Assembly: GCF_005116455.1 (NCBI RefSeq)
Contig: NZ_SWBP01000001.1
Coordinates: 744,001-808,000 of the forward strand
From: Pedobacter cryophilus
Lineage (GTDB): Bacteria; Bacteroidota; Bacteroidia; Sphingobacteriales; Sphingobacteriaceae
Direction: 5' to 3'
DNA length: 64,000 nucleotides
Shown in pieces: positions 1 through 64,000 of this stretch. The notes under the pieces were generated by a model. It searched no databases. It had not been told where the DNA came from and saw only the letters and a program-made list of their open reading frames with translations. Position numbers and translations under genes: made by a program. Numbering within the stretch: position 1 is the stretch's first letter; each line of letters starts with the position of its first letter.

Positions 1-410
1 GGCTCTGAAACATCTAAAACAAAACAATAATTAGGAATTTTTAAGGCTGTACCCCAAATATATAAGAAGCCGTTTTCTTCCCAAACACCTAAATGAATAC
101 CTGCTCGCTCAATTCCGGGTGCTAATTTGGTTAGTGTGGCCGAATTTAATGGCAATTTATTCCCAAAAAGTAAGGGTTGTTCTACTTGCTCTGGAGGAAG
201 AAATGCGATAGAAATTTTTGGAAAATTACCTTCTTCTTTTCTTAAACTCGCCCAAAAAGCCGCATTAATAATGGTCTCAATATTTTTTTGATTAGGAACA
301 GAGGCCAACTTTTGCTCGCCACTTTCTACAGCACTACCAATATGTTTGATAAAGTGCTGTTCTAATATTTCTGATGCGGACTTTGCAGCTTGGTACGTAG
401 TTTTATTCAT
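1..410 (-). CDS. DACNV-like sensor domain protein (3' part missing)
   Basis: An open frame begins at the ATG at 410 and runs without a stop to the window edge, giving about 136 residues of a longer protein. It starts MNKTTYQAAKSA and contains FWASLRKEEG, ISIAFLPPEQ and GIHLGVWEENG. These motifs resemble, from memory, the Bacteroidota proteins annotated as putative sensor domain DACNV, a domain also found with diadenylate cyclases. There is no signal peptide, so a cytoplasmic protein is likely. The C-terminal part, which would show any effector domain, lies outside the window. The reading frame is sure; the family call is only moderate. Confidence 0.55.
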   Translation of the reverse strand, partial: MNKTTYQAAKSASEILEQHFIKHIGSAVESGEQKLASVPNQKNIETIINAAFWASLRKEEGNFPKISIAFLPPEQVEQPLLFGNKLPLNSATLTKLAPGIERAGIHLGVWEENGFLYIWGTALKIPNYCFVLDVSE

Positions 411-498
411 GAATACCAAATTTAATAGATTGGCTTATATCTAATGCTATGGAATTGATTGCGAAAAGTAAATTTATCTATTCCTCCAAAAAAAGCTT

Positions 499-957
499 TT
501 AGTTAAAGTGATATAAGAAAACAACTTCACCGGTTAAAGCTGGTTTTTTTTGATCTTTAATTTCTAAGCTAATACCAATGTTAGCTTTGGTAATTCCTCT
601 TAAATTGGCAATAGAAACTAGTTTTACCACTAATCTTACTTCGCTATTTACAGTTACGGCTTGGGCAAATCTCAATTTTTCTACACCATAGTTAATCTCC
701 ATTTTTAGGTTTTGGATGCTTACTATTTGTTTCCATAAATATGGGATTAAGGAAAGGGTTAAATATCCATGTGCTATAGTGGTTTTAAAAGGACTTTCAG
801 TAGCTGCTTTTTCTGGATTGGTGTGTATCCACTGGTGATCTAAAGTAGCATCGGCAAATTTATTAATTTGCTCTTGCGTAATTTTATGCCAGTCAGAACT
901 TCCTAAATCTTTCCCTAAATAAGCTTCAAATTCTTCGTAATTATTAATGGTAATCAT
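499..957 (-). CDS. MaoC family dehydratase
   Basis: A 152-residue single hot-dog-fold protein of the MaoC/NodN type, which hydrates or dehydrates enoyl-CoA thioesters. The hydratase signature is clear: ADATLDHQWIH carries the expected catalytic Asp40 and His45, followed by the PFKTTIAHGYLTLSL segment that lines the active site. Length matches the stand-alone family. It lies 24 bases downstream of thiL on the same strand, so the two may be cotranscribed, though they share no obvious pathway. The physiological substrate (fatty acid, polyhydroxyalkanoate or other acyl-CoA) cannot be told from sequence. Confidence 0.9.
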   Translation of the reverse strand: MITINNYEEFEAYLGKDLGSSDWHKITQEQINKFADATLDHQWIHTNPEKAATESPFKTTIAHGYLTLSLIPYLWKQIVSIQNLKMEINYGVEKLRFAQAVTVNSEVRLVVKLVSIANLRGITKANIGISLEIKDQKKPALTGEVVFLYHFN

Positions 958-981
958 AAAATATAAACGTTTTTATAAATT

Positions 982-2031
982 TTAACTTTGTGTTGATGTG
1001 AAGGCATTCCAGCCTTGTGCTTTAATATCATGTACGTTCCCTGCTTTGGTAATCAATTGATTGCCTGCACTTTCTTCGGTAATATAGCCAATAATAGAAA
1101 TATCAACATCGTGTTTCATTTGATCGTAATCTGCTTGCTTAATGGTAAAAAGCAGTTCGTAATCTTCGCCACCACTTAAAGCACAAACTGTTGGGTCTAA
1201 ACCAAAACTCAGGGCAGTTTCGGCAGTCATTGGATCTATTGGAAGTTTTTCTTCGTAAATTTTACATCCTTTTTTAGATTGACGAGTGATATGCAAAATT
1301 TCTGAAGCTAAACCATCAGAAATATCAATCATAGATGTTGGTTTAATTTTTAATTTCTTTAATAAATCAACAATATCAATTCGGGCTTCGGGCTTTAACT
1401 GACGCTCAACGATATAATCTTTTCCTTCTAAATCTGGCTGAATATTAGGATTGGTTAAAAAAACCTGCTTTTCTCTTTCTAATAATTGTAGCCCTACATA
1501 AGCTCCGCCTAAATCTCCTGAAACACAAATTAAATCCCCTTCTTCTGCTCCGTTTCTGTAAACAATATCGCTTTCGTCTGCATAACCAATACTTGTGATA
1601 GAGATGACTAAGCCTTGTCGGGACGAAGTAGTATCTCCTCCAATAATATCTACATTAAATTTTTCGCAAGCCAACAACATTCCGGCATACAATTCTTCAA
1701 TAGCTTCTAATGAAAATTTACTCGAAAAACCTAAAGAAACAGTGACTTGAGTAGCCATCCCATTCATGGCATAAATATCACTCAGGTTAACCATAATAGC
1801 TTTATAACCTAAATGTTTTAAGGGTGTAAAAGCTAAATCAAAATGGATTCCCTCTAACAGCATATCTGTAGAAATTAATGCTTTTTTACCTTTAAAATCT
1901 AATACGGCTGCATCATCTCCAACTCCTTTAATACTGCTTTCATTTTTTATATGGATATGCTTGGTTAAATGGTCTATAAGGCCAAATTCTCCTAGTTTTG
2001 CTATCTCGGTTCTATCAGTTTGTTCGAACAT
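982..2031 (-). CDS. thiL: thiamine-phosphate kinase ThiL
   Basis: A 349-residue cytoplasmic kinase that phosphorylates thiamine monophosphate with ATP to give thiamine diphosphate, the last step of cofactor synthesis. It belongs to the PurM/SelD/HypE fold. Metal and nucleotide motifs are present: GVGDDAA at residues 36-42, STDMLLEGIHF at about 54-64, IIGGDTTSS near residue 130, MIDISDGLASE near 234 and SGGEDYELLF near 287. The length is usual for the family. No other thiamine gene is in the window. The start is well placed, because the N-terminal LGEFGLIDHL segment is typical of ThiL. Confidence 0.96.
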   Translation of the reverse strand: MFEQTDRTEIAKLGEFGLIDHLTKHIHIKNESSIKGVGDDAAVLDFKGKKALISTDMLLEGIHFDLAFTPLKHLGYKAIMVNLSDIYAMNGMATQVTVSLGFSSKFSLEAIEELYAGMLLACEKFNVDIIGGDTTSSRQGLVISITSIGYADESDIVYRNGAEEGDLICVSGDLGGAYVGLQLLEREKQVFLTNPNIQPDLEGKDYIVERQLKPEARIDIVDLLKKLKIKPTSMIDISDGLASEILHITRQSKKGCKIYEEKLPIDPMTAETALSFGLDPTVCALSGGEDYELLFTIKQADYDQMKHDVDISIIGYITEESAGNQLITKAGNVHDIKAQGWNAFTSTQS

Positions 2032-2086
2032 TTCTTCAATTTTTGATTTGCAAAAATGCGAAAATTAATTGGGATGCTTTACCACA

Positions 2087-2120
2087 AACAAAGCCCCTGA
2101 TTTTAACCAGAGGCTTTGTT
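2087..2120 (-). terminator. candidate terminator of the T9SS repeat-protein gene
   Basis: A 13-base stem (2087-2099 with 2108-2120, one mismatch) and an 8-base loop lie 27 bases past the stop codon at 2147, between this gene and thiL. On the minus strand the hairpin is followed by a short, interrupted T-rich stretch, so it is a moderate rather than perfect intrinsic terminator. Confidence 0.55.
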
Positions 2121-2146
2121 AAATTTATAAAATTTAAGCTTGCTAT

Positions 2147-4843
2147 TTATTCCACCAAAATCTTAGTTGTAATACCCTTTTCACCAATACTCAAAAGGTA
2201 AGTTCCTTTTGCTAAACTTTTACTCAATTTATAAGTTCCTGAGCCATTGTTTAAGCTAATTTTATCTTTTAATACTTCTTTTCCTGAGGTGTTAAATATC
2301 TTAAGTATTTGCAACCCTTCTAAACCTGTATCCTTAATGTTAATAATCCCATCAGTAACAGGGTTTGGGTAGACTAACAAATTACTTTCTGTTAAAGTAT
2401 TTAAATTAACAGTCTTTATTCCTAACTCCTCTGTTTTACCATCTAAATCTGTTTGGCTGAGTTTATAATAGCTTGCTCCCGCAAAAGGAGCATAATCTAC
2501 TAACTCATAATTTGCACCATTGCCTTTAGATTTTACTGAGCCTATAGTTTCAAAGGTTTTACCATCTCTACTTTTAGAAATGGTAAAATAGTTATTGTTA
2601 GTTTCTGTGGCGGTTTTCCATGTTAGGTTTATTTGTCTATCGAATTTGACTGTCGCTGTGTAATTTTTAAGTTTTACAGGTAAGGTACCTAAAACAATCT
2701 TTTTAGCAAACGCCTTTCCAGAACCATAAACAACAACCAATTCGCTACCATCAATGGCAATACTGGTGTAACCTGCCGTTCCTGCTGAAAAACCTGCGGT
2801 TCCTACTGCCTCCCATGCCGTTCCGCCTGTATTCAATTTCATCACCGTCGCTTTAGAGCTATTTCCTCCATCTCGATAAACCACGTATGGGACGCTCCCA
2901 TTAAAGACGATACCGGTGTAAATTGCTGTTCCAGCGGAGAAACCGGCGGTTCCTACTAACTCCCATGCCGTTCCTCCTGCATTCAATTTCATCACCGTCA
3001 CTTTAGAGCTATTTCCAAAGTCCTGATAAACCACATAGGGGATGCTCCCATTAAAAGCGATACTAGTGTAATCAGCTGTTCCGACTGAGAAACCGGCGGT
3101 TCCTACTACCTCCCATGCCGTTCCGCCCGCATTCAATTTCATTACCGTGGCTTTGCCATTATTTCCTCCATCTCGATAAACCACATAAGGGACGCTCCCA
3201 TTAAAAGAGATATTAGTGTAATCAACTGTTCCGGCTGAGAAACCGGCGGTTCCTACTAACTCCCATGCTGTTCCGCCTCCATTCAATTTCATCACCGTGG
3301 CTTTACTGCTATTTACTCCATCTCGATAAACCACATAGGGGACGCTGCCGTTAAAGGCTATACTCGTATAATCTGCTTGTCCGGCTGAAAAACCTGCGGT
3401 TCCTACTGCCTCCCATGCAGTTCCACCTCCATTCAATTTCATCACCGTGGCATTAGAGTTATTTCCTCCATCTTGATAAACCACATAAGGGACGCTCCCA
3501 TTAAAAGCGATATTGGTGTAATTTGCTAAGCCGGCTGAAAAACCTGCGGTTCCTACTAACTCCCATGCTGTTCCGCCGGCATTCAATTTCATCACCGTCG
3601 CTCTAGATATATTTGCTCCATCTCTATAAACCACATAAGGGACGCTCCCATTAAAAGCGATACTGGTGAAAGTTGCCGTTCCTGCTGAGAAACCAGCGGT
3701 TCCTACAACCTCCCATGCGGTTCCGCCGGCATTCAGTTTCACCACCGTGGCTTTATTGCTATTTCCTCCGTCTCGATAAACCACAAAAGGGACACTGCCA
3801 TTAAAAGCTATACTCGTGTAATCTGCTGTTCCAGCTGAGAAACCGGCGGTTCCTACAACCTCCCATGCGGTTCCACCTCCATTCAATTTCATCACCGTGG
3901 CATTAGAGTTATTTCCTCCATCTCGATAAACCACATAAGGGACGCTGCCATTAAAGGCGATACTAGTGTATGCTGCTGAGCCTGCTGAGAAACCTCCCGT
4001 ACCTACCACTTCCCATTCCGTTCCGCCGGCATTCAATTTCATCACTGTGGCTTTAGAGCTATTTCCTCCATCTTGATAAACCACATAAGGAACGCTGCCA
4101 TTAAAGGCGATACTAGTGTATGCTGCTGAGCCTGCTGATAAACCTGCTGTACCTACTACCTCCCATGCTGTTCCGCCAGCATTCAATTTCATCACCGTGG
4201 CTTTAAAGCTATTTTCTCCATCTTGATAAACCACATAAGGAACGCTGCCATTAAAGGCGATACTAGTGTGTACTGCTGTTCCGGCTGAGAAACCAGCGGT
4301 TCCTACTATCTCCCATGCAGTTCCCCCGGCATTCAATTTCATCACCGTGGCTTTACTACTGTTTCCTCCGTCTAGATAAACCACATAAGGGACGCTGCCA
4401 TTAAAGGCGATACTGGTATAAAGTGCTGAGCCTGCTGAGAAACCTCCCGTACCTACCACTTCCCATTCCGTTCCGCCGGCATTCAATTTCATCACTGTGG
4501 CTTTAGAGCTATTTCCTCCATCTTGATAAACCACATAAGGAACGCTGCCATTAAAGGCGATACTAGTGTATGCTGCTGAGCCTGCTGAGAAACCAGCGGT
4601 TCCTACTACCTCCCATGCGGTTCCTCCTGCATTCAATTTCATCACCGTGGCTTTATTGCTATTTTCTGCGTCTCGATAAACTATATAAGAGACGTTACCA
4701 TTAAAGGCGATACTAGTGTATGCTGCTATACCATAACTAGCTTGTCCAAAATCATCAGGACCTAAAGCTTGCCAGGTTTGGGCCGTTAGGCTTTGCTTTA
4801 ATAGCAATAAGAAAATGATTACGAAGTAATGTTTTATTTTCAT
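2147..4843 (-). CDS. secreted 14-repeat protein with T9SS type A sorting domain
   Basis: An 898-residue secreted protein. The chosen start (MKIKHYFVII) gives a clean signal peptide ending near LTAQ; the frame stays open 13 codons further upstream without one. Residues about 25-720 are thirteen full 50-residue repeats and a partial fourteenth, built around YTSIAFNGSVPYVVY and ATVMKLNAGGTAWE. Then comes a beta-sandwich-like segment (LTWKTATETNNNYFTI) and a C-terminal T9SS sorting domain with LVYPNPVTDG and a final GTYLLSIGEKG, which directs export and surface attachment. Fourteen four-strand units could form two seven-bladed beta-propellers; that is inference. No enzyme motif is visible, so binding or adhesion is the likeliest role. 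Confidence 0.88.
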   Translation of the reverse strand: MKIKHYFVIIFLLLLKQSLTAQTWQALGPDDFGQASYGIAAYTSIAFNGNVSYIVYRDAENSNKATVMKLNAGGTAWEVVGTAGFSAGSAAYTSIAFNGSVPYVVYQDGGNSSKATVMKLNAGGTEWEVVGTGGFSAGSALYTSIAFNGSVPYVVYLDGGNSSKATVMKLNAGGTAWEIVGTAGFSAGTAVHTSIAFNGSVPYVVYQDGENSFKATVMKLNAGGTAWEVVGTAGLSAGSAAYTSIAFNGSVPYVVYQDGGNSSKATVMKLNAGGTEWEVVGTGGFSAGSAAYTSIAFNGSVPYVVYRDGGNNSNATVMKLNGGGTAWEVVGTAGFSAGTADYTSIAFNGSVPFVVYRDGGNSNKATVVKLNAGGTAWEVVGTAGFSAGTATFTSIAFNGSVPYVVYRDGANISRATVMKLNAGGTAWELVGTAGFSAGLANYTNIAFNGSVPYVVYQDGGNNSNATVMKLNGGGTAWEAVGTAGFSAGQADYTSIAFNGSVPYVVYRDGVNSSKATVMKLNGGGTAWELVGTAGFSAGTVDYTNISFNGSVPYVVYRDGGNNGKATVMKLNAGGTAWEVVGTAGFSVGTADYTSIAFNGSIPYVVYQDFGNSSKVTVMKLNAGGTAWELVGTAGFSAGTAIYTGIVFNGSVPYVVYRDGGNSSKATVMKLNTGGTAWEAVGTAGFSAGTAGYTSIAIDGSELVVVYGSGKAFAKKIVLGTLPVKLKNYTATVKFDRQINLTWKTATETNNNYFTISKSRDGKTFETIGSVKSKGNGANYELVDYAPFAGASYYKLSQTDLDGKTEELGIKTVNLNTLTESNLLVYPNPVTDGIINIKDTGLEGLQILKIFNTSGKEVLKDKISLNNGSGTYKLSKSLAKGTYLLSIGEKGITTKILVE
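2740..4760 (-). repeat. 150-bp in-frame tandem repeat array
   Basis: About thirteen and a half copies of a 150-bp unit encode the 50-residue repeats of the T9SS protein. The same landmark (an ACCACATAAGGGACGCT-like sequence on the plus strand) recurs every 150 bases from about 2880 to 4680. Copies are very similar in DNA as well as protein. The unit at about 3990-4138 is essentially identical to that at about 4440-4588, exactly three units away, which indicates recent duplication or gene conversion. Confidence 0.95.
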
Positions 4844-5177
4844 TAAAAGGATTTTACATAGAATAATTTTATAAAGAAACAAATAAAAAATGGATAAAAA
4901 GTTAATCAGTTATTATAGCACTAACTAATCTTAATCTGGTGTTAGATTTGGATATTTACTAATTACACATGCAAATCATCGTTATATTTGGCTAAATATT
5001 GTATGAACTTGGATTTTTTGGATTAAGGGATAATTTGGATTATACCTTTCAAAGTATCCTATTAATCCATTCATATGATTCATCCTGATTCTGACTAATT
5101 ATTGCCTGAATATAGATTATTAGGATGATAGGATAGATTGGATTTCCTTACAGCATCCAATTAATCCATTAATCTGA
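4844..5177. other. intergenic region before the T9SS gene, with repeats
   Basis: 334 bases without a supported gene. The part next to the T9SS gene is AT-rich and must hold its promoter, but I see no convincing TAnnTTTG element. The distal part is made of the 99-bp repeat described separately. Confidence 0.6.
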
Positions 5178-5196
5178 TCAATACAAATTCTGACTA
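4999..5196. repeat. two tandem 99-bp degenerate intergenic repeat units
   Basis: Two units of about 99 bases. ATTAATCCATT occurs at 5061-5071 and again at 5160-5170, and ATTCTGACTA at 5088-5097 and 5187-5196, both with offset 99. Each unit starts with several GGATT/GGAT blocks and ends with AATCC blocks, so each can fold on itself. The second unit continues into the coding end of the neighbouring peptidase gene. Confidence 0.75.
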
Positions 5197-6716
5197 CTTT
5201 TATCAATCGCTTTTTCCATCACCACATCTTTACCCTTTAAAATATCTTCAAGTGTTGTTTTAACTTCAATATCTGGAAAAACACCTCTTCCTTTTAAATC
5301 TATAGGTTCAGCTATCTGTATTACTTTTAAAGGCAATCTTAACTTTAAACCGGTGTTAGGTAAACTTAATAAAGGAATGCTTCCTGCCGTACATTGGTTA
5401 AAGCCTCCTCCAGTTTCTTCTCCAATAAAGATACCTCTGTTTACTTTTTTTAGATTGGATGATAATAATGAAGTTGCCGAAAATGAATAACCATTAATTA
5501 ACACCTCCAAATTACCATTATAAGTTAATTTTTTAGGTTTCTTTGCTTTATCAGTGGGTAATTTATCATAAAAACCTTGATTATCTTTTTTAACAAAAAT
5601 GAAAGGAAAAATACCAGTAAACCTGTTTATTAGCGTATGATCTACATATTTTCCAGTCGAAAAATACCTTGTTGCCATACTCGCTCTTCCAGTAAATTTA
5701 TGGGGTTGGTTGTATAAATACCTAAATAATAAATTGCAATACATGAGGTTTCCACCACCATTGCCTCTTAAATCTAATATCAGATGTTCTATTTTTTCAT
5801 TTTGGATGGTTGTAAATGTTTCCTTAAAAAACCTCTTAAAATTACTGTGTGAGAAAGAGAAACTTTTAACTTTTAAAACAGCAGTTGAATTTAAAGTGCT
5901 GTCAATTTTAAAATCTAAAAGTGGTTTTTTCTGCTCGTCAAAACCTTTATACCTATTTTTTTTATCGACTCTCTTTTGCTGCTTTGCTAATTCTTTTTGT
6001 TTAATTTTTTCTTCTTCACTTTGCTTTTTTACCGCTGGTTTTGGTTTAAGATTGTATATCCATTCTCCACATAAACCACTGCTATCTTTTAAAATAAATA
6101 AAGAAGAATCTTTTTTAGGGTAAGCTAAGTAGTAATAATTAGGAAAAGTTTTATTAAGTACTTCATCATAAAATGTGGTATTATATCCATCTGATGAGTA
6201 TAATTTTTTTAGACTGTTAATAATGGTAGGAGTAGAAATGCTATCAATTGATAATATTTCCATAGCAGGTTTAATATGAGTTAAGGCTTTATTTGCCGAT
6301 ACCACAAATAATTGATTTCCTTCTACTTTATATTTTAATTGAGTAATTGGTGCTTCTCCTTTTTTCTTTATTGCTGCTTTTTGTTCTTTATTTAATTTTA
6401 ATCCCGGATGGATTAATCGGGTATGCCCGCATTTTACTTCAGAAACTAAAGGTGCTGTTAATCTATAAAACTCAACAGAATTCATAGAATCTTTTAATAA
6501 ACTTTTTATGCTATCAAATTTAAAATCTAGCTTTTCCTTTTTGATATACCAATAAACACCAGGATGTGCTTCTTCTAAACTTGTTTTAATAATAGAAAGA
6601 TCTTTTTGAAGTTGATCTGGTGAATGTTTACTCATCAGTTTTTCATTGTATTTTTTATTTGAAATACATGAGGCAAAATTTAAAATGATTAGTAATAAGT
6701 AAACAATTTTTTTCAT
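5178..6716 (-). CDS. S41 family peptidase, lipoprotein
   Basis: A 512-residue periplasmic or outer-membrane-anchored serine protease of the S41 (tail-specific/CtpA-like) family. The start at MKKIVYLLLI gives a lipoprotein signal ending in a NFASC lipobox; a longer frame up to 6824 lacks a signal and is made from intergenic repeat. Conserved S41 parts are HLILDLRGNGGGNLMY, the serine segment GYSFSATSLLSS, and FIGEETGGGFNQ. The usual SAxE next to the nucleophile reads SATS here. A lysine/glutamate-rich linker (about residues 235-265) precedes the catalytic core. The last few codons (SSQNLY) come from a 99-bp intergenic repeat unit, so the C-terminus is not ancestral. Substrate unknown. Confidence 0.88.
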   Translation of the reverse strand: MKKIVYLLLIILNFASCISNKKYNEKLMSKHSPDQLQKDLSIIKTSLEEAHPGVYWYIKKEKLDFKFDSIKSLLKDSMNSVEFYRLTAPLVSEVKCGHTRLIHPGLKLNKEQKAAIKKKGEAPITQLKYKVEGNQLFVVSANKALTHIKPAMEILSIDSISTPTIINSLKKLYSSDGYNTTFYDEVLNKTFPNYYYLAYPKKDSSLFILKDSSGLCGEWIYNLKPKPAVKKQSEEEKIKQKELAKQQKRVDKKNRYKGFDEQKKPLLDFKIDSTLNSTAVLKVKSFSFSHSNFKRFFKETFTTIQNEKIEHLILDLRGNGGGNLMYCNLLFRYLYNQPHKFTGRASMATRYFSTGKYVDHTLINRFTGIFPFIFVKKDNQGFYDKLPTDKAKKPKKLTYNGNLEVLINGYSFSATSLLSSNLKKVNRGIFIGEETGGGFNQCTAGSIPLLSLPNTGLKLRLPLKVIQIAEPIDLKGRGVFPDIEVKTTLEDILKGKDVVMEKAIDKSSQNLY

Positions 6717-6831
6717 GGGTAAAGCTGCGTTAGGGATAGAAATGGATACCGGCCAAAAGCTTAAGGCCTTGTGGCGTATGAATGTATAGCCCGCCCCATT
6801 TTTTTCATTGGGGAACGCCATCATCTTAATT
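6717..6831 (+). repeat. possible divergent copy of the dispersed intergenic element (copy E)
   Basis: The spacer between nadA and the peptidase gene contains GGGATAGAAATGGATACC, then GGCC-aaaagcttaa-GGCC, then a TAT..AGCCCGCCCC tail. This has the same order as the clearer elements at 35.5 and 43.3 kb (GGGATTGCAACGGCATCC, a GCC/GGC stem, AGCCCG). Similarity is weak and the assignment tentative. The sequence is locally GC-rich, unlike the neighbouring intergenic DNA. Confidence 0.4.
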
Positions 6832-7824
6832 TTATAATCCTAAACTAGCAGAAATATCTAGCATTCTTTCTATTGGTTTTCTTGCTTTTTCTATTATTTC
6901 ACGTGGAACATCAACTTCTGGTAATTCATTTTTTAAGCATAAATAAAGCTTTTCTAAAGTATTCCTTTTCATGTGTGGACAATCATTACAAGCACATGAA
7001 TTATTTGGTGGAGCAGGAATAAAAGTTTTATCAGGACTTGATTTTTCCATTTGATGGATAATTCCTGATTCTGTAGCTACTATAAATGATTGAGCAGGAT
7101 TACTAATGGTATAGTTTAATAATCCGGTGGTAGAACCTATATAATCTGCCATTTCTAAAATAGCTTCCTCACACTCTGGATGCGCAATAAATTTAGCTTC
7201 AGGATGGCGTTGCTTTAATTTGGTTATTTTTTCCCTGGCAAAAATTTCATGAACCATACAAGCACCATTCCATAAAACCATGTCTCTACCAGTTTTCTTA
7301 ATCACGTAAGCGCCTAAGTTTTTATCTGGTCCAAATATGATCTTTTGATCTTTAGGTAAGCTATTTACAATTTGAACCGCATTACTTGATGTACAAACAA
7401 TATCACTCATTGCTTTTAGCTCAGCAGTACAGTTCACATAAGTAATCACCAAATGATCAGGATATTTCTCTTTAAACTTTTTAAATAAATGAGGCGGACA
7501 GCTATCAGATAAAGAGCATCCGGCTTTACTATCTGGTAATAATACTTTTTTATCAGGAGATAAAATTTTAGCAGTTTCGGCCATAAAATGCACACCCGCA
7601 AAAACAATCACTTTTGCATCAGTTTTAGCAGCTTGTTGAGATAAGCCTAAACTATCTCCAATATAATCTGCAACATCTTGTATATCAGATTCTTGATAAT
7701 AATGAGCAAGAATTACTGCATTTTTTTCCTTTTTAAGAATTTCTATTTCCTTAAATAAGTCTAAGGTGGGGTCAATGTATTCATCAACAAAACCTTTTAA
7801 ATTTATTTCTTCAGCTGTATTCAT
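6832..7824 (-). CDS. nadA: quinolinate synthase NadA
   Basis: A 330-residue cytoplasmic [4Fe-4S] enzyme that condenses iminoaspartate with dihydroxyacetone phosphate to quinolinate, the second step of de novo NAD synthesis. Diagnostic segments are [56 protein letters not shown], and the C-terminal cysteines in [13 protein letters not shown]. Its partner nadB lies divergently across a 448-base gap. A TACATTTG element (plus-strand 7836-7843) sits 12 bases ahead of the ATG and could be a promoter with a very short leader. A near-parS sequence lies inside the gene at 6895-6910. Confidence 0.97.
6895..6910 (-). promoter_or_regulatory. degenerate parS-like site inside nadA
   Basis: The minus strand reads TGTTCCACGTGAAATA. 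It fits the relaxed parS consensus TGTTNCACGTGAAACA at all but one position. It lies in the coding sequence for DVPREII and could simply reflect codon choice, so binding is uncertain, but two perfect sites occur 7.3 kb away. Confidence 0.4.
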
Positions 7825-8272
7825 TTTTCGTTGTTCAAATGTATAAATTCAAAATTTAGCTTTTTCCACTTTTCTAATAACAATCAATTTTTTATATGTA
7901 GAAGAACTTATTATTTATTAAGATGTTAGTTTGGTGTATAAGTTGTGTAGCTTTAATTAGGAAGAGTTACTAATTAAAATGAACCAACATGTTATTAACA
8001 TTTAATTAATATTATAATGCTGATTATCAGCAGGGTTTTAAATTACCGTATTTATTTTAACTTTTTATACTGTGAATGAATATACTTTTGTAAACGTTAA
8101 TTACTATAAATAATTGACCTAGTAAGTTCCTTAAAAAATGATGACTCATGTAACATTGTACATAGTTATAAACAAAAAGTAAAAGTTTTAATAATTTGCT
8201 TACACAAAATTAACACCTTTAAGTGTTTTATAAACATTGCTTTTTGTAATGTTTATAATTAAGAAAATAGAT
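7825..8272. other. divergent nadA-nadB regulatory region
   Basis: 448 AT-rich bases with no supported gene. It must hold both promoters. TACTTTTG at 8083-8090 fits the Bacteroidota -7 element for nadB, leaving a long leader of about 180 bases; CAAATGTA at 7836-7843 fits the same element for nadA on the other strand. A perfect inverted repeat lies just before nadB (separate entry). I see no known riboswitch. Confidence 0.5.
8228..8258. promoter_or_regulatory. perfect inverted repeat just upstream of nadB
   Basis: TTATAAACATT (8228-8238) and its exact reverse complement AATGTTTATAA (8248-8258) flank a 9-base spacer and end 14 bases before the nadB ATG. The position fits an operator or an mRNA hairpin limiting translation. 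I do not recognise it as the site of a named regulator. Confidence 0.55.
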
Positions 8273-9862
8273 ATGAAAAATGTGGATTTCCTGGTAATAG
8301 GATCAGGTATAGCGGGATTGAGTTTTGCCCTTAAGGCTGCAAAACATGGTAAAGTTCTGATAGTTACAAAGTCTAATGAGGATGAATCTAACACCAAGTA
8401 TGCCCAAGGTGGTGTTGCTGTAGTTGTGGATAAAGAAGAAGATTCTTTTGAAAAACATATTCAAGACACCTTAATTGCTGGCGATGGTTTATGTGATAGA
8501 GAGATTGTTGAGATAGTAGTTAAAGAAGGTCCAGATAGAATTAATGAAATAATAGCGTACGGAACTAAGTTTGATAAAACTAAAGGAGGCGTTTATGATT
8601 TAGCAAAAGAAGGTGGACATTCTGAACACAGGGTATTACATTATAAGGATATTACTGGTTTTGAAATTGAAAGAGCTTTATTAGCAGAAATTCATGAGAA
8701 CCCTAACATTGAAATTTTAACTCATTATTTTGTTGTTGATTTAATTACGCAACATCATTTAGGAGATATGGTTACTCGCCAATCTGATGATATAGAATGT
8801 TATGGAGCTTATGCTTTAGATACAAAAACGGGTAAAATTGATAAGTTTTTGTCTAAAATAACATTATTAGCTGCCGGCGGTGCAGGTCATATTTATAGTT
8901 CAACAACCAATCCAACTATTGCAACCGGTGATGGAATTGCAATGGCTTATCGAGCGAAAGCGAAAGTAAGAAATATGGAATTTATTCAGTTTCATCCAAC
9001 AGCATTATATCATCCTGGTGAATATCCTTCTTTTTTAATATCCGAAGCTGTAAGAGGTTATGGTGGCGTTTTAAAAAGAAGAAACGGAGAGGAGTTTATG
9101 TATGAATATGATGAAAGAGGATCTTTAGCTCCTAGAGATATTGTTGCAAGAGCCATAGATGCAGAGATGAAAAAATCTGGTGATGATTTTGTTTATTTAG
9201 ACATCAGACATCGTAAAAAAGAAGATATTTTAAATCATTTTCCTAATATATATGCGAAGTGTTTATCTATTGGTTTAGATATGACAAAAGATATGATTCC
9301 TGTTACACCAGCTTGCCATTATATGTGTGGTGGAGTTTTGGTAGATAAAAATGGTCAATCTTCTTTAAAGCGATTATACGCTTGTGGCGAAGTAACTTCC
9401 ACAGGTTTACATGGTGCTAATCGTTTGGCATCCAACTCTTTATTAGAAGCATTAGTTTTTGCACATCGTATTTACTTAGATTCAAAAGATAGATTAAATC
9501 AATTCACCATTCCAGAAGGAATAGCAGATTGGAATGATAAAAATACGCAACTCTCTAACGAAGATATTTTGGTGACTCATAATATTAGAGAAATGCAAAA
9601 AATGATGAGTGACTATGTAGGGATCGTCCGTTCTGATTTTAGATTGGTAAGAGCGATGAGAAGATTAGGTTTACTTTATGAAGAGACAGAAGATTTTTAC
9701 AAGAAAACTAAGTTATCCGTAAAGCTTTGCGAGTTGAGAAACTTAATTCAGGTTTCTTATATTGTCATCAAATCTGCAATGGAACGTAAAGAAAGCAGAG
9801 GTTTACACTATACAACAGATTACCCAAATCATACTGAAAAATTAACCGACACAATTCTATAA
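8273..9862 (+). CDS. nadB: L-aspartate oxidase NadB
   Basis: A 529-residue FAD enzyme oxidising L-aspartate to iminoaspartate for quinolinate synthesis by NadA. The ATG at 8273 was chosen because it begins MKNVDFLVIGSGIAGLSFAL, putting the dinucleotide-binding glycines near the N-terminus; the frame is open further upstream from a TTG. Other family segments are NTKYAQGGVAVV, AAGGAGHIYSSTTNP, EFIQFHPTALYHPG, LISEAVRGYGG, CHYMCGGVLVD and CGEVTSTGLHGANRLASNSLLEALVFA. It is divergent from nadA and one base upstream of the gamma-carbonic anhydrase gene. Confidence 0.97.
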   Translation: MKNVDFLVIGSGIAGLSFALKAAKHGKVLIVTKSNEDESNTKYAQGGVAVVVDKEEDSFEKHIQDTLIAGDGLCDREIVEIVVKEGPDRINEIIAYGTKFDKTKGGVYDLAKEGGHSEHRVLHYKDITGFEIERALLAEIHENPNIEILTHYFVVDLITQHHLGDMVTRQSDDIECYGAYALDTKTGKIDKFLSKITLLAAGGAGHIYSSTTNPTIATGDGIAMAYRAKAKVRNMEFIQFHPTALYHPGEYPSFLISEAVRGYGGVLKRRNGEEFMYEYDERGSLAPRDIVARAIDAEMKKSGDDFVYLDIRHRKKEDILNHFPNIYAKCLSIGLDMTKDMIPVTPACHYMCGGVLVDKNGQSSLKRLYACGEVTSTGLHGANRLASNSLLEALVFAHRIYLDSKDRLNQFTIPEGIADWNDKNTQLSNEDILVTHNIREMQKMMSDYVGIVRSDFRLVRAMRRLGLLYEETEDFYKKTKLSVKLCELRNLIQVSYIVIKSAMERKESRGLHYTTDYPNHTEKLTDTIL

Positions 9863-9863
9863 T

Positions 9864-10373
9864 ATGCCATTAATAAGATCAGTAAATGATAAAATTCCTG
9901 TTTGGGGAGATGATTGTTTTATTGCAGATAATGCGACAATTGTTGGAGATGTAACCATGGGACATAATTGTTCGGTTTGGTTTAGTACCGTTATAAGGGG
10001 AGATGTTAATTACATTAAAATTGGAGATTATACTAATATTCAAGACGGTGCTGTAATTCACGCTACTTATTTAAAGGCAGCCACAACTATTGGTAGTTAT
10101 GTTTCTATCGGGCACAATGCTTTGGTTCATGGTTGTACTTTACATGATCACGTTTTGGTGGGTATGGGTGCAATCGTTATGGATAACGCTGTAGTAGAAG
10201 AGTTTGTAATTATAGCCGCCGGAGCCATTGTTTTAGAAAATACCATTTGTGAATCAGGCTATTTATATGCCGGCGTTCCAGCTAAAAAAATCAAACCAAT
10301 AACCGATGAGCAAAGAGAATTATTAAAGAAGTTACCACATAATTATGTGATGTATGCGGGTTGGTTTAAGTAA
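9864..10373 (+). CDS. gamma-carbonic anhydrase family protein
   Basis: A 169-residue left-handed beta-helix protein built from hexapeptide repeats. Expected metal ligands of the family are visible in NIQDGAVIHAT, YVSIGHNALVHGC. It matches the YrdA/PaaY/Cam-like group, which includes zinc carbonic anhydrases and proteins without that activity; the real function cannot be settled. It starts one base after nadB ends and is probably cotranscribed with it. The C-terminal helix (EQRELLKKLPHNYV) is typical. Confidence 0.9.
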   Translation: MPLIRSVNDKIPVWGDDCFIADNATIVGDVTMGHNCSVWFSTVIRGDVNYIKIGDYTNIQDGAVIHATYLKAATTIGSYVSIGHNALVHGCTLHDHVLVGMGAIVMDNAVVEEFVIIAAGAIVLENTICESGYLYAGVPAKKIKPITDEQRELLKKLPHNYVMYAGWFK

Positions 10374-10525
10374 TTATTAAATAAATATTTGGGTGTTACC
10401 CTCTATTAAGTGCATAGCATATAACAAAATCTAATACTTCGGGTCAGGCTTTATGCTAAATTTTTTTTGCCAATCTGCATGTTTTTTGAGGGCAAAAAAA
10501 GATACCGCTTCAATCCTTAACACTT
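10374..10525 (-). repeat. dispersed intergenic element, copy D (minus orientation)
   Basis: Read on the minus strand, the spacer between two convergent genes shows GGATTGAAGCGGTATC, TTTTTTTGCCCTC, a GGCAAAAAAAA segment and AAAGCCTGACCCG. This is the same order of blocks as at 43.3 kb. The T-rich GCC and A-rich GGC halves can pair, so it may also serve as a bidirectional terminator. Confidence 0.65.
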
Positions 10526-12130
10526 CTAAAAAACCTTAGGAATCACTATTTTTTCTTCTCTATCCCAATTGGCTCTGGTCACAATATCTTTTTCATAGAA
10601 CCAACTTTTCTCAGGCTGAATTTTAAGTTTCACATTTCCAGTATCAAATTCTCCATTGCTATTACTGTCCTCCACAACTTTTACAGTATATTTTCCCGTC
10701 GGGATATTTTTAATAACAATGGTGGTATTGCTTGTAATTGGCGTTTCTTTATAAATGATGTTTTTATCAGTTAATAACATAACAACATAGTTTTTAACGC
10801 TATCTTCTTTGCTGATGTTTAAACTTAAAGTCCCATAATTTTCAATTTCATCTAATTCAAAATCAAGTTTTATAGCTTTGTTATTGGTACCATAAATATC
10901 TTGAATGGCATTATCCTGAAAGCTCAGAGTATAGCGTTTTTTAACAACCCAAGGATAGGTAACGGCATATTTTCTTGCGGAGGTTTCTATTTTCTTAATG
11001 TTAAAATTTCTTTTTGGAACAGAATCTTCTAACAGGTCCACTTTATTCATATCAATTGTAGCAATTGGAATGTTAAAAGTAATATTTAGTGTATTTCCTG
11101 GTCTTATTTTCCCTCCAGATAGGTTATTACTAAAAGTGATGATTCTTTGATAAGTATCTTTCTTACCTCTTTTAAAAACAAGCGTATCTAAAGGTTTATT
11201 ATCACTATTGATAGATACTTTAAGCGAATCAAAAGTAATTTCCTTTAACCAAATTTGAGTAGTATCTCCTTTTGCAGAAAACTCAATAATGGGATCTTTA
11301 ATATCACCGTCTAAAAATTTTATAGACGGTTTATTAACGGGTTTATTTGCAATAATTAAAATTTTGCCATCATTATCTATTTTTCTATCTACAATTCTAA
11401 ATTGCTCTGGAACTTCTTTAAATAGTTTTAAAACAATATTGCTGGTGTCTTTGATTAGGTTAATGGGGTCTTTTAAAAATGCAATTTCTTCATTGGCACT
11501 ATTGTAAATCCTATCTGGTGAGGTTTCTTTTAAGGCGTAAATGGTATATTTTTGATCTCTTAAATTTTTGATGCTAAAGTTTCCTGCACTATCTGTTGTG
11601 GTATAAAGGGAAGCTCTTTTTTTAGCAAATAATGTATCTCTAGCTAAAGGGAAAATAAAAACCGTTGCATCTTTAACCGGTTTATTGTCAGTTGAGCTCA
11701 CCACGTTTCCATTTATCTGTAAAGAATCTAAAGTTGGGCCGGTAGAAAAAACAAAGCTGTAATTTTTTAACTGGTTAGATTCATTTACATCTTGTACCGC
11801 TTTACCAAAGTTTACTGTATAAGTTGTGTTTTTTTCTAAAGAATCTTTAAACGTAATTTCTAAACTTTTTTGTTTGGTTTTAAAAACCGGAGGAATTTCC
11901 ATTGATGGAGAAACGCTAATCTCCGTAAATTCATTTGTCAGTTTAAAATATTCGTCAAACTCAATTTCTATTTTATCACCTTTAAAATTTCTTGTTAAAT
12001 TTTTTGGAGTTTCCTTCAAAACTTTTGGAGCCTCAGTATCTCGAGGACCACCTTGCGGTTGTTGTAAACTTGCGCATGAGCAATAAAGCAAAGAAGCCAA
12101 AAATAGAGAGAAGATAAAATGCTTTTTCAC
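10526..12130 (-). CDS. Ig-like (SbsA-type) domain lipoprotein
   Basis: A 534-residue surface or periplasmic lipoprotein. The signal MKKHFIFSLFLASLLYCSC ends in a Cys lipobox. Directly after it comes QQPQGGPRDTEAPKVL, the GGPRD(T)xPP motif typical of Bacteroidota proteins with an N-terminal SbsA Ig-like (Big_5) domain, including KIEIEFDEYFKL and NTTYTVNFGKAVQDVNE. The rest is beta-rich with a carboxypeptidase-regulatory-like strand pattern near residues 135-195. No catalytic motif is visible. Probably a structural cell-surface protein of unknown role. It is convergent with nadB and its follower. Confidence 0.85.
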   Translation of the reverse strand: MKKHFIFSLFLASLLYCSCASLQQPQGGPRDTEAPKVLKETPKNLTRNFKGDKIEIEFDEYFKLTNEFTEISVSPSMEIPPVFKTKQKSLEITFKDSLEKNTTYTVNFGKAVQDVNESNQLKNYSFVFSTGPTLDSLQINGNVVSSTDNKPVKDATVFIFPLARDTLFAKKRASLYTTTDSAGNFSIKNLRDQKYTIYALKETSPDRIYNSANEEIAFLKDPINLIKDTSNIVLKLFKEVPEQFRIVDRKIDNDGKILIIANKPVNKPSIKFLDGDIKDPIIEFSAKGDTTQIWLKEITFDSLKVSINSDNKPLDTLVFKRGKKDTYQRIITFSNNLSGGKIRPGNTLNITFNIPIATIDMNKVDLLEDSVPKRNFNIKKIETSARKYAVTYPWVVKKRYTLSFQDNAIQDIYGTNNKAIKLDFELDEIENYGTLSLNISKEDSVKNYVVMLLTDKNIIYKETPITSNTTIVIKNIPTGKYTVKVVEDSNSNGEFDTGNVKLKIQPEKSWFYEKDIVTRANWDREEKIVIPKVF

Positions 12131-12282
12131 TGGTTTTTTATTTAAGCTTATTTATAAGCGATTTAACGAATTTTTAGTTTTTTATGAAGATTATGTCTCG
12201 GAAATAAAAATAGGCGCTATAATCAAATAATTTTAGTAAGCGTTTTTATTTATTTAAACAACTGATAAACAAGTATTTATAT

Positions 12283-14145
12283 TTATTTTGAGATATGAAC
12301 CATTAAAACTGACACATCAGAAGGAGTAACACCCGAAATCCTAGAAGCCTGACCTAAAGTTCTAGGTTTTATTTTCATTAACTTTTCTCTAGCTTCTTTT
12401 GACAACGATTGTAATTGATGGTAATTAAATTCGGGATTGATTTCCTTGTCTTCCATCTTTTTCATTTTACCTACAATCTCTAATTCTTTTTCAAAATAGC
12501 TATCGTATTTAATTTTAATTTCTGCCTGTTCTATAGTTTCTCTATCAAACTGATTTAAATAGTCATCTAAATCCAAACTCATTTTTCTAAGATCGTTAAT
12601 CGAAATTTGTGGTCTGCCTAATAGGTTATGAAGTTTTGCGCTTTGGCTTATCGCCGATGTTTCTAAAGCTTCTAAAATAGGATTGGCTATTTCCTTGCTA
12701 ATAGATTGTTCTTTCATAAACTGAACAATGGCTAAAGAATTTGCAATTTTTTCATTCACCTTATTTAATCTCTCATCATTAATTAATCCAAGTTGATGCG
12801 CTATTGGACTTAACCTTTCATCTGCATTATCTTGTCTCAACAGCAATCTGTGTTCTGCTCTCGAGGTAAACATGCGGTAAGGTTCTTCCGTTCCTTTGGT
12901 CACTAAGTCATCAATTAATACACCTATATATGATTCAGACCTTTTTAAGATAAGAACTGGTTTTTCATTTACCTTTTGATGCGCATTAATTCCTGCGATG
13001 AAACCTTGTGCTGCTGCTTCTTCATATCCTGTGGTACCGTTAATTTGACCGGCAAAAAATAGGTTTTGAATCAGTTTGGTTTCTAAGCTTAAACCTAATT
13101 GCGTAGGAGGGAAGAAATCATATTCAATGGCATAACCCGGTCTAAACATTTTGGCATTTTCAAAACCAGGAATTAAACGTAATGCTTTTTGTTGGACATC
13201 TTCGGGTAAGGAAGTCGAGAATCCATTAACGTAGATTTCAACTGTATTAAAACCTTCTGGTTCTACAAATATTTGATGTCTTTCTCTTTCTGCAAATCGG
13301 TTTATTTTATCTTCAATAGAAGGACAATACCTAGGACCCAAACCTTTAATTCTACCCGTGAACATGGGAGATTTTTCAAAGCCTTCTTTTAAAGCTTCAT
13401 GTACAGCCGCATTGGTATAGGTAATCCAGCAGCATCTTTGTTCCTTAGGTTTCTCTACTTCTGTGTAGGAGAATCTGCCACCATCATCGTCTCCCCATTG
13501 TTCTTCCATTTTAGAATAATCCAATGATCTTCCGTCAACTCTTGGAGGCGTACCTGTTTTCATTCTTCCAGATTCGAAGCCTAATTCTACTAATTGCTCA
13601 GTAATTCCCGTAGCTGATTTTTCTCCTGTTCTACCGCCACCCATTCTCTTTTCACCTATATGGATTACCCCATTTAAGAAAGTACCGTTAGTTAAAACAA
13701 CTGATGAGGATTCTATTTCTACACCTAATGATGTAACAACACCACAAACTTTATTGTCTTTAACAATTAGGCTAGAGACCATGTCTTGCCAAAAATCAAC
13801 ATTTGGTGTTTTTTCTAACGCTAAACGCCATTCTTCTGCAAAACGCATTCTATCATTTTGTGTTCTTGGCGACCACATTGCTGGTCCTTTAGAGCGATTC
13901 AGCATTCTGAATTGAATGGTTGATTTATCCGAAATAATTCCAGAATAACCACCCATGGCATCAATCTCTCTTACAATTTGTCCTTTTGCTACGCCGCCCA
14001 TTGCTGGGTTGCAACTCATTTGTGCAATAGTGCCCATGTTCATGGTGACTAATAAAACAGAAGAACCTAAGTTAGCCGCCGCTGCCGCCGCTTCACAACC
14101 AGCATGACCAGCACCAACTACAATAACATCGTATTTTTTAAACAT
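12283..14145 (-). CDS. mnmG: tRNA uridine-5-carboxymethylaminomethyl modification enzyme MnmG (GidA)
   Basis: A 620-residue FAD protein that with MnmE installs the carboxymethylaminomethyl group on U34 of certain tRNAs. The FAD motif [10 protein letters not shown] is at residues 11-20; the family signatures [34 protein letters not shown], and the C-terminal [17 protein letters not shown] and [17 protein letters not shown] are all present. Full length. A perfect parS site begins 12 bases upstream of its ATG, and another lies in the next gene; linkage of gidA to the par region is known in many bacteria. Confidence 0.97.
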
Positions 14146-14156
14146 AATTTATATAA

Positions 14157-14172
14157 TGTTTCACGTGAAACA
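14157..14172. promoter_or_regulatory. parS centromere site 1 (ParB binding)
   Basis: TGTTTCACGTGAAACA, a perfect 16-base match to the ParB/Spo0J parS palindrome. It lies in the short gap between mnmG and the CBU_0592-type gene, in the presumed mnmG leader or promoter. ParB bound here would nucleate the partition complex and might also affect mnmG transcription (inference). Confidence 0.93.
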
Positions 14173-14225
14173 TTTTGATTTTATAAAGATACAGCTTATA
14201 TTTTTCAATAAAATTTATCAGCCAA

Positions 14226-14486
14226 TCATGACTTCTTGTTGAATGTTTCACGTGAAACAGTTCCTTTAAAAAGCGAAAGAATAGCTGTAAAAGACCAAAT
14301 GATATTTAAAACAACAAAAGGGTAGAAGTCAACCATCCAAGAAGCATAGCAACTTATTAAACCGCCAATGGCGTTTAATAAGGCATAAAGCTTGCTTTTA
14401 TTATCAACGTAGCCAAAAATATTCAAGAAGAAAGCAATTAATAATATACCAACACCTAATGATGCCACCCAGTTTGCTACACTCAC
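14226..14486 (-). CDS. CBU_0592 family small membrane protein
   Basis: An 86-residue inner-membrane protein with three hydrophobic stretches: WVASLGVGILLIAFFLNIF, LYALLNAIGGLISCYASW and FVVLNIIWSFTAILSLF. This is the layout of the uncharacterised CBU_0592 family. Its start overlaps the ABC-F gene stop by four bases (ATGA), so translation may be coupled. The C-terminus TVSRETF is encoded by a perfect parS site, so the tail sequence may be dictated by ParB binding rather than by protein function. Confidence 0.8.
   Translation of the reverse strand: MSVANWVASLGVGILLIAFFLNIFGYVDNKSKLYALLNAIGGLISCYASWMVDFYPFVVLNIIWSFTAILSLFKGTVSRETFNKKS
14244..14259. promoter_or_regulatory. parS centromere site 2 (ParB binding), inside a gene
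   Basis: A second perfect TGTTTCACGTGAAACA, 87 bases from the first, located within the 3' coding end of the small membrane protein gene. Coding parS sites translating as VSRETF are well known near bacterial origins. Confidence 0.93.
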
Positions 14487-16342
14487 GCTAATTCAGTTAA
14501 AGTGATCCATTGCATAGATTTTTCATCTAACAAAGTGTTTGTTTCCTCTATTGTTTTAGAAAGAGCTATTAATTCTTCATGAGAGGCATTTGGATTATTT
14601 AGCTCGTTAGTCAGTTTTTCTACTGTGGCTTCTAAATCGGCAATCTCTTTTTCTAAGAGTTCAATTGCTCTTTGTTCTTTGTATGATAATTTGCTTTTTA
14701 CAGTTTCCTTTTTTACTTCTACAACAGGAGCAGGCTTCTCTTCTTTTGTTTTAGATTTTAATAATTCCTGTTCAAAGCGATAAGATGAATAGTTTCCATT
14801 GTAAATTCTAATGTCTCCATTGCCTTCTAAAACGAAAAGTTGCTCAGTAAGTTTATCCACCAAATACCTGTCGTGAGAAACTAAAAGTAATACACCAGGA
14901 TAGGTTTCTAAAAACTCCTCTAATACGTTTAAGGTATCTATATCTAAATCATTGGTAGGCTCATCTAAAATTAAAAAGTTAGGATTTTTGATCAACACCT
15001 TCATTAAATGAAGTCTCTTTTTTTCACCACCACTTAGTAAACTCACAAAACCATGTTGTTTTTTAGGAGGGAAAAGAAAGTGGGTGAGGAGTTGTGATGC
15101 TGATATGGTTTTACCGTCAGACATGGTGATGTATTCGGCAATGTTTTTTACCACATCAATCACTCTTTCACTTTCATCAAAACTTAAACCAGATTGATGG
15201 TAATAACCAAAAACTGTGGTTTCTCCAATGACTACGTTGCCAGCATCTGGTTTTAATTCATTGGTAATGATATTTAATAGCGTTGATTTTCCCGTTCCGT
15301 TTTTACCTGTTAAACCAATTTTGTCTCCCTTTTTAAAAACATAAGAGAAATTATCAATAATGTTTCTTTCCTGAAAGGTTTTAGAAATATGGTGTAATTC
15401 TAAAATTTGCTTGCCTTGTCGGCTTACCTTCACATCAAGCGTAACAGATTCTTTGATAAATTGCCCTTTTGTTTTGGTTTCCAAATCATAAAAAGAATCT
15501 ATCCTTGCTTTTGATTTGGTTCCCCTGGCTTGAGGCATTCTGCGCATCCACTCTAATTCTTTTTTGAGTAGGTTTTTGTTTTTAGCTAATACCGCACTGT
15601 TTATAGCGTCTTGCTCTGCTTTTTTCTCTAAATAATAAGCATATTTTCCTTTATAGGTATAAACAGTGCCGTTTTCTAATTCTATAATTTCATTGCAAAC
15701 ATTATCTAAAAAATAACGATCATGGGTAACCATTAAAATGGTTTTGCCTCCAGTAGTTAAAAAGCTTTCTAGCCATTCTATGGTGTCAATGTCTAAATGA
15801 TTGGTTGGCTCATCTATGACATAAACATCAGGTTCATCTATTAAAAGTTTTGCAAGACTTAAGCGTTTACGCTGACCACCAGATAAGGTGTCTATTTGTT
15901 GATCAAGATGATGAATATCTAAACGACCCAAAATAGTCTTAATTTGATGTTCATATTCCCAAGCTTCTAAATTGCTCAACTCTTCTGTTAAACGATTAAT
16001 CTCATCAACATCTGGATTTTCTTGTTCTAATAATTCCTCATATTCTCTTATGATTTGTTGCGAACGATTATCCATACTAAAAATGAAATCGCTGATGCTT
16101 TGCCCGGCTTCAAACTGAGGGTCTTGTTCTAAATAACCAAAACGAATGTCTTTTTCTTTGACAACCTTTCCTTCTGTTGGTTTTATTTTTTCTGCCAGAA
16201 GTTTTAAAAGGGTTGATTTTCCGGCACCATTTATTCCAACCAAAGCAACGCGTTGCCCTTGTTGTAGTCCGAAAGTTAAATTTCTAAAAAGCCAATGGTC
16301 ATTAAATGCATGGCTTAATTGTTCTGCTGATACGATACTCAC
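14483..16342 (-). CDS. ABC-F family ATP-binding cassette protein (Uup-like)
   Basis: A 619-residue soluble protein with two ABC ATPase domains and no membrane segments. Domain 1 has Walker A GINGAGKST (about 37-45), signature LSGGQRKRLSLA and Walker B VYVIDEPTNHLD. Domain 2 has GKNGTGKST, LSGGEKKRLHLM and FLILDEPTNDLD. The interdomain linker carries the charged ARGTKSKARIDSF segment, and residues about 545-605 form the C-terminal coiled coil typical of Uup. ABC-F proteins act on ribosomes or on branched DNA; which applies is not clear. The start overlaps the upstream gene by four bases. Confidence 0.93.
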   Translation of the reverse strand: MSIVSAEQLSHAFNDHWLFRNLTFGLQQGQRVALVGINGAGKSTLLKLLAEKIKPTEGKVVKEKDIRFGYLEQDPQFEAGQSISDFIFSMDNRSQQIIREYEELLEQENPDVDEINRLTEELSNLEAWEYEHQIKTILGRLDIHHLDQQIDTLSGGQRKRLSLAKLLIDEPDVYVIDEPTNHLDIDTIEWLESFLTTGGKTILMVTHDRYFLDNVCNEIIELENGTVYTYKGKYAYYLEKKAEQDAINSAVLAKNKNLLKKELEWMRRMPQARGTKSKARIDSFYDLETKTKGQFIKESVTLDVKVSRQGKQILELHHISKTFQERNIIDNFSYVFKKGDKIGLTGKNGTGKSTLLNIITNELKPDAGNVVIGETTVFGYYHQSGLSFDESERVIDVVKNIAEYITMSDGKTISASQLLTHFLFPPKKQHGFVSLLSGGEKKRLHLMKVLIKNPNFLILDEPTNDLDIDTLNVLEEFLETYPGVLLLVSHDRYLVDKLTEQLFVLEGNGDIRIYNGNYSSYRFEQELLKSKTKEEKPAPVVEVKKETVKSKLSYKEQRAIELLEKEIADLEATVEKLTNELNNPNASHEELIALSKTIEETNTLLDEKSMQWITLTELA

Positions 16343-16995
16343 ACTAATTCTTTAATTTGATCTGATTGATGTACAAAGATGCCTTTTTTATTTTTAATAG
16401 ATTCATTTATCATTGCTTTGGCAACATCCTCAGCGGCAATACTGCGGTATTTTTTAAGAGATCCAATCAATAACGGATCAATCACTTTTATTAGTACAAG
16501 TGCTATTTTTTCTAGCGGACGATTCTCATTCCTATTTCCTCTTAAAAAAGAAGGTTGATATATATGTAAAGACGAGATGCCTAGTTTCTTTAAATCCTCC
16601 TCAGTATCTCCTTTCATTTTAGTGTAAAAGTTCGCCGATTTTGAATTGGCGCCTAATGCAGAAACCAAATGAAATTGACGCAGTCCATTTTTTAGACCTT
16701 CCTTAGCAAAATATAAGGGATAATCATGATCTATCTTTTTGTAAATAGCAAGATCCGGCGTTTTCTTTTGGGTAGAACCTAAACAACAAAATATTATATC
16801 GGCCTTTATTTCTTCCTTTTTCAATTCCAAATGCTCAAAATCTGTAACAATTTGAATCAGTTTTGGATGCTGAATAGGTAATAATTTTCTGACAAATATT
16901 TTAATGCTATCAAAATGAGGGTCGTTTAGGAGTAATGTCAGTAAATGACTGCCAATTAGTCCGCTTGCGCCTAAAACTATTGCTGATGTTTTCAT
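16339..16995 (-). CDS. NAD(P)-binding Rossmann-fold oxidoreductase-like protein
   Basis: A 218-residue atypical short-chain dehydrogenase/NAD(P)H-binding protein. The nucleotide-binding motif is at the N-terminus (VLGASGLIGSHLLTLLL), followed by DIIFCCLGSTQKK and FHLVSALGANSKSANFYTKMKG, in which a YxxxK pair is conserved as in HTATIP2/YbjT-like proteins. Substrate unknown. It is the first gene of a tightly overlapping three-gene run with the ABC-F and CBU_0592 genes. A TACTTTTG promoter-like element lies on the minus strand at 17015-17022, about 20 bases before its ATG. Confidence 0.85.
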   Translation of the reverse strand: MKTSAIVLGASGLIGSHLLTLLLNDPHFDSIKIFVRKLLPIQHPKLIQIVTDFEHLELKKEEIKADIIFCCLGSTQKKTPDLAIYKKIDHDYPLYFAKEGLKNGLRQFHLVSALGANSKSANFYTKMKGDTEEDLKKLGISSLHIYQPSFLRGNRNENRPLEKIALVLIKVIDPLLIGSLKKYRSIAAEDVAKAMINESIKNKKGIFVHQSDQIKELV

Positions 16996-17084
16996 AATTG
17001 CTTAAATAATAAAACAAAAGTACGTATTTAGAGTTTGGAATAAAATTTGTATGTTTAAACATGTAATTAGTAAACGAATAAAAT

Positions 17085-17795
17085 ATGAAAACAATATTTC
17101 ATCCTGCCGAGCAAAGAGGCTTTGCAAGCAGAGGTTGGTTAAAAAGCTATCATTCATTTAGTTTTAGTCAGTTTTACGATCCAGAGAAAATGAATTTTGG
17201 ATTGTTAAGAGTATTGAATGATGATTTTGTAGAGCAGGGAATGGGTTTTGGGACTCACGGACATGATAATATGGAAATTGTAAGCATCCCGCTAGAAGGC
17301 GCTTTAAAACATAACGATAGTACGGGTAGAGAGGCCATCATTAAACAAGGAGATGTACAAATTATGTCGGCGGGTTCTGGCATTCAACATTCAGAATACA
17401 ATGAATCTAAAACTGAGCCTGTAAAATTTTTACAGATTTGGGTTTTCCCAAAAGAAAAGGATATCACTCCAAGATATGAGCAAAAATCTTTTACAGAAGA
17501 GGATAAGAAAAATCAGTTTTTAACGGTGGTTTCACCTGAAAAAGACGGAAAAAATATCTGGATTAACCAAGATGCCTATTTTTCTTTGAGCAATTTAGAC
17601 GCTGGAAAAACACTTACTTATGATTTACACGGTAAACAAAATGGCGTTTATGTTTTTATTTTGGATGGAAAAGCAAAAGCTGCCGACCAAGATTTAAGTA
17701 GCAGAGATGCTTTAGGTGTTTACGAAACTGAAAAAGTAGAAATTACCGCTCAAGAAGATGTTAAAATATTGGTGATAGAAGTTCCAATGGCATAA
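17085..17795 (+). CDS. pirin family protein (YhhW-like)
   Basis: A 236-residue bicupin. The family start HPAEQRGFASRGWLKSYHSF, the metal-site segment GFGTHGHDNMEIVSIPLEG, and SAGSGIQHSEYNES (third His and Glu ligands) are all conserved. Relatives such as E. coli YhhW degrade quercetin in vitro; the physiological role in bacteria is unclear, with links to stress and redox sensing. It is monocistronic, divergent from the Rossmann gene, and followed by a clear terminator. Confidence 0.94.
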   Translation: MKTIFHPAEQRGFASRGWLKSYHSFSFSQFYDPEKMNFGLLRVLNDDFVEQGMGFGTHGHDNMEIVSIPLEGALKHNDSTGREAIIKQGDVQIMSAGSGIQHSEYNESKTEPVKFLQIWVFPKEKDITPRYEQKSFTEEDKKNQFLTVVSPEKDGKNIWINQDAYFSLSNLDAGKTLTYDLHGKQNGVYVFILDGKAKAADQDLSSRDALGVYETEKVEITAQEDVKILVIEVPMA

Positions 17796-17815
17796 TAGCG
17801 GGGCATAAATTTTTT

Positions 17816-17851
17816 AAAAGCATTTAGATGAGTTTTCTAGGTGCTTTTTTT
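17816..17851 (+). terminator. intrinsic terminator of the pirin gene
   Basis: A 13-base stem with two G-U pairs (17816-17828 with 17836-17848) and a 7-base loop is followed by a T tract to 17851. It sits 20 bases after the pirin stop. Confidence 0.8.
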
Positions 17852-17941
17852 ATGTTTTAATAAGCGAAACTTTTTTTATGAGAGTGAATGTCATTTTTTG
17901 ACAAAGACTATGGTTTTTAAGAAACATTTAAATTCATAATT

Positions 17942-18931
17942 CTATTTTTTCAATTTCTTTACTTCCTTATCAAAGTCAGAAATTATTTTTTGAGTCTTGT
18001 TAAATTGGTCATATTCTGAACCGGCTTTAGAAATAGCGTTGCTATGTGAAATTTTCCCCTTACCATCTAAAATTTTGAATTCGTTAAAGTTCAAGAATTT
18101 GTCAACGCTGTTAGCCAATCCTTCCATTGTAAAAGTATTTTCACGCTCTATTAAGTTTTCGATATAATCAAAATAACCTGTTACAGTTCTTTCTAATTGC
18201 TTTATCTCTTTTTCTTGAAGATAGTTTTTTGCAATTGCAGTATCTGATTTTATGATTCTTCCGCTAGGTGCATTTTTCCAAGTGGTTAAACCCATATTTT
18301 CTTTTACTGCGTTGGCATTTTTATAGATGATTTCAGCAGCAGTTTTACCAGTAATTGCGTAATGAAATTTATTTTGTACTAAAGCATAAAAATTTTTAGT
18401 GATCTCTGATTGAGGGTTATAATCAATACTGCATTCTGAAAAAATGTCTGTGATTTGTTGATAAATTCTTCGTTCGCTTGCTCTGATGGAACGAACCCGA
18501 TCTAATAACTCTCTAAAATAATCTTTACCAAAAACAGCTTCACCTTGTTTCAATCGGTTGTCATCTAAAACAAACCCTTTGATGATGTATTCTTTCAGGG
18601 TTTTGGTAGCCCAAATTCTAAATTGTGTGCCTCTTTGTGACTTCACTCGGTAACCAACCGAAATGATAACATCAAGATTATAGAACTTAACGGGCTTATC
18701 TGATCCACTAATGTGCAAAATTTGCACATTGCTTTTTTCTTCCAATTCACCCTCGCTGAAAACATTGCCTATGTGCTTGGTAATCACACTCCTTTCACGG
18801 TCAAAAAGCTGTCTCATTTGCTCTTGTGTGAGCCAAATGGTTTCGTTTTCTAACAACGCATTCAACTTCACCTCGCCTTCGGGCGTGGTGTAAAGAATAA
18901 AGTTGTTTTGTTTGGGTGTTAATTCACTCAT
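17942..18931 (-). CDS. RhuM family protein
   Basis: A 329-residue protein matching the RhuM family, first named from a Salmonella pathogenicity island. The N-terminal half has the family core: IWLTQEQMRQLFDRERSVITKHIGN, SNVQILHISGSDKPVKFYNLDVIISVGYRVKSQRGTQFR split over residues about 70-105, and RIWATKTLKEYIIKGFVLDD. The first segment resembles a helix-turn-helix or anti-repressor-like domain. The C-terminal half has DIFSECSIDYNPQS and YALVQNKFHYAITGKTAAEII. Function is unproven. It stands alone between core genes with no phage or toxin partner visible, as expected of a transferred gene. Confidence 0.88.
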   Translation of the reverse strand: MSELTPKQNNFILYTTPEGEVKLNALLENETIWLTQEQMRQLFDRERSVITKHIGNVFSEGELEEKSNVQILHISGSDKPVKFYNLDVIISVGYRVKSQRGTQFRIWATKTLKEYIIKGFVLDDNRLKQGEAVFGKDYFRELLDRVRSIRASERRIYQQITDIFSECSIDYNPQSEITKNFYALVQNKFHYAITGKTAAEIIYKNANAVKENMGLTTWKNAPSGRIIKSDTAIAKNYLQEKEIKQLERTVTGYFDYIENLIERENTFTMEGLANSVDKFLNFNEFKILDGKGKISHSNAISKAGSEYDQFNKTQKIISDFDKEVKKLKK

Positions 18932-19369
18932 AATCCCGTTCTGTTTTTTTTAGTATCTAAAAAGGAAATAGCTCAGTTCACCATTCATAACTTAAAAATC
19001 TTGTGATGTCTCTTGGTATTTTTTTGAAAATGATATTCTTTTTTGCCATTAATTTTAATGTAAGCAAGCAATTATCAATAGATAACACAGTCTAAGCGTA
19101 CTTTTTTAAATCATCACTTAAACGGGTTACCAGAATTTATTTTTTCAGAAATCCAATCTTTAAATAATTTTAGATTTTTCAACCACAAATTAAGCTATAA
19201 TTTGATCGTAGCAAAAGCCCGAGTAAAATAAACTGGGGTGCAGCGGCATCTTTTTGCCTTTTGGGGCAAAAAATACCATGCCTGCGGCAGGCAGGCAGCG
19301 GAAAACCAGACTACACAAACCTATGAAATACAGGTATTGCTTTTCTAAAAAAAAATTAATAGGTATATT
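18932..19369. other. 438-bp intergenic region upstream of RhuM, with dispersed element
   Basis: No gene is supported here. The half next to RhuM is AT-rich and presumably holds its promoter. The half next to ybeY is dispersed element copy A, described separately. Confidence 0.55.
19207..19352 (+). repeat. dispersed intergenic element, copy A
   Basis: Reads GAGTAAAATAAACTGGGGTG, CAGCGGCATCTTTTTGCC, GGGGCAAAAAATACC, an inserted hairpin GCCTGCGGCAGGC (19280-19292), CAGCGGAAAACC, and ends TTGCTTTTCTAAAAAAAA. The block order equals copies at 35.5 and 43.3 kb. The TTTTTGCC and GGCAAAAA halves form the central stem. It lies directly downstream of ybeY, so it may double as its terminator. Confidence 0.8.
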
Positions 19370-19801
19370 TTAGAAATTTCTGATGGCGAGGTATTGGTTC
19401 TCTTTAGCGGTCATTTTTTCTTTATCGGCTTTCTTTTTATCTGGATAACCTAATAGGTGTAAGGTGCCGTGTATGACGACGCGATGAAGCTCGTTTATAA
19501 GCGTTGTTTTGAATTCTTTTGCGTTTTCTCTAACTCTATCAATGCTGATAAAAATATCGCCGTAAATCTCTCCTTTTTCTTCGGAGTTATCAAAAGTGAT
19601 GATATCTGTATAGGTATCGTGATCTAGGTACTGTTGATTTATTTTTAGCAAATACTCGTCAGAACAAAAAATGAAATTGAGCTCTTGTAATTGATGTTTT
19701 TCTGAAAGTATGGTTTCATTAATCCAATTTCTTAAAGCGGTTTTTGCTTTTGGCGAAAAGGAGGTTTCTTCTGAAAAAAAGTGAATAGGTAAACGACTCA
19801 T
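19370..19801 (-). CDS. ybeY: endoribonuclease YbeY (rRNA maturation)
   Basis: A 143-residue metal-dependent RNase involved in 16S rRNA 3' end maturation and ribosome quality control. The active-site motif VVIHGTLHLLGYPDKK gives His111 and His115, but the third usual ligand (His of GYDH) is Asp121. As I recall, this change is common in Bacteroidota YbeY. The segment LLKINQQYLDHDTYTDIITF is typical. It abuts the ATP-binding protein gene with no gap and is the last gene of a three-gene operon. Confidence 0.93.
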   Translation of the reverse strand: MSRLPIHFFSEETSFSPKAKTALRNWINETILSEKHQLQELNFIFCSDEYLLKINQQYLDHDTYTDIITFDNSEEKGEIYGDIFISIDRVRENAKEFKTTLINELHRVVIHGTLHLLGYPDKKKADKEKMTAKENQYLAIRNF

Positions 19802-20230
19802 TTAAAGTTTAAAGTGTAATTCAACCTCATTGCCTAGGGTATTAAAAATACATTGATCGGCCAATTTTTTCATAATATAAACGCCTCTACCGGTTAGCTT
19901 CTCTAAATTATCTGCATCGGTTGGGTCGGGAATATTGTTGAAATCAAAACCATTTCCCTCATCAGCAATGGTAAATATCAGTCTTTTTTGATTCACTACT
20001 TCTAAGTTGATGAATACTTTCTTTTCTGGATCTTGTTTGTTGCCATGATAAATGGCATTAGTAATGGCTTCGTTTAAACAAGTCATTAAGTTGGCGTAAA
20101 CATCATCGCCAATATTAAGATTAAGAACCAAATCGTCTACAAAGTTTTCTAAAACAGCAACACTGTCGCTGTTTGAGGGTAACTGTAATGCATATAACCC
20201 GTTTTCCATAGTTTCAATAAAATTACTCAT
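19802..20230 (-). CDS. RsbW-like ATP-binding protein (anti-sigma type)
   Basis: A 142-residue GHKL/HATPase_c_2 protein. The N box NEAITNAIYHGN, G1 box DEGNGFDFNNIP and G2 box GRGVYIMKKLAD are all intact. Such proteins are serine kinases or anti-sigma factors that act on an anti-sigma antagonist with a STAS domain; no such partner or sigma factor is encoded nearby. Set between DUF4175 and ybeY with 0-1 base gaps, an arrangement I recall from other Sphingobacteriia genomes, though its meaning is unknown. Confidence 0.88.
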   Translation of the reverse strand: MSNFIETMENGLYALQLPSNSDSVAVLENFVDDLVLNLNIGDDVYANLMTCLNEAITNAIYHGNKQDPEKKVFINLEVVNQKRLIFTIADEGNGFDFNNIPDPTDADNLEKLTGRGVYIMKKLADQCIFNTLGNEVELHFKL

Positions 20231-20231
20231 T

Positions 20232-23200
20232 TTAATTTCCCAAATTTAATTTCTCAAAATACACACTTATTTTAGATTTATAAAAATAATTTAACGATGG
20301 AGAAACAGTTTTAATTTGTTCTGTTTCTTTAGCTTTCAGTTTTTGATATTCTTGCAATATTAAATTATAGTTTGGCGCAAAATCTTTAGCCGCTTTGCTT
20401 TCTCTTTGATTGTCTTGTTCTCTTTCTCGCTCGGCTTTATCTGCCTCTAATAAACGTGTTTGAATTTCCTGTTGCCTAATTAAAGCTTCGTTTGTAATGC
20501 GTTTGTTTACGAGTTCTGTTTCGGTTTGTTCCATTTGTTTCATGATTTTTTCAAAATCACCTAATTTCCCTTGCCCGTCTTTATTTAAATCGTTATTAAT
20601 TTGTTGTAATGTTTGCCTTAACATTTGCTGTTGTTGGGCCATTTTAGCCATTTGTTCGCTCATTTGCTTAGATGCTTTTTGCCCAGGCTGTATTCCTTGC
20701 TGTTGCATTTGCTCTTTCGCTTTTTGCATATTTTTGTTGAGCTCCTTTTGCATTTCCGAAAGTTTGGCTAGCCCAGGCTGGGGTTTTCCTTTGCCTCCAG
20801 ATTGTGCATTTTTCATCGCATTTTGCAATTGTTGTAATGCCTCGCTCAGCATTAAAGCTAAATTGTTTATAGATGTTAACGCAAATTGCTGGTTTTTGTT
20901 GGTTTCGGCTACTTTTCTATCAGAAAGTTGGTCTAAAGCTTCGGTTAATTGTTGGTTAATGGTTTGAATTTCTTTATTTACGGTTGATTCTATTTGAGGA
21001 ACGCGTTTGCTTAAGCTAAATAAACTGTCTTCTACTAATTTTAAATTGTCTTTAATTTCTTTTTGTTTCTGCCCAATTTTAACAAAACGAGGATCGTTGA
21101 TGTCTGTGTTTTTTAAATCGGTCATTACTTTTTCTTGGTCAAATGATGATTTTAACAGGTTTTGCAATATTTGTCTAAGTTCTTGAGCGTTAACTTTACT
21201 TTCTTCTTCCTGTCCGCTTTGTTGCATTTGCTCTAATTTTTGCGCCAATTGCTTCATTTTTTGAGCGGCATCCTTTTGTGATTGAGCTGCTTTTTGCGAT
21301 TTTTTTTCTTCTAAATTTTGCTCAGCTTCATCCATTTCTTGTTGAATGTCTTTTTGGTCCTGCTCTGGATTTTTAAAATCTTCTGGCTGTTCTAATTGCT
21401 GATTTTTTTCATCAGCTTCTTTTAAATCTTTTTTTAGCTCAGAAAACTCTTTTTCCAAGTTTTGCTGCTTTTGTTGAACCTGCTCTTGATTACTTTTTTT
21501 ATCTAAGCTTTCTTTACTGAGTTGCTCTTGATTTTTAGATAGCTCATTTAACTTTTCTACCGCATCGTTTAATTTTTGTTCTACTTCTAATTTTTTATAG
21601 AGTTCTAAAATTCTATCCAATTCTTTTTGTAATGATTTACTATCTGCCTGCATTTGCTGTAATTGATCTTGTGTTTGCTCTTTTTGATTTTGATCAATTA
21701 ACTTTTGTAAATTCTCTAACAGTTTTTTTGTTTTTTCGTCTAAAACATTGTTAAATAAATCCTGAATTTGTTTCTGTTTTTCTAATAATGCTTTTTCTTC
21801 GGGCTGAAGTTCTTTACGCTCAAAAAGATTTTGTTTACTGTCATCCTGAATATCTTTAATCAGCTCTTCTAGCTTCTTTTGTTTGTCTAAAAGCTGTTCC
21901 ATTTGCTTTTTTTGTTCGTAACCTAAAGATTTTTGATCCATTAAATCTTGGTTCATTTTTTTTGCTTCCTGCTGTATTTTTTCTGATTGTCTTATTGCCG
22001 ACTGCATTTTTTGCTTAATGGCATTAGAGGTTTCTTCTATACTTTTTAAAGCCTCGTCTTTAGAAGCTAGTTTGTAAACCCCGGTTGATGATCTTACATG
22101 TTTTGGTCCCAAAACAGCGTCATTATCAGCTAAATCAAAGTAATAAGAAATTTCTTCACCTGGTTCAATACCTAAATCTTTCAATTGCCACAAATATAAG
22201 AAGCTACTTTGGGCACCATTTTTATCTAATTTAACCGGTACTTTAAAGGCATTTCCCTTTCTTTTTTCGTTTGGAGATTTTAGTATTTCGTAATGAAAAT
22301 TTAGGGCAGTTAAACCATAATCATCACTTGCCTTGCCAATAAAATAAACTACTCTGGCATTCGCCGAATCAGGTCTTTCACTAACGTCTATTTTTGGAAA
22401 CTCATCTGCAATTACATTTAATTGATAACCAACAGAATCTCTACTGCTTATTTCATTGTTTTTTAAAAGCAAACTATAGTTGGTACTTCTTATCACTCGC
22501 TCTTGGTAGGTAAATTCGTTGTTTTTGGTAAGGGATAATTCGCTATACTTTTTGCCTAAATTAAAGGCTATGGTGCCAACATATTCTGTTTTAAAAAACC
22601 ACTTTACCAAAGTGCCCGCCGGAATGGTTAAATCGCCTGGATTTTTAATAGTTTCATTTTGCTTTTTTAGGTACGATGGATAAATCAACTGAACCTCAAA
22701 ACTTAATAACGACGGTTTATTTTTAACGTTTAACACAAATTCTTCTGAAGAAAATTCGCCGGCAACCAATTTAAATTTTTTGTCTTTTTGGAGGTTTTTA
22801 AACTGATAGCTAAAGTTAATAATGTCTTTTTTATCTAGCTTAAAAGTGTTTACACCGTCTTCTAAGTAGATATCCTCAGGAATTTGATTGCCGTTTATCT
22901 TCACTTCCAAATCAAAATCATCACCCTGTACGGCGTCTAAATTCTTATTCTTTATCACAAATTCAAAAGGCGCTTTCTTTTTGTAATAAGTATCGTGATT
23001 GATCAATCTTTTGGTACCATCTTTAAGAATAGAAGGAGCGGCAAACGCAATAATCACCATTATGGCCAAGGGCACCAAGGCATAGCGCAGGTATTTTTTA
23101 TTATCCCTTATTTTAATAGCCGATGCAAAAGGAATAGGTTTAAAAGAAGCAATTCTTTGATCAATACTGGCTTCAATTAAGTTTTTACTTTCTGGATTTT

Positions 23201-23561
23201 CATCAGCTAGTTTTTTGAGCTGTAAAGTATTAATGAGTTTATCTTTTATTTCGGGGAAATGGTTTCCTATAATTTCCGAAGCTTGCTCATGATCAATAAT
23301 TCTTCCTAAACGGAGGTAATTAACTAAATGTTGGGCAACTAAAAACCAAATTAAACCAAGTTGAGTGACAATAAATGTGTAAAAAAGGAAAGTTCTAACC
23401 GAGGTACTAAAATAACCGTAGTATTCAGAAATGATGATAAATAAGTAGCTTAAAATAAAAATGCCCGCCAACCATATTGCACCCCGAACCACTTTGTTCA
23501 GATAATATTTTCTGATAAAGTTGTCTATTTTATGGATGAGTTGCGTGTAGCTATTATTCAT
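20232..23561 (-). CDS. DUF4175 family large coiled-coil membrane protein
   Basis: An 1109-residue protein. The N-terminus has two membrane helices (about 23-45 and 55-80) and a third near 157-175 (YALVPLAIMVIIAFAAPSIL). Residues about 180-520 are a beta-rich extracytoplasmic part with FEVQLIYPSYLKK and EISYYFDLADNDAVLG. Residues about 525-1080 are a very glutamine- and lysine-rich helical region predicted as long coiled coils. This matches the DUF4175 family of Bacteroidota, whose function is unknown. It is the first gene of the operon with the RsbW-like protein and ybeY. A long antisense open frame is an artefact of its glutamine-rich codons. Confidence 0.9.
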   Translation of the reverse strand: MNNSYTQLIHKIDNFIRKYYLNKVVRGAIWLAGIFILSYLFIIISEYYGYFSTSVRTFLFYTFIVTQLGLIWFLVAQHLVNYLRLGRIIDHEQASEIIGNHFPEIKDKLINTLQLKKLADENPESKNLIEASIDQRIASFKPIPFASAIKIRDNKKYLRYALVPLAIMVIIAFAAPSILKDGTKRLINHDTYYKKKAPFEFVIKNKNLDAVQGDDFDLEVKINGNQIPEDIYLEDGVNTFKLDKKDIINFSYQFKNLQKDKKFKLVAGEFSSEEFVLNVKNKPSLLSFEVQLIYPSYLKKQNETIKNPGDLTIPAGTLVKWFFKTEYVGTIAFNLGKKYSELSLTKNNEFTYQERVIRSTNYSLLLKNNEISSRDSVGYQLNVIADEFPKIDVSERPDSANARVVYFIGKASDDYGLTALNFHYEILKSPNEKRKGNAFKVPVKLDKNGAQSSFLYLWQLKDLGIEPGEEISYYFDLADNDAVLGPKHVRSSTGVYKLASKDEALKSIEETSNAIKQKMQSAIRQSEKIQQEAKKMNQDLMDQKSLGYEQKKQMEQLLDKQKKLEELIKDIQDDSKQNLFERKELQPEEKALLEKQKQIQDLFNNVLDEKTKKLLENLQKLIDQNQKEQTQDQLQQMQADSKSLQKELDRILELYKKLEVEQKLNDAVEKLNELSKNQEQLSKESLDKKSNQEQVQQKQQNLEKEFSELKKDLKEADEKNQQLEQPEDFKNPEQDQKDIQQEMDEAEQNLEEKKSQKAAQSQKDAAQKMKQLAQKLEQMQQSGQEEESKVNAQELRQILQNLLKSSFDQEKVMTDLKNTDINDPRFVKIGQKQKEIKDNLKLVEDSLFSLSKRVPQIESTVNKEIQTINQQLTEALDQLSDRKVAETNKNQQFALTSINNLALMLSEALQQLQNAMKNAQSGGKGKPQPGLAKLSEMQKELNKNMQKAKEQMQQQGIQPGQKASKQMSEQMAKMAQQQQMLRQTLQQINNDLNKDGQGKLGDFEKIMKQMEQTETELVNKRITNEALIRQQEIQTRLLEADKAEREREQDNQRESKAAKDFAPNYNLILQEYQKLKAKETEQIKTVSPSLNYFYKSKISVYFEKLNLGN

Positions 23562-23687
23562 GTTAAGAATATAAACTTAACTAAACAGAATGATATTGTA
23601 GATATAGAAATAATTTTATGGTGTAAATGCTTTAGCTAAAGGTTTTGGAAAGCTAAATTTTAATGGATAATGCAAATAAGCATCAGT

Positions 23688-23718
23688 AAAAAAAATGGGC
23701 CATCATTACAATGGCCCA
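23688..23718 (-). terminator. intrinsic terminator after egtD
   Basis: TGGGCCAT (23696-23703) pairs perfectly with ATGGCCCA (23711-23718) around a 7-base loop. On the minus strand the stem is followed by eight T (plus-strand A run 23688-23695). It ends the egtB-egtD transcript. Confidence 0.9.
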
Positions 23719-23838
23719 CATTTAACTAAACCTAAACAAATTTTATATGATTTTCCTAAGCGTCTCAGGATTTCTTACACTTCAAAAATAGAATCTTATT
23801 GTTAGCCCAACATTAATTATGGATGAACAAATAAGTTT

Positions 23839-24780
23839 TTAAACGCACTCCCAAATGGTATCTAAAAACCAGCTTTTACTATCTAAAAAGTGTTTAATAG
23901 GTTTAAAACCTGATGCTATTGCCAATTCATCAGTTTGATTGATGCTGTATTTTTGAGAAATCTCCATAAAAATGAATTCATTCTCTTTAAAATAAATCAT
24001 ATCAGCATTATTAATTTTAACCTTTTGATCTTTTAAACTAATCAGGTAGCTTTTACAAGCGCCAGTTTCAGGGTCGTACATGGCATAATGATCAAAGCAA
24101 GTCACATCAAAATCAGCATTCAACTCTTTATTTATCCTTTTTAAAAGATTAAGGTTAAAAGCTTTGGTGTATCCCTTTGCATCGTTATAGGCAGCCAATA
24201 TTATTTGTGGATTTTTCTTCAAATCAAAGCCCATTAATACATAATCTCCTTTTTTGAGGTGACTTCTAAGGGTTTTACAAAACTTTTCGGCTTCGTTTAT
24301 AGGGACATTTCCAATATTAGAACCTAAAAATAAAACCACCTTCATTTTAGAAGAAATTTGAGCCGCTTTCTCCAGCATTTGAAAATATTCTCCGTTTAAT
24401 CCGGTTACCTGTAAACCTTCAATTTTTTGAGGCAATATTTCTTCTAAATGTGCCACCATACTTTTAGAAATATCTATAGGATAATAAGTGAAATTGGCTT
24501 TTTCAATAATGAGTTGCTGTAAAAGATGACTTGATTTTGTGGCATCGCCAGCGCCTAATTCAATTAAATCAAAGGTATCAAAGCCATTTTTAAGAGTTTT
24601 AGCGAGTTCATGAGTTTGTGTGGTAAAAATTTCTAACTCACATTTTGTTGGATAGTATTCTTCACTATCCATAATTTGCTGAAATAATTTGTCGCCAGCT
24701 TTATCATAAAAGTATTTAGATAAAAGATATTTTGGTTCGGAGTGAAGACCTTCTAAAACCTCTTCTAAAAATTTATTCAT
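23839..24780 (-). CDS. egtD: L-histidine N-alpha-methyltransferase EgtD
   Basis: A 313-residue SAM-dependent enzyme that trimethylates histidine to hercynine, the first step of ergothioneine synthesis. The N-terminal SEPKYLLSKYFYDKAGDKLFQQIMDSEEYYPTKCE is diagnostic, followed by the SAM site DLIELGAGDATKSSHLL, DISKSMVAHLEEIL, VLFLGSNIGNVP and LMGFDLKKNPQIILAAYND. It lies three bases after egtB, so the two form an operon. Confidence 0.94.
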   Translation of the reverse strand: MNKFLEEVLEGLHSEPKYLLSKYFYDKAGDKLFQQIMDSEEYYPTKCELEIFTTQTHELAKTLKNGFDTFDLIELGAGDATKSSHLLQQLIIEKANFTYYPIDISKSMVAHLEEILPQKIEGLQVTGLNGEYFQMLEKAAQISSKMKVVLFLGSNIGNVPINEAEKFCKTLRSHLKKGDYVLMGFDLKKNPQIILAAYNDAKGYTKAFNLNLLKRINKELNADFDVTCFDHYAMYDPETGACKSYLISLKDQKVKINNADMIYFKENEFIFMEISQKYSINQTDELAIASGFKPIKHFLDSKSWFLDTIWECV

Positions 24781-24783
24781 GTA

Positions 24784-25932
24784 TTATTTTGCTAATCTTA
24801 TGCCATTATAATGCCAACGTAAATTGGGATGAAAAAAATTTCGATAGGTAATTCTTTGATGATTTGGGGAAGTTGCAATAGAGGCACCTCTTAAAACTTT
24901 TTGGTTTACCATAAACTTGCCATTATACTCGCCAATTGCACCTGGTGCTTTTGAAAAACCCGGATAAGGAAGATAAGCGCTTTCTGTCCATTCCCATAAT
25001 TGGCCCCAGTTAAATTGAGTGGCAGCAATTTCCCATTCAAATTCGGTAGGTAAGCGCATACCTTTCCATGATGCAAAAGCAGCAGCTTCATAAAAGCTGA
25101 TATGACTCACCGGATCGTTTAATTTTATCGGCTTTAAGCCTGATAAATCATATCGCATCCAAACGCCATCAACCTCATACCAATATAATGGGGCTTTAAT
25201 GGCGTTGACTTTTACCCAATCCCAAGCCTCGGCATACCAATGCTTAAATTCGTGATAAGCGTTTTCTTTAATAAACTCTAAATAATCTGCATTGGTGACT
25301 AAAGCACTAGAAATTTCAAAATCATTTAAATACACTTTATGTAGGCCTAACTCATTATCAAAACAAAAATCAGTTCCTTTATGTCCAATTTCATACACTC
25401 CAGCGGCAATTTTTATCCAATTTTGTGGTGACGAGTGGAGGTTTTGCTCAATATTTTCATCGGCGTAAGCTGGAAAAAGTGGATTATGCCCTAAAATATA
25501 TTTGATATCATACCATAATAATTCTTGATGTTGTTGCTCGTGATTTAAACCTAAAATCAATATTTCTTTAACCGCTACAGATGGTTCTTCGTGTAAGAAA
25601 TTCTCCATGGCTTGGTCAACGTAAGCTCGGTATTGGTAAACATCGGCAACAGTTGGTCTACTTAAATTTCCTCTGTCTGTACGAATTACCCTAGCCCCAA
25701 CGGTTTCATAATAACTGTTAAAAACATAGTTATAATTGGGGTTAAATTCTTTGTAGCCTTTAAAGTTTGGTTTAAGAATAAAGGTTTCAAAAAACCATGT
25801 GGTGTGGCCTAAATGCCATTTAGGCGGACTAACATCTACCACAGGCTGCACTACATAATCTTCAGTTTGCAGTGGTTGACAAATAGTTAAGGAGTGTTTC
25901 CTAACTTTTTTATATTGAGTTTTTAAATCCAT
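24784..25932 (-). CDS. egtB: ergothioneine biosynthesis sulfoxide synthase EgtB
   Basis: A 382-residue non-haem iron enzyme joining hercynine to a thiol (cysteine or gamma-glutamylcysteine) with oxygen. The N-terminal DinB-like domain supplies the iron ligands: His131, His135 and Glu137 region in GLNHEQQHQELLWYDIKY, with WHLGHTTWFF (His40/His43) before it. The C-terminal FGE-sulfatase domain has DNELGLHKVYLNDFEIS, ISFYEAAAFASWKGMRLPTEFEWE and YRNFFHPNLRWHYNGIRLA. Neither a gamma-glutamylcysteine ligase (EgtA), an EgtC amidohydrolase nor an EgtE lyase is in the window. The absence of egtA/egtC nearby would fit a cysteine-using type, but that is inference. Confidence 0.92.
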   Translation of the reverse strand: MDLKTQYKKVRKHSLTICQPLQTEDYVVQPVVDVSPPKWHLGHTTWFFETFILKPNFKGYKEFNPNYNYVFNSYYETVGARVIRTDRGNLSRPTVADVYQYRAYVDQAMENFLHEEPSVAVKEILILGLNHEQQHQELLWYDIKYILGHNPLFPAYADENIEQNLHSSPQNWIKIAAGVYEIGHKGTDFCFDNELGLHKVYLNDFEISSALVTNADYLEFIKENAYHEFKHWYAEAWDWVKVNAIKAPLYWYEVDGVWMRYDLSGLKPIKLNDPVSHISFYEAAAFASWKGMRLPTEFEWEIAATQFNWGQLWEWTESAYLPYPGFSKAPGAIGEYNGKFMVNQKVLRGASIATSPNHQRITYRNFFHPNLRWHYNGIRLAK

Positions 25933-26108
25933 GTGGGTTAATTATTCGGTTGTTTTTAACGCTTTTCCAAATAGAAAGATAGCCGGCAATATTTTTGGTG
26001 TGTTAGTCTTCGTTTTATAAAACAATTTACATTATTAATTGATTTTTTATTTGAGACAAAATCAATTAATTGTTTACAAGGTTAATACCAAAAATTTATC
26101 ATTCTAAC

Positions 26109-26711
26109 ATGGATTTATTTAATTCCTCAGCGGTAGCTAATATTTTACCTTTTGATGGAACTGTAGAATATTACGGATCGGTATTTAATGCAGAAAAAGC
26201 TACAAATTATTTTGATTTGCTTTTAAAAAATATTGAATGGAAAAATGATGAGGTGATGATTTTTGGGAAGCAAATTACTACCAAGCGTAAAGTGGCTTGG
26301 TATGCAGATGATGAAATAGAGTATGTTTATTCTAACGTAAAAAAGCAAGGTTTGGCTTGGACAAATGAACTTTTGGCTATTAAAAAGCAAACTGAAGAAC
26401 TGACTGGAGAAAGCTATAATGCTTGTTTATTGAATTTATATCATGATGGTGAAGAAGGAATGGGCTGGCATAGTGATAACGAAAAAAGTATAGTAAAAGA
26501 TTCCGCCATAGCATCCATTAGTTTTGGTGCGGAGAGGAAGTTTTCTCTTAAACATAAAAGCTCAGGAGAAACGGTTTCTCAAATTTTAGAAAGCGGAAGT
26601 TTACTGATGATGAAAGGTGAAACCCAAACTTTTTGGTTGCATGCTTTAACCAAAAGTAAAAAAGTGAGGTCGCCTAGAATTAACCTCACTTTTAGAAAAA
26701 TGGTTATTTAA
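26109..26711 (+). CDS. alpha-ketoglutarate-dependent dioxygenase AlkB
   Basis: A 200-residue Fe(II)/2-oxoglutarate oxygenase of the AlkB/ALKBH2-like group that reverses N-alkyl damage in DNA or RNA. The ATG at 26109 (MDLFNSSAV) was preferred to a TTG at 26070. Iron ligands His and Asp lie in MGWHSDNEKS and the distal His in FWLHALTKSKK; the 2-oxoglutarate arginine is in RINLTFRKM. NACLLNLYHDGEEG and ISFGAERKFSLKHK are also typical. It is convergent with the DUF1028 gene, with only nine bases between stops. Confidence 0.93.
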   Translation: MDLFNSSAVANILPFDGTVEYYGSVFNAEKATNYFDLLLKNIEWKNDEVMIFGKQITTKRKVAWYADDEIEYVYSNVKKQGLAWTNELLAIKKQTEELTGESYNACLLNLYHDGEEGMGWHSDNEKSIVKDSAIASISFGAERKFSLKHKSSGETVSQILESGSLLMMKGETQTFWLHALTKSKKVRSPRINLTFRKMVI

Positions 26712-26720
26712 ACGGCGTTT

Positions 26721-27701
26721 TTATTGTGCTAAAATTAACTTCATTTCTTCGTCAGTTACTGTTAAAAGTTTAACTGCAGGTAGCCTTTTAGTCATTTCTT
26801 TCCAATCGGTGTTTTGAGAAAAAATCTTTTTAAACATGGGTAGCGCTTTAGAAACTTCTTTATTATTGGCTAAAGTTACAGCTGTCCAATATTGCATTTC
26901 TAAATTATCAGGAAACATTTTCATAGCGGCTCCATAAAGAGACATGGCTTTAGGCATATCGTTTTTCTCCACGGCTAAATCGCCTTCGTTCATAAATTGG
27001 TATGCCTCATGTACTTTTAAAAGTCTTTCTAGTTCTAGCAAAGGTTCTTGAGCATCATCCACTCGTAAATCAACGGTTCTTTCATTCCAAGGTTCGTTAT
27101 TTGATTTTGCCGGCACCACTAAAATAGCGGCAGATTGCTTTCCGCGAATATCTCCCCCAACAGCTTGGGCTGCATTTAAAGCGCTCATCACTCTTTGCGC
27201 TAATGGCTTTCCTTTGCTGGCTTCAAAAGCTTTAGACATTGCTGTCGGAACTTTATCTGTCAACATCATGTTAGATTGAACAGAATATTGTTCTCCTTTA
27301 ATATCACCTGCAAATTGTACGCAACCTTTTCCGGTGTGAACCGCTACATTTCCTTTGTTATCTACAATAGCCACCTGTCTAACGTCTATTCCGGGATCAT
27401 CACTCAATAAAATATCTAAAGCTTGTTGGGCGGTTTTGCCTTCTTTTAACAATTTTAAACCTCTAATTCCAAAAGATTTATTAGTGAAAGATTGGGTAGC
27501 AACAGCTCCAACTCCGGCTTCGGCCCAAGAAACAGATGTGCCTACAGAAAACCAATGACTTTGCACACCAACAGCTATTTCACCTGTTACAGGATCACGA
27601 GCCACAATAGAAAAAGTATGCGCAAAAGGCTCTTTAGATTTAAACTGAGCAAAAGTTTGAACGCCAACAAGGGAAAGCAATAAAAAGAAAAGTTTTTTCA
27701 T
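26721..27701 (-). CDS. DUF1028 (Ntn-hydrolase-like) secreted protein with TPR-like tail
   Basis: A 326-residue exported protein: a signal peptide ends near GVQTFAQ. Residues about 26-235 match DUF1028, a predicted Ntn-hydrolase fold: HTFSIVARDPVTGEIAVGVQS, AGVGAVATQSFTN, LLSDDPGIDVRQVAIVDNKGN and SVQSNMMLTD. The C-terminal 90 residues (YQFMNEGDLAVEKNDMPKAM, LYGAAMKMFPDNLEMQYWTA) look like one or two tetratricopeptide helices. Substrate is unknown. It follows a strong terminator and is probably transcribed alone. Confidence 0.88.
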   Translation of the reverse strand: MKKLFFLLLSLVGVQTFAQFKSKEPFAHTFSIVARDPVTGEIAVGVQSHWFSVGTSVSWAEAGVGAVATQSFTNKSFGIRGLKLLKEGKTAQQALDILLSDDPGIDVRQVAIVDNKGNVAVHTGKGCVQFAGDIKGEQYSVQSNMMLTDKVPTAMSKAFEASKGKPLAQRVMSALNAAQAVGGDIRGKQSAAILVVPAKSNNEPWNERTVDLRVDDAQEPLLELERLLKVHEAYQFMNEGDLAVEKNDMPKAMSLYGAAMKMFPDNLEMQYWTAVTLANNKEVSKALPMFKKIFSQNTDWKEMTKRLPAVKLLTVTDEEMKLILAQ

Positions 27702-27726
27702 AATACAAGATAAGAATTAGGCATAA

Positions 27727-27761
27727 AAAAAGCTATCTCTTTTAATCAGAGATAGCTTTTT
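27727..27761 (-). terminator. intrinsic terminator of the sdhCAB operon
   Basis: A perfect 14-base stem (27727-27740 with 27748-27761) and a 7-base loop lie 18 bases after the sdhB stop, with a T run on the minus strand (plus-strand A run from 27725). A run of T also follows on the plus strand, so it could work both ways. Confidence 0.92.
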
Positions 27762-27778
27762 GTTACAAATTATAATGA

Positions 27779-28537
27779 TTAACTCTTTACAAACTCGGCA
27801 GTAAAGAATTCTCTGTTCATTCTGGCAATGTTGGTTACCTTAATTTCTTTAGGGCATTGTGCCTCACAAGCGTAAGTATTTGTACAACTTCCAAAACCTT
27901 CGGTATCCATTTGATTCACCATTGCTTCTGCTCTGCGGTAGCGCTCTGGCTGACCTTGAGGTAATAAAGCATATTGAGATATTTTAGCAGAAACAAAAAG
28001 CATAGCAGAAGCATTTTTACAAGCCGCCACACAAGCACCACAACCAATACAAGTTGCGGAGTTAAAAGCTTCATCTGCAATTACTTTTGGAATAGCAATT
28101 TCATTGGCATCTGGCACCCCGCCAGTTCCTACAGAAACGTAGCCACCAGCTTGTTGAATTCTATCAAAAGCAGAACGATCTACCGCTAAATCTCTTACTA
28201 CAGGAAAAGATCCTGCTCTAAAAGGTTCAATTACAATGGTATCATTATCTTTAAAACTACGCATGTGAAGCTGACAAGTAGTAGTAGCCCTTTTTGGTCC
28301 GTGGGGCTCGCCGTTAATAACCAAAGAACACATTCCGCAAATTCCTTCGCGGCAATCATGATCAAACTGGATAGGTTCTTCACTTTTTTTAACCAAATGC
28401 TCATTCACCACGTCTAGCATCTCTAGAAATGACATATCAGGAGAAATATCTGGTGCTTTGTAGGTTACAAATTTACCAGGTGTACTACTGCTTTTTTGAC
28501 GCCATACTTTCAACGTCAGGTTCATGTTTCCACTCAT
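27779..28537 (-). CDS. sdhB: succinate dehydrogenase/fumarate reductase iron-sulfur subunit
   Basis: A 252-residue iron-sulfur subunit passing electrons from SdhA to the membrane quinone site. The [2Fe-2S] cysteines are in [16 protein letters not shown] and the following TTCQLHM; the other clusters use [11 protein letters not shown] and [11 protein letters not shown]. The start was placed at [14 protein letters not shown]; the frame extends 14 codons upstream into a tandem-repeat spacer, which is unlikely to be coding. ATG at 28525 is an alternative. Last gene of sdhCAB. Confidence 0.95.
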
Positions 28538-28617
28538 ATTTTTAGTATTGAGTATCAAGATTTTAGTATCAAGTATCAAGATTTAGTCTTGCTACTCGCT
28601 ACTTGCTACTTGCTACT
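28538..28617. repeat. decamer-like tandem and inverted repeats between sdhA and sdhB
   Basis: The 78-base spacer is nearly all repeat. On the plus strand AGTATCAAGA-like units (TGAGTATCAAGA, TTAGTATCAAG, TATCAAGATTTAG) are followed by GCTACTCGCTACTTGCTACTT-like heptamers. The two kinds are in opposite sense (ATCAAGATTTAGTCTTGCTA), so the transcript could fold between the two genes. Confidence 0.8.
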
Positions 28618-30550
28618 ATTTATAGCTACGTTGTGTTAATTTAACATTTTCAAATACCAATTCTTCTTTATGAAGTTCTTCTGGTACGTTTTCTCCTTTG
28701 TATTGCCAAGCAGCTACGTATGCAAAATCATCATCGTTTCTTAAAGCTTCGCCTTCTGGGGTTTGGTATTCTGCCCTAAAGTGACCACCGCAAGATTCGT
28801 CTCTGTTTAAAGCATCATCTATCATCAGTTCACCTAATTCAATAAAATCTGCTACTCTACCTGCTTTTTCAAGAGATTGATTTACCTCTGAATTATCTCC
28901 TAAAACAATAGCGTTTTTCCAGAAATCTTTCTTCAAATCTTGAATCATTTGCTTGGCTTTAGCTAAACCTACAGCATCTCTAGACATTCCACAGTATTCC
29001 CACATAATTTTACCTAAATCTCTGTGGTATTCGTCAACTGTTTTGTTTCCTCTTAAGGATAAGAAAGTTTGAATACGTTCTTCTACTTCTGCCTTAGTTT
29101 TGGTAAAGGCAGGGTGGTTTGCATCAATTGGCGCTGGCCCTATATTGGCTAAATAATCTCCTACGGTGTAAGGAATTACAAAATAACCATCAGCTAAGCC
29201 TTGCATTAATGCAGATGCCCCTAATCTGTTTGCACCGTGATCAGAGAAGTTTGCTTCTCCTAAACAGTATAAACCAGGTACGCTAGTCATTAAATTATAA
29301 TCTACCCAAAGACCACCCATGGTATAATGCACCGCTGGATAAATTCTCATTGGTGATTCATAAGGGTTTTCATCAGTAATCTGACTGTACATATCAAACA
29401 AGTTGCCATATTTAGCTGCAACTGCTGGTTGTCCTAAACGCTTGATAGAATCAGCGAAATCTAAATAAACCGCTAAACCAGTTTTTCCAACACCTCTGCC
29501 GTCATCACAAACTTCTTTTGCGTTTCTTGAAGCCACATCTCTAGGTACTAAGTTTCCAAAAGATGGATATTTTCTTTCTAGGAAGTAATCTCTGTCGACC
29601 TCTTTAATATCTTTTGCTTTGATTTCTCCTTTACGAAGTTTTTCGGCGGTTTCTTTGCTTGCAGGAACCCAAACTCTTCCATCGTTTCTTAAAGATTCAG
29701 ACATCAGCGTAAGCTTAGATTGATGATCTCCAGATACAGGAATACAAGTTGGGTGAATTTGAGTATAACAAGGATTTGCCATTAAAGCGCCACGTTTGTG
29801 TGCTCTCCAGGCAGCAGTAACGTTAGAACCCATTGCATTGGTAGAAAGATAAAAAACATTACCATAACCACCTGTACACAACAATACAGCATGGCCAGCA
29901 TGACTTTCAACTTTCCCACTTACCAAATCTCTGGTTACAATTCCTTGTGCTTTTCCGTCAACTACTACCACATCTAACATTTCAGATCTGGTGTACATTT
30001 TTACTGTACCTAAGTTGATTTGACGGTTTAATGCAGAATAAGCTCCTAATAATAATTGTTGTCCGGTTTGGCCCCTCGCATAGAAAGTTCTGGAAACTTG
30101 AGCGCCTCCAAAAGAACGGTTATCTAACAAACCGCCATATTCACGAGCAAAAGGAACCCCCTGAGCAACACACTGATCTATAATATTAACCGATACTTCT
30201 GCTAAACGGTAAACGTTGGCTTCTCTGGCTCTGTAATCGCCACCTTTTATGGTATCGTAAAATAAACGGTAAACAGAGTCACCATCGTTTCTGTAATTTT
30301 TTGCTGCATTGATACCTCCTTGAGCCGCAATTGAATGCGCTCTTCTTGGACTATCCTGAAAACAAAATGCTTTTACGTTGTAACCCAACTCGGCAAGAGA
30401 TGCCGCAGCAGAAGCACCAGCCAGGCCAGTTCCTACTACTATTACATCATATTTACGTTTATTAGCCGGATTAACCAGTTTCAGATTGAATTTGTGTGTG
30501 TTCCATTTTTCAGCTAATGGGCCTGCTGGAATTTTTGCATCTAATTTCAT
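28616..30550 (-). CDS. sdhA: succinate dehydrogenase/fumarate reductase flavoprotein subunit
   Basis: A 644-residue FAD subunit interconverting succinate and fumarate. The FAD-binding [17 protein letters not shown], the [15 protein letters not shown] segment with the flavin-linking His, [41 protein letters not shown] and [17 protein letters not shown] are all present. Length and the separate single anchor gene (sdhC) fit the type B enzymes of Bacteroidota. It lies in the order sdhC-sdhA-sdhB. Confidence 0.97.
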
Positions 30551-30614
30551 CTTAATCTATTTTATAACTCAAACAGTAGTAGAAAATTATTGTTTTGAGC
30601 TTTGATTTCATTTT

Positions 30615-31382
30615 TTATTTAAAAAGAAAATATAATGGCATTGCTGCAAAACCAATTGGAATAATTACAGAGAAAACCCAAATGCCAACAAAGTTGATTA
30701 ATGGTTTGTACTTACTGTGATTCCATCCTAAAGTTTGGAATGCACTTTGGAAACCATGTACCAAGTGAAAAGATAATGCAACCATAGCTAATACGTACAA
30801 AGCTACAATCCACCATTGTTGGAAAGAAAATGCAACTGCTTTGTAAAGATCTTTTGATTTAATAATTTCTACACCGTTATCTACATAGCTTACGTAATCA
30901 GTGTATTCTGCTGATGAAATTTCTTTAGATACAGTTGTACCGGTATTTAAATCTGTTCTGTATTCTATAAATGGTGTATTTCCCCAATGGTACTCATACC
31001 AAAAGTTGCTCATGTGTACTACAATAAAAACAAAAAGGATGGTTCCTAGTATTCCCATGTTTCTTGATGACCAAATACTTCCTTCTTTTGGTTGTACAGC
31101 ATAAGCTACTGGGCGAGATTTTTTATTTTTTTGAGTGATGATGATTGCCCAAATGGTATGAACCAAAATAGAACTGTATAACAAATAAGAGACTACTTTA
31201 ATGGGTGTAAAGTGAGTCATAAAATGTGCGTATTGGTTAAATGCTAATCCATCATCGTTTTTAAATAGCTGAAAATTTCCGGTTAAGTGAATGATCAAGA
31301 AAGAACATAGAAACAAACCGGTTAAACACATAATTAATTTTCTCCCGAGTGATGAAGAAAATGTTTTGGAAAAATTACTCAT
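30615..31382 (-). CDS. sdhC: succinate dehydrogenase cytochrome b subunit (membrane anchor)
   Basis: A 255-residue integral membrane protein with five hydrophobic helices (LIMCLTGLFLCSFLIIHL, VVSYLLYSSILVHTIWAIIIT, GILGTILFVFIVVHM, WWIVALYVLAMVALSFHLVHG and FVGIWVFSVIIPIGFAAMPLY). Conserved histidines in these helices fit the two haem b groups of the type B anchor. The start MSNFSKTFSSSLGRK was chosen; the longer frame would run through a TACTTTTG promoter element at 31413-31420. First gene of sdhCAB. Confidence 0.95.
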   Translation of the reverse strand: MSNFSKTFSSSLGRKLIMCLTGLFLCSFLIIHLTGNFQLFKNDDGLAFNQYAHFMTHFTPIKVVSYLLYSSILVHTIWAIIITQKNKKSRPVAYAVQPKEGSIWSSRNMGILGTILFVFIVVHMSNFWYEYHWGNTPFIEYRTDLNTGTTVSKEISSAEYTDYVSYVDNGVEIIKSKDLYKAVAFSFQQWWIVALYVLAMVALSFHLVHGFQSAFQTLGWNHSKYKPLINFVGIWVFSVIIPIGFAAMPLYFLFK

Positions 31383-31412
31383 TCTTTGGTATTTAAAGGT
31401 TTTTTTGAACGC

Positions 31413-31420
31413 CAAAAGTA
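31413..31420 (-). promoter_or_regulatory. candidate -7 element of the sdhCAB promoter
   Basis: On the minus strand TACTTTTG fits TAnnTTTG and lies 30 bases before the sdhC ATG, giving a leader of roughly 25 bases. No clear TTTG is present at the -33 position. Confidence 0.5.
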
Positions 31421-31542
31421 TTCATTATATGATAAAAAAAGACTAATAGATTACAGGAAACACAAATTTATTTTTATTTAGAAACGTTTTAAATAAAAAG
31501 GCAAACAAAGAATAGGTGATTTTAGACATCGTTAAAAATAAA

Positions 31543-31573
31543 AAAGTCCTGATGGATTAGCCATCAGGACTTT
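31543..31573 (-). terminator. intrinsic terminator of the degP-like gene
   Basis: A perfect 13-base stem (31543-31555 with 31561-31573) with a 5-base loop, 22 bases after the protease stop codon, followed on the minus strand by a T-rich tract. Confidence 0.92.
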
Positions 31574-31595
31574 AAAAATATATGTTGATTTGATA

Positions 31596-33128
31596 TTATT
31601 TGATTGGGAAAGTCACTCTAAAACGACTTCCATCAGGAACGATACCTTGCAAAGAAACCATTTTAGGATCTTGCTTTAGAGCCGCTACCACCTGATCATT
31701 GTTGTTTACTCCTTTACCATTGATACTAGTAATGATGGTTCCTTTTGGCATATCATACATATCAAAAACTTTACCAGCTACCACTTCCGTAACAATTACA
31801 CCAGTGCTAACACCATATTTCTTTTTAGTAGCATCTGTTAAAGGAGCAAATTTTGCACCTAAAGAACCTACCACTTCAGAAACTGATGCGCTATTGTTTG
31901 AAGCTAATTTATTGCCTTCATCACCTTTTAAAGTTACGTTATACGTTTTTAAACTACCCTCTCTTAATACTGTCAATTGCACTTTATCACCTGGGCGCAT
32001 GGTTCCAATTTTTTCTTGTAGGTTAGATGAGTTTGAAATATCAGCGCCATTTAGTTTTTTAATGATATCACCTTTTTTAATTCCGGCAGAAGCTGCGGCA
32101 CCACCTTCTAAAGTAGAGTTAACATATAAACCATCAATTTCTTCGGTACCAAAATCCTTAGCATTATCAGCATTTAACTCTTGAAAAGTAATGCCAATAT
32201 AACCGCGTTTTACTTCGCCATATTTTAAAAAGTCGTCCATTACTTTTTTAGCCAGGTTTACCGGAATCGCAAAACCATAACCTTCATAAGTGCCAGATTG
32301 AGAGGCAATAGCAGAATTAATTCCTATCAACTCACCTTTAGTATTCACTAAAGCACCGCCACTATTTCCTCTGTTAATTACTGCATCAGTCTGAATAAAA
32401 GATTCAATAGAAGTATCGGTTGGTGGATTTTCTGGATCATAATTATTTCTATTATCAGAAGTTAAAATACCAATTTTACGAGCTTTTGCGCTCACAATAC
32501 CTGCGGTAACGGTAGATTCTAAGGTTAAAGGATAGCCTACTGCTAAAACCCATTCTCCTACCCGTACCAAATCAGAATTTCCTAATTTTACTATCGGAAG
32601 ATTAGTCGCTGTAATTTTAATTAGCGCTAAATCGGTGTTTTTATCTCTTCCAATTACTTTAGCTTGTAATACTCTTTTATCGGTTAAAATCACTTCAATT
32701 TTCTCGGCATTTTCTACCACGTGGTTATTGGTCATAATGTAACCATCATCAGTAACAATTACGCCAGAACCTTTTCCCATTGGCGCAGGAGAGTTTTGAT
32801 TTGGTGTTGATGGTCTTCTTCTGCCAAAGAAATCTTCAAACATTTCGCCAAAAGGATCACCACCTTGATTGCCTGCCGATCTACTGTAGGTGGTTCTTAC
32901 GTGAACTACTCCAGGCGAAACTATAGCCGCAGCTTGTGTAAAATCTAATGCGCCTGCAGATGAAGTGATTTCTGAAGGATTATTGGCGAAGTAAACTTTT
33001 TGTCTTTCATCAAGACTTAAGCCCGTTAAAGACTTTTGTTCTAATAATTTGTAAGCGCCAATAGCAACAGCCCCACCTACAAAAGCTGTAATTAGTGTAA
33101 TTCCTATTTTTCTCATGTTACCTTTCAT
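31596..33128 (-). CDS. Do/DegP (HtrA) family serine endoprotease
   Basis: A 510-residue envelope protease and chaperone. An N-terminal membrane anchor or signal (MRKIGITLITAFVGGAVAIGAY) is followed by a trypsin-like domain with the triad in MTNNHVVENAEK (His), KNTDLALIKI (Asp) and NRGNSGGALVNTKG (Ser). Two PDZ domains follow (about residues 305-390 with GYIGITFQELNAD, and 420-505). The insert GGDPFGEMFEDFFGRRRPS is the LA-loop-like segment. Start at 33128 (MKGNMRK) was preferred; a TATTTTTG element on the minus strand at 33159-33166 argues against the longer frame. Confidence 0.95.
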   Translation of the reverse strand: MKGNMRKIGITLITAFVGGAVAIGAYKLLEQKSLTGLSLDERQKVYFANNPSEITSSAGALDFTQAAAIVSPGVVHVRTTYSRSAGNQGGDPFGEMFEDFFGRRRPSTPNQNSPAPMGKGSGVIVTDDGYIMTNNHVVENAEKIEVILTDKRVLQAKVIGRDKNTDLALIKITATNLPIVKLGNSDLVRVGEWVLAVGYPLTLESTVTAGIVSAKARKIGILTSDNRNNYDPENPPTDTSIESFIQTDAVINRGNSGGALVNTKGELIGINSAIASQSGTYEGYGFAIPVNLAKKVMDDFLKYGEVKRGYIGITFQELNADNAKDFGTEEIDGLYVNSTLEGGAAASAGIKKGDIIKKLNGADISNSSNLQEKIGTMRPGDKVQLTVLREGSLKTYNVTLKGDEGNKLASNNSASVSEVVGSLGAKFAPLTDATKKKYGVSTGVIVTEVVAGKVFDMYDMPKGTIITSINGKGVNNNDQVVAALKQDPKMVSLQGIVPDGSRFRVTFPIK

Positions 33129-33158
33129 GTTGTTATCATTAAGCTTTAAAACTGTTTT

Positions 33159-33166
33159 CAAAAATA
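33159..33166 (-). promoter_or_regulatory. candidate -7 element of the degP-like gene
   Basis: TATTTTTG on the minus strand matches TAnnTTTG, 31 bases before the chosen ATG. A TTG (plus-strand CAA 33188-33190) lies 21 bases further upstream, slightly more than the ideal 19. Confidence 0.5.
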
Positions 33167-33339
33167 ATACCAATAAGACGTTTCATACAACAGTATGTTA
33201 TTTAATTAGGTGTTAAAAAATGTTAAATACCGAAGATTAAAAACAGCTTTTTCTACAACTGAATTAAATATAACAATGATTTGGAGCTAAGATTGTTTTA
33301 AGGTTAATTTTTACTGATTTTTGCATATAAATTACAAGC

Positions 33340-34125
33340 ATGAACGTATCTTTTTTTAAATATCAGGGAGCAGGAAACGACTTTATTATGGTAGATAACC
33401 GTGATTTAGCTTTTAATCATCATCAACCAGCGCTTTTGGCTCGTTTATGCGACCGTAGATTTGGAGTGGGCGGCGATGGAATTATGTTTTTAGAATATAC
33501 CGAAGGCTTTGATTTTAAAATGGTTTATTATAATGCAGATGGGCAGCCTAGCAGTATGTGCGGTAATGGCGGAAGATGCATTGTTGCCTTTGCAAAATAT
33601 TTAAATGTGATTAATAGCGAGACTAATTTTTTGGCAGTTGATGGCGCTCATTATGCCAAAATTTCAGATTCTGGTGATTGGGTAAGCTTACAAATGATTG
33701 ATGTGGAGACCGTTAATAAAGATGGCGAAGCTTATGTACTTAACACCGGCTCGCCGCATTATGTGAAATTTGATTTGGCTGTTGCCGATAAAAACGTATT
33801 TGAAGAAGGCAGAGCGATTAGATATAATGAAACCTATAATGCCGAAGGTATTAACATTAATTTTGTGGAAGATAAAGAGGATCATCTTTTTGTACGTACT
33901 TATGAACGTGGAGTAGAAGACGAAACTTATGCTTGCGGCACCGGAGTTACCGCGGTTGCTTTAGCACATGCAATAGAAAAAAACCAAATTGGTAAAATTG
34001 AAACGCCCATTAAAGTTTTAGGTGGTGAGCTAAATATAAAGTTTGAGTATGACGGAAAAATATTTACTAATATTTTCTTAGAAGGACCAGCAAAATTAGT
34101 TTTTGAAGGCGATATTGATATTTAA
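33340..34125 (+). CDS. dapF: diaminopimelate epimerase DapF
   Basis: A 261-residue enzyme converting LL- to meso-diaminopimelate for peptidoglycan and lysine synthesis. The two catalytic cysteines are in PSSMCGNGGRC and YACGTGVTAVALA; the start FFKYQGAGNDFIMVDN and CDRRFGVGGDGIMFLE are typical, and the C-terminal LEGPAKLVFEGDI is complete. It is divergent from the HtrA gene and convergent with the SAM synthetase, 21 bases away. Confidence 0.97.
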   Translation: MNVSFFKYQGAGNDFIMVDNRDLAFNHHQPALLARLCDRRFGVGGDGIMFLEYTEGFDFKMVYYNADGQPSSMCGNGGRCIVAFAKYLNVINSETNFLAVDGAHYAKISDSGDWVSLQMIDVETVNKDGEAYVLNTGSPHYVKFDLAVADKNVFEEGRAIRYNETYNAEGININFVEDKEDHLFVRTYERGVEDETYACGTGVTAVALAHAIEKNQIGKIETPIKVLGGELNIKFEYDGKIFTNIFLEGPAKLVFEGDIDI

Positions 34126-34146
34126 TTTATTGAAAAATAAACCTAT

Positions 34147-35328
34147 TTAGACTTTAAACACCTCAAATGGAGTTTCAGCAGAAATTAGTTTTTCCCAAAG
34201 CTTGGGTGTTTCGGCAAGTTTTTCTTTTGCTAACTTTTCTATTTGGGTGTTATTTGCACTTTGATTTTGAAGTTTAATATGAAGGAATTGCGGCTGTGTG
34301 ATAGGCTTTCCTATTTGCGAAACAATGTAAACCTGCGCTTCATCAGCAAAATGACTTTCAACAATAGATTTGCTTAAATCAAAAGCAAAGTGGTTATAAA
34401 TTTTACCAATATGGCTGATTGGATTTTTACCCGCAACGGCTTCTAAACTCATAGGGCGGTAAGGGGTAATTAAACCATTAATTCGGTTTCCTCTGCCTAC
34501 TTCACCATCATCGCCGGCCTCGGCACTGGTGCCAGATACGGTAAGGTATATACTTTCTGTTTGGTAATTATCTGCAGTGTTAATTTCAATAAACTGGGGT
34601 TCTATTTTAAAAGATGTGGAGATGAAGTTTTTTATCGTTGTAATTTTGTGTTGATAATCATCAATATTAGCAATAAAACGATCTATAATAGCAATAGCAA
34701 TGGTGTAATAAATGCCGGTTAGAGCGTTTACGCCCATCACTTTAATGTCTTCGCCAATGAATGGAAATTTTTGTTTAACAGATTTGTTGTTGAGTAAAAG
34801 CTCAATATCTAAAACAGTTTTTTGTAGCAAAGAATAAGGATAGTATGCCACCCCAAAAGAAGAATCATTTGCTAAAGGGATTTGGCCTTCTTTAAAGCGT
34901 TTAAAAAGGTCAACCAAATCATTACTTCCTTTTCTAATTTTAGTAATCATGTTGATGTTTTTATCTGCATCAAGAAAACGGATATTTTTTTTGAGCCAGT
35001 TTTTTGCAGCTTCTTCTGCTATTTCATTTACAGGGATTTTCTTTCCTTTTACTTCGTTGGAGGCTCTTCCGGCTAAAATAATTTCTATGGGAGCCAAAAT
35101 TTTACCGCCCTTATAAGCAGTTTGCGAACTTCCGCCAATTAATAAAGCTTTATCTACATTGTGATGTAAAATGCTGCCAAATTGGGCAATATAATATTTG
35201 CTTAAGGCAACTGAAACCTCTTCGGCAATGCAATCGCAAATGGTATCTGGATGTCCAATTCCTTTGCGCTCTACCATTTCAAAGGAAGAGATTTGCGCTT
35301 GTGACTGTATGAGTATGTTGCTTGCCAT
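34147..35328 (-). CDS. archaeal-type S-adenosylmethionine synthetase
   Basis: A 393-residue methionine adenosyltransferase of the archaeal family, not the usual bacterial MetK. Diagnostic parts are VERKGIGHPDTICDCIAEEV, SILHHNVDKALLIGG, IEIILAGRAS, IPLANDSSFGVAYYP, DIKVMGVNALTGIY, VSGTSAEAGDDGEVGRGNRI and PYRPMSLEAVAGKNPISHIG. It makes S-adenosylmethionine from methionine and ATP. Bacteria with this form usually also have metK elsewhere, and the gene is often thought to be horizontally acquired. No methyltransferase or cobalamin gene stands beside it. A dispersed element borders its upstream side. Confidence 0.92.
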   Translation of the reverse strand: MASNILIQSQAQISSFEMVERKGIGHPDTICDCIAEEVSVALSKYYIAQFGSILHHNVDKALLIGGSSQTAYKGGKILAPIEIILAGRASNEVKGKKIPVNEIAEEAAKNWLKKNIRFLDADKNINMITKIRKGSNDLVDLFKRFKEGQIPLANDSSFGVAYYPYSLLQKTVLDIELLLNNKSVKQKFPFIGEDIKVMGVNALTGIYYTIAIAIIDRFIANIDDYQHKITTIKNFISTSFKIEPQFIEINTADNYQTESIYLTVSGTSAEAGDDGEVGRGNRINGLITPYRPMSLEAVAGKNPISHIGKIYNHFAFDLSKSIVESHFADEAQVYIVSQIGKPITQPQFLHIKLQNQSANNTQIEKLAKEKLAETPKLWEKLISAETPFEVFKV

Positions 35329-35646
35329 TTTTTGCTTTTATTAAAAAACGGAGGTAAGATTTATATTGGTGATGAATATAAATATAGCGAAAAGGCTTGA
35401 TTTTGAGGTTGATTTTTGTTGCCTGAAATTTATTTTAAGATTTTAGGATGACGCAATTGACGGGTTGTGAAATAGAAGCAAAGGCTTAAGTACAATAAAC
35501 CGGGTAATAGCGATATCCCCGCCTGATACGGACGGGCAGGTTTTTTTGCGCTTTTGGCCTTTGCTTGGGAAGAAAAAAGATTTAGCGGTTAGCCGGACTA
35601 GCGGAACTAATGGAAAACAGCCTTTGTTTTTCTAAATAAAAAAATA
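35329..35646. other. 318-bp intergenic region upstream of the SAM synthetase
   Basis: No gene. The first 125 bases are AT-rich and must contain the SAM synthetase promoter; the rest is dispersed element copy B. No SAM riboswitch-like structure was recognised. Confidence 0.5.
35468..35640 (+). repeat. dispersed intergenic element, copy B
   Basis: Begins GAAGCAAAGGCTTAAGTAC and AATAAACCGGGTAATAGCGA, then carries a CCCGCCTGATACGGACGGG hairpin (35519-35537), TTTTTTTGCG, GAAAAAAGATTTAGCGG, AGCCGGACTAGC, and ends GCCTTTGTTTTTCTAAATAA. The GCAAAGGC start and GCCTTTG end are inverted, as in a compact element. It lies downstream of the TonB-receptor gene on the minus strand. Confidence 0.8.
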
Positions 35647-38517
35647 TTAATTCATAAAACTACCATCACCTCGTCTAATTATGTTTCTGTTATTTCCGCC
35701 CACTGCGCCAGTCCATTTTTGAAGGTTCATACTTAAGTTAAGCATTACGTAACGGCTGTTTGGGTTGGTTAAAGTTTCTGTAAAACCTAAACCGTTTTGG
35801 GTTCTGTTGATGAAATTGTTTTGTTTCAATAAATCATAAGCTCTGAGTTGTAAAGTGCCTTTGTTTTTGAAAACACGTACTTGCAACATGGTGTTAATGA
35901 TGAATGGATTGTTGGTTACGTTATTGCCAATACCGCTTACATAATTTTTGCTTAAAGCGTAGCCAAACTGATATTTTTTAGCAAAATAGATGTTTCCGTC
36001 TAAGCTTATAGCCCATATTTTTTGGGTAACATCTTGATTTCTTGCTAAAGAATAATTGGTTTTATTGATGTCAAAAGAAACATAAGGGTTAATTTCTAAC
36101 CAAGGCTTAGGCGTCATTCTTGGTCCAAAGTTTTCTTTAAAACCCCAAGTTGTTGAGGTGTTAATGATGCCATTACTCATAGAAACTCTGTTAGAGTTTA
36201 CCATGTTTCCAGAAAATGAAAGGCTATATTTTCTATCATTCAATTGTTTTGAGATGGAGTAATCTGCATTATGGCTTTTATTTCCGTTTAAGTTAACATA
36301 TTGAGTCTCGTTTTTTAAGCTACCGTAAGCATCATTAACCTGCAAAATATTACTGGTCACCTGGTTTTCTGTAAAGGAAGTGCTTAGTCTTAAATCGTAA
36401 TTTAATTTAAGGTTTGCTATGTAATTGCTGTATTGGCCATTTATGCTATGTGTAAAAGCTACTTTAAGATTTGGATTACCCACAATTGCATTTTGTGGGT
36501 TAGAAACGTCTCTAACCGGTTGAATTTGGTTAAACTCGGGCTCATTAGCTCTACCGTTGTAGTTTAAGGAGATTCTGTGTGTACTAGATAATTTAACTTG
36601 TAAACGAGCAATTGGAATTAATTTAAAGTATTGCTGATCAGTACTGGTTCCTAAACTTGCTTTTGTACCAACTAAAGAGGTAGAAACGGCTGTTAAGCCT
36701 AGTGAATAACTAAATAAACTGTTGTTATTACCATATCTGTAGTTAAAAGAATTACGGTATTGGGTAAAAGCGTATTCAAAAATATTGCTTAAGCTATCAA
36801 TTTGGATTTGGTTTCCAATATTATCTATATTACTGGTTAAACGACTGTTATCATAAGCTCTGTACTCAATATTTGAGTTAAATTCTAAGCGAGATAGTTT
36901 GCCTAAAGGTTCAGAATAAGTTAAGCTACCGCGATAATTGTTTTGTAAATTATTGGTCCCTATAAAACGATGAACCACCGAATCTCTTACAATATTTTGT
37001 TGCCCATCTCTATAAATGATGTTGTTGTCTTGCTCTGCACCGCTATCATTTTGTTGCTGCCCAACGGTGGCTTCTAAAGAAAAAGAACGAGAAGGTTTTT
37101 TGAAAATATGTTGATAAGCAATGGTACCGCCAATGTTTGGACGCGTATTGCTGTTATTATTTATGTTAAGTTGATCTTGATTGATTAAACCTGTTTGAAA
37201 ATTTGATGAGCTACTGTTTCCGCTGCTGTTGGTAAAGCTAAGGTTTGGCGTAAATTGTAAATAGTTAGCGCTATCTATTGCGTATTCTAATTCAAAACTA
37301 ATGGTATGTGCTTTATTTAAAGATGCGTTTAATGCATCTCGGTTAGAAAATGTTTCTCCTCTATCACTTATGTTTAATGAATTACTAATGGTTTGCGTAT
37401 TGTTGTTGGTATATCTGTAAGAGTAATTGGCCAAAAAATCTACTTTGGTGCCAAATTTATCACGATAGGTGAATGCTGGCGCTGTACGGGTATTTGTTCC
37501 TCCGGTTGCGTTTCCGCCTCCGCCACCACCAAATCCTTCGCCACTTCTTCCACCACGGTTAGCGGCACCGCCTAAACGCCCAACGCTGGCGTTTCCGCCG
37601 GCAATTCCGTTTGGTGTTTGTTGAAGGGTAGTGTTTACGGTAATGGTTTGGTTTTTATTAATTCTGGTAAGGTTGGCGCTCCCTTCTAATTGGTCCATGG
37701 TGCCGGCACCGGCATTTAACCTGGCCATCATCCCAACAGATTTATCTGCTCGGGTGGTAATGTTTAATACTTTTGTAGGGTCGCCTTCTTTTACACCTGT
37801 TCTTGCAGCGGTATTTCCATAATCATCTACCACCTGAATTTTTTCTACAATTTCGGCAGGTAAATTTTGTATTGCGGCAGCTACATCACCACCATAAATA
37901 TCTTTACCGTTTAAACGGGCTTTTGCAATAGCGGTTCCATTTACAGATACCGAACCATCATTTCCTACTTCAAAGCCTTCCATTTTTTGCAGCAATTCAT
38001 CAACCGTTGCGCCTTGTCTTACCACATAATCACTGGCTCTAAATTCAACGGTATCAGTTTTGTAAACTATAGATGGCGTACCATTTACAATTACTTCATT
38101 TAAAATATTATTATCGGCTTTAAGGGTAATAGGATCTAGCGTAAGTCTGGCTGTGGCATCATTATATTTTCCGGCTATTACTTTGGTGGTATAACCAATA
38201 GAACTCACTTTTAAGCTAAACACCCAAGCTTTTACGCCTTTAAAAATAAAAACGCCATCTTCATTTGTACTGGTTCTTAAAGTATCAGCAACAGAGGTTA
38301 GGGTAATAGTTGCACCAATTAAAGTTTGATCTGTTGAATCTTTTACAATCCCACTTACTTGCCTTACCGGAATTGGAGGCGGAGTAGTACCACCAGCTGT
38401 TCGGGGTGTGTTTTGAGCAAAAATTTGGCTTGCGCCGAGGATTAATAACAGCATCAAAAGCCATTTTTTTAACAACAAAACAGATAAATAATTTAGCTTT
38501 TGTACTGATTTTTTCAT
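35647..38517 (-). CDS. TonB-dependent receptor-type outer membrane beta-barrel protein
   Basis: A 956-residue outer-membrane protein. After a signal peptide ending near GASQIFAQ comes a carboxypeptidase-regulatory-like domain (VSGIVKDSTDQTLIGATITL, about 53-135), a plug with IVYKTDTVEFRASDYVVRQG and VDELLQKMEGFEV (about 155-260), then a long beta-barrel region. A glycine-rich insert (about 318-345, GEGFGGGGGG) separates plug and barrel. It matches the outer-membrane beta-barrel family of Bacteroidota rather than SusC: there is no SusD partner and no typical SusC plug. The gene just upstream encodes a glycine-rich exported protein 49 bases away, probably in the same operon. Substrate unknown. 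Confidence 0.88.
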   Translation of the reverse strand: MKKSVQKLNYLSVLLLKKWLLMLLLILGASQIFAQNTPRTAGGTTPPPIPVRQVSGIVKDSTDQTLIGATITLTSVADTLRTSTNEDGVFIFKGVKAWVFSLKVSSIGYTTKVIAGKYNDATARLTLDPITLKADNNILNEVIVNGTPSIVYKTDTVEFRASDYVVRQGATVDELLQKMEGFEVGNDGSVSVNGTAIAKARLNGKDIYGGDVAAAIQNLPAEIVEKIQVVDDYGNTAARTGVKEGDPTKVLNITTRADKSVGMMARLNAGAGTMDQLEGSANLTRINKNQTITVNTTLQQTPNGIAGGNASVGRLGGAANRGGRSGEGFGGGGGGNATGGTNTRTAPAFTYRDKFGTKVDFLANYSYRYTNNNTQTISNSLNISDRGETFSNRDALNASLNKAHTISFELEYAIDSANYLQFTPNLSFTNSSGNSSSSNFQTGLINQDQLNINNNSNTRPNIGGTIAYQHIFKKPSRSFSLEATVGQQQNDSGAEQDNNIIYRDGQQNIVRDSVVHRFIGTNNLQNNYRGSLTYSEPLGKLSRLEFNSNIEYRAYDNSRLTSNIDNIGNQIQIDSLSNIFEYAFTQYRNSFNYRYGNNNSLFSYSLGLTAVSTSLVGTKASLGTSTDQQYFKLIPIARLQVKLSSTHRISLNYNGRANEPEFNQIQPVRDVSNPQNAIVGNPNLKVAFTHSINGQYSNYIANLKLNYDLRLSTSFTENQVTSNILQVNDAYGSLKNETQYVNLNGNKSHNADYSISKQLNDRKYSLSFSGNMVNSNRVSMSNGIINTSTTWGFKENFGPRMTPKPWLEINPYVSFDINKTNYSLARNQDVTQKIWAISLDGNIYFAKKYQFGYALSKNYVSGIGNNVTNNPFIINTMLQVRVFKNKGTLQLRAYDLLKQNNFINRTQNGLGFTETLTNPNSRYVMLNLSMNLQKWTGAVGGNNRNIIRRGDGSFMN

Positions 38518-38566
38518 GATTTTGATAATGCTGAAATGGTATTGCTTTTGATGACTTTGAAAAGGA

Positions 38567-39466
38567 CTATTTACTGTTTGTTAAAATGTATTTACCCCAA
38601 AAATCTGTTGGACTTAATAATTCCTGGAAGTTACCGCCACCAAAGCCGCCGCCACCTTCTGTTCTTACAACGGTTACCACGTTACCGCCACCACCACCAG
38701 CTCCTCCGGGTCTTCCACCACCAAAATTTCCGCCGCCAAAATTGCCCATTTGTAATCCGTTAACTTTAATGTTGTAAGAAAATTCTTTAGGCTTATCTGC
38801 AGACATTTCTAATAAACTTAATGGAATAGCAATTTCATAAGAAAATAAACCAGCCTCATTAATAGTAGCTACGGCTTTAATCCCGTATTCATTATAGATA
38901 GAAACTAAACTGTCTGTAATATCTTTAAAACCAAAAATTTTGATCTCTTTTGCCGCTATTAATTGGGTTTTTGCCATTGCAATTTGCATAGAGTCTCTTT
39001 GTGCCGGCGTTCTTTGTTGAAACTGACCTAAACTACCAGGTCCGCCCTGAATTCTTACCGTTCCGCCACCGCCGCCTTGGCCACCCCCCTGTCTTCTCAC
39101 CCTATTAATTACAGGGTAAGTTAACATATAACCCTCTTTATCTTTTTTCTTTCCGGTTGGGTTTACCGTTAAAGTAATACCGCCCAGCATAATTTTATTG
39201 TTATTAGTTAAATCTTTAGATTGTATGGCCAAGTATAAATTCTTACTGTCATTTGCTATGGTGTAAGAAAGATTGGTGCTTTTATTTACCGCTTTTAACG
39301 GTGCTTCCCACTCGGTAATTTTACCATCAACTTTTACGGTTGGGGCCCATAAGCTTTCTTCTTGAATGTCGCTTGCTTTTTGTGCGAAAGCGTTGATGTT
39401 GGCTATAAAAATTAGCGAAAAGGTACTTAACCCTAATTTGATGGTATTTAAGAAGTTTGAGTTCAT
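38567..39466 (-). CDS. exported glycine-rich protein with CBM9-like domain
   Basis: A 299-residue protein with a signal peptide (cleavage near NINAFAQ). Residues about 40-125 resemble a carbohydrate-binding family 9-like or DOMON beta-sandwich: WAPTVKVDGKITEWEAPLKA and YTIANDSKNLYLAIQSKD. Two glycine-rich tracts follow, near 128-145 (GGGQGGGGGT) and 245-285 (GNFGGGNFGGGRPGG). The closing FWGKYILTNSK is plain. In this lineage such domains are found next to outer-membrane receptors. The adjacent receptor also has a glycine-rich insert, suggesting they work together (inference). Confidence 0.7.
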   Translation of the reverse strand: MNSNFLNTIKLGLSTFSLIFIANINAFAQKASDIQEESLWAPTVKVDGKITEWEAPLKAVNKSTNLSYTIANDSKNLYLAIQSKDLTNNNKIMLGGITLTVNPTGKKKDKEGYMLTYPVINRVRRQGGGQGGGGGTVRIQGGPGSLGQFQQRTPAQRDSMQIAMAKTQLIAAKEIKIFGFKDITDSLVSIYNEYGIKAVATINEAGLFSYEIAIPLSLLEMSADKPKEFSYNIKVNGLQMGNFGGGNFGGGRPGGAGGGGGNVVTVVRTEGGGGFGGGNFQELLSPTDFWGKYILTNSK

Positions 39467-39584
39467 TTGATGTTAAATTTAATGATGGTACAATATCTAT
39501 GTTATGAATTTATGAAAAGATTAAATGCTACCTGATGCGTTTAAAAAGCTACCAAGTACATGAATTTGTAGAACAAATTTTAGA

Positions 39585-40718
39585 TTAATGTTTTTGAATT
39601 TTGTTTTTGAGGTTCATCATCTTTTCCTCAAGCGCCAATCCATTTCCTTTATCTAACATATTTGGGATTTCTTTTAAGCTATCGTTAATTTTAGTTAGAG
39701 CGGTTTCGTAATCAGACTTTAAAAAGTTTATTGCTGCTTCTGTTGCATAAATTAGCGCTTTAGAAACAAAAGCATTTGCTTTAAACTGATTCCAGTATTT
39801 TAAAGCCGAATCTAAATCTGCTTTGGCATAAGCGTAAAAAAAAGCGGCGTCTAACCAAACGGTATTTCTCATTCCGGCGGGTATTTCCTCTATTTCCTCC
39901 ACATAATTTAATAAATGATTTTCGGCTTTTTCTAATTGGCCTAAATCAAAGGTGGTTTGGTGGAGTAAACCATGCATATAAACACCATAAGATAAATTCA
40001 ATTTTTTAGCCAGCGTTTTAGCCTCTTCCAGCTCATCAATAGCTATTAATTTTGGAGGGATGCCACCAGTACTTTGGGCAATAATTTTTAAAAGTAGAAC
40101 TTCAAAATGGGCCGCTTCACCACCTTTTAATATTCTTAAAATACGAGCACCGTCAGAAGAAAATCCACCACTGTGAATGGGAATAATGGTGATTAAAAAA
40201 ATTAAAAAAGAAAGAATGGCTAACATTAAAAAGATAAAACCCAAAGTTTGTAGGGCTGCCATGTTTGTGGTGTTTAAGCTGCTCAATAATAAAAATAAGA
40301 AGTAAGCTAAGGCTGATAATAATAAACTGGCAATAGGGCCACCCGCCGCATATATTGCAAATCTTTTATTTAAATTATTGGTGCCAATGGGCAAGCAAAC
40401 CACTAAGCCGCCAGCAGTGTTCACATTTTTGTTCCACTTAAATTTCCACTTATTTTGCTCTTTATTCCATAAAAAAGGACCAACCACAAACATTCTAAAA
40501 TCAAAATTCACCTTTACACCGGCAAAAGCATGCCCTGCTTCATGAAAAGCAATCACTATTAAAAATGCAGGGACAAATAGGAATACCACAAATAATAAAG
40601 CGGTTTTTGGGAGGTTGATTCCGGCTAAGCCAAATTTTCCAACTAAATAACCTACGCCAGCTCCAATCACTATAGCGATGAAGAAGCCTAATATTTTAAG
40701 TGTTTTTTTGTTTTTCAT
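39585..40718 (-). CDS. M50 family metallopeptidase (site-2 protease-like)
   Basis: A 377-residue integral membrane zinc protease. The metal motif HEAGHAFAG (HExxH) lies in helix 2 (about residues 59-67), and the second motif SSDGARILRIL supplies the third ligand Asp. Five or so hydrophobic segments make up residues 1-205. The C-terminal 170 residues are soluble and helical with TPR-like character (FDLGQLEKAENHLLNYVEE, DLDSALKYWNQFKA). No PDZ domain is visible. The protein substrate is unknown; site-2 proteases usually cleave membrane-bound regulators. Confidence 0.88.
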   Translation of the reverse strand: MKNKKTLKILGFFIAIVIGAGVGYLVGKFGLAGINLPKTALLFVVFLFVPAFLIVIAFHEAGHAFAGVKVNFDFRMFVVGPFLWNKEQNKWKFKWNKNVNTAGGLVVCLPIGTNNLNKRFAIYAAGGPIASLLLSALAYFLFLLLSSLNTTNMAALQTLGFIFLMLAILSFLIFLITIIPIHSGGFSSDGARILRILKGGEAAHFEVLLLKIIAQSTGGIPPKLIAIDELEEAKTLAKKLNLSYGVYMHGLLHQTTFDLGQLEKAENHLLNYVEEIEEIPAGMRNTVWLDAAFFYAYAKADLDSALKYWNQFKANAFVSKALIYATEAAINFLKSDYETALTKINDSLKEIPNMLDKGNGLALEEKMMNLKNKIQKH

Positions 40719-40811
40719 TTGATCGCCGTTAAGGCTTTAATTTTCATTTGACGCCAAGGGAGGGCAATTATTACAGTGTCAGCATAAATTACAAGGAAAG
40801 GAAACGCAATT

Positions 40812-42104
40812 TTAAAATACAGAAAAGAGCAATACAGCTAAAGCTGTTGTAAAAATAACACCATAACCTATATACAGGTACTTTCTTAAAGATTTGCTGC
40901 CCGCCCAAATGCCAATACCCATTTTAACCAAGGTATTAGAAATAGTAGCAATAAGTACGGCATTGCTGGCCAAAGAAAAATCTAGCTTAAGCCCGGCTAA
41001 TTTAGAAACCGTAATGGTAACGGCATCAATATCAGAAAAGCCGCCAATTGCACTAGAAATCATTAAGCCTTTTTCGCCCATGTTTTCATTAGCATAACTT
41101 ACCACCAGTAAAATAACGATGTAAATGATACCAAATACCAAAGCGCCTTGTAGGTCTAGTGGTTTGCCTTGGCGAATAGTGGCATCTATTATTTTGTTGC
41201 TTCGAGGTTTAAAATAAAAGAAGAGCGTGATACCTATTCCTGCTAAAAAAACCAAAAATATGGTAAAATATATTTGATTGAAAAATGCTTTATTAAAGAT
41301 GAAAGTCCAAACCAAAACCCGGATGATCATGATAGATGATGCGGCCAATATTGCTATGGCGCAATCATGCGAAAGGGCTTCATTTTCTTTGCTTTTTTTG
41401 GCAAAAACCCAGGTAACGGCAGTACTAGAAATCAATCCGCCGATTATACCGCTGAATAAAATTCCTTTTCTGGCGCCTAAAAATTTCATCAGAATATAAC
41501 CAACAAAACCTAAACCCGATGTTAGGATAATCACCCAACCAATTTCATGGGGATTAATGATGTTGTAAGGACCAAAAGTTTTATTGGGTAAAAAGGGAAA
41601 AACCAAAAGGGCAATCACCACAAAACGAATAAAATCATACAATTCTTCTGCGGTAATTTCTCCAATAATAGATTGAAGCCTAACCTTTGCAGAAAGAATG
41701 ACGACCACCAATACGGTAATCATTAAACTGATTTCTAGTATTCCCAGGAAAGTTAAAGTACCCAAAAGAAAGCAAATGACGACAGAAAACTCGGTAGTTA
41801 CCCCTACATCTCCTTTAGTTGCTGTTATAAAGTAAGAGATACCGGTTAACAAAACAACAGATAATAAAATGGCAATATAAACCCAAGGCGTAAATAATTG
41901 GTAAGCTAAGCCGCCAATAAAGCCTAATAGCACCACAAATATGAAAGTTCTTATTCCGGCAAAGCTTTTAGCTTTTTCTTTAATTGCGGCGTATTCGCGT
42001 TCAAGCCCAATAATAAAACCTATTCCAATGGCCACAAAAGTCCTGATAATGAAGTCAGCTTGAGTGATTTGAAAGGTTTCTGTATTGATGACGAAAGTAT
42101 CCAT
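40812..42104 (-). CDS. MgtC/SapB family membrane protein with DUF4010 domain
   Basis: A 430-residue inner-membrane protein of about 12 helices. The N-terminal part is MgtC-like: RTFVAIGIGFIIGLEREYAA, KAKSFAGIRTFIFVVLLGFIGG and GVTTEFSVVICFLLGTLTFLG. The C-terminal part matches DUF4010, with GARKGILFSGIIGGLISSTAVTW and SSAIGGFSDIDAVTITVSKLA split over about 340-390. The role is probably ion- or magnesium-related transport or regulation, but unproven. It stands alone, with the M50 protease 93 bases downstream. Confidence 0.88.
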   Translation of the reverse strand: MDTFVINTETFQITQADFIIRTFVAIGIGFIIGLEREYAAIKEKAKSFAGIRTFIFVVLLGFIGGLAYQLFTPWVYIAILLSVVLLTGISYFITATKGDVGVTTEFSVVICFLLGTLTFLGILEISLMITVLVVVILSAKVRLQSIIGEITAEELYDFIRFVVIALLVFPFLPNKTFGPYNIINPHEIGWVIILTSGLGFVGYILMKFLGARKGILFSGIIGGLISSTAVTWVFAKKSKENEALSHDCAIAILAASSIMIIRVLVWTFIFNKAFFNQIYFTIFLVFLAGIGITLFFYFKPRSNKIIDATIRQGKPLDLQGALVFGIIYIVILLVVSYANENMGEKGLMISSAIGGFSDIDAVTITVSKLAGLKLDFSLASNAVLIATISNTLVKMGIGIWAGSKSLRKYLYIGYGVIFTTALAVLLFSVF

Positions 42105-42240
42105 TGTGGCCTTAGAGTTTTATCGCTAAAGTTAAGCGATGTTTTTTCTAAGATACGTAAAAATTGAAAGAGGATATTAGGTTGTTTAAAGGGGGTGAAT
42201 AATGTTTTTGGGATGAGGGATTTGTATCTTTTTTTACATA

Positions 42241-42258
42241 GATAAGCCGAGGCTTATC
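42241..42258. repeat. small perfect hairpin in the MgtC/GIY-YIG spacer
   Basis: GATAAGCC and GGCTTATC flank a two-base loop. No T run follows on either strand as a terminator would need, so it looks like a single palindromic repeat (REP-like). Confidence 0.5.
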
Positions 42259-42332
42259 CCTACATCAATTTCAATGATTAATCTCATTTAAAATAATCAA
42301 AAATAAACAAAATACTAAAGGCTTATAATTGA

Positions 42333-43196
42333 TTATGTTTTTTGAGTTTTATCATTGGTTTCAAATTCTTTTAGCGTTTTTCCTGCATTGTTTTTCCATT
42401 CAGTAAGTCCGTTTGCATTACGCCCCATTACCATAACGGCGGCTGTTGATGGGCTACTAAAAATGTAATCATCAGAAAATTCAAAATGATCCCCTCTATC
42501 AACAAGAATACGTTCGTCAATAAGTTTTTGTCTGTAAGTGATGAAGTTAGGAGTCATTGAATTTACAATTGTTGCAGCTGCTTTTGAGTTTTTAAAAACT
42601 ACAAAACCATCAGAAGTCGGTTCGCCTTGTCCTTCAGCGCCTCGGGCTGCTTTTATAAAAAATGTTTCTTGTTTTTGTTTTGGTTTAAACTCTCTTTTTT
42701 CATCAAATACTTTATGACCTAGTGTGTTTACTAGCATTTTAATATATTCGATAAATTCTTCCATTTCTGCTCGGTCTGATTCAGAAATAGAAGATTGAGT
42801 CGGAATGATAGAGTTATCGATCTTATAACGATTAGCAGATTTTGCAATGTCGTGAAGCCGGTTTTCTAAATATTTTATGTGCGCTTTGTTTAAGTTTTCA
42901 TCTTTACTTATAAATATAATTGCTTCATTCCAAAAGTCCTTTTGTGTCAATTGTTGATTTAGCCTCTTTAAAATTGATTCGGCTTCACCTATATAAACTT
43001 GGTCCTTACCTTCTTCGTCTTTTCCAAAAAGTAAATAAACCCCTGTACTTGTCAAGTCATCTCTGTCTGTGCAGTCCTTAATTTTAATTCTAGGAATTTT
43101 ATATGCTTTTCCTGACCAATTAGAAAGTTCGCAACTCATACGTCCGTTTGGGTCTCCGTCAATGAGGAATATTTTTATTGTTTTGCCAAATTTCAT
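42333..43196 (-). CDS. GIY-YIG nuclease family protein with DUF4357
   Basis: A 287-residue protein. Residues about 45-135 hold a GIY-YIG nuclease-like domain: TGVYLLFGKDEEGKDQVYIGEAE carries the GVY and YIG strands, with the DFWNEAIIFISKDENLNKAHIKYLENRL segment (Glu of the active site) after. Residues about 190-285 match DUF4357: DGFVVFKNSKAAATIV, LVDRGDHFEFSDDYIFSSPS and AAVMVMGRNANGLTEWKN. Its biological target is unknown; such proteins occur in accessory regions and near restriction genes, but none is seen here. Transcribed alone; a dispersed element lies at its 5' side. Confidence 0.88.
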   Translation of the reverse strand: MKFGKTIKIFLIDGDPNGRMSCELSNWSGKAYKIPRIKIKDCTDRDDLTSTGVYLLFGKDEEGKDQVYIGEAESILKRLNQQLTQKDFWNEAIIFISKDENLNKAHIKYLENRLHDIAKSANRYKIDNSIIPTQSSISESDRAEMEEFIEYIKMLVNTLGHKVFDEKREFKPKQKQETFFIKAARGAEGQGEPTSDGFVVFKNSKAAATIVNSMTPNFITYRQKLIDERILVDRGDHFEFSDDYIFSSPSTAAVMVMGRNANGLTEWKNNAGKTLKEFETNDKTQKT

Positions 43197-43290
43197 TTTA
43201 GAATTTTCCTGTTTTTATTCGGTTTTGTAGCAATGATTTCACGTTTTTGGTAGATGAAATTTTCTTTCACAATGTAGGGTTTTTTCGGAA

Positions 43291-43453
43291 AATAGTAGTA
43301 AAGGCCTAAGTAAAATAAGCGGGATTGCAACGGCATCCTTTTTTGCCTTTCCACTTTGCAAATTGTGACGAAAATGTAGGGGGCAAAAAAGATACAGTAA
43401 AAAGCCCGACGGGTTTAATTTTAAATGATGGAATTTGCCTTTCTAAAAACACC
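43291..43453 (+). repeat. dispersed intergenic element, copy C
   Basis: The clearest member: AGTAAAGGCCTAAGTAAAAT, AAGCGGGATTGCAACGGCAT, CCTTTTTTGCC, a 40-base loop region, GGGGGCAAAAAAGATACAG, AAAAGCCCGACGGG, and the end TTTGCCTTTCTAAAAACACC. The TTTTTTGCC and GGCAAAAAA blocks are inverted repeats, and the outer AAAGGC and GCCTTT also pair. Confidence 0.85.
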
Positions 43454-43476
43454 ATAAAATTGTATTTCATAAAGGG

Positions 43477-43507
43477 TTTGAAGGATAGCGATTAATAACT
43501 ATTTTTG
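43477..43507 (+). promoter_or_regulatory. efp promoter, exact Bacteroidota consensus
   Basis: TTTG at 43477-43480, a 19-base spacer, then TATTTTTG at 43500-43507 match the primary-sigma consensus TTTG-N19-TAnnTTTG. Transcription would begin near 43512, about 16 bases before the efp ATG. Confidence 0.85.
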
Positions 43508-43528
43508 CAGACCAAAAAAACACACATT

Positions 43529-44089
43529 ATGGCTAAAGCTGGAGATTTAAAAACTGGAAATATTATACGTTTTAACGGGGAGTTAGTAACGATTGATGAG
43601 TTAATACACCGTACACCAGGCAAAGGCGGTGCTTTTTATACTGGTAAAATGCGCAACATTAGATCGGGAAGAATTATTGAGTTGCGTATGAGAACAGATG
43701 AAGAGGTGGAAATTTGCAGAGTAGAAACCAATGATTACCAATATTTATACCCAGAAGGTGATTATTTTGTGGTGATGGATAATAATTCTTACGAGCAATT
43801 TAGCGTAGAAAAAGCGTTGTTTGGTGATGCTGCAAGGTTTTTAAAAGAAGGAATGAATGTGATTGTTTCTTTTGAAAGTGATGAACCTATTTTGGCAAAA
43901 GCGCCTAATAACGTAGAGCTAGAAATTGTTTATACAGAACCTGCCGTTAAAGGCGATACTTCTACCAACGCATTAAAAAATGCCACTGTAGAAACCGGAA
44001 TTGAAATTAAAGTACCTTTGTTTGTCAACCAAGGCGATAGAGTAAGAGTAGATACGGCAACTGGCGCTTATATTGAAAGAGTGAAATAA
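43529..44089 (+). CDS. efp: translation elongation factor P
   Basis: A 186-residue factor that relieves ribosome stalling at polyproline. The ATG at 43529 (MAKAGDLKTGNIIRFNGELV) was chosen over an upstream TTG because the promoter ends at 43507. The KOW-like domain tip reads HRTPGKGGAFYTGK, placing Lys32 at the position modified in many EF-Ps; no modification gene is in the window. The OB domains include FVVMDNNSYEQFSVEKALFG and the C-terminal GDRVRVDTATGAYIERVK signature. Confidence 0.97.
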   Translation: MAKAGDLKTGNIIRFNGELVTIDELIHRTPGKGGAFYTGKMRNIRSGRIIELRMRTDEEVEICRVETNDYQYLYPEGDYFVVMDNNSYEQFSVEKALFGDAARFLKEGMNVIVSFESDEPILAKAPNNVELEIVYTEPAVKGDTSTNALKNATVETGIEIKVPLFVNQGDRVRVDTATGAYIERVK

Positions 44090-44110
44090 GAGTTTTTAAG
44101 ATAAACAAGA

Positions 44111-44145
44111 AAAGGGCTTCATTTTTATAAATGAAGCCCTTTTTT
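44111..44145 (+). terminator. intrinsic terminator of efp
   Basis: A perfect 14-base stem (44111-44124 with 44129-44142), four-base loop and T run to 44145, 21 bases after the efp stop. Confidence 0.95.
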
Positions 44146-44183
44146 ATTGCTTTTGAATTGGAATGTCGAGTAAATTTTATTGA

Positions 44184-44453
44184 CTATTTTACGTCTTCGT
44201 AATCTACAAAATCGCCGGCTTGGTCTAATTTTGGCTTTTTCTTGGGTGGTGGAGGCACAAAATCTACCGAAATAGTGCCTTGCGGCTTCTCTGTAGCAGT
44301 ATGGCCATTTTGATAAGCTTGTTGCTGCTCATTCATTTTATCCTGCATTTTGCTTACCGCTTTCTTAAACAGAAATGGTAAAAAAATACGGGCGAGTATT
44401 CTCAAAATATATATCACTGCTATAGCGATGATTAAAAATCTTAGTAATCCCAT
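44184..44453 (-). CDS. DUF4834 family small membrane protein
   Basis: An 89-residue protein: one N-terminal membrane helix (LLRFLIIAIAVIYILRILARIFLPFLF), a short charged helix with glutamines, and a proline-rich tail FVPPPPKKKPKLD ending DFVDYEDVK. This matches DUF4834 of Bacteroidota, function unknown. The ATG at 44453 (MGLLRF) was preferred to a TTG three codons upstream. TATATTTG on the minus strand (44460-44467) is a promoter-like element only six bases before the ATG, hinting at a leaderless or nearly leaderless mRNA. Confidence 0.8.
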   Translation of the reverse strand: MGLLRFLIIAIAVIYILRILARIFLPFLFKKAVSKMQDKMNEQQQAYQNGHTATEKPQGTISVDFVPPPPKKKPKLDQAGDFVDYEDVK

Positions 44454-44505
44454 GGGATGCAAATATAATTCTTTAGCTCAATTTGATTATAATTTTTGAG
44501 TAATG

Positions 44506-46539
44506 TTACTTTCCAAACTTCTCTTCCATCATTTTTTCTAAAGCAAACATTTCGTCTCTCAATTTTGCTGCCAACAAGAAATTCATTTCTTTGGCTGCGG
44601 TTTGCATTTCTTTTTTAGTGTTTTCTAATGATTTTTTAAGCTCGGGTTTGGTCATGTACTGCACAATTGGATCGGCCGCTAAACTAGCTTCGGCATTGTC
44701 GCCAGTATAAATTTGTTGTACCCCACCTTTAAAATCCATTACTGATGTTTGTTCTATAATGGCTTCTCTGGATTTTCCTACCGTTTTTGGCGTAATGCCA
44801 TGTGCTTCATTGTATTTTATTTGTTTTTCTCTTCTACGGTCGGTCTCTTCCATTGTAATGCGCATAGAATTGGTAATTTTATCAGCATACATAATCACTC
44901 TTCCTCTATCATTTCGGGCAGCTCGTCCAATAGTTTGTATCAATGATCTTTCTGAACGTAAAAAACCTTCTTTATCGGCATCTAAAATGGCCACCAAAGA
45001 AACTTCGGGTAAATCTAAACCCTCTCTTAATAAGTTAATTCCAATTAAAACATCAAACTCGCCCAAACGTAAACCTCTTAAAATTTCTACTCTTTCAAGC
45101 GTTTTTACTTCAGAGTGGATATAGCGAACTTTAATGTTTAACCTGTCCATGTATTTAGCCAGCTCTTCGGCCATTCTTTTGGTTAAAGTGGTCACCAAAA
45201 TACGGTCGCCCATTTTTATGGTTTTATCAATCTCATCTAGCAAATCATCTACTTGGTTTCCTACCGGACGAATTTCAATCATTGGATCTAATAAACCCGT
45301 TGGCCTAATGACTTGCTCTACAAAAACACCTTCTGTTTTTTCTAATTCGTAATCTCCAGGTGTGGCACTTACATAAATGGTTTGTGGCGCCAGGGTTTCA
45401 AACTCGTTAAAATTTAACGGGCGGTTATCTAATGCTGCCGGTAAACGGAAACCGTATTCTACCAATGATAATTTTCTTGATCTATCGCCACCGTACATGG
45501 CTCTAATTTGTGGAACGGTAACATGGCTTTCATCAATCACCATTAAATAATCATCTGGGAAATAATCTAACAAGCAAAAAGGACGAGCTCCAGGTTTTCT
45601 TTGATCAAAATACCTTGAGTAGTTTTCTATACCAGAACAATAGCCCAATTCTCGCATCATTTCCATATCGTAATTGGTGCGTTCTTCTAATCTTTTGGCT
45701 TCTAAAAATCGGCCTTCGCTTTCAAATTGTTTTTTCCTGTCTACCATATCTTCTCCAATTTGGTGAAGTACGCTGGTAAACCTATCTCTTGGCGTAACAA
45801 ATAAATTAGCTGGGAAAATAGCTACTTGGTCCATTTTTTCGATGGTTTTTCCACTAGCAGGGTCAATCACACTCATTTCTTCTACATCATCTCCAAAAAA
45901 AGAAATGCGATATGCCAAATCTAAATAAGCAGGGTAAATATCAACAGTATCTCCTTTAACTCTAAAAGTTCCTCGTTTAAAATCAGCAGTGGTACGGGAA
46001 TATAAAATTTCTACTAAACGATGTAAAAAAGCATTTCTGCTGATTCTGGTCCCAACGCCAAACTTGAAAACAGAGTTAGAAAAGTCCTCGGGGTTACCCA
46101 TACCATAAATACAAGATATGGAAGAAACCACAATTACATCTCGCCTGCCCGACATTAAAGCCGATGTGGTTCTTAACCTTAGTTTTTCAATCTCTTCATT
46201 AATCTGAAGATCTTTCTCTATATAAGTATTGGTGGTGGGTAAAAAGGCTTCGGGTTGGTAATAGTCATAATAAGAAACAAAATAGTTGACCGCATTTTCA
46301 GGGAAAAACTGCTTAAACTCTCCGTAAAGTTGTGCGGCAAGTGTTTTGTTATGGCTTAAAATTAAAGTAGGTTTTTGCGTTTGCTCAATTACATTGGCAA
46401 TAGAAAAAGTTTTACCAGAGCCCGTAACACCTAATAAAGTCTGATAGTTTTCGCCACTCTGCACTCCTTCAACCAATTGTTTAATGGCGGTAGGCTGGTC
46501 TCCGGAGGGAGTATAATCAGAAGTAATTTTAAAATCCAT
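44506..46539 (-). CDS. uvrB: excinuclease ABC subunit UvrB
   Basis: A 677-residue helicase-like subunit of nucleotide excision repair that verifies damage handed over by UvrA and recruits UvrC. Walker A TLLGVTGSGKTF, the beta-hairpin YYDYYQPEAFLP, DYLMVIDESHVTVPQ, TLTKRMAEELAKYM, IGINLLREGLDLPEVSLVAILD and LIQTIGRAARND are all present, and the C-terminal UVR motif (LKKEMQTAAKEMNFLLAAKLRDEM-like) closes the protein. TATATTTG lies four bases before the ATG on the minus strand (46544-46551). Confidence 0.98.
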   Translation of the reverse strand: MDFKITSDYTPSGDQPTAIKQLVEGVQSGENYQTLLGVTGSGKTFSIANVIEQTQKPTLILSHNKTLAAQLYGEFKQFFPENAVNYFVSYYDYYQPEAFLPTTNTYIEKDLQINEEIEKLRLRTTSALMSGRRDVIVVSSISCIYGMGNPEDFSNSVFKFGVGTRISRNAFLHRLVEILYSRTTADFKRGTFRVKGDTVDIYPAYLDLAYRISFFGDDVEEMSVIDPASGKTIEKMDQVAIFPANLFVTPRDRFTSVLHQIGEDMVDRKKQFESEGRFLEAKRLEERTNYDMEMMRELGYCSGIENYSRYFDQRKPGARPFCLLDYFPDDYLMVIDESHVTVPQIRAMYGGDRSRKLSLVEYGFRLPAALDNRPLNFNEFETLAPQTIYVSATPGDYELEKTEGVFVEQVIRPTGLLDPMIEIRPVGNQVDDLLDEIDKTIKMGDRILVTTLTKRMAEELAKYMDRLNIKVRYIHSEVKTLERVEILRGLRLGEFDVLIGINLLREGLDLPEVSLVAILDADKEGFLRSERSLIQTIGRAARNDRGRVIMYADKITNSMRITMEETDRRREKQIKYNEAHGITPKTVGKSREAIIEQTSVMDFKGGVQQIYTGDNAEASLAADPIVQYMTKPELKKSLENTKKEMQTAAKEMNFLLAAKLRDEMFALEKMMEEKFGK

Positions 46540-46857
46540 GTGTCAAATATAAATATTTAGGAATTTGGACGAGCCAATAAAAAAAGGGATTCATCTTTAC
46601 AGACAAATCCCCTCGTCAAACCTTATACATGAACATTGCTGTTCAAATATACAGACGTTTGAAACCTACTTTTGGTTTACCACATCTTTAAAAAGTGCTG
46701 TTTTTTACTTTCAGATGTTTATATAACGTGATTTCCTAAAAATAGATTTTCATTAACAATGTATTAACACCAAGGTTAGAATATTCACAAATTGATTATC
46801 TACAATTTTTACTGAGGAAATCTACGCCCTCTAGTTTCGCAAGAAAAATAATTCATA
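46540..46857. other. divergent uvrB-susC intergenic region
   Basis: 318 AT-rich bases with no supported gene, at the point where gene direction changes from mainly minus to entirely plus. It holds TTAACA direct repeats at 46753-46769, a weak -7 element TAGTTTCG at 46832-46839 for susC, and three sequences one mismatch from a relaxed DnaA box: TTTACCACA (46676), ATATTCACA (46781) and TTATCTACA (46796). Confidence 0.5.
46753..46769 (+). promoter_or_regulatory. TTAACA-N5-TTAACA direct repeat upstream of the susC operon
   Basis: Two exact TTAACA copies, 11 bases apart start to start, with a TTCACA at 46784. The spacing is that of PHO boxes, which bind PhoB/PhoP dimers as direct repeats with an 11-base period. 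It lies 89 bases before the susC start. In such AT-rich DNA chance is a real alternative. Confidence 0.35.
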
Positions 46858-49800
46858 TTGAAAACACGTATACACCTTCGCAAAGCAAAGTTTATTTTGC
46901 TGCTCATCTTTACTTTTATTGTTAATGAAAGTTTTAGTCAGCAACCTGTTATTTCGGGTATTATTACTGATAACAAAGGAAATCCATTACCGGGCGTAAG
47001 TATTTTAGGAAATAAAATAGCTACCGCTTCTGATGTTGATGGAAAATTTAATCTTAAATCATCGGCAGTTGTTAATGGTGATGTTCTTGAATTTAGATAC
47101 TTAGGATTTGTGAGTCAGAAAGTGACTTATAATTCAAATAAAAGTTTAAAAATTATTCTTGAAGAGGATATTAATAAACTAAGTGAAGTGGTGGTAACAG
47201 CTCTTAACATTAAAAGAGACCAAAAGTCTTTAGGCTATGCTACTCAAACCATTTCTTCAGAACAATTAAATGATTCTCGCTCAAATAATTGGGCAAGCGC
47301 CTTATCTGGTAAGGTAGCTGGTTTAAGTTTATTATCATCCGGCTCTGGACCATTAAATTCTACTCGTATTGTATTAAGAGGAGTAAATTCTTTAAACCCA
47401 GATGGTAACCAAGCTTTAATTGTTATTGATGGAATTCCTGTTGGTGGCGGTTTAGTGTCATCAGGAGTAAATAATGCTTACAGCGCTGGAAGCGGAAATG
47501 ATATACCCGTTGATTTTGGAAATGGAATTGCCGATTTAAACCCTGATGATATAGAAAGCATTACGGTACTAAAAGGATCTGGAGCGGCGGCACTTTACGG
47601 CAGTCGAGCTCAAAATGGCGCTTTAATGATTACCACAAAATCAGGCGCTAGAAAAGGAAAAGGCTTAGGCATTACCATTAATTCTAACACCAGTTTAAAT
47701 GATGTTTTAAAATGGCCAGACTTTCAACATGAATATGGACAGGGTACAGGTACGGCCATAAGACCAGCAAGTGAACTTTATTATTCTTATGGCGCATCTG
47801 CAGATGGAGCAAGTACATCTGGAACAAGTAGTGCATTTGGACCAAAATTTAACGGACAAAGCTATTTTCAGTATGATCCTATTTTACAAGGGCAATCTGC
47901 TGAGCGTAGACCTTGGGTGCCTTATGAAGACAACGTTAAGGGTTTTTGGCAAACAGGCTCTACCATTACTAATAGTGTAGCTTTAGAAGGCGGTAATGAA
48001 AAAGGAAGTGCTAGAGCATCTATTACTCAAACTAAAAATCAGTGGATAATGCCAAACACCGGGTTTGATCGTTTAACGGCTGCCGTAAGTTTAAATTATG
48101 CAGTTTCTGATAAGCTTAAATTGGTTTCAAAAATAAATTACACCAACAAAAGCAGTGATAATTTACCGGGTACGGGCTACAATAATCAATCTATTTCTTA
48201 TTTCATGATTTTTCAAAATCCTAATGTTGATTTAAACTGGTATAAGGACAAATGGAAAACAGGTTTGGTAAATATTGATCAAATTCATCCTTTTAGCCAG
48301 TTTATAGATAATCCATTTTTAATTGCTGAGGATATGATTAACTCGGTAAATAATTATAAAACGGTAGGAAACATAGCGGCAACCTATGAAATAACCCCAA
48401 AACTCAGCTTTTTAATTAGATCTGGTTTAGATATGACTACTGAAGACCGAGCAACCGAAAGGCCTTATGGGACAGCTAATTATCAACGAGGGTATTTTAA
48501 GCAACAAAATTTGTTTTATTATGAAATGAATACTGATGCTTTGCTTACCTACAAAACAGATATTGGCAGCTCATTTAAATTAAATACTTCAGCTGGTGGT
48601 AACCTCTTAAACCGCAGAACAACCGCTACTAACGGCTCTACTATTGGGTTAATTATTCCTGGAGAATTTAAGTTAAGCAATGGTATAAGTAGTCCAGTTT
48701 TAACTACCGATTACCAAAATAAAAAGGTAAACAGTGTTTACGGCTTAGCGGCTCTTTCTTACAAGGAAGTTGTGTTTTTAGATATTACCGGAAGAAATGA
48801 TTGGAGCAGTACTTTGTCAAGAGAAAACCGTAGCTTCTTTTATCCATCTGTAAATACAAGTTTTATTTTAAGTGATATATTTAAACTGCCCACTCAAATA
48901 TCATTTGCAAAATTAAGGTTATCTGCCAGTCAGGTGGGTAATGATACCGATCCTTACTTAACCGGTAAATACTACGGACAAAGTTTATTCGCAGGGTCAG
49001 CCTCATCTCCAACAACATTATACAATACTGATTTTAAGCCAGAAACCACCACTAGTTATGAAGCTGGTTTAAATTACAGCCTGTTTAAGGGAAGATTAAG
49101 CATGGACCTTTCTTATTACAGCAACATCACCATAAACCAAATACTTAGAGTTCCGTTAGATTATTCAACCGGCTTTAATAGTGCGGTTTTAAATGCAGGA
49201 AAAGTTAGAAACAGAGGGGTTGAAGCCAGCATTACAGCAATACCAGTAAACACTAAATTTTTTAAATGGAATACTACCATTAACTGGTCAAAAAATCAAA
49301 ACCGTGTGTTAGAACTTGCAGATGGAATTGGCGACAGACAAGATATTGGCTATGGCGGAAATGCAACTTTGCAAGCCAGAGTTGGTGGCACAACCGGAGA
49401 CATTTATGGTTTTGGTTTTGTACGTTCACCTGATGGGCAAATTGTTTATAATGCCAACGGAACTACTGCTAGAGGCCCAGAAATACAATATATTGGTAAT
49501 GCTTACGCAGATTGGCGTGGAGGCTTTAGTAATGAGTTTTCTTATAAAAATTTCAGATTCAATTTCTTAATTGATGGCCAATATGGAGGAATAGTTTATT
49601 CTCAAACGCATCATAAAATGAGCGAACAGGGGAAATTAAAACATACGCTCCCTGGCAGAGAAGAAGGCTTTGTGATAGGACAAGGAGTGGTGTTAAATGC
49701 AGACAATACTTATAGTCCAAATACCACAAAAATTTCACCAGCATCTTATTACGGCGATTTTTACAGAAGAGCAAATGTAGAGTCAAACAGCTTTGACGCC

Positions 49801-50043
49801 TCTTTTGTAAAGTTACGTGAGGTAAGGTTTGAATATAGCTTGCCTAAAGCAATAAGCTCAAAAATTAAGCTTAATCAAGTTACCGTTGGTTTATATGGCA
49901 GAGATTTAGCCATGATAACCAGTTTCCCAATGTTTGATCCTGAGACAGCAGCACTAAATGGCTCAACATTATTGCCAGGTATAGAAATGGGACAACTGCC
50001 ATCTCAACGCACTTTTGGTCTTAACCTAACTATTAAATTATAA
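46858..50043 (+). CDS. SusC/RagA family TonB-linked outer membrane protein
   Basis: A 1061-residue outer-membrane importer. The signal peptide ends near NESFSQ; then a carboxypeptidase-regulatory-like domain (ISGIITDNKGNPLPGVSIL, about 31-105), a TonB-box/plug region with VVVTALNIKRDQKSLGYATQ, VAGLSLLSSGSG, VLRGVNSLN and VLKGSGAAALYGSRAQNGAL (about 110-265), and the barrel ending RTFGLNLTIKL. The start is TTG at 46858: an in-frame stop lies at 46849 and there is no in-frame ATG in the signal peptide. Its SusD partner starts four bases after it. Downstream genes suggest a phosphodiester rather than a glycan as cargo. Confidence 0.95.
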   Translation: MKTRIHLRKAKFILLLIFTFIVNESFSQQPVISGIITDNKGNPLPGVSILGNKIATASDVDGKFNLKSSAVVNGDVLEFRYLGFVSQKVTYNSNKSLKIILEEDINKLSEVVVTALNIKRDQKSLGYATQTISSEQLNDSRSNNWASALSGKVAGLSLLSSGSGPLNSTRIVLRGVNSLNPDGNQALIVIDGIPVGGGLVSSGVNNAYSAGSGNDIPVDFGNGIADLNPDDIESITVLKGSGAAALYGSRAQNGALMITTKSGARKGKGLGITINSNTSLNDVLKWPDFQHEYGQGTGTAIRPASELYYSYGASADGASTSGTSSAFGPKFNGQSYFQYDPILQGQSAERRPWVPYEDNVKGFWQTGSTITNSVALEGGNEKGSARASITQTKNQWIMPNTGFDRLTAAVSLNYAVSDKLKLVSKINYTNKSSDNLPGTGYNNQSISYFMIFQNPNVDLNWYKDKWKTGLVNIDQIHPFSQFIDNPFLIAEDMINSVNNYKTVGNIAATYEITPKLSFLIRSGLDMTTEDRATERPYGTANYQRGYFKQQNLFYYEMNTDALLTYKTDIGSSFKLNTSAGGNLLNRRTTATNGSTIGLIIPGEFKLSNGISSPVLTTDYQNKKVNSVYGLAALSYKEVVFLDITGRNDWSSTLSRENRSFFYPSVNTSFILSDIFKLPTQISFAKLRLSASQVGNDTDPYLTGKYYGQSLFAGSASSPTTLYNTDFKPETTTSYEAGLNYSLFKGRLSMDLSYYSNITINQILRVPLDYSTGFNSAVLNAGKVRNRGVEASITAIPVNTKFFKWNTTINWSKNQNRVLELADGIGDRQDIGYGGNATLQARVGGTTGDIYGFGFVRSPDGQIVYNANGTTARGPEIQYIGNAYADWRGGFSNEFSYKNFRFNFLIDGQYGGIVYSQTHHKMSEQGKLKHTLPGREEGFVIGQGVVLNADNTYSPNTTKISPASYYGDFYRRANVESNSFDASFVKLREVRFEYSLPKAISSKIKLNQVTVGLYGRDLAMITSFPMFDPETAALNGSTLLPGIEMGQLPSQRTFGLNLTIKL

Positions 50044-50047
50044 AATC

Positions 50048-51487
50048 ATGATATTCAAAAAATATATAGTAATTGCCGTAATTACGCTTTGTACACTTAA
50101 CTTTTCTTGTACCAAAGATTTTGAGGAGGTAAATACCGATCCTAATCGTATCAGCCAAATTTCTCCGGGTTCATTATTAAACCCTATTGTATATGAGGTT
50201 TCAAGCTTTAATACCTTAAGAGCAGATGCATTTACTTTTGACATTATGCAAGTAGCACTTCCTTATCCAAGTGTGGCTGGTGGCGTTCATCGTTATGATA
50301 TTTCTGAAAGTGCCGGAAACTCCACTTGGAGTACTTATTACCGTTGGTTAAGCAATGTGAAAGAAATGCTTGCCACATCAGAAAAAGCACAAGACGTAAA
50401 TTATCAGGCCATTGCATTAACACTTAACGCTTGGATATATTCTAATTTAACTGATTGTTTTGGTGATATTCCTATGGTTGAAGCTTCAAGCGGAGAAGAA
50501 GGAATATTAAAACCTAAATTTAATACACAACAAGAGGTTTACACAAAAATTATTGCCGATTTAGAGAAAGCAAATACCCTGTATGATGCCACTAAACCAA
50601 TGATTTATGCTACCGATATTTTATACGGAAATAGCGTAGCCGGCTGGAAAAGGTTTACAAATTCGTTAAGGTTAAGGTTGCTTTTAAGAGTTTCTAAAAG
50701 AACAGAAATGGACGCTTTCACAAAAATGGCAACTATACTAAATAATCCTACGGTAAACCCTGTTTTTACCAATATTAACGAAGGGGCGGTTGTAAAACTA
50801 AGCGGAGTAACACCATTAATCTCTCCATGGGGTAGAGCTATAGATTTTACTACTTTTAGAGCTACTGGTGGGTTTTTCTTAGATAATTTAAATGCTTTCG
50901 CAGATCCAAGAAGAGCAAAGTTCAACAGCTTTTCCAGAACTTTAGCTGGTGCATCAACCGGAACGTACCAAGGTATTCCGAGCGGTTATTCTCCAAATGA
51001 CCCAGCACCAAACTTTCAGCCATCAAATTTTAATGTGGCTTTGGTAACCGCACCAATGAGCAATATCATTATGACTTATGCCGAAGTAGAATTTATAAGG
51101 GCAGAGCTGGCTCAAAAAGGATTAATTACTGCCGATGCAAAAACAGCGTATGAAAGAGGGGTTAAAGCAGCTATTGAGCAATGGGGAGTGACCATGCCCA
51201 CAAATTATTTTACAAATACAGCAACAGCATACAACGGAACATTAGAGCGCATTATGCTTCAAAAATATTATGCTTTGTTTTTTACTGATTACCAACAATG
51301 GTTTGAATATCGCCGTACAGGTTTCCCTGTTTTACCAAAAAATGCAGGAATGTTAAATGATCAAAAATTACCGGTGCGTTTCAGATTTCCTACAACGGTT
51401 TCTTCTAACAACAGAGATAACTATTTAAAAGCAGTAGAAAATATGGGTGGCGATAACATCAACACCAAATTATGGTGGGAAAAATAA
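50048..51487 (+). CDS. SusD/RagB-like nutrient-binding outer membrane lipoprotein
   Basis: A 479-residue surface lipoprotein that forms the lid of the SusC channel. The signal ends in LNFSC, the lipidated Cys. DFEEVNTDPNRISQISPGSLLNPIV, YRWLSNVKEMLATSE, LNAWIYSNLTDCFGDIPMVEA, NSLRLRLLLRVSKR and MTYAEVEFIRAELAQKG fit the SusD-like_2 group. The end (RFPTTVSSNNRDNYLKAVENMGGDNINTKLWW) is also typical. Second gene of the operon, 12 bases before the phosphoesterase. Confidence 0.95.
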   Translation: MIFKKYIVIAVITLCTLNFSCTKDFEEVNTDPNRISQISPGSLLNPIVYEVSSFNTLRADAFTFDIMQVALPYPSVAGGVHRYDISESAGNSTWSTYYRWLSNVKEMLATSEKAQDVNYQAIALTLNAWIYSNLTDCFGDIPMVEASSGEEGILKPKFNTQQEVYTKIIADLEKANTLYDATKPMIYATDILYGNSVAGWKRFTNSLRLRLLLRVSKRTEMDAFTKMATILNNPTVNPVFTNINEGAVVKLSGVTPLISPWGRAIDFTTFRATGGFFLDNLNAFADPRRAKFNSFSRTLAGASTGTYQGIPSGYSPNDPAPNFQPSNFNVALVTAPMSNIIMTYAEVEFIRAELAQKGLITADAKTAYERGVKAAIEQWGVTMPTNYFTNTATAYNGTLERIMLQKYYALFFTDYQQWFEYRRTGFPVLPKNAGMLNDQKLPVRFRFPTTVSSNNRDNYLKAVENMGGDNINTKLWWEK

Positions 51488-51499
51488 CGGGATACAAAA

Positions 51500-52978
51500 A
51501 TGTTTAGAAGAGAATTTTTAAAAAGTTTAAGTCTGCTTGGTGCAGGCTTAACTGTTTCTGGTTTTGTAAGCGCTGCTTCAAAAAACAAAACCTCTTTATT
51601 AATCCAAACAAAACTTACCGGCACAATTACAGCCGGTGGTAAAGGTTTAGCTGCTGTTGCAGTAACAGATGGCTATACTGTATTTGTAACAGATAAAGAA
51701 GGCAAGTATGATTTTTTTGCTCACCCTAAAGCCAAGTTTGTTTATTTTTCAATACCATCAGGATATAAAATTCCTCATCAAAATAGTATCAGTCAATTTT
51801 ATAGCGCTATTAACATTAATCAGGTCAATCATTCGGCTAATTTTAGCTTAGAAAAAAATGCTGATAATGACGAAAAACATGGCTTTGTAGTTTGGGCTGA
51901 TACTCAAATTCAAACTAAAAGAGATGCCGAGTTATTGTTAGCAAACGCAGCTCCTGATCTTAAAAAATTGACTAATAACTATCCTTCAAATTATTTACAT
52001 GGCATAGGTTGTGGAGATTTAGTTTGGGATAATTTTGATCTTTTTCCAGATTATAAAAGTGCTATTTCCTTATCGGGATTACCATTTTTTAATGTGATTG
52101 GCAATCATGATATGGATTTAAATGCCCGTTCGGATGAAGGTTCTACTCAAACTTTCGAAAGCCATTTTGGTCCAACTTATTATTCATTTAACCGAGGCAA
52201 AATTCATTATGTAGTTTTAGACGATGTGTTTTTTGTAGGGACTGATAAAAAGTATATCGGTTATCTCACAGAAAATCAGCTGAGCTGGTTAGAACAAGAT
52301 TTAAAGTTGGTAAAAGAAGGCTCTACCTTAGTGGTAAGCTTGCATATTCCAACTTATACTAATCAGCATAAGCGAGATAAAGAACCCGAAGAAATGGGCG
52401 GAACCGTAACTAACAGAAAGCGTTTGTATGATATTTTAAAAAATTACCAGGTTCATATTATGAGTGGGCATACCCATTTTAATGAAGTAATTATTGATAA
52501 AAATATTACAGAGCATATCCATGGTACAGTTTGTGGCGCTTGGTGGACAGGTCAAATTTGCGGAGACGGAACGCCAAATGGTTACGGTGTTTATGAAGTT
52601 GATGGCGATAAAATTAGTTGGTATTACAAAGCAACAGGAAAAGAAAAAGATCATCAAATGCGTATTTATGCTGCCGGTAAACAAAAAGATTACCCCAATG
52701 AGGTTTGCATAAATATTTGGAATTTTGATAAAAACTGGAAAATAAATTGCCTTGCAGACGGAGTAGCTATTGGTACTCCTGTTCAAAAAACGGCTTTAGA
52801 TCCTTTAGCAACAGAAAGTTTATTAGGAAAAGATTTACCTTCTATTAGAGGTTGGGTAGAACCTAAATTAACCGATCATCTTTTTTTTATAACAGTTCCA
52901 GATAAAACACGTTTATTTATCGTAAAAGCTACTGATGGTTTTGGCAATAATTATTCAGAATCTATTTTCTTTAATTAA
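51500..52978 (+). CDS. calcineurin-like metallophosphoesterase, exported (Tat-like signal)
   Basis: A 492-residue enzyme. The N-terminus MFRREFLKSLSLLGAGLTVSG has a twin-arginine-like signal. Residues about 35-125 form an Ig/transthyretin-like MetallophosN domain (GTITAGGKGLAAVAVTDGYT). The calcineurin-type core has FVVWADTQIQ (Asp), GCGDLVWDN, NVIGNHDMDL (GNHD), VSLHIPTY and HIMSGHTHFNE (GHxH). The last 150 residues form the MetallophosC-type beta domain. The family hydrolyses phosphomonoesters or phosphodiesters. It sits in the SusCD operon, four bases before the glycerophosphodiesterase, and presumably processes the same imported or surface-bound substrate. Confidence 0.92.
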   Translation: MFRREFLKSLSLLGAGLTVSGFVSAASKNKTSLLIQTKLTGTITAGGKGLAAVAVTDGYTVFVTDKEGKYDFFAHPKAKFVYFSIPSGYKIPHQNSISQFYSAININQVNHSANFSLEKNADNDEKHGFVVWADTQIQTKRDAELLLANAAPDLKKLTNNYPSNYLHGIGCGDLVWDNFDLFPDYKSAISLSGLPFFNVIGNHDMDLNARSDEGSTQTFESHFGPTYYSFNRGKIHYVVLDDVFFVGTDKKYIGYLTENQLSWLEQDLKLVKEGSTLVVSLHIPTYTNQHKRDKEPEEMGGTVTNRKRLYDILKNYQVHIMSGHTHFNEVIIDKNITEHIHGTVCGAWWTGQICGDGTPNGYGVYEVDGDKISWYYKATGKEKDHQMRIYAAGKQKDYPNEVCINIWNFDKNWKINCLADGVAIGTPVQKTALDPLATESLLGKDLPSIRGWVEPKLTDHLFFITVPDKTRLFIVKATDGFGNNYSESIFFN

Positions 52979-52982
52979 AAAT

Positions 52983-54026
52983 ATGTATTTAAAAATCGCT
53001 GTTGCACAGCTATTCATGTTAATGGCTTCTGTTCAAATATTAACCGCCCAAGTAAAAACCAATAATAGCATATTATTGAGCAATTATACTTTCTTAGAAA
53101 GTGAGCGAGTTATTGGTCAAATTAGTGTGCAACAGCCAAATACCAGCATTAAAAAAGTAAGCATTTCTGGTGCCGATGCTGCTTTTTTCAAAAGCAACAA
53201 AAAGCATCAATTAATTATAAAAAGCAATAAAAGTAAAAAGTTTTACAACATCCAATTGCTGGTGACTAATGATCAAAACATCCAGCTTCAGCAAAATTTT
53301 ACTATTGTAAAAGATGAGTTTCTAAAAAACAAAGTAATTGCTCATCGTGGTGCTTGGAAAAACTTACCTACCGCAGAAAATTCTATTGCAGCATTGCAGC
53401 AAGCCATAAAATTGGGTTGTCAAGGCAGCGAGTTTGATGTTCATATTTCGGCAGATTCTGTCGCTTTCATTAACCATGATCCCGCTTTTAAAAAGGTAGA
53501 AATTGAACAAACTTCTTCCTTAGTTTTAAAAGAACTTACCTTATCAAATAATGAGAAATTGCCTTTGTTAGATGATTATTTAAAGGCGGGTAAAAATCAA
53601 AATCACACCAAACTTATTTTAGAAATTAAGCCTACCAAACTAGGTTTAGACAGGGTAAAATTAATAGCAAAATCTGTTTTAGAAAGTGTAAGTGAAAATG
53701 AAGCTCAGGCATGGGTAGAATACATCAGCTTTGATTACGAAATATGTAAAGCCTTAATGGCGATAGATCCATTTGCAAAAGTAGCTTACCTAAACGGAGA
53801 TAAATCGCCCGAGCAATTAGCTGCCGACAAATTTTATGGTTTAGATTATCATTACAGTGTTTTCAAAAAAAATCCGGATTGGATTAAAAACGCATTAGCA
53901 TTAGGCTTAACCGTAAACGCCTGGACAGCGAATGATACCGAAACCATTCAATGGCTTTTAGATAGCAAGGCTACTTTTATTACCACAAACGAGCCAGAAT
54001 TAGCGCTTAAAATGGTCAGTAAATAG
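52983..54026 (+). CDS. glycerophosphodiester phosphodiesterase, exported
   Basis: A 347-residue enzyme cleaving glycerophosphodiesters to glycerol-3-phosphate and an alcohol. The start MYLKIAVAQLFMLMASVQIL gives a signal peptide; a longer frame overlaps the previous gene. Residues about 25-110 are a small beta domain (LSNYTFLESERVIGQISV). The GDPD barrel has the active site in VIAHRGAWKNLPTAENS, GCQGSEFDVHISADSVAFINHD, LILEIKPTK and VNAWTANDTETIQWLLD. Last gene of the SusC-SusD-phosphoesterase operon. Confidence 0.94.
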   Translation: MYLKIAVAQLFMLMASVQILTAQVKTNNSILLSNYTFLESERVIGQISVQQPNTSIKKVSISGADAAFFKSNKKHQLIIKSNKSKKFYNIQLLVTNDQNIQLQQNFTIVKDEFLKNKVIAHRGAWKNLPTAENSIAALQQAIKLGCQGSEFDVHISADSVAFINHDPAFKKVEIEQTSSLVLKELTLSNNEKLPLLDDYLKAGKNQNHTKLILEIKPTKLGLDRVKLIAKSVLESVSENEAQAWVEYISFDYEICKALMAIDPFAKVAYLNGDKSPEQLAADKFYGLDYHYSVFKKNPDWIKNALALGLTVNAWTANDTETIQWLLDSKATFITTNEPELALKMVSK

Positions 54027-54074
54027 ATTTTTTTTAAAATCGAATCAAAAAAATAAGGAATCAAAAAAACAAAA

Positions 54075-54113
54075 GGCATTACCAAAATCAATCATTGGTA
54101 ATGCCGTGTTTTA
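54075..54113 (+). terminator. intrinsic terminator of the susCD-phosphodiesterase operon
   Basis: GGCATTACCA (54075-54084) pairs perfectly with TGGTAATGCC (54096-54105) around an 11-base loop, followed by a T-rich tract. It lies 48 bases after the GDPD stop. Confidence 0.85.
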
Positions 54114-54128
54114 TCCTTTATTTTAAGC

Positions 54129-55406
54129 ATGCAATTGTTAGTTTATGCAAACCCTATTACCGCCCGGAAAAGATATATTTTTCAATTCCTTTTTACGCAT
54201 ATTTTAGGGGTTCAAATTAAACTATCTGATAATTTAGAGGAGTTTTTAAGCAGTTCTTCCCCCAAATTAAGCTATTCTCTAAACGCTTTAGCAAAAGAAA
54301 TTCATTTTAAAGAAACTCCATTTTTAACCGAAACAGAAATTAGAAAGCAAAATTTGGCTTTCGCCGATTTTAACCAAACTCAAGTCCCATTTCCGGTAAA
54401 AAATTCTGTTTTTCCATTTGATGTTTTTGCCGCCTCATTCTATCTTTTAAGTAGATACGAGGAATATATTAGCATCAAAAGGGATCATCACCAAAGATTT
54501 GAAGGAAAAAATTCTTTGGCTTTTAATTTAGGGTTTATCAACCGACCCATCATTGATGAATGGGCTTTGGCTATAGCCGATGAAATTAAAAAGCAATATC
54601 CAGAATTTGAAATTGCCCAACGAGATTTCCAATTTATTCCCACTTTAGACATAGACCGACCTTATTATTTTAAAACCGACCCATTTTACAAAAGAGTTTT
54701 AAAGCAGCTTAAGCTTTTTAAAAAAACGGATCCTTTTGATGTATATGAGCAGGTAAAAATTTGGGATGCTCAATTTAATTTGAGCACCATTTATTTTATT
54801 TTGACGGGCAATCAGCATCAGAATGATCCGGCACCTTCAATTAAGAACAACCTTTTCCAAAAAGTGATTCAAAAATTGGCGCAAACTCATCAAATAGGAA
54901 TTCATCCTTCTTATTTTTCACATCATCAAGTAGAAGTAGTAAAGCAAGAAAAAGAAGAATTGGCTAAAATTGCTCAAACAGAAATAACCATTAGCAGGCA
55001 ACATTATTTATTATTGAGTTTACCTAAAACCTATCGTGATTTAATTGCCTTAGGTATAAAAGAAGACTATACTTTGGCTTACGCAGATGTTGCAGGTTTT
55101 AGAGCCGCCACCTGTACGCCATTTTTTTGGTACGATTTAGAAAAAGAAGAAATCACCTCGTTACTTATTCATCCTACCACAGTAATGGATCAAACTTTAC
55201 GCAGCTATATGAGTCTTTCTCCGGCAGCAGCAATCCAACAAATAGAAGAATTGATGTGGAATGTTAAAAAAGTAAACGGCACTTTTATTAGCCTTTGGCA
55301 CAATGAATCTGTCAATAATTTTGGGGTTTGGAAAGACTGGAAATGTGTTTATTTAAACATGTTAGAAAAAGCTGTTGACGGTAGAAAAATGGATAAATCC
55401 ATTTAA
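54129..55406 (+). CDS. polysaccharide deacetylase family protein (DUF7033-type N-domain)
   Basis: A 425-residue protein without a signal peptide. The N-terminal third (FQFLFTHILGVQIKLSDN, FPFDVFAASFYLLSRYEEY) matches the domain found before NodB-like deacetylases in Bacteroidota. The deacetylase core starts at FIPTLDIDRPYYFKTDP (metal-binding Asp pair) and includes GIHPSYFSHH and ADVAGFRAATCTPFFWYDL, with a closing FISLWHNESVNNF. It probably acts on a cell-surface or capsule sugar; the substrate is unknown. The last codons (ATGGATAAATCCATT) are part of a repeat that is duplicated just downstream with the REP palindromes. Confidence 0.88.
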   Translation: MQLLVYANPITARKRYIFQFLFTHILGVQIKLSDNLEEFLSSSSPKLSYSLNALAKEIHFKETPFLTETEIRKQNLAFADFNQTQVPFPVKNSVFPFDVFAASFYLLSRYEEYISIKRDHHQRFEGKNSLAFNLGFINRPIIDEWALAIADEIKKQYPEFEIAQRDFQFIPTLDIDRPYYFKTDPFYKRVLKQLKLFKKTDPFDVYEQVKIWDAQFNLSTIYFILTGNQHQNDPAPSIKNNLFQKVIQKLAQTHQIGIHPSYFSHHQVEVVKQEKEELAKIAQTEITISRQHYLLLSLPKTYRDLIALGIKEDYTLAYADVAGFRAATCTPFFWYDLEKEEITSLLIHPTTVMDQTLRSYMSLSPAAAIQQIEELMWNVKKVNGTFISLWHNESVNNFGVWKDWKCVYLNMLEKAVDGRKMDKSI

Positions 55407-55577
55407 TAGAACGGTTAATATTTAATAGCCCAAGGTTTAAACCTTGGGCTAATTATATTGCATTTCCATTTGGTTTAAAAACGCATCCTCACACGGCAGC
55501 CCAGCAACTATAAATGGATAAATCCATTTAACAGATCGGGTAATATTTTACGAGCCCACGGTTTAAACCGTGGGTTA
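55391..55577. repeat. REP palindromes in a duplicated 62-bp block upstream of the RAYT gene
   Basis: Two imperfect direct copies (about 55391-55453 and 55515-55577) each begin GGATAAATCCATTTAA and end in a long palindrome. Palindrome 1, 55427-55450, is a perfect 24-base repeat with half AGCCCAAGGTTT. Palindrome 2, 55555-55574, is perfect with half CCCACGGTTT. The two differ by paired changes, so the stem is conserved. The first block includes the stop codon of the deacetylase gene. Such palindromes are the substrates of REP-associated transposases, and one lies directly downstream. Confidence 0.9.
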
Positions 55578-55641
55578 TTTGAAATGCGATTTTTAAAAAT
55601 CATTTTAATGATTTAATTTACAGACACCTAAACCCTATTCT

Positions 55642-56070
55642 ATGTCACATTCCTACAATAAAATATGGATTCATGCTATTTGGGCTACAAAAAATAGAGA
55701 GCCTTTAATCAATCGTGATATTGAAGAAAACAGCTATGATTTTATTAAAAATCAGTTGGAAGAAATGGGCTGTAAGGTGAGTTTAATCAACGGCATGTCC
55801 GATCATATTCATTGTCTGTTTTTATTAAATCCTCAAAAATCAATAGCAGATGTAATTAAACAAATTAAGGGAAGTTCATCTCATTATGTAAATCAACAAG
55901 AGTTTATTAATGAAAAATTTTCTTGGCAAACAGGCTATGCTGCTTTTTCAGTTAGTGAATCGGTATTTAAAAAGGCATTTTATTACATCAAAAATCAAAA
56001 ACAGCATCATTCTCAAAATACATTTGAACAAGAATATAACCAGTTTTTGAAATTGAACGGATTAGAATAA
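55642..56070 (+). mobile_element. REP-associated tyrosine transposase (RAYT, IS200/IS605-like TnpA)
   Basis: A complete 142-residue Y1 HUH transposase gene. The HUH motif is DHIHCLF (His55, His57) and the catalytic tyrosine is in AFYYIKNQKQHH (Tyr115). MSHSYNKIWIHAIWATKNRE and KQIKGSSSHYVNQ are typical of IS200-like proteins. There is no tnpB/IscB partner. Palindromic REPs lie on its 5' side and a half palindrome on its 3' side, so it is more likely a domesticated RAYT that mobilises REPs than an autonomous IS. Intact frame, full length. Confidence 0.92.
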
Positions 56071-56075
56071 TAGTT

Positions 56076-56089
56076 GCCCACGGTTTAAA
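56076..56089 (+). repeat. half REP palindrome downstream of the RAYT gene
   Basis: GCCCACGGTTTAAA equals one arm and the centre of palindrome 2, six bases after the transposase stop; the second arm is missing. It marks the right edge of the REP/transposase unit. Confidence 0.7.
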
Positions 56090-56125
56090 TCATCAACGAT
56101 TAAAAGAAAAATCGTAAATTTAAAA

Positions 56126-56770
56126 ATGATGTTCATACTTAATAAAACCAATAGCATTGCCAATCATTATTTGGCCGAATTACGTGATGCTGGTGTACAG
56201 CAGGATAGCATGCGTTTTCGTAGAAATATGGAAAGGCTGGGCGAAATATTTGCGTATGAAATTAGTAAAAAACTAACTTTTGAAGAATTTGAAGTGCAAA
56301 CTCCTTTGGGTTTAGCCAATGTGAATATGATTCCCCAAATGCCGGTTTTAGCCACCATTTTAAGAGCCGGTTTGCCGTTGCATCAAGGAATGTTAAACGT
56401 ATTTGATAAATCAGATTCAGCTTTTATTTCGGCTTATCGTAAAACCAAAAAATCAGGAAGTTTTGTCATTCAAATGGAATATGTGGCTACTCCAGATTTA
56501 GAAGGGAAAACCGTAATTATTTCAGATCCTATGTTGGCCACCGGACAAAGTATGGTATTATGCTGCAAAGAATTATTAGCTAATTATAACATCAAAAATC
56601 TTCATATTGTGTCTGTAATTGCCAGTCAGGAAGGGGTAGAACACGTAAAAGCAAACCTTCCAAAAGCACATTTATGGTTAGGTTCTATAGATGAGGAGAT
56701 GACCACAAAAGCCTATATTGTTCCTGGTTTAGGCGATGCCGGAGATTTAGCCTTTGGCGAGAAAGTGTGA
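56126..56770 (+). CDS. upp: uracil phosphoribosyltransferase
   Basis: A 214-residue salvage enzyme forming UMP from uracil and PRPP. The PRPP loop is VIISDPMLATGQSMV; other typical segments are ATILRAGLPLHQGMLNVFD, SAFISAYRKT, SVIASQEGVEHVKANLP and the uracil-binding AYIVPGLGDAGDLAFG. Two successive ATGs (56126, 56129) make the start uncertain by one codon. The REP/transposase unit ends just upstream. Confidence 0.95.
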   Translation: MMFILNKTNSIANHYLAELRDAGVQQDSMRFRRNMERLGEIFAYEISKKLTFEEFEVQTPLGLANVNMIPQMPVLATILRAGLPLHQGMLNVFDKSDSAFISAYRKTKKSGSFVIQMEYVATPDLEGKTVIISDPMLATGQSMVLCCKELLANYNIKNLHIVSVIASQEGVEHVKANLPKAHLWLGSIDEEMTTKAYIVPGLGDAGDLAFGEKV

Positions 56771-56800
56771 TTCAGTTAATAGTTATTAGTTGCGAGTTAT
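56771..56800. repeat. AGTT-type heptamer repeats left of the four-helix-bundle gene
   Basis: ATTCAGTTAATAGTTATTAG followed by TTGCGAGTTATCAGTT: about five (T)AGTT units spaced seven bases apart. They are inverted relative to AACTG units on the right side of the gene. Confidence 0.7.
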
Positions 56801-56841
56801 CAGTTCTTGTGTAGCGACTATAAGTTCCTTTTTTTTATCTT

Positions 56842-57203
56842 ATGAAATATACAGATTTAGAGTTTTGGAAAGAAGCCCGATCATTAGTCAAAATCATTTA
56901 TGATATTACCAAAACCTTTCTGGAACTAAAAAAATTTGGACTCGCCTCAAAAATTCAAAGAGCCGTTATATCTGTGCCTTCCAATATTACCGAAGGTTGT
57001 GGAAGAGAAGGGAAAAAGGATTCTATTCGTTTTTTTATATTGCCCGAGGTTCTCTTTATGAATTAGAAACTCAACTATATTTGGCTTTTGATTTAAACTA
57101 TTTGAACCAAGAAGAGTTAACTATAAGATTGACAACATTACAACAAGTAAGAAAATTGTTAAGTGGATTCATTAAATACTATGAATCATTAATTCAAAAA
57201 TAA
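56842..57203 (+). pseudogene. four-helix-bundle (S23/IVP-like) protein, frameshifted
   Basis: The frame from 56842 encodes MKYTDLEFWKEARSLVKIIY, ...AVISVPSNITEGCGREGKKDSIRFF, then stops at 57066. The normal continuation YIARGSLYELETQLYLAFDL to KYYESLIQK is in another frame ending at 57203. The break falls in a run of seven T (57030-57036); one more T would restore the whole 120-residue protein. The family (23S rRNA intervening-sequence-like, also related to the Avd helper of diversity-generating retroelements) is clear. It could be a real mutation, slippage on the T run, or a sequencing error. Confidence 0.85.
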
Positions 57204-57208
57204 AAGAT

Positions 57209-57292
57209 CGACAATATATTAACTGAAAACTGTTAACTAACAACGGTTAACCGAAAATAACTGACAACCCATAACTGTAAACTGATAACTGA
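57209..57292. repeat. AACTG-type repeats right of the four-helix-bundle gene
   Basis: About eight AACTG/AACTA/TAACCG-like units at roughly seven-base spacing (TTAACTGAAAACTGTTAACT, then AACTGTAAACTGATAACTGA). The last 20 bases are the inverse of the repeat on the left side of the gene. The block runs up to the yjjG start codon. Confidence 0.75.
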
Positions 57293-57985
57293 ATGAAATA
57301 TAACCACATCTTCTTCGATCTTGATCATACCTTATGGGATTTTGATAAAAACGCCGAAGAAACTTTAAATGAATTATACCATAGCTACCAGCTCAAAAAT
57401 TTGGGGTTAAATTCAGCTGATGTTTTTATAGAAACCTATACTCAAAATAACCACCAGCTTTGGGCTGATTATCATTTAGGAAAAATATCTAAAGAGGTTT
57501 TAAGAGAAACTCGCTTTAAAAAAACATTTATAGATTTAGGGCTTTCGCCCGATTTAATACCACTACAATTTGAAGACGATTATGTGAATATTTGTCCAAC
57601 AAAAACCAATCTTTTTCCTCAAACACATGAAACTTTAAGCTATCTGCAAAGTAAATATCAGTTGCATATTATTTCAAATGGGTTTAAGGAATCTACCGAG
57701 TATAAAGTAAAAAATAACAAGCTTACTCCCTATTTTAAAAACGTGATTATTTCTGAAGTAATTGGAATAAATAAGCCAGATAAGGCTATTTTTCAATACG
57801 CTATAGATAAAGCAAATACTACAGCTACGGAAAGTTTAATGATTGGCGATAGTTTAGAAGCCGACGTAAGAGGAGCTTTAAATTTTGGAATGGATGCCAT
57901 TTATTTTAACCCTCATTTTGCCGAAGTGCCAAATGACATTAATTGGGATATTAACCACTTAAAAGAACTTACCGCTTTGCTATGA
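57293..57985 (+). CDS. YjjG-type noncanonical pyrimidine nucleotidase (HAD family)
   Basis: A 230-residue HAD phosphatase. Motif I is FFDLDHTLWDFD (two catalytic Asp), motif II HIISNGFK, motif III Lys in EVIGINKPDKAIFQYA, motif IV MIGDSLEADVRGALNFGMDAIYFNP. YjjG-type enzymes remove noncanonical pyrimidine nucleotides. The gene overlaps the DinB-family gene by four bases and lies in a pyrimidine context with upp. Confidence 0.93.
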   Translation: MKYNHIFFDLDHTLWDFDKNAEETLNELYHSYQLKNLGLNSADVFIETYTQNNHQLWADYHLGKISKEVLRETRFKKTFIDLGLSPDLIPLQFEDDYVNICPTKTNLFPQTHETLSYLQSKYQLHIISNGFKESTEYKVKNNKLTPYFKNVIISEVIGINKPDKAIFQYAIDKANTTATESLMIGDSLEADVRGALNFGMDAIYFNPHFAEVPNDINWDINHLKELTALL

Positions 57986-58500
57986 GCATTAACTCCAACA
58001 AAGAAAAACTAATAAAATCCCTTCGCTTTTACGAGGAGTTTTTAAAAACCGTTAATGAAGAAGCTTTTTCTACCACGCCATCTATAGGCGGCTGGTCTTA
58101 TTCAGAAGTTTATTCGCACATTATTGGTGCTAACTTTATGTCGGCAATTGCCATAGAAAAATGCTTGAATAAAACTGCGGAAATCAAGATGCGTAAACCA
58201 AATTGGAAAGTGAGACTGATACTTTTCATCGGTAAATTTCCTCCCGGCAAAATAAAAGCCCCTGCACAAGTAGAAGCGGCGGTTAAAAAAATCACTAAAG
58301 AAGAAGCTTCCAATCAATTAATTAAGCTGAATAAAAAAATAGAATCACTTCATCCCGAAATAAAAAAATCTGACACTCATTATAAATTTAAACATCCCCG
58401 TTTAGGGTATTTAGATGCAGCTTCATGGTTGCGTTTTATGCTCATCCACACTCAACATCATCAAAAACAAATTGGTAGAATTTTAAAATCTTATTCTTAA
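57982..58500 (+). CDS. DinB family protein
   Basis: A 172-residue four-helix-bundle, metal-binding protein of the DinB/YfiT-like superfamily. Histidines likely to bind metal are in YSEVYSHIIGAN and LIHTQHHQKQIGRIL, with GGWSY before the first, as is typical. Members include thiol-dependent transferases; the substrate here is unknown. Coupled by a four-base overlap to yjjG. Confidence 0.88.
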   Translation: MSINSNKEKLIKSLRFYEEFLKTVNEEAFSTTPSIGGWSYSEVYSHIIGANFMSAIAIEKCLNKTAEIKMRKPNWKVRLILFIGKFPPGKIKAPAQVEAAVKKITKEEASNQLIKLNKKIESLHPEIKKSDTHYKFKHPRLGYLDAASWLRFMLIHTQHHQKQIGRILKSYS

Positions 58501-58861
58501 TCTCATTTGGTTTATCAGTTTTATGCAATAAACCTGTTTTTAAAAATCTTAATTAAACTTTTCTCGTTAACTAAGTCATACTAGCATTGTAAAAAATTAA
58601 GTGCTTAAAATTAATACAGGCTTAACTTTCTAGTAATGTTTTAATTAGACATTTGTTAAACGTTATAAATATGATGGATATGTTTTATTGCGGGGTAATA
58701 GTAATTGTTTTGGTGGTTATCACTGCATTTTATTTTAGCCCATTTGAATTAAAAATTGAGGAAGAAAAAGACTAAAATTTTTTATCAAGTTGTTTTGATT
58801 GCGGCCTTGAAAACAGGTTGTGCTTCTTCTACTCTCCCAAAAAAAATCTTAAACTTTCTTC
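58501..58861. other. 361-bp intergenic region with one possible tiny gene
   Basis: AT-rich, no strong hairpin. It contains a 34-codon frame at 58671-58775 (separate entry) and must hold the promoter of the LpxH-like gene. Confidence 0.5.
58671..58775 (+). CDS. possible 34-residue single-pass membrane protein
   Basis: The frame MMDMFYCGVIVIVLVVITAF ends in FSPFELKIEEEKD: one hydrophobic helix of about 18 residues followed by an acidic tail. Hydrophobic helix plus charged tail is the usual look of real small membrane proteins, but I recognise no family, and such a frame can arise by chance in AT-rich DNA. Confidence 0.4.
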   Translation: MMDMFYCGVIVIVLVVITAFYFSPFELKIEEEKD

Positions 58862-59704
58862 ATGTCTAAAAGAGAAATCGATATTGCCATTATATCTGAT
58901 GTGCATTTGGGTACCTATGGCTGTCATGCAAAAGAGCTCTTAAAATATCTAAAAAGCATTAAACCTAAAATGCTCATCCTTAACGGAGACATTATAGATA
59001 TTTGGCAGTTTAGTAAATCTTATTTTCCAGAAGACCATACCAAAGTAATTCGTCGCATTTTAAAATTTGTGACAGATGGTGTTCCGGTTTATTACCTCAC
59101 GGGTAATCATGATGAAATGCTTCGCAAATTTGCCGATTTTAACATGGGAGGCTTTCAACTCTTAAACAAATTGGTGCTTAATTTAGACGGTAAAAAGGCT
59201 TGGGTTTTTCATGGCGATGTTTTTGATGTTACCATGCAGCATTCAAAATGGTTGGCAAAATTAGGGGCTGTAGGTTACGATACCTTAATTTTAATTAACA
59301 GCATGACCAATTGGTGTTTAACCAAAATGGGGAAAAAGAAATATTCGTTCTCCCAAAAAATAAAAGCAAGTGTAAAAGAAGCGGTTAAGTTTATCAATCA
59401 GTTTGAACAAACTGCGGCAGAATTAGCCATAGAAAAGGGTTATTCTTATGTAATTTGTGGTCATATTCATCATCCAGAAATTAGAGAAATTGTAACCGAT
59501 AAAGGCAAAGTGACTTATCTTAATTCTGGCGATTGGGTAGAAAGCCTTACTGCATTAGAATTTGATAAAGGTGAGTGGAGTATTTATCATTACGACGCTT
59601 CCTTACTTACCAAACAAGATGATGACCTTACAGATATCGAAGATTTAAACAATATGCTGGATGTGAAAGGTCTTTTTGAAAAATTTAAACAAGAGCTTGC
59701 ATAA
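58862..59704 (+). CDS. UDP-2,3-diacylglucosamine diphosphatase-like metallophosphoesterase (LpxH group)
   Basis: A 280-residue calcineurin-type enzyme. Motifs are ISDVHLGTYGCHAKELLKYL (DxH), LILNGDIIDIWQF (GD), YYLTGNHDEMLRKFAD (GNHD), WVFHGDVFDVTMQHSKW and VICGHIHHPEIRE (GHIHxP). This is the pattern of the LpxH-related group, which removes UMP from UDP-2,3-diacylglucosamine in lipid A synthesis. The next gene is a glycosyltransferase, fitting envelope synthesis. Confidence 0.9.
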   Translation: MSKREIDIAIISDVHLGTYGCHAKELLKYLKSIKPKMLILNGDIIDIWQFSKSYFPEDHTKVIRRILKFVTDGVPVYYLTGNHDEMLRKFADFNMGGFQLLNKLVLNLDGKKAWVFHGDVFDVTMQHSKWLAKLGAVGYDTLILINSMTNWCLTKMGKKKYSFSQKIKASVKEAVKFINQFEQTAAELAIEKGYSYVICGHIHHPEIREIVTDKGKVTYLNSGDWVESLTALEFDKGEWSIYHYDASLLTKQDDDLTDIEDLNNMLDVKGLFEKFKQELA

Positions 59705-59725
59705 TTGGCTTTTATAGTAAATTTG
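59697..59725 (+). promoter_or_regulatory. candidate promoter of the glycosyltransferase gene
   Basis: TTG at 59697-59699, an 18-base spacer and TAAATTTG at 59718-59725 closely fit the Bacteroidota consensus. The start point would be near 59730, some 28 bases before the ATG. It overlaps the end of the previous gene. Confidence 0.6.
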
Positions 59726-59757
59726 TATACGCACATTTTGAAAAACATCATCATCAA

Positions 59758-60765
59758 ATGAAAATACTTTATGCCATACAAGGAACCGGAAACGGTCATA
59801 TTTCCAGGGCAAGGGAAATTGTTCCTTTATTGCAGCAATACGGCGAGTTAGATTTATTAGTAAGTGGCTCGCAGGCCGATGTTTCCTTATCGCAACCTTT
59901 AAAATATAAGTTTCATGGTTTTAGCTACGTTTTTGGAAAACATGGCGGCATAGATTATTGGAAATCATTAAAAGCAATGAAATTAAGACGCTTTTGGAAA
60001 GATATGCATGCTATTCCTTTAGAAGAATATGATTTAATTATTAATGATTTTGAACCTTTAACTGCTTGGGCTTGTCGGTTAAAAAAAATAAAAAGTGTTT
60101 CTTTAAGTCATCAGGCCTCTTTTTTATCGCCAAAAACGCCTCGCCCAGCTAAAAGTGAGAAATACGCCGAAATTATTTTAAAACATTATGCCCCGGCAAC
60201 GCATCACGTAGGTTTTCATTTTAAAGCTTACGATGATTTTATACATACGCCCGTTATCAGAAGTGAAATTAGAAATCTAAAGCCTCAAAAAAAGGGTTAT
60301 TACACCGTTTATTTACCAGCGCTAGATGATAAAATATTGGTAAAATACTTACATGCCCTGCCTAATGTAAAGTGGGAAGTATTTAGTAAGCATCAAAAAA
60401 TTCCTTACCAATACGGCAATGTGAAAGTGTGGCCAATTTCAAATGAGCTTTTTAATAAAAGTTTAGAAAACTGTGAAGGCTTATTTACAGGCGGTGGTTT
60501 TGAAGGACCAGCAGAAGCACTTTTTTTAGGTAAAAAAGTGTTGTTAATGCCCATGAAACATCAGTTTGAGCAAGAGTGCAATGCAGAAGCAGCAAGGTTA
60601 ATGGGCATTCCGGTGGTGCGGCAAATAGATCATCAGTTTATTGATGTTTTAAAAAATTGGGTAAATCAAGATCAAAATATAAAAGTGAATTTCCCTGATG
60701 AAACAGCTCAAATTATACAAAACTTGGTGCAAAATTTTGCCAACAATGAAATTAGTTTAGCTTAG
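59758..60765 (+). CDS. glycosyltransferase family protein (MurG-like fold)
   Basis: A 335-residue GT-B-type protein. The N-terminus MKILYAIQGTGNGHISRARE carries the glycine-rich loop of MurG/MJ1255-like transferases; DLIINDFEPLTAWACRLKKI and SLSHQASFLSPKTPRP follow. The C-terminal donor-binding part has LFTGGGFEGPAEALFLGKKVLLMPMKHQFEQECNA (split over about 240-275), in which GGG..E.L is the nucleotide-sugar site. Acceptor and sugar are unknown. It follows the LpxH-like gene. Confidence 0.85.
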   Translation: MKILYAIQGTGNGHISRAREIVPLLQQYGELDLLVSGSQADVSLSQPLKYKFHGFSYVFGKHGGIDYWKSLKAMKLRRFWKDMHAIPLEEYDLIINDFEPLTAWACRLKKIKSVSLSHQASFLSPKTPRPAKSEKYAEIILKHYAPATHHVGFHFKAYDDFIHTPVIRSEIRNLKPQKKGYYTVYLPALDDKILVKYLHALPNVKWEVFSKHQKIPYQYGNVKVWPISNELFNKSLENCEGLFTGGGFEGPAEALFLGKKVLLMPMKHQFEQECNAEAARLMGIPVVRQIDHQFIDVLKNWVNQDQNIKVNFPDETAQIIQNLVQNFANNEISLA

Positions 60766-60809
60766 ATTTATAGATTATCCTTATTATTGCTTATCTGCAA
60801 AAACAGCGC

Positions 60810-61790
60810 ATGATTCAGCAATTCAAAAACTTCAGTATTATCAATCTATTTTTTTTATTCATCCTGCTATTTATTTTGCGGTTGGGTATTTATTTAGATT
60901 TACCAGTCACCATTAATACCGGTTTTACCGAGCTTTTTTCGAGGCTTTTAATACCGGTAACCATAGATAATTTATTTTCCCCAGCTGTAAATATCACTTT
61001 AGCCGGAATCATCCTTTTTATACAGGCTTTAATCTTCAATAAAATTGTAAATAATTTTAACATTTTAGGAAAATCTACTTTTTTACCCGCTTTATTTTAT
61101 GTGGTAGCAGGTAGCGTTTTTACTCCGTTTTTGTTTGTATCACCACCTTTAATATGTAACTTTTTCATTTTGTTTATCATTCATAAAATAATGATAGACT
61201 TTAAAGGACCAGATGCCATTGGCTCTATGTTTGATTTGGGATTAATAGTAGCTGTAGGAACTTTATTTTACTTTCCTTTTGTATTGTATTTAATTTTACT
61301 GTGGGTATCGCTCATTATTTTAAGACCATTTAATTGGCGAGAATGGGTAAGCGTACTTATTGGCTACATCACTATTGTTTTCTTTTTGGGGGTATATTAT
61401 TATTGGAATGGCAGGTTGTTAGACTTTTACGAAATTTGGAAGCCATTATCTAACAAATTCCCTTTTTATATTAAAATTCAGGTGACAGATTATATTGTTT
61501 TATTTCCAATTGTTGCTTGTTTGTTGCTGGGCTTTATACAGTTGAGGTTAAATTTTTTCAAAAGCTTTGTACAAGTAAGAAAGTTTTTTCAGGTGTTGTT
61601 TTTCTTATTTATATTTTCGGCACTCTCCTATTATTTGAAGTCTGATTTTAGAATTAACCATTTTTTGCTTTGTATTATCCCGGTAGCGGTATTGTTAGCC
61701 TATTATTTTGCTCACGCTAAAAAAAGATGGATTTATGAATCATTCTTTCTCATCATCATTTCTTTTATCGTTTATTTCCAGTTTGTTTAA
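60810..61790 (+). CDS. DUF6427 family integral membrane protein
   Basis: A 326-residue protein with about eight to ten membrane helices (for example IINLFFLFILLFILRLGIYL, ITLAGIILFIQALIF, LPALFYVVAGSVFTPFLFV, FVLYLILLWVSLIIL and VLFFLFIFSALSYYL). ILRPFNWREWVSVLIGYI and VYYYWNGRLLDF are conserved in the family. Function unknown; found in Bacteroidota near envelope and purine genes. Confidence 0.82.
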   Translation: MIQQFKNFSIINLFFLFILLFILRLGIYLDLPVTINTGFTELFSRLLIPVTIDNLFSPAVNITLAGIILFIQALIFNKIVNNFNILGKSTFLPALFYVVAGSVFTPFLFVSPPLICNFFILFIIHKIMIDFKGPDAIGSMFDLGLIVAVGTLFYFPFVLYLILLWVSLIILRPFNWREWVSVLIGYITIVFFLGVYYYWNGRLLDFYEIWKPLSNKFPFYIKIQVTDYIVLFPIVACLLLGFIQLRLNFFKSFVQVRKFFQVLFFLFIFSALSYYLKSDFRINHFLLCIIPVAVLLAYYFAHAKKRWIYESFFLIIISFIVYFQFV

Positions 61791-61846
61791 CAAATTCGTT
61801 TAACTTTTTTTAACAGATATCAATAACTTAAACTATTAAATTTTGA

Positions 61847-61854
61847 TAGTTTTG
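61847..61854 (+). promoter_or_regulatory. candidate -7 element of the purQ-coaX transcript
   Basis: TAGTTTTG fits TAnnTTTG and lies 48 bases before the purQ ATG. The -33 TTTG is not visible at the ideal spacing. Confidence 0.45.
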
Positions 61855-61902
61855 TAGTAATTAAAAATTTAAGGTGTCTCATCTTAATCAAATAAATAAT
61901 AA

Positions 61903-62595
61903 ATGAAAATTGGAGTAGTAGTTTTCCCGGGTTCAAACTGTGATCAAGACCTGATACATGTGTTTCAAAAAATATTAGGACAAGAAGTAGTTCCATTATG
62001 GCATAAAGACCAGGATCTTCAAAATGTTGATTTTGTGGCTCTTCCGGGTGGTTTTTCTTACGGAGATTATTTACGTTCTGGCGCAATTGCAAGGTTTTCG
62101 CCAATTATGCAAGAGGTAATTTCTTTTGCAAATAAAGGCGGTTATGTTTTAGGCGTTTGTAATGGTTTCCAAATTCTTACCGAAGCTGGTTTATTGCCAG
62201 GAGGTTTATTGCATAATGCCAGCAGAAAATTTATTTGCAAAAATGTTCATATCAAAGCAAGCACTCAAAATAGTTTAATCACCAGTAAAATTGATACTAA
62301 TAAAGCATTAAAAATTCCTATTGCACATGGCGAAGGTAATTTTTACGCTCACGCTGATGATTTAAAAAAACTGAATGATAACGACCAGATATTGTTTAGA
62401 TATTGTGACGAGCAAGGAAACGTTACGCCAGAGGCAAACCCAAACGGATCTATAGAAAACATTGCAGGTGTTTGTAATATTGGAAGAAACGTTTTTGGAA
62501 TGATGCCTCATCCAGAAAGAGCTGCCGACCCAATTTTAGGGAATGAAGATGGTTTAGTTTTGTTTGAATCTATTTTATCATTGATAAAAGCTTAA
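61903..62595 (+). CDS. purQ: phosphoribosylformylglycinamidine synthase, glutaminase subunit PurQ
   Basis: A 230-residue class I glutamine amidotransferase feeding ammonia to PurL in purine synthesis. The start MKIGVVVFPGSNCDQDLIHV is diagnostic; DFVALPGGFSYGDYLRSGAI and VLGVCNGFQILTEAGLLPG (catalytic Cys) follow; PIAHGEGNFYA and MMPHPERAADPILG supply the His/Glu. A stand-alone PurQ implies a small PurL and PurS elsewhere. coaX begins on the next base. Confidence 0.96.
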   Translation: MKIGVVVFPGSNCDQDLIHVFQKILGQEVVPLWHKDQDLQNVDFVALPGGFSYGDYLRSGAIARFSPIMQEVISFANKGGYVLGVCNGFQILTEAGLLPGGLLHNASRKFICKNVHIKASTQNSLITSKIDTNKALKIPIAHGEGNFYAHADDLKKLNDNDQILFRYCDEQGNVTPEANPNGSIENIAGVCNIGRNVFGMMPHPERAADPILGNEDGLVLFESILSLIKA

Positions 62596-63345
62596 ATGAC
62601 CAATTTAGTGGTTGATATTGGCAATTCTTTCACAAAAATTGCAGTTTTTGATCAGGATCATATCGTTTTTTCTGATCATTTATCAACACTAGAAAAGGTA
62701 AAACTTCATCAAATAAAAGAAGACTTTAAGGTTAGCAATCTTATTATTTCATCAGTAAAAAAAGAGATTGCTTTTGATGAAGCAGATTTAAAAAAGCATT
62801 TCAACTACATCCGGTTTGATCATTTTACACCAACGCCAGTTAAAAACAAATACAAAAGTCTCGAGACTTTAGGTTTAGACAGGCTGGCCGCTGTAATTGG
62901 AGCAAAACATATTTTTCCGGCGCAACAGGTATTAGTCATAGATGCAGGCACTTGTATTACGTATGATACTATTAATGATGCCGGAGAATATAATGGAGGA
63001 AGCATTTCGCCGGGTATAAAAATGAGATTTGAAGCCATGCATCATTTTACATCAAAACTACCTTTAGTAAATTTTGATCAGAATTTTGATAAAGCTTATG
63101 GCGATAATAGCAAAGACGCTATGCTTTCGGGTGCTATAAATGGCGTATTGTTTGAAGTTGAAGGTTTTATTCATCAACAATTAAAGAAACATCCCCAATC
63201 AAAAATTATACTTTGTGGTGGTGATTCAGCGTTTTTTGATTCCAGATTTAAAAGTAGCATCTTTGCCCACCTAATTTTGCATGAACCAAATTTGGTTCTT
63301 ATTGGTTTAAACACCGTTTTTAATTATCAGCATGATCATAAATAA
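62596..63345 (+). CDS. coaX: type III pantothenate kinase CoaX
   Basis: A 249-residue ASKHA-fold kinase making 4'-phosphopantothenate, the first step of coenzyme A synthesis. MTNLVVDIGNSFTKIAVFD is the phosphate-1 loop; SLETLGLDRLAAVIGAKHIF is the pantothenate-site motif; VLVIDAGTCITYDTI and YNGGSISPGIKMRFEAMH complete the signature. It directly follows purQ, and the next gene begins within its last codons. Confidence 0.96.
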   Translation: MTNLVVDIGNSFTKIAVFDQDHIVFSDHLSTLEKVKLHQIKEDFKVSNLIISSVKKEIAFDEADLKKHFNYIRFDHFTPTPVKNKYKSLETLGLDRLAAVIGAKHIFPAQQVLVIDAGTCITYDTINDAGEYNGGSISPGIKMRFEAMHHFTSKLPLVNFDQNFDKAYGDNSKDAMLSGAINGVLFEVEGFIHQQLKKHPQSKIILCGGDSAFFDSRFKSSIFAHLILHEPNLVLIGLNTVFNYQHDHK

Positions 63346-64000
63346 GAAATATATACTGGCATTTTCATCTTTAGTGATGCTGGTTTCTATCGCCAACGCA
63401 CAATCTACTACCAATTCTCCTTATTCTAAATTTGGCGTTGGGAATATAAGAGGAAGCTATTTACCACAAAATAGAGCCATGGGGAATTTGGCTTTTGGTA
63501 TTAGCAGCATGGGCGCTTACAACAATATTAATGTTTCTAACCCGGCTTCTTACTCCCAAATTAGATTAACAACCTTTGATGTTGGCGCTTATACTAACTT
63601 ACAAAGTTTAAAAAAAGGTAGTATTTCAGAAAAAAACTTTAATGCAGCTTTAGATCATTTTATGCTTGCGGTACCGGTTACTAAAAAATCTGCGGTAAGC
63701 TTTGGTTTATTACCTTATAGTAATTTAGGGTATCAGTTTACAAACAATGGTTTGGTTGATACATTTTCTGTAGAACAAATTTATGGCGGCGAAGGCGGTT
63801 TGTCTAAAGCTTATTTAGGTTACGGACTTGCTTTAGGAAAGAATTTAAGTATTGGTGTAAACATGAGTTATATTTTTGGTAACCTAAAAGAAACCAGATC
63901 AACCGAGTTTTCAAAATATAATGGTTTCTTAAATACTAGAACAGAAAATAACAATAGTGTTGGAGGCTTAAATTTTGATTTTGGGGCTCAATATATTGCG
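63332..64000 (+). CDS. outer membrane beta-barrel protein (3' part missing)
   Basis: The frame opens at ATG 63332, overlapping the coaX end by 14 bases, and runs to the window edge (223 codons). A signal peptide (IINKKYILAFSSLVMLVSIANAQ) is followed by STTNSPYSKFGVGNIRGSYL, FGISSMGAYNNINVSNPASY and alternating strands (SVSFGLLPYSNLGYQF-like) of an OmpP1/FadL-type or PorV-like barrel. In this lineage a related gene follows coaX. Function unknown. The coupling to coaX suggests cotranscription. Confidence 0.75.
   Translation, partial: MIINKKYILAFSSLVMLVSIANAQSTTNSPYSKFGVGNIRGSYLPQNRAMGNLAFGISSMGAYNNINVSNPASYSQIRLTTFDVGAYTNLQSLKKGSISEKNFNAALDHFMLAVPVTKKSAVSFGLLPYSNLGYQFTNNGLVDTFSVEQIYGGEGGLSKAYLGYGLALGKNLSIGVNMSYIFGNLKETRSTEFSKYNGFLNTRTENNNSVGGLNFDFGAQYIA

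Follow-up and report, generated by a model that had tools for sequence, protein, structure and literature searches.

Two perfect 16-base palindromes lying ahead of mnmG in the draft genome of Pedobacter cryophilus are, with a probability of about 0.93, predicted to be the parS sites at which a ParABS system acts on the chromosome. The preliminary description of this DNA had taken them for a ParABS centromere, and that reading is sustained by the exact match to the consensus, the uniqueness of the pair in the genome, the presence of cognate ParA and ParB, the nearness to the GC-skew minimum and the conservation of position among relatives. In kind, the sites are well supported as canonical parS; their placement at mnmG, apart from parAB, seems to be a trait that has persisted for long in the phylum. 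No description of this anchoring was found in the literature that we searched, which lacked the parS survey of Livny et al. 2007.

The window, by which we mean the whole 64,000-base stretch of DNA analysed (G000:C1:744001-808000, where G000 is the genome under study and C1 one of its contigs), belongs to a draft assembly of 3,991,797 bases in 16 contigs. A whole-genome search for the exact 16-mer TGTTTCACGTGAAACA returned two copies in 3.99 Mb, both in the pair beside mnmG (Table 1), and each is an exact copy of the 16-bp palindrome TGTTNCACGTGNAACA that marks chromosomal parS; from base composition (window GC 34.6%), about 0.0015 exact copies would be expected. The two copies are spaced 87 bp start to start and, as had been noted before, span 103 bp, although they do not flank the mnmG start as was then stated: mnmG is read from the minus strand with its start codon at 14145, and therefore the copies at 14157 and 14244 are both upstream of it. 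When up to two mismatches were allowed, a single extra site was found genome-wide, 7 kb from the pair; the reversed-pattern control gave two matches in the whole genome at the same tolerance, so this third site is consistent with chance.

Table 1 Features in the window (positions in window coordinates), with the loci of other genomes that carry sites away from mnmG.
Feature	Position	Strand	Remarks
parS1 (proximal), TGTTTCACGTGAAACA	14157..14172	no strand	-27 to -12 of the mnmG ATG; kept in relatives' mnmG leaders
parS2 (distal), same 16-mer TGTTTCACGTGAAACA	14244..14259	no strand	overlaps the final codons of the gene for the small membrane protein
Degenerate parS-like site, TATTTCACGTGGAACA	6895..6910	+	inside a nadA-like gene (named by eye); 2 mismatches; may be chance
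Rough oriC interval	30000..52000	no strand	cumulative GC-skew minimum and switch from mostly minus- to mostly plus-strand genes
mnmG (gidA), 620 aa	12283..14145	-	Pfam GIDA; NCBIfam TIGR00136 above cut-off
CBU_0592-family membrane protein, 86 aa	14226..14486	-	NF047864 (score 26.8 bits, cut-off 25)
ABC-F ATPase gene	14483..16342	-	upstream neighbour in 25/30 family loci
Family f5 loci L275-L279			genomes G357, G373, G353, G263, G236; sites at thrC, not mnmG
murQ-mfd loci L281-L285			family f17 genomes G327, G233, G212; also G374, G229

The earlier suggestion that the pair lies close to oriC is upheld by cumulative GC skew, computed over the window and five neighbouring 20-kb pieces of C1. This noisy and partly sampled curve has its minimum at C1 774-796 kb, 16-38 kb from parS, with skew in the sampled parts of C1 mostly negative leftward and mostly positive rightward, with exceptions. 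Nearness to the origin was judged from the skew and the gene-strand switch alone, which estimate oriC without pinpointing it; DnaA-box-like 9-mers in the window, with 18 matches against 20 expected, showed neither enrichment nor clustering. The relative G315, assembled as one contig, agrees: its 20 sampled stretches shift from mostly negative to mostly positive skew between 1.1 and 1.4 Mb (apart from a positive value at 1.25 Mb and a slightly negative value at 1.5 Mb), with parS at 1.376 Mb, parB at 0.207 Mb and dnaA at 0.5 kb, a gap of 1.37 Mb between parS and dnaA. In our genome dnaA lies at C1 6.5 kb (G000:C1:6532), about 750 kb from parS, and does not seem to be an origin marker, because about 770 kb separate it from the skew minimum. 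Origins away from dnaA, with parS clusters near the origin, have been described for gut bacteria including two Bacteroidetes, where the authors took as ori whichever skew shift was nearer to the parS cluster, and reported agreeing read coverage (PMC10197239).

The genome contains one parA-parB operon, on the 442-kb contig C11, and it is therefore not adjacent to mnmG or parS. Since parS sits inside C1 (1,234,066 bases) at 758 kb, parAB is at least 476 kb away, taking C11 to be part of the same chromosome. The only ParB_N protein found in the genome carries a GERR motif and, aligned to PDB chain 7bnk_A (entry title 'ParB family protein', which we take to be M. xanthus ParB), reads KNRSTVTNYLRLLKLP...SMGHAR. 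These motifs, through which residue numbers were transferred from the alignment, place Arg and Gly at the positions equivalent to R173/G201, as in a ParB of the parS-binding type; with C11 taken as chromosomal, a cognate ParA and ParB are thus present. Arg and Gly at these two positions are absolutely conserved in ParB and replaced in Noc, according to the consulted portion of PMC7383237, which also describes G170 and S172 as conserved; our ParB has S and N where their equivalents would be.

Conservation of the sites was examined in the organism's own family, with counts given raw, shared ancestry being ignored. Exact TGTTNCACGTGNAACA occurs in 140 of 201 genomes searched, and all 30 relatives' loci returned with the exact-site search have it in the mnmG leader. 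The 61 genomes lacking an exact site include 50 with a usable mnmG leader, every one of which has a near-match there (either the 14-mer core GTTNCACGTGNAAC or a 16-mer with no more than one mismatch) that differs from the exact site mostly in the outer bases; of the remaining 11, six gave no match to mnmG, three a match truncated at the start and two nothing but a weak paralogue. Altogether, parS-like palindromes were seen in the mnmG leader of 84/84 family genomes examined, our own included: two sites in 70, one in 11 and three in 3. The preliminary description had counted a lack of further parS sites clustered near this locus as grounds for refutation, and the genome-wide search gave no further exact one; yet one to three leader sites are the family norm, and that criterion is for this reason too strict. 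In 78 of the 84 leaders the proximal 16-mer begins 18-36 bp ahead of the mnmG start. Its flanks have diverged to 0.1-0.8 bits per base across 53 aligned family sites, these low flank values alone being informative since the core values are fixed by site selection. Separately, in two genomes of about 2 Mb (G010 and G033, loci L184 and L185) the cores of the leader sites are now CACATG and CACGGG, a drift that may reflect altered ParB specificity in a small-genome lineage.

The distal copy offers a further view of what is conserved. It is read in frame within the small membrane protein gene as V-S-R-E-T, followed by F, and the earlier remark that it sets the VSRETF C-terminus is borne out by relatives, whose peptides track the variable bases of the palindrome. 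The small membrane protein gene was compared at 21 loci from 20 genomes, L019 and L058 coming from the same one: the distal site is within the gene in 18, in one common frame that may simply be inherited, and two variable bases give VSRET, VSRGT, VPRET or VPRGT; in two more (L175, L202) the site overlaps the stop, the TGA of the palindrome serving as stop codon after a C-terminus ...RST, and one locus has no core site inside the gene. The family model NF047864 spans residues 4-73 of the 86, parS2 lying beyond the matched part, and Pfam gave no family for this protein at E 0.001, with weak sub-cut-off ones only at E 5. Because the site is kept while the peptide varies and the family model ends at residue 73, the constraint on the distal copy looks to act on DNA and not on the peptide.

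Other signals around the pair were few. A tRNA search of the window found none, a terminator scan around the sites gave no terminator-like site, and a sigma-70 scan there gave 3 promoter-like sites against 2.2 in shuffles. The Bacteroidota-type -7 element is TAnnTTTG, which occurs in 9/55 family mnmG leaders against about 3 in single-base shuffles; as the window has only the one-off TATCTTTA, we make no claim of a promoter there. Elsewhere in the window, the minus strand encodes a RhuM-family protein (PF13310; 17942-18931) amid apparently mostly housekeeping genes, and a 911-aa protein (2147-4882) with many near-identical TSIAFNGSVPYVVY-like repeats, recognised by eye.

The arrangement extends well beyond the family. 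In a phylum sample of 198 genomes, all matched by the mnmG query, we inspected 70 loci, namely the 30 that the query returned as its closest sequences, plus 40 hand-picked for family spread; 6 of the 70 belong to our own family. A site at an mnmG end, recognised by the core or one-mismatch rule used for the family and lying no more than 300 bp ahead of the gene or between -60 and +600 bp relative to the stop codon, was found in 28/34 loci from other families of the same class and in 28/30 loci of other classes, 16 of these 30 having it solely downstream of mnmG; 8/64 sampled loci outside the family have no mnmG site. The best 80 named loci, taken with up to 10 kb each side of mnmG, were scanned as well: 58 of them show a core site no farther than 300 bp from either end of mnmG, 111/134 core sites fall in that zone, and the reversed-pattern control had no match in the 1.55 Mb of these loci. 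Positive loci include Pedobacter, Mucilaginibacter, Algoriphagus, Chitinophaga, Chryseobacterium and Cellulophaga. Runella, Larkinella, Dyadobacter, Fibrivirga and all five Saprospiraceae records are among the negative ones; of the 22 loci of the best 80 that lack a core site in this zone, two have less than 300 bp of leader sequence and one has sites at -878 and -846. In Terrimonas ferruginea (L083, L247), eight (at most two mismatches) or nine (core) parS-like sites were observed within 1 kb upstream of mnmG.

Distances could be read directly in 21 one-contig genomes, 8 of them with rounded lengths. Exact sites are present in 14, 30 in total, all within 20 kb of mnmG and 23 within 4 kb; five of the other seven have core-only sites within 2 kb of mnmG, and the remaining two, G232 and G386, have no 14-mer core anywhere, G232 having a one-mismatch leader site at -72. 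The shortest distance between parB and mnmG is 299.8 kb, in G016, and it is greater in the other 20 genomes; dnaA is at most 100 kb from mnmG in 7/21 and more than 100 kb away in 14/21.

Some lineages place their sites at other genes. In family f5, at least one site lies in or just past thrC, beside thrB, in 5/5 sampled genomes (Pfam being run on one), and in two of these, G357 and G263, another site follows 2.4-2.5 kb past thrC. Family f17 has a pair between a murQ-like gene, so named from its Pfam SIS/GKRP match, and mfd in 3/3 genomes; G374 and G229 likewise have a site or pair beside the murQ-like gene and mfd, at most 20 kb from mnmG, and one more elsewhere. The sole site of G361 is 28 kb from mnmG, where neither of these neighbours was found, and G289 has no core site in its whole genome. 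Judged from these sequences, thrC is a second conserved anchor and murQ-mfd a third, so that mnmG is the usual anchor of parS and not an obligatory one. The exceptions at thrC and murQ-mfd therefore make chromosomal position look like the conserved thing, and they weaken control of mnmG as the reason for the sites.

Such control is nonetheless conceivable, in that ParB loaded at parS might also repress or tune mnmG, and perhaps the membrane protein gene, coupling wobble-uridine modification to segregation. The tight spacing of the proximal 16-mer ahead of the mnmG start in most family leaders speaks for it, and P. aeruginosa provides a precedent, since the excerpted text of PMC5521831 reports that ParB-parS3/parS4 repress adjacent genes there; the likeness is a parS beside a gene start, with repression seen in P. 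aeruginosa and sequence alone available here. We consider this dual use unlikely, however, because the downstream-only sites of other classes and the sites at other genes in f5, f17, G374 and G229 indicate that the leader position is dispensable across the phylum. The broader proposal that parS at mnmG ends both marks the origin and meters mnmG, tying translation capacity to segregation across Bacteroidota, is more doubtful still; if it were true, a different gene would have come to be metered in the lineages that moved parS to thrC or murQ-mfd.

That the palindromes act as RNA, through a leader hairpin, an attenuator, a terminator or a long stem between the copies, is very improbable. The mnmG-sense strand can fold into an 18-bp stem that pairs one copy with the other (z = -4.5) and into a single hairpin (z = -2.2), but perfect palindromes in two copies fold so by necessity. 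Moreover, 32/117 exact sites (one genome counted twice) and 53/160 family leader sites are asymmetric at positions 5 and 12, where C..A or T..G breaks or weakens the base pair while the site is retained, so the stem is not kept by base pairing across relatives; nor do single-copy leaders, sites after mnmG, sites inside thrC or the lack of a terminator-like site around the palindromes fit such a role. We likewise give very little weight to another palindrome-binding regulator, be it Noc or some transcription factor acting locally. The sites of ParB resemble those of Noc, and the best NCBIfam E-value of our ParB is to the Noc model; yet it scores 231.9 against a cut-off of 315 (TIGR04285), has R and G in place of the Noc Q173/R201 equivalents, and is the only ParB_N protein found in the genome. 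The Noc site, furthermore, has a CCCGGG core, differing from TGTTTCACGTGAAACA. Chance or a decaying relic, for which the simplicity of the motif is the single argument, can be set aside almost entirely: two copies stand against the expected 0.0015, and 84/84 family leaders keep the site while its flanks have diverged, in line with the earlier view that the pair is not accidental.

As chromosomal parS, the pair resembles the sites of ParB/Spo0J in B. subtilis, C. crescentus and P. aeruginosa, which share the same 16-bp palindrome, in few clustered copies, near the estimated origin and with a cognate ParA/ParB. It differs in lying at least 476 kb from parAB and about 750 kb from dnaA, and in being kept at mnmG ends across relatives. 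Many bacteria have an origin cluster mnmG-rsmG-parA-parB (gidAB-parAB), which is alike in having mnmG near parS and the origin region; here, by contrast, our own ParA/ParB queries, which matched 22/22 parB loci as a positive control, had no match in 230 mnmG loci, whose lengths ranged from about 2 to 22 kb, and parB is at least 299.8 kb off in the 21 one-contig genomes. Gut Bacteroidetes are a further comparison, again with clusters of the parS consensus near an origin that need not be at dnaA; the available part of that account makes no mention of mnmG and reports no known condensin in its two Bacteroidetes, whereas our genome has ScpB (PMC10197239).

By analogy with the known biology of the ParABS family, ParB from the distant parAB operon would load at the pair as a CTP-dependent clamp and spread across the adjoining DNA, and ParA would then move ParB, so that the freshly replicated origin region would segregate first. 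ParB probably also aids Smc-ScpAB loading at the pair, which is plausible because ScpB is encoded in the genome. ParB is known to nucleate at parS, spread, activate ParA and recruit Smc, as summarised in the cited portion of PMC7333895. A reason to keep parS near oriC may be drawn from Caulobacter, in which an additional parS cluster is harmful to a severe degree unless it lies within a zone of about 500 kb (PMC5815017). The mnmG anchoring is best read as a position near oriC kept over a long time, with parAB and often dnaA elsewhere.

The centromere would thus have stayed fixed at one gene through much of the phylum while parAB, and often dnaA, lie far off. The families with parS at thrC and murQ-mfd form natural controls for whether parS is placed by its distance from oriC or by the adjoining gene, and mnmG-parS could offer an easy way to recognise the origin region of Bacteroidota genomes in draft form, for which dnaA can be a misleading guide.
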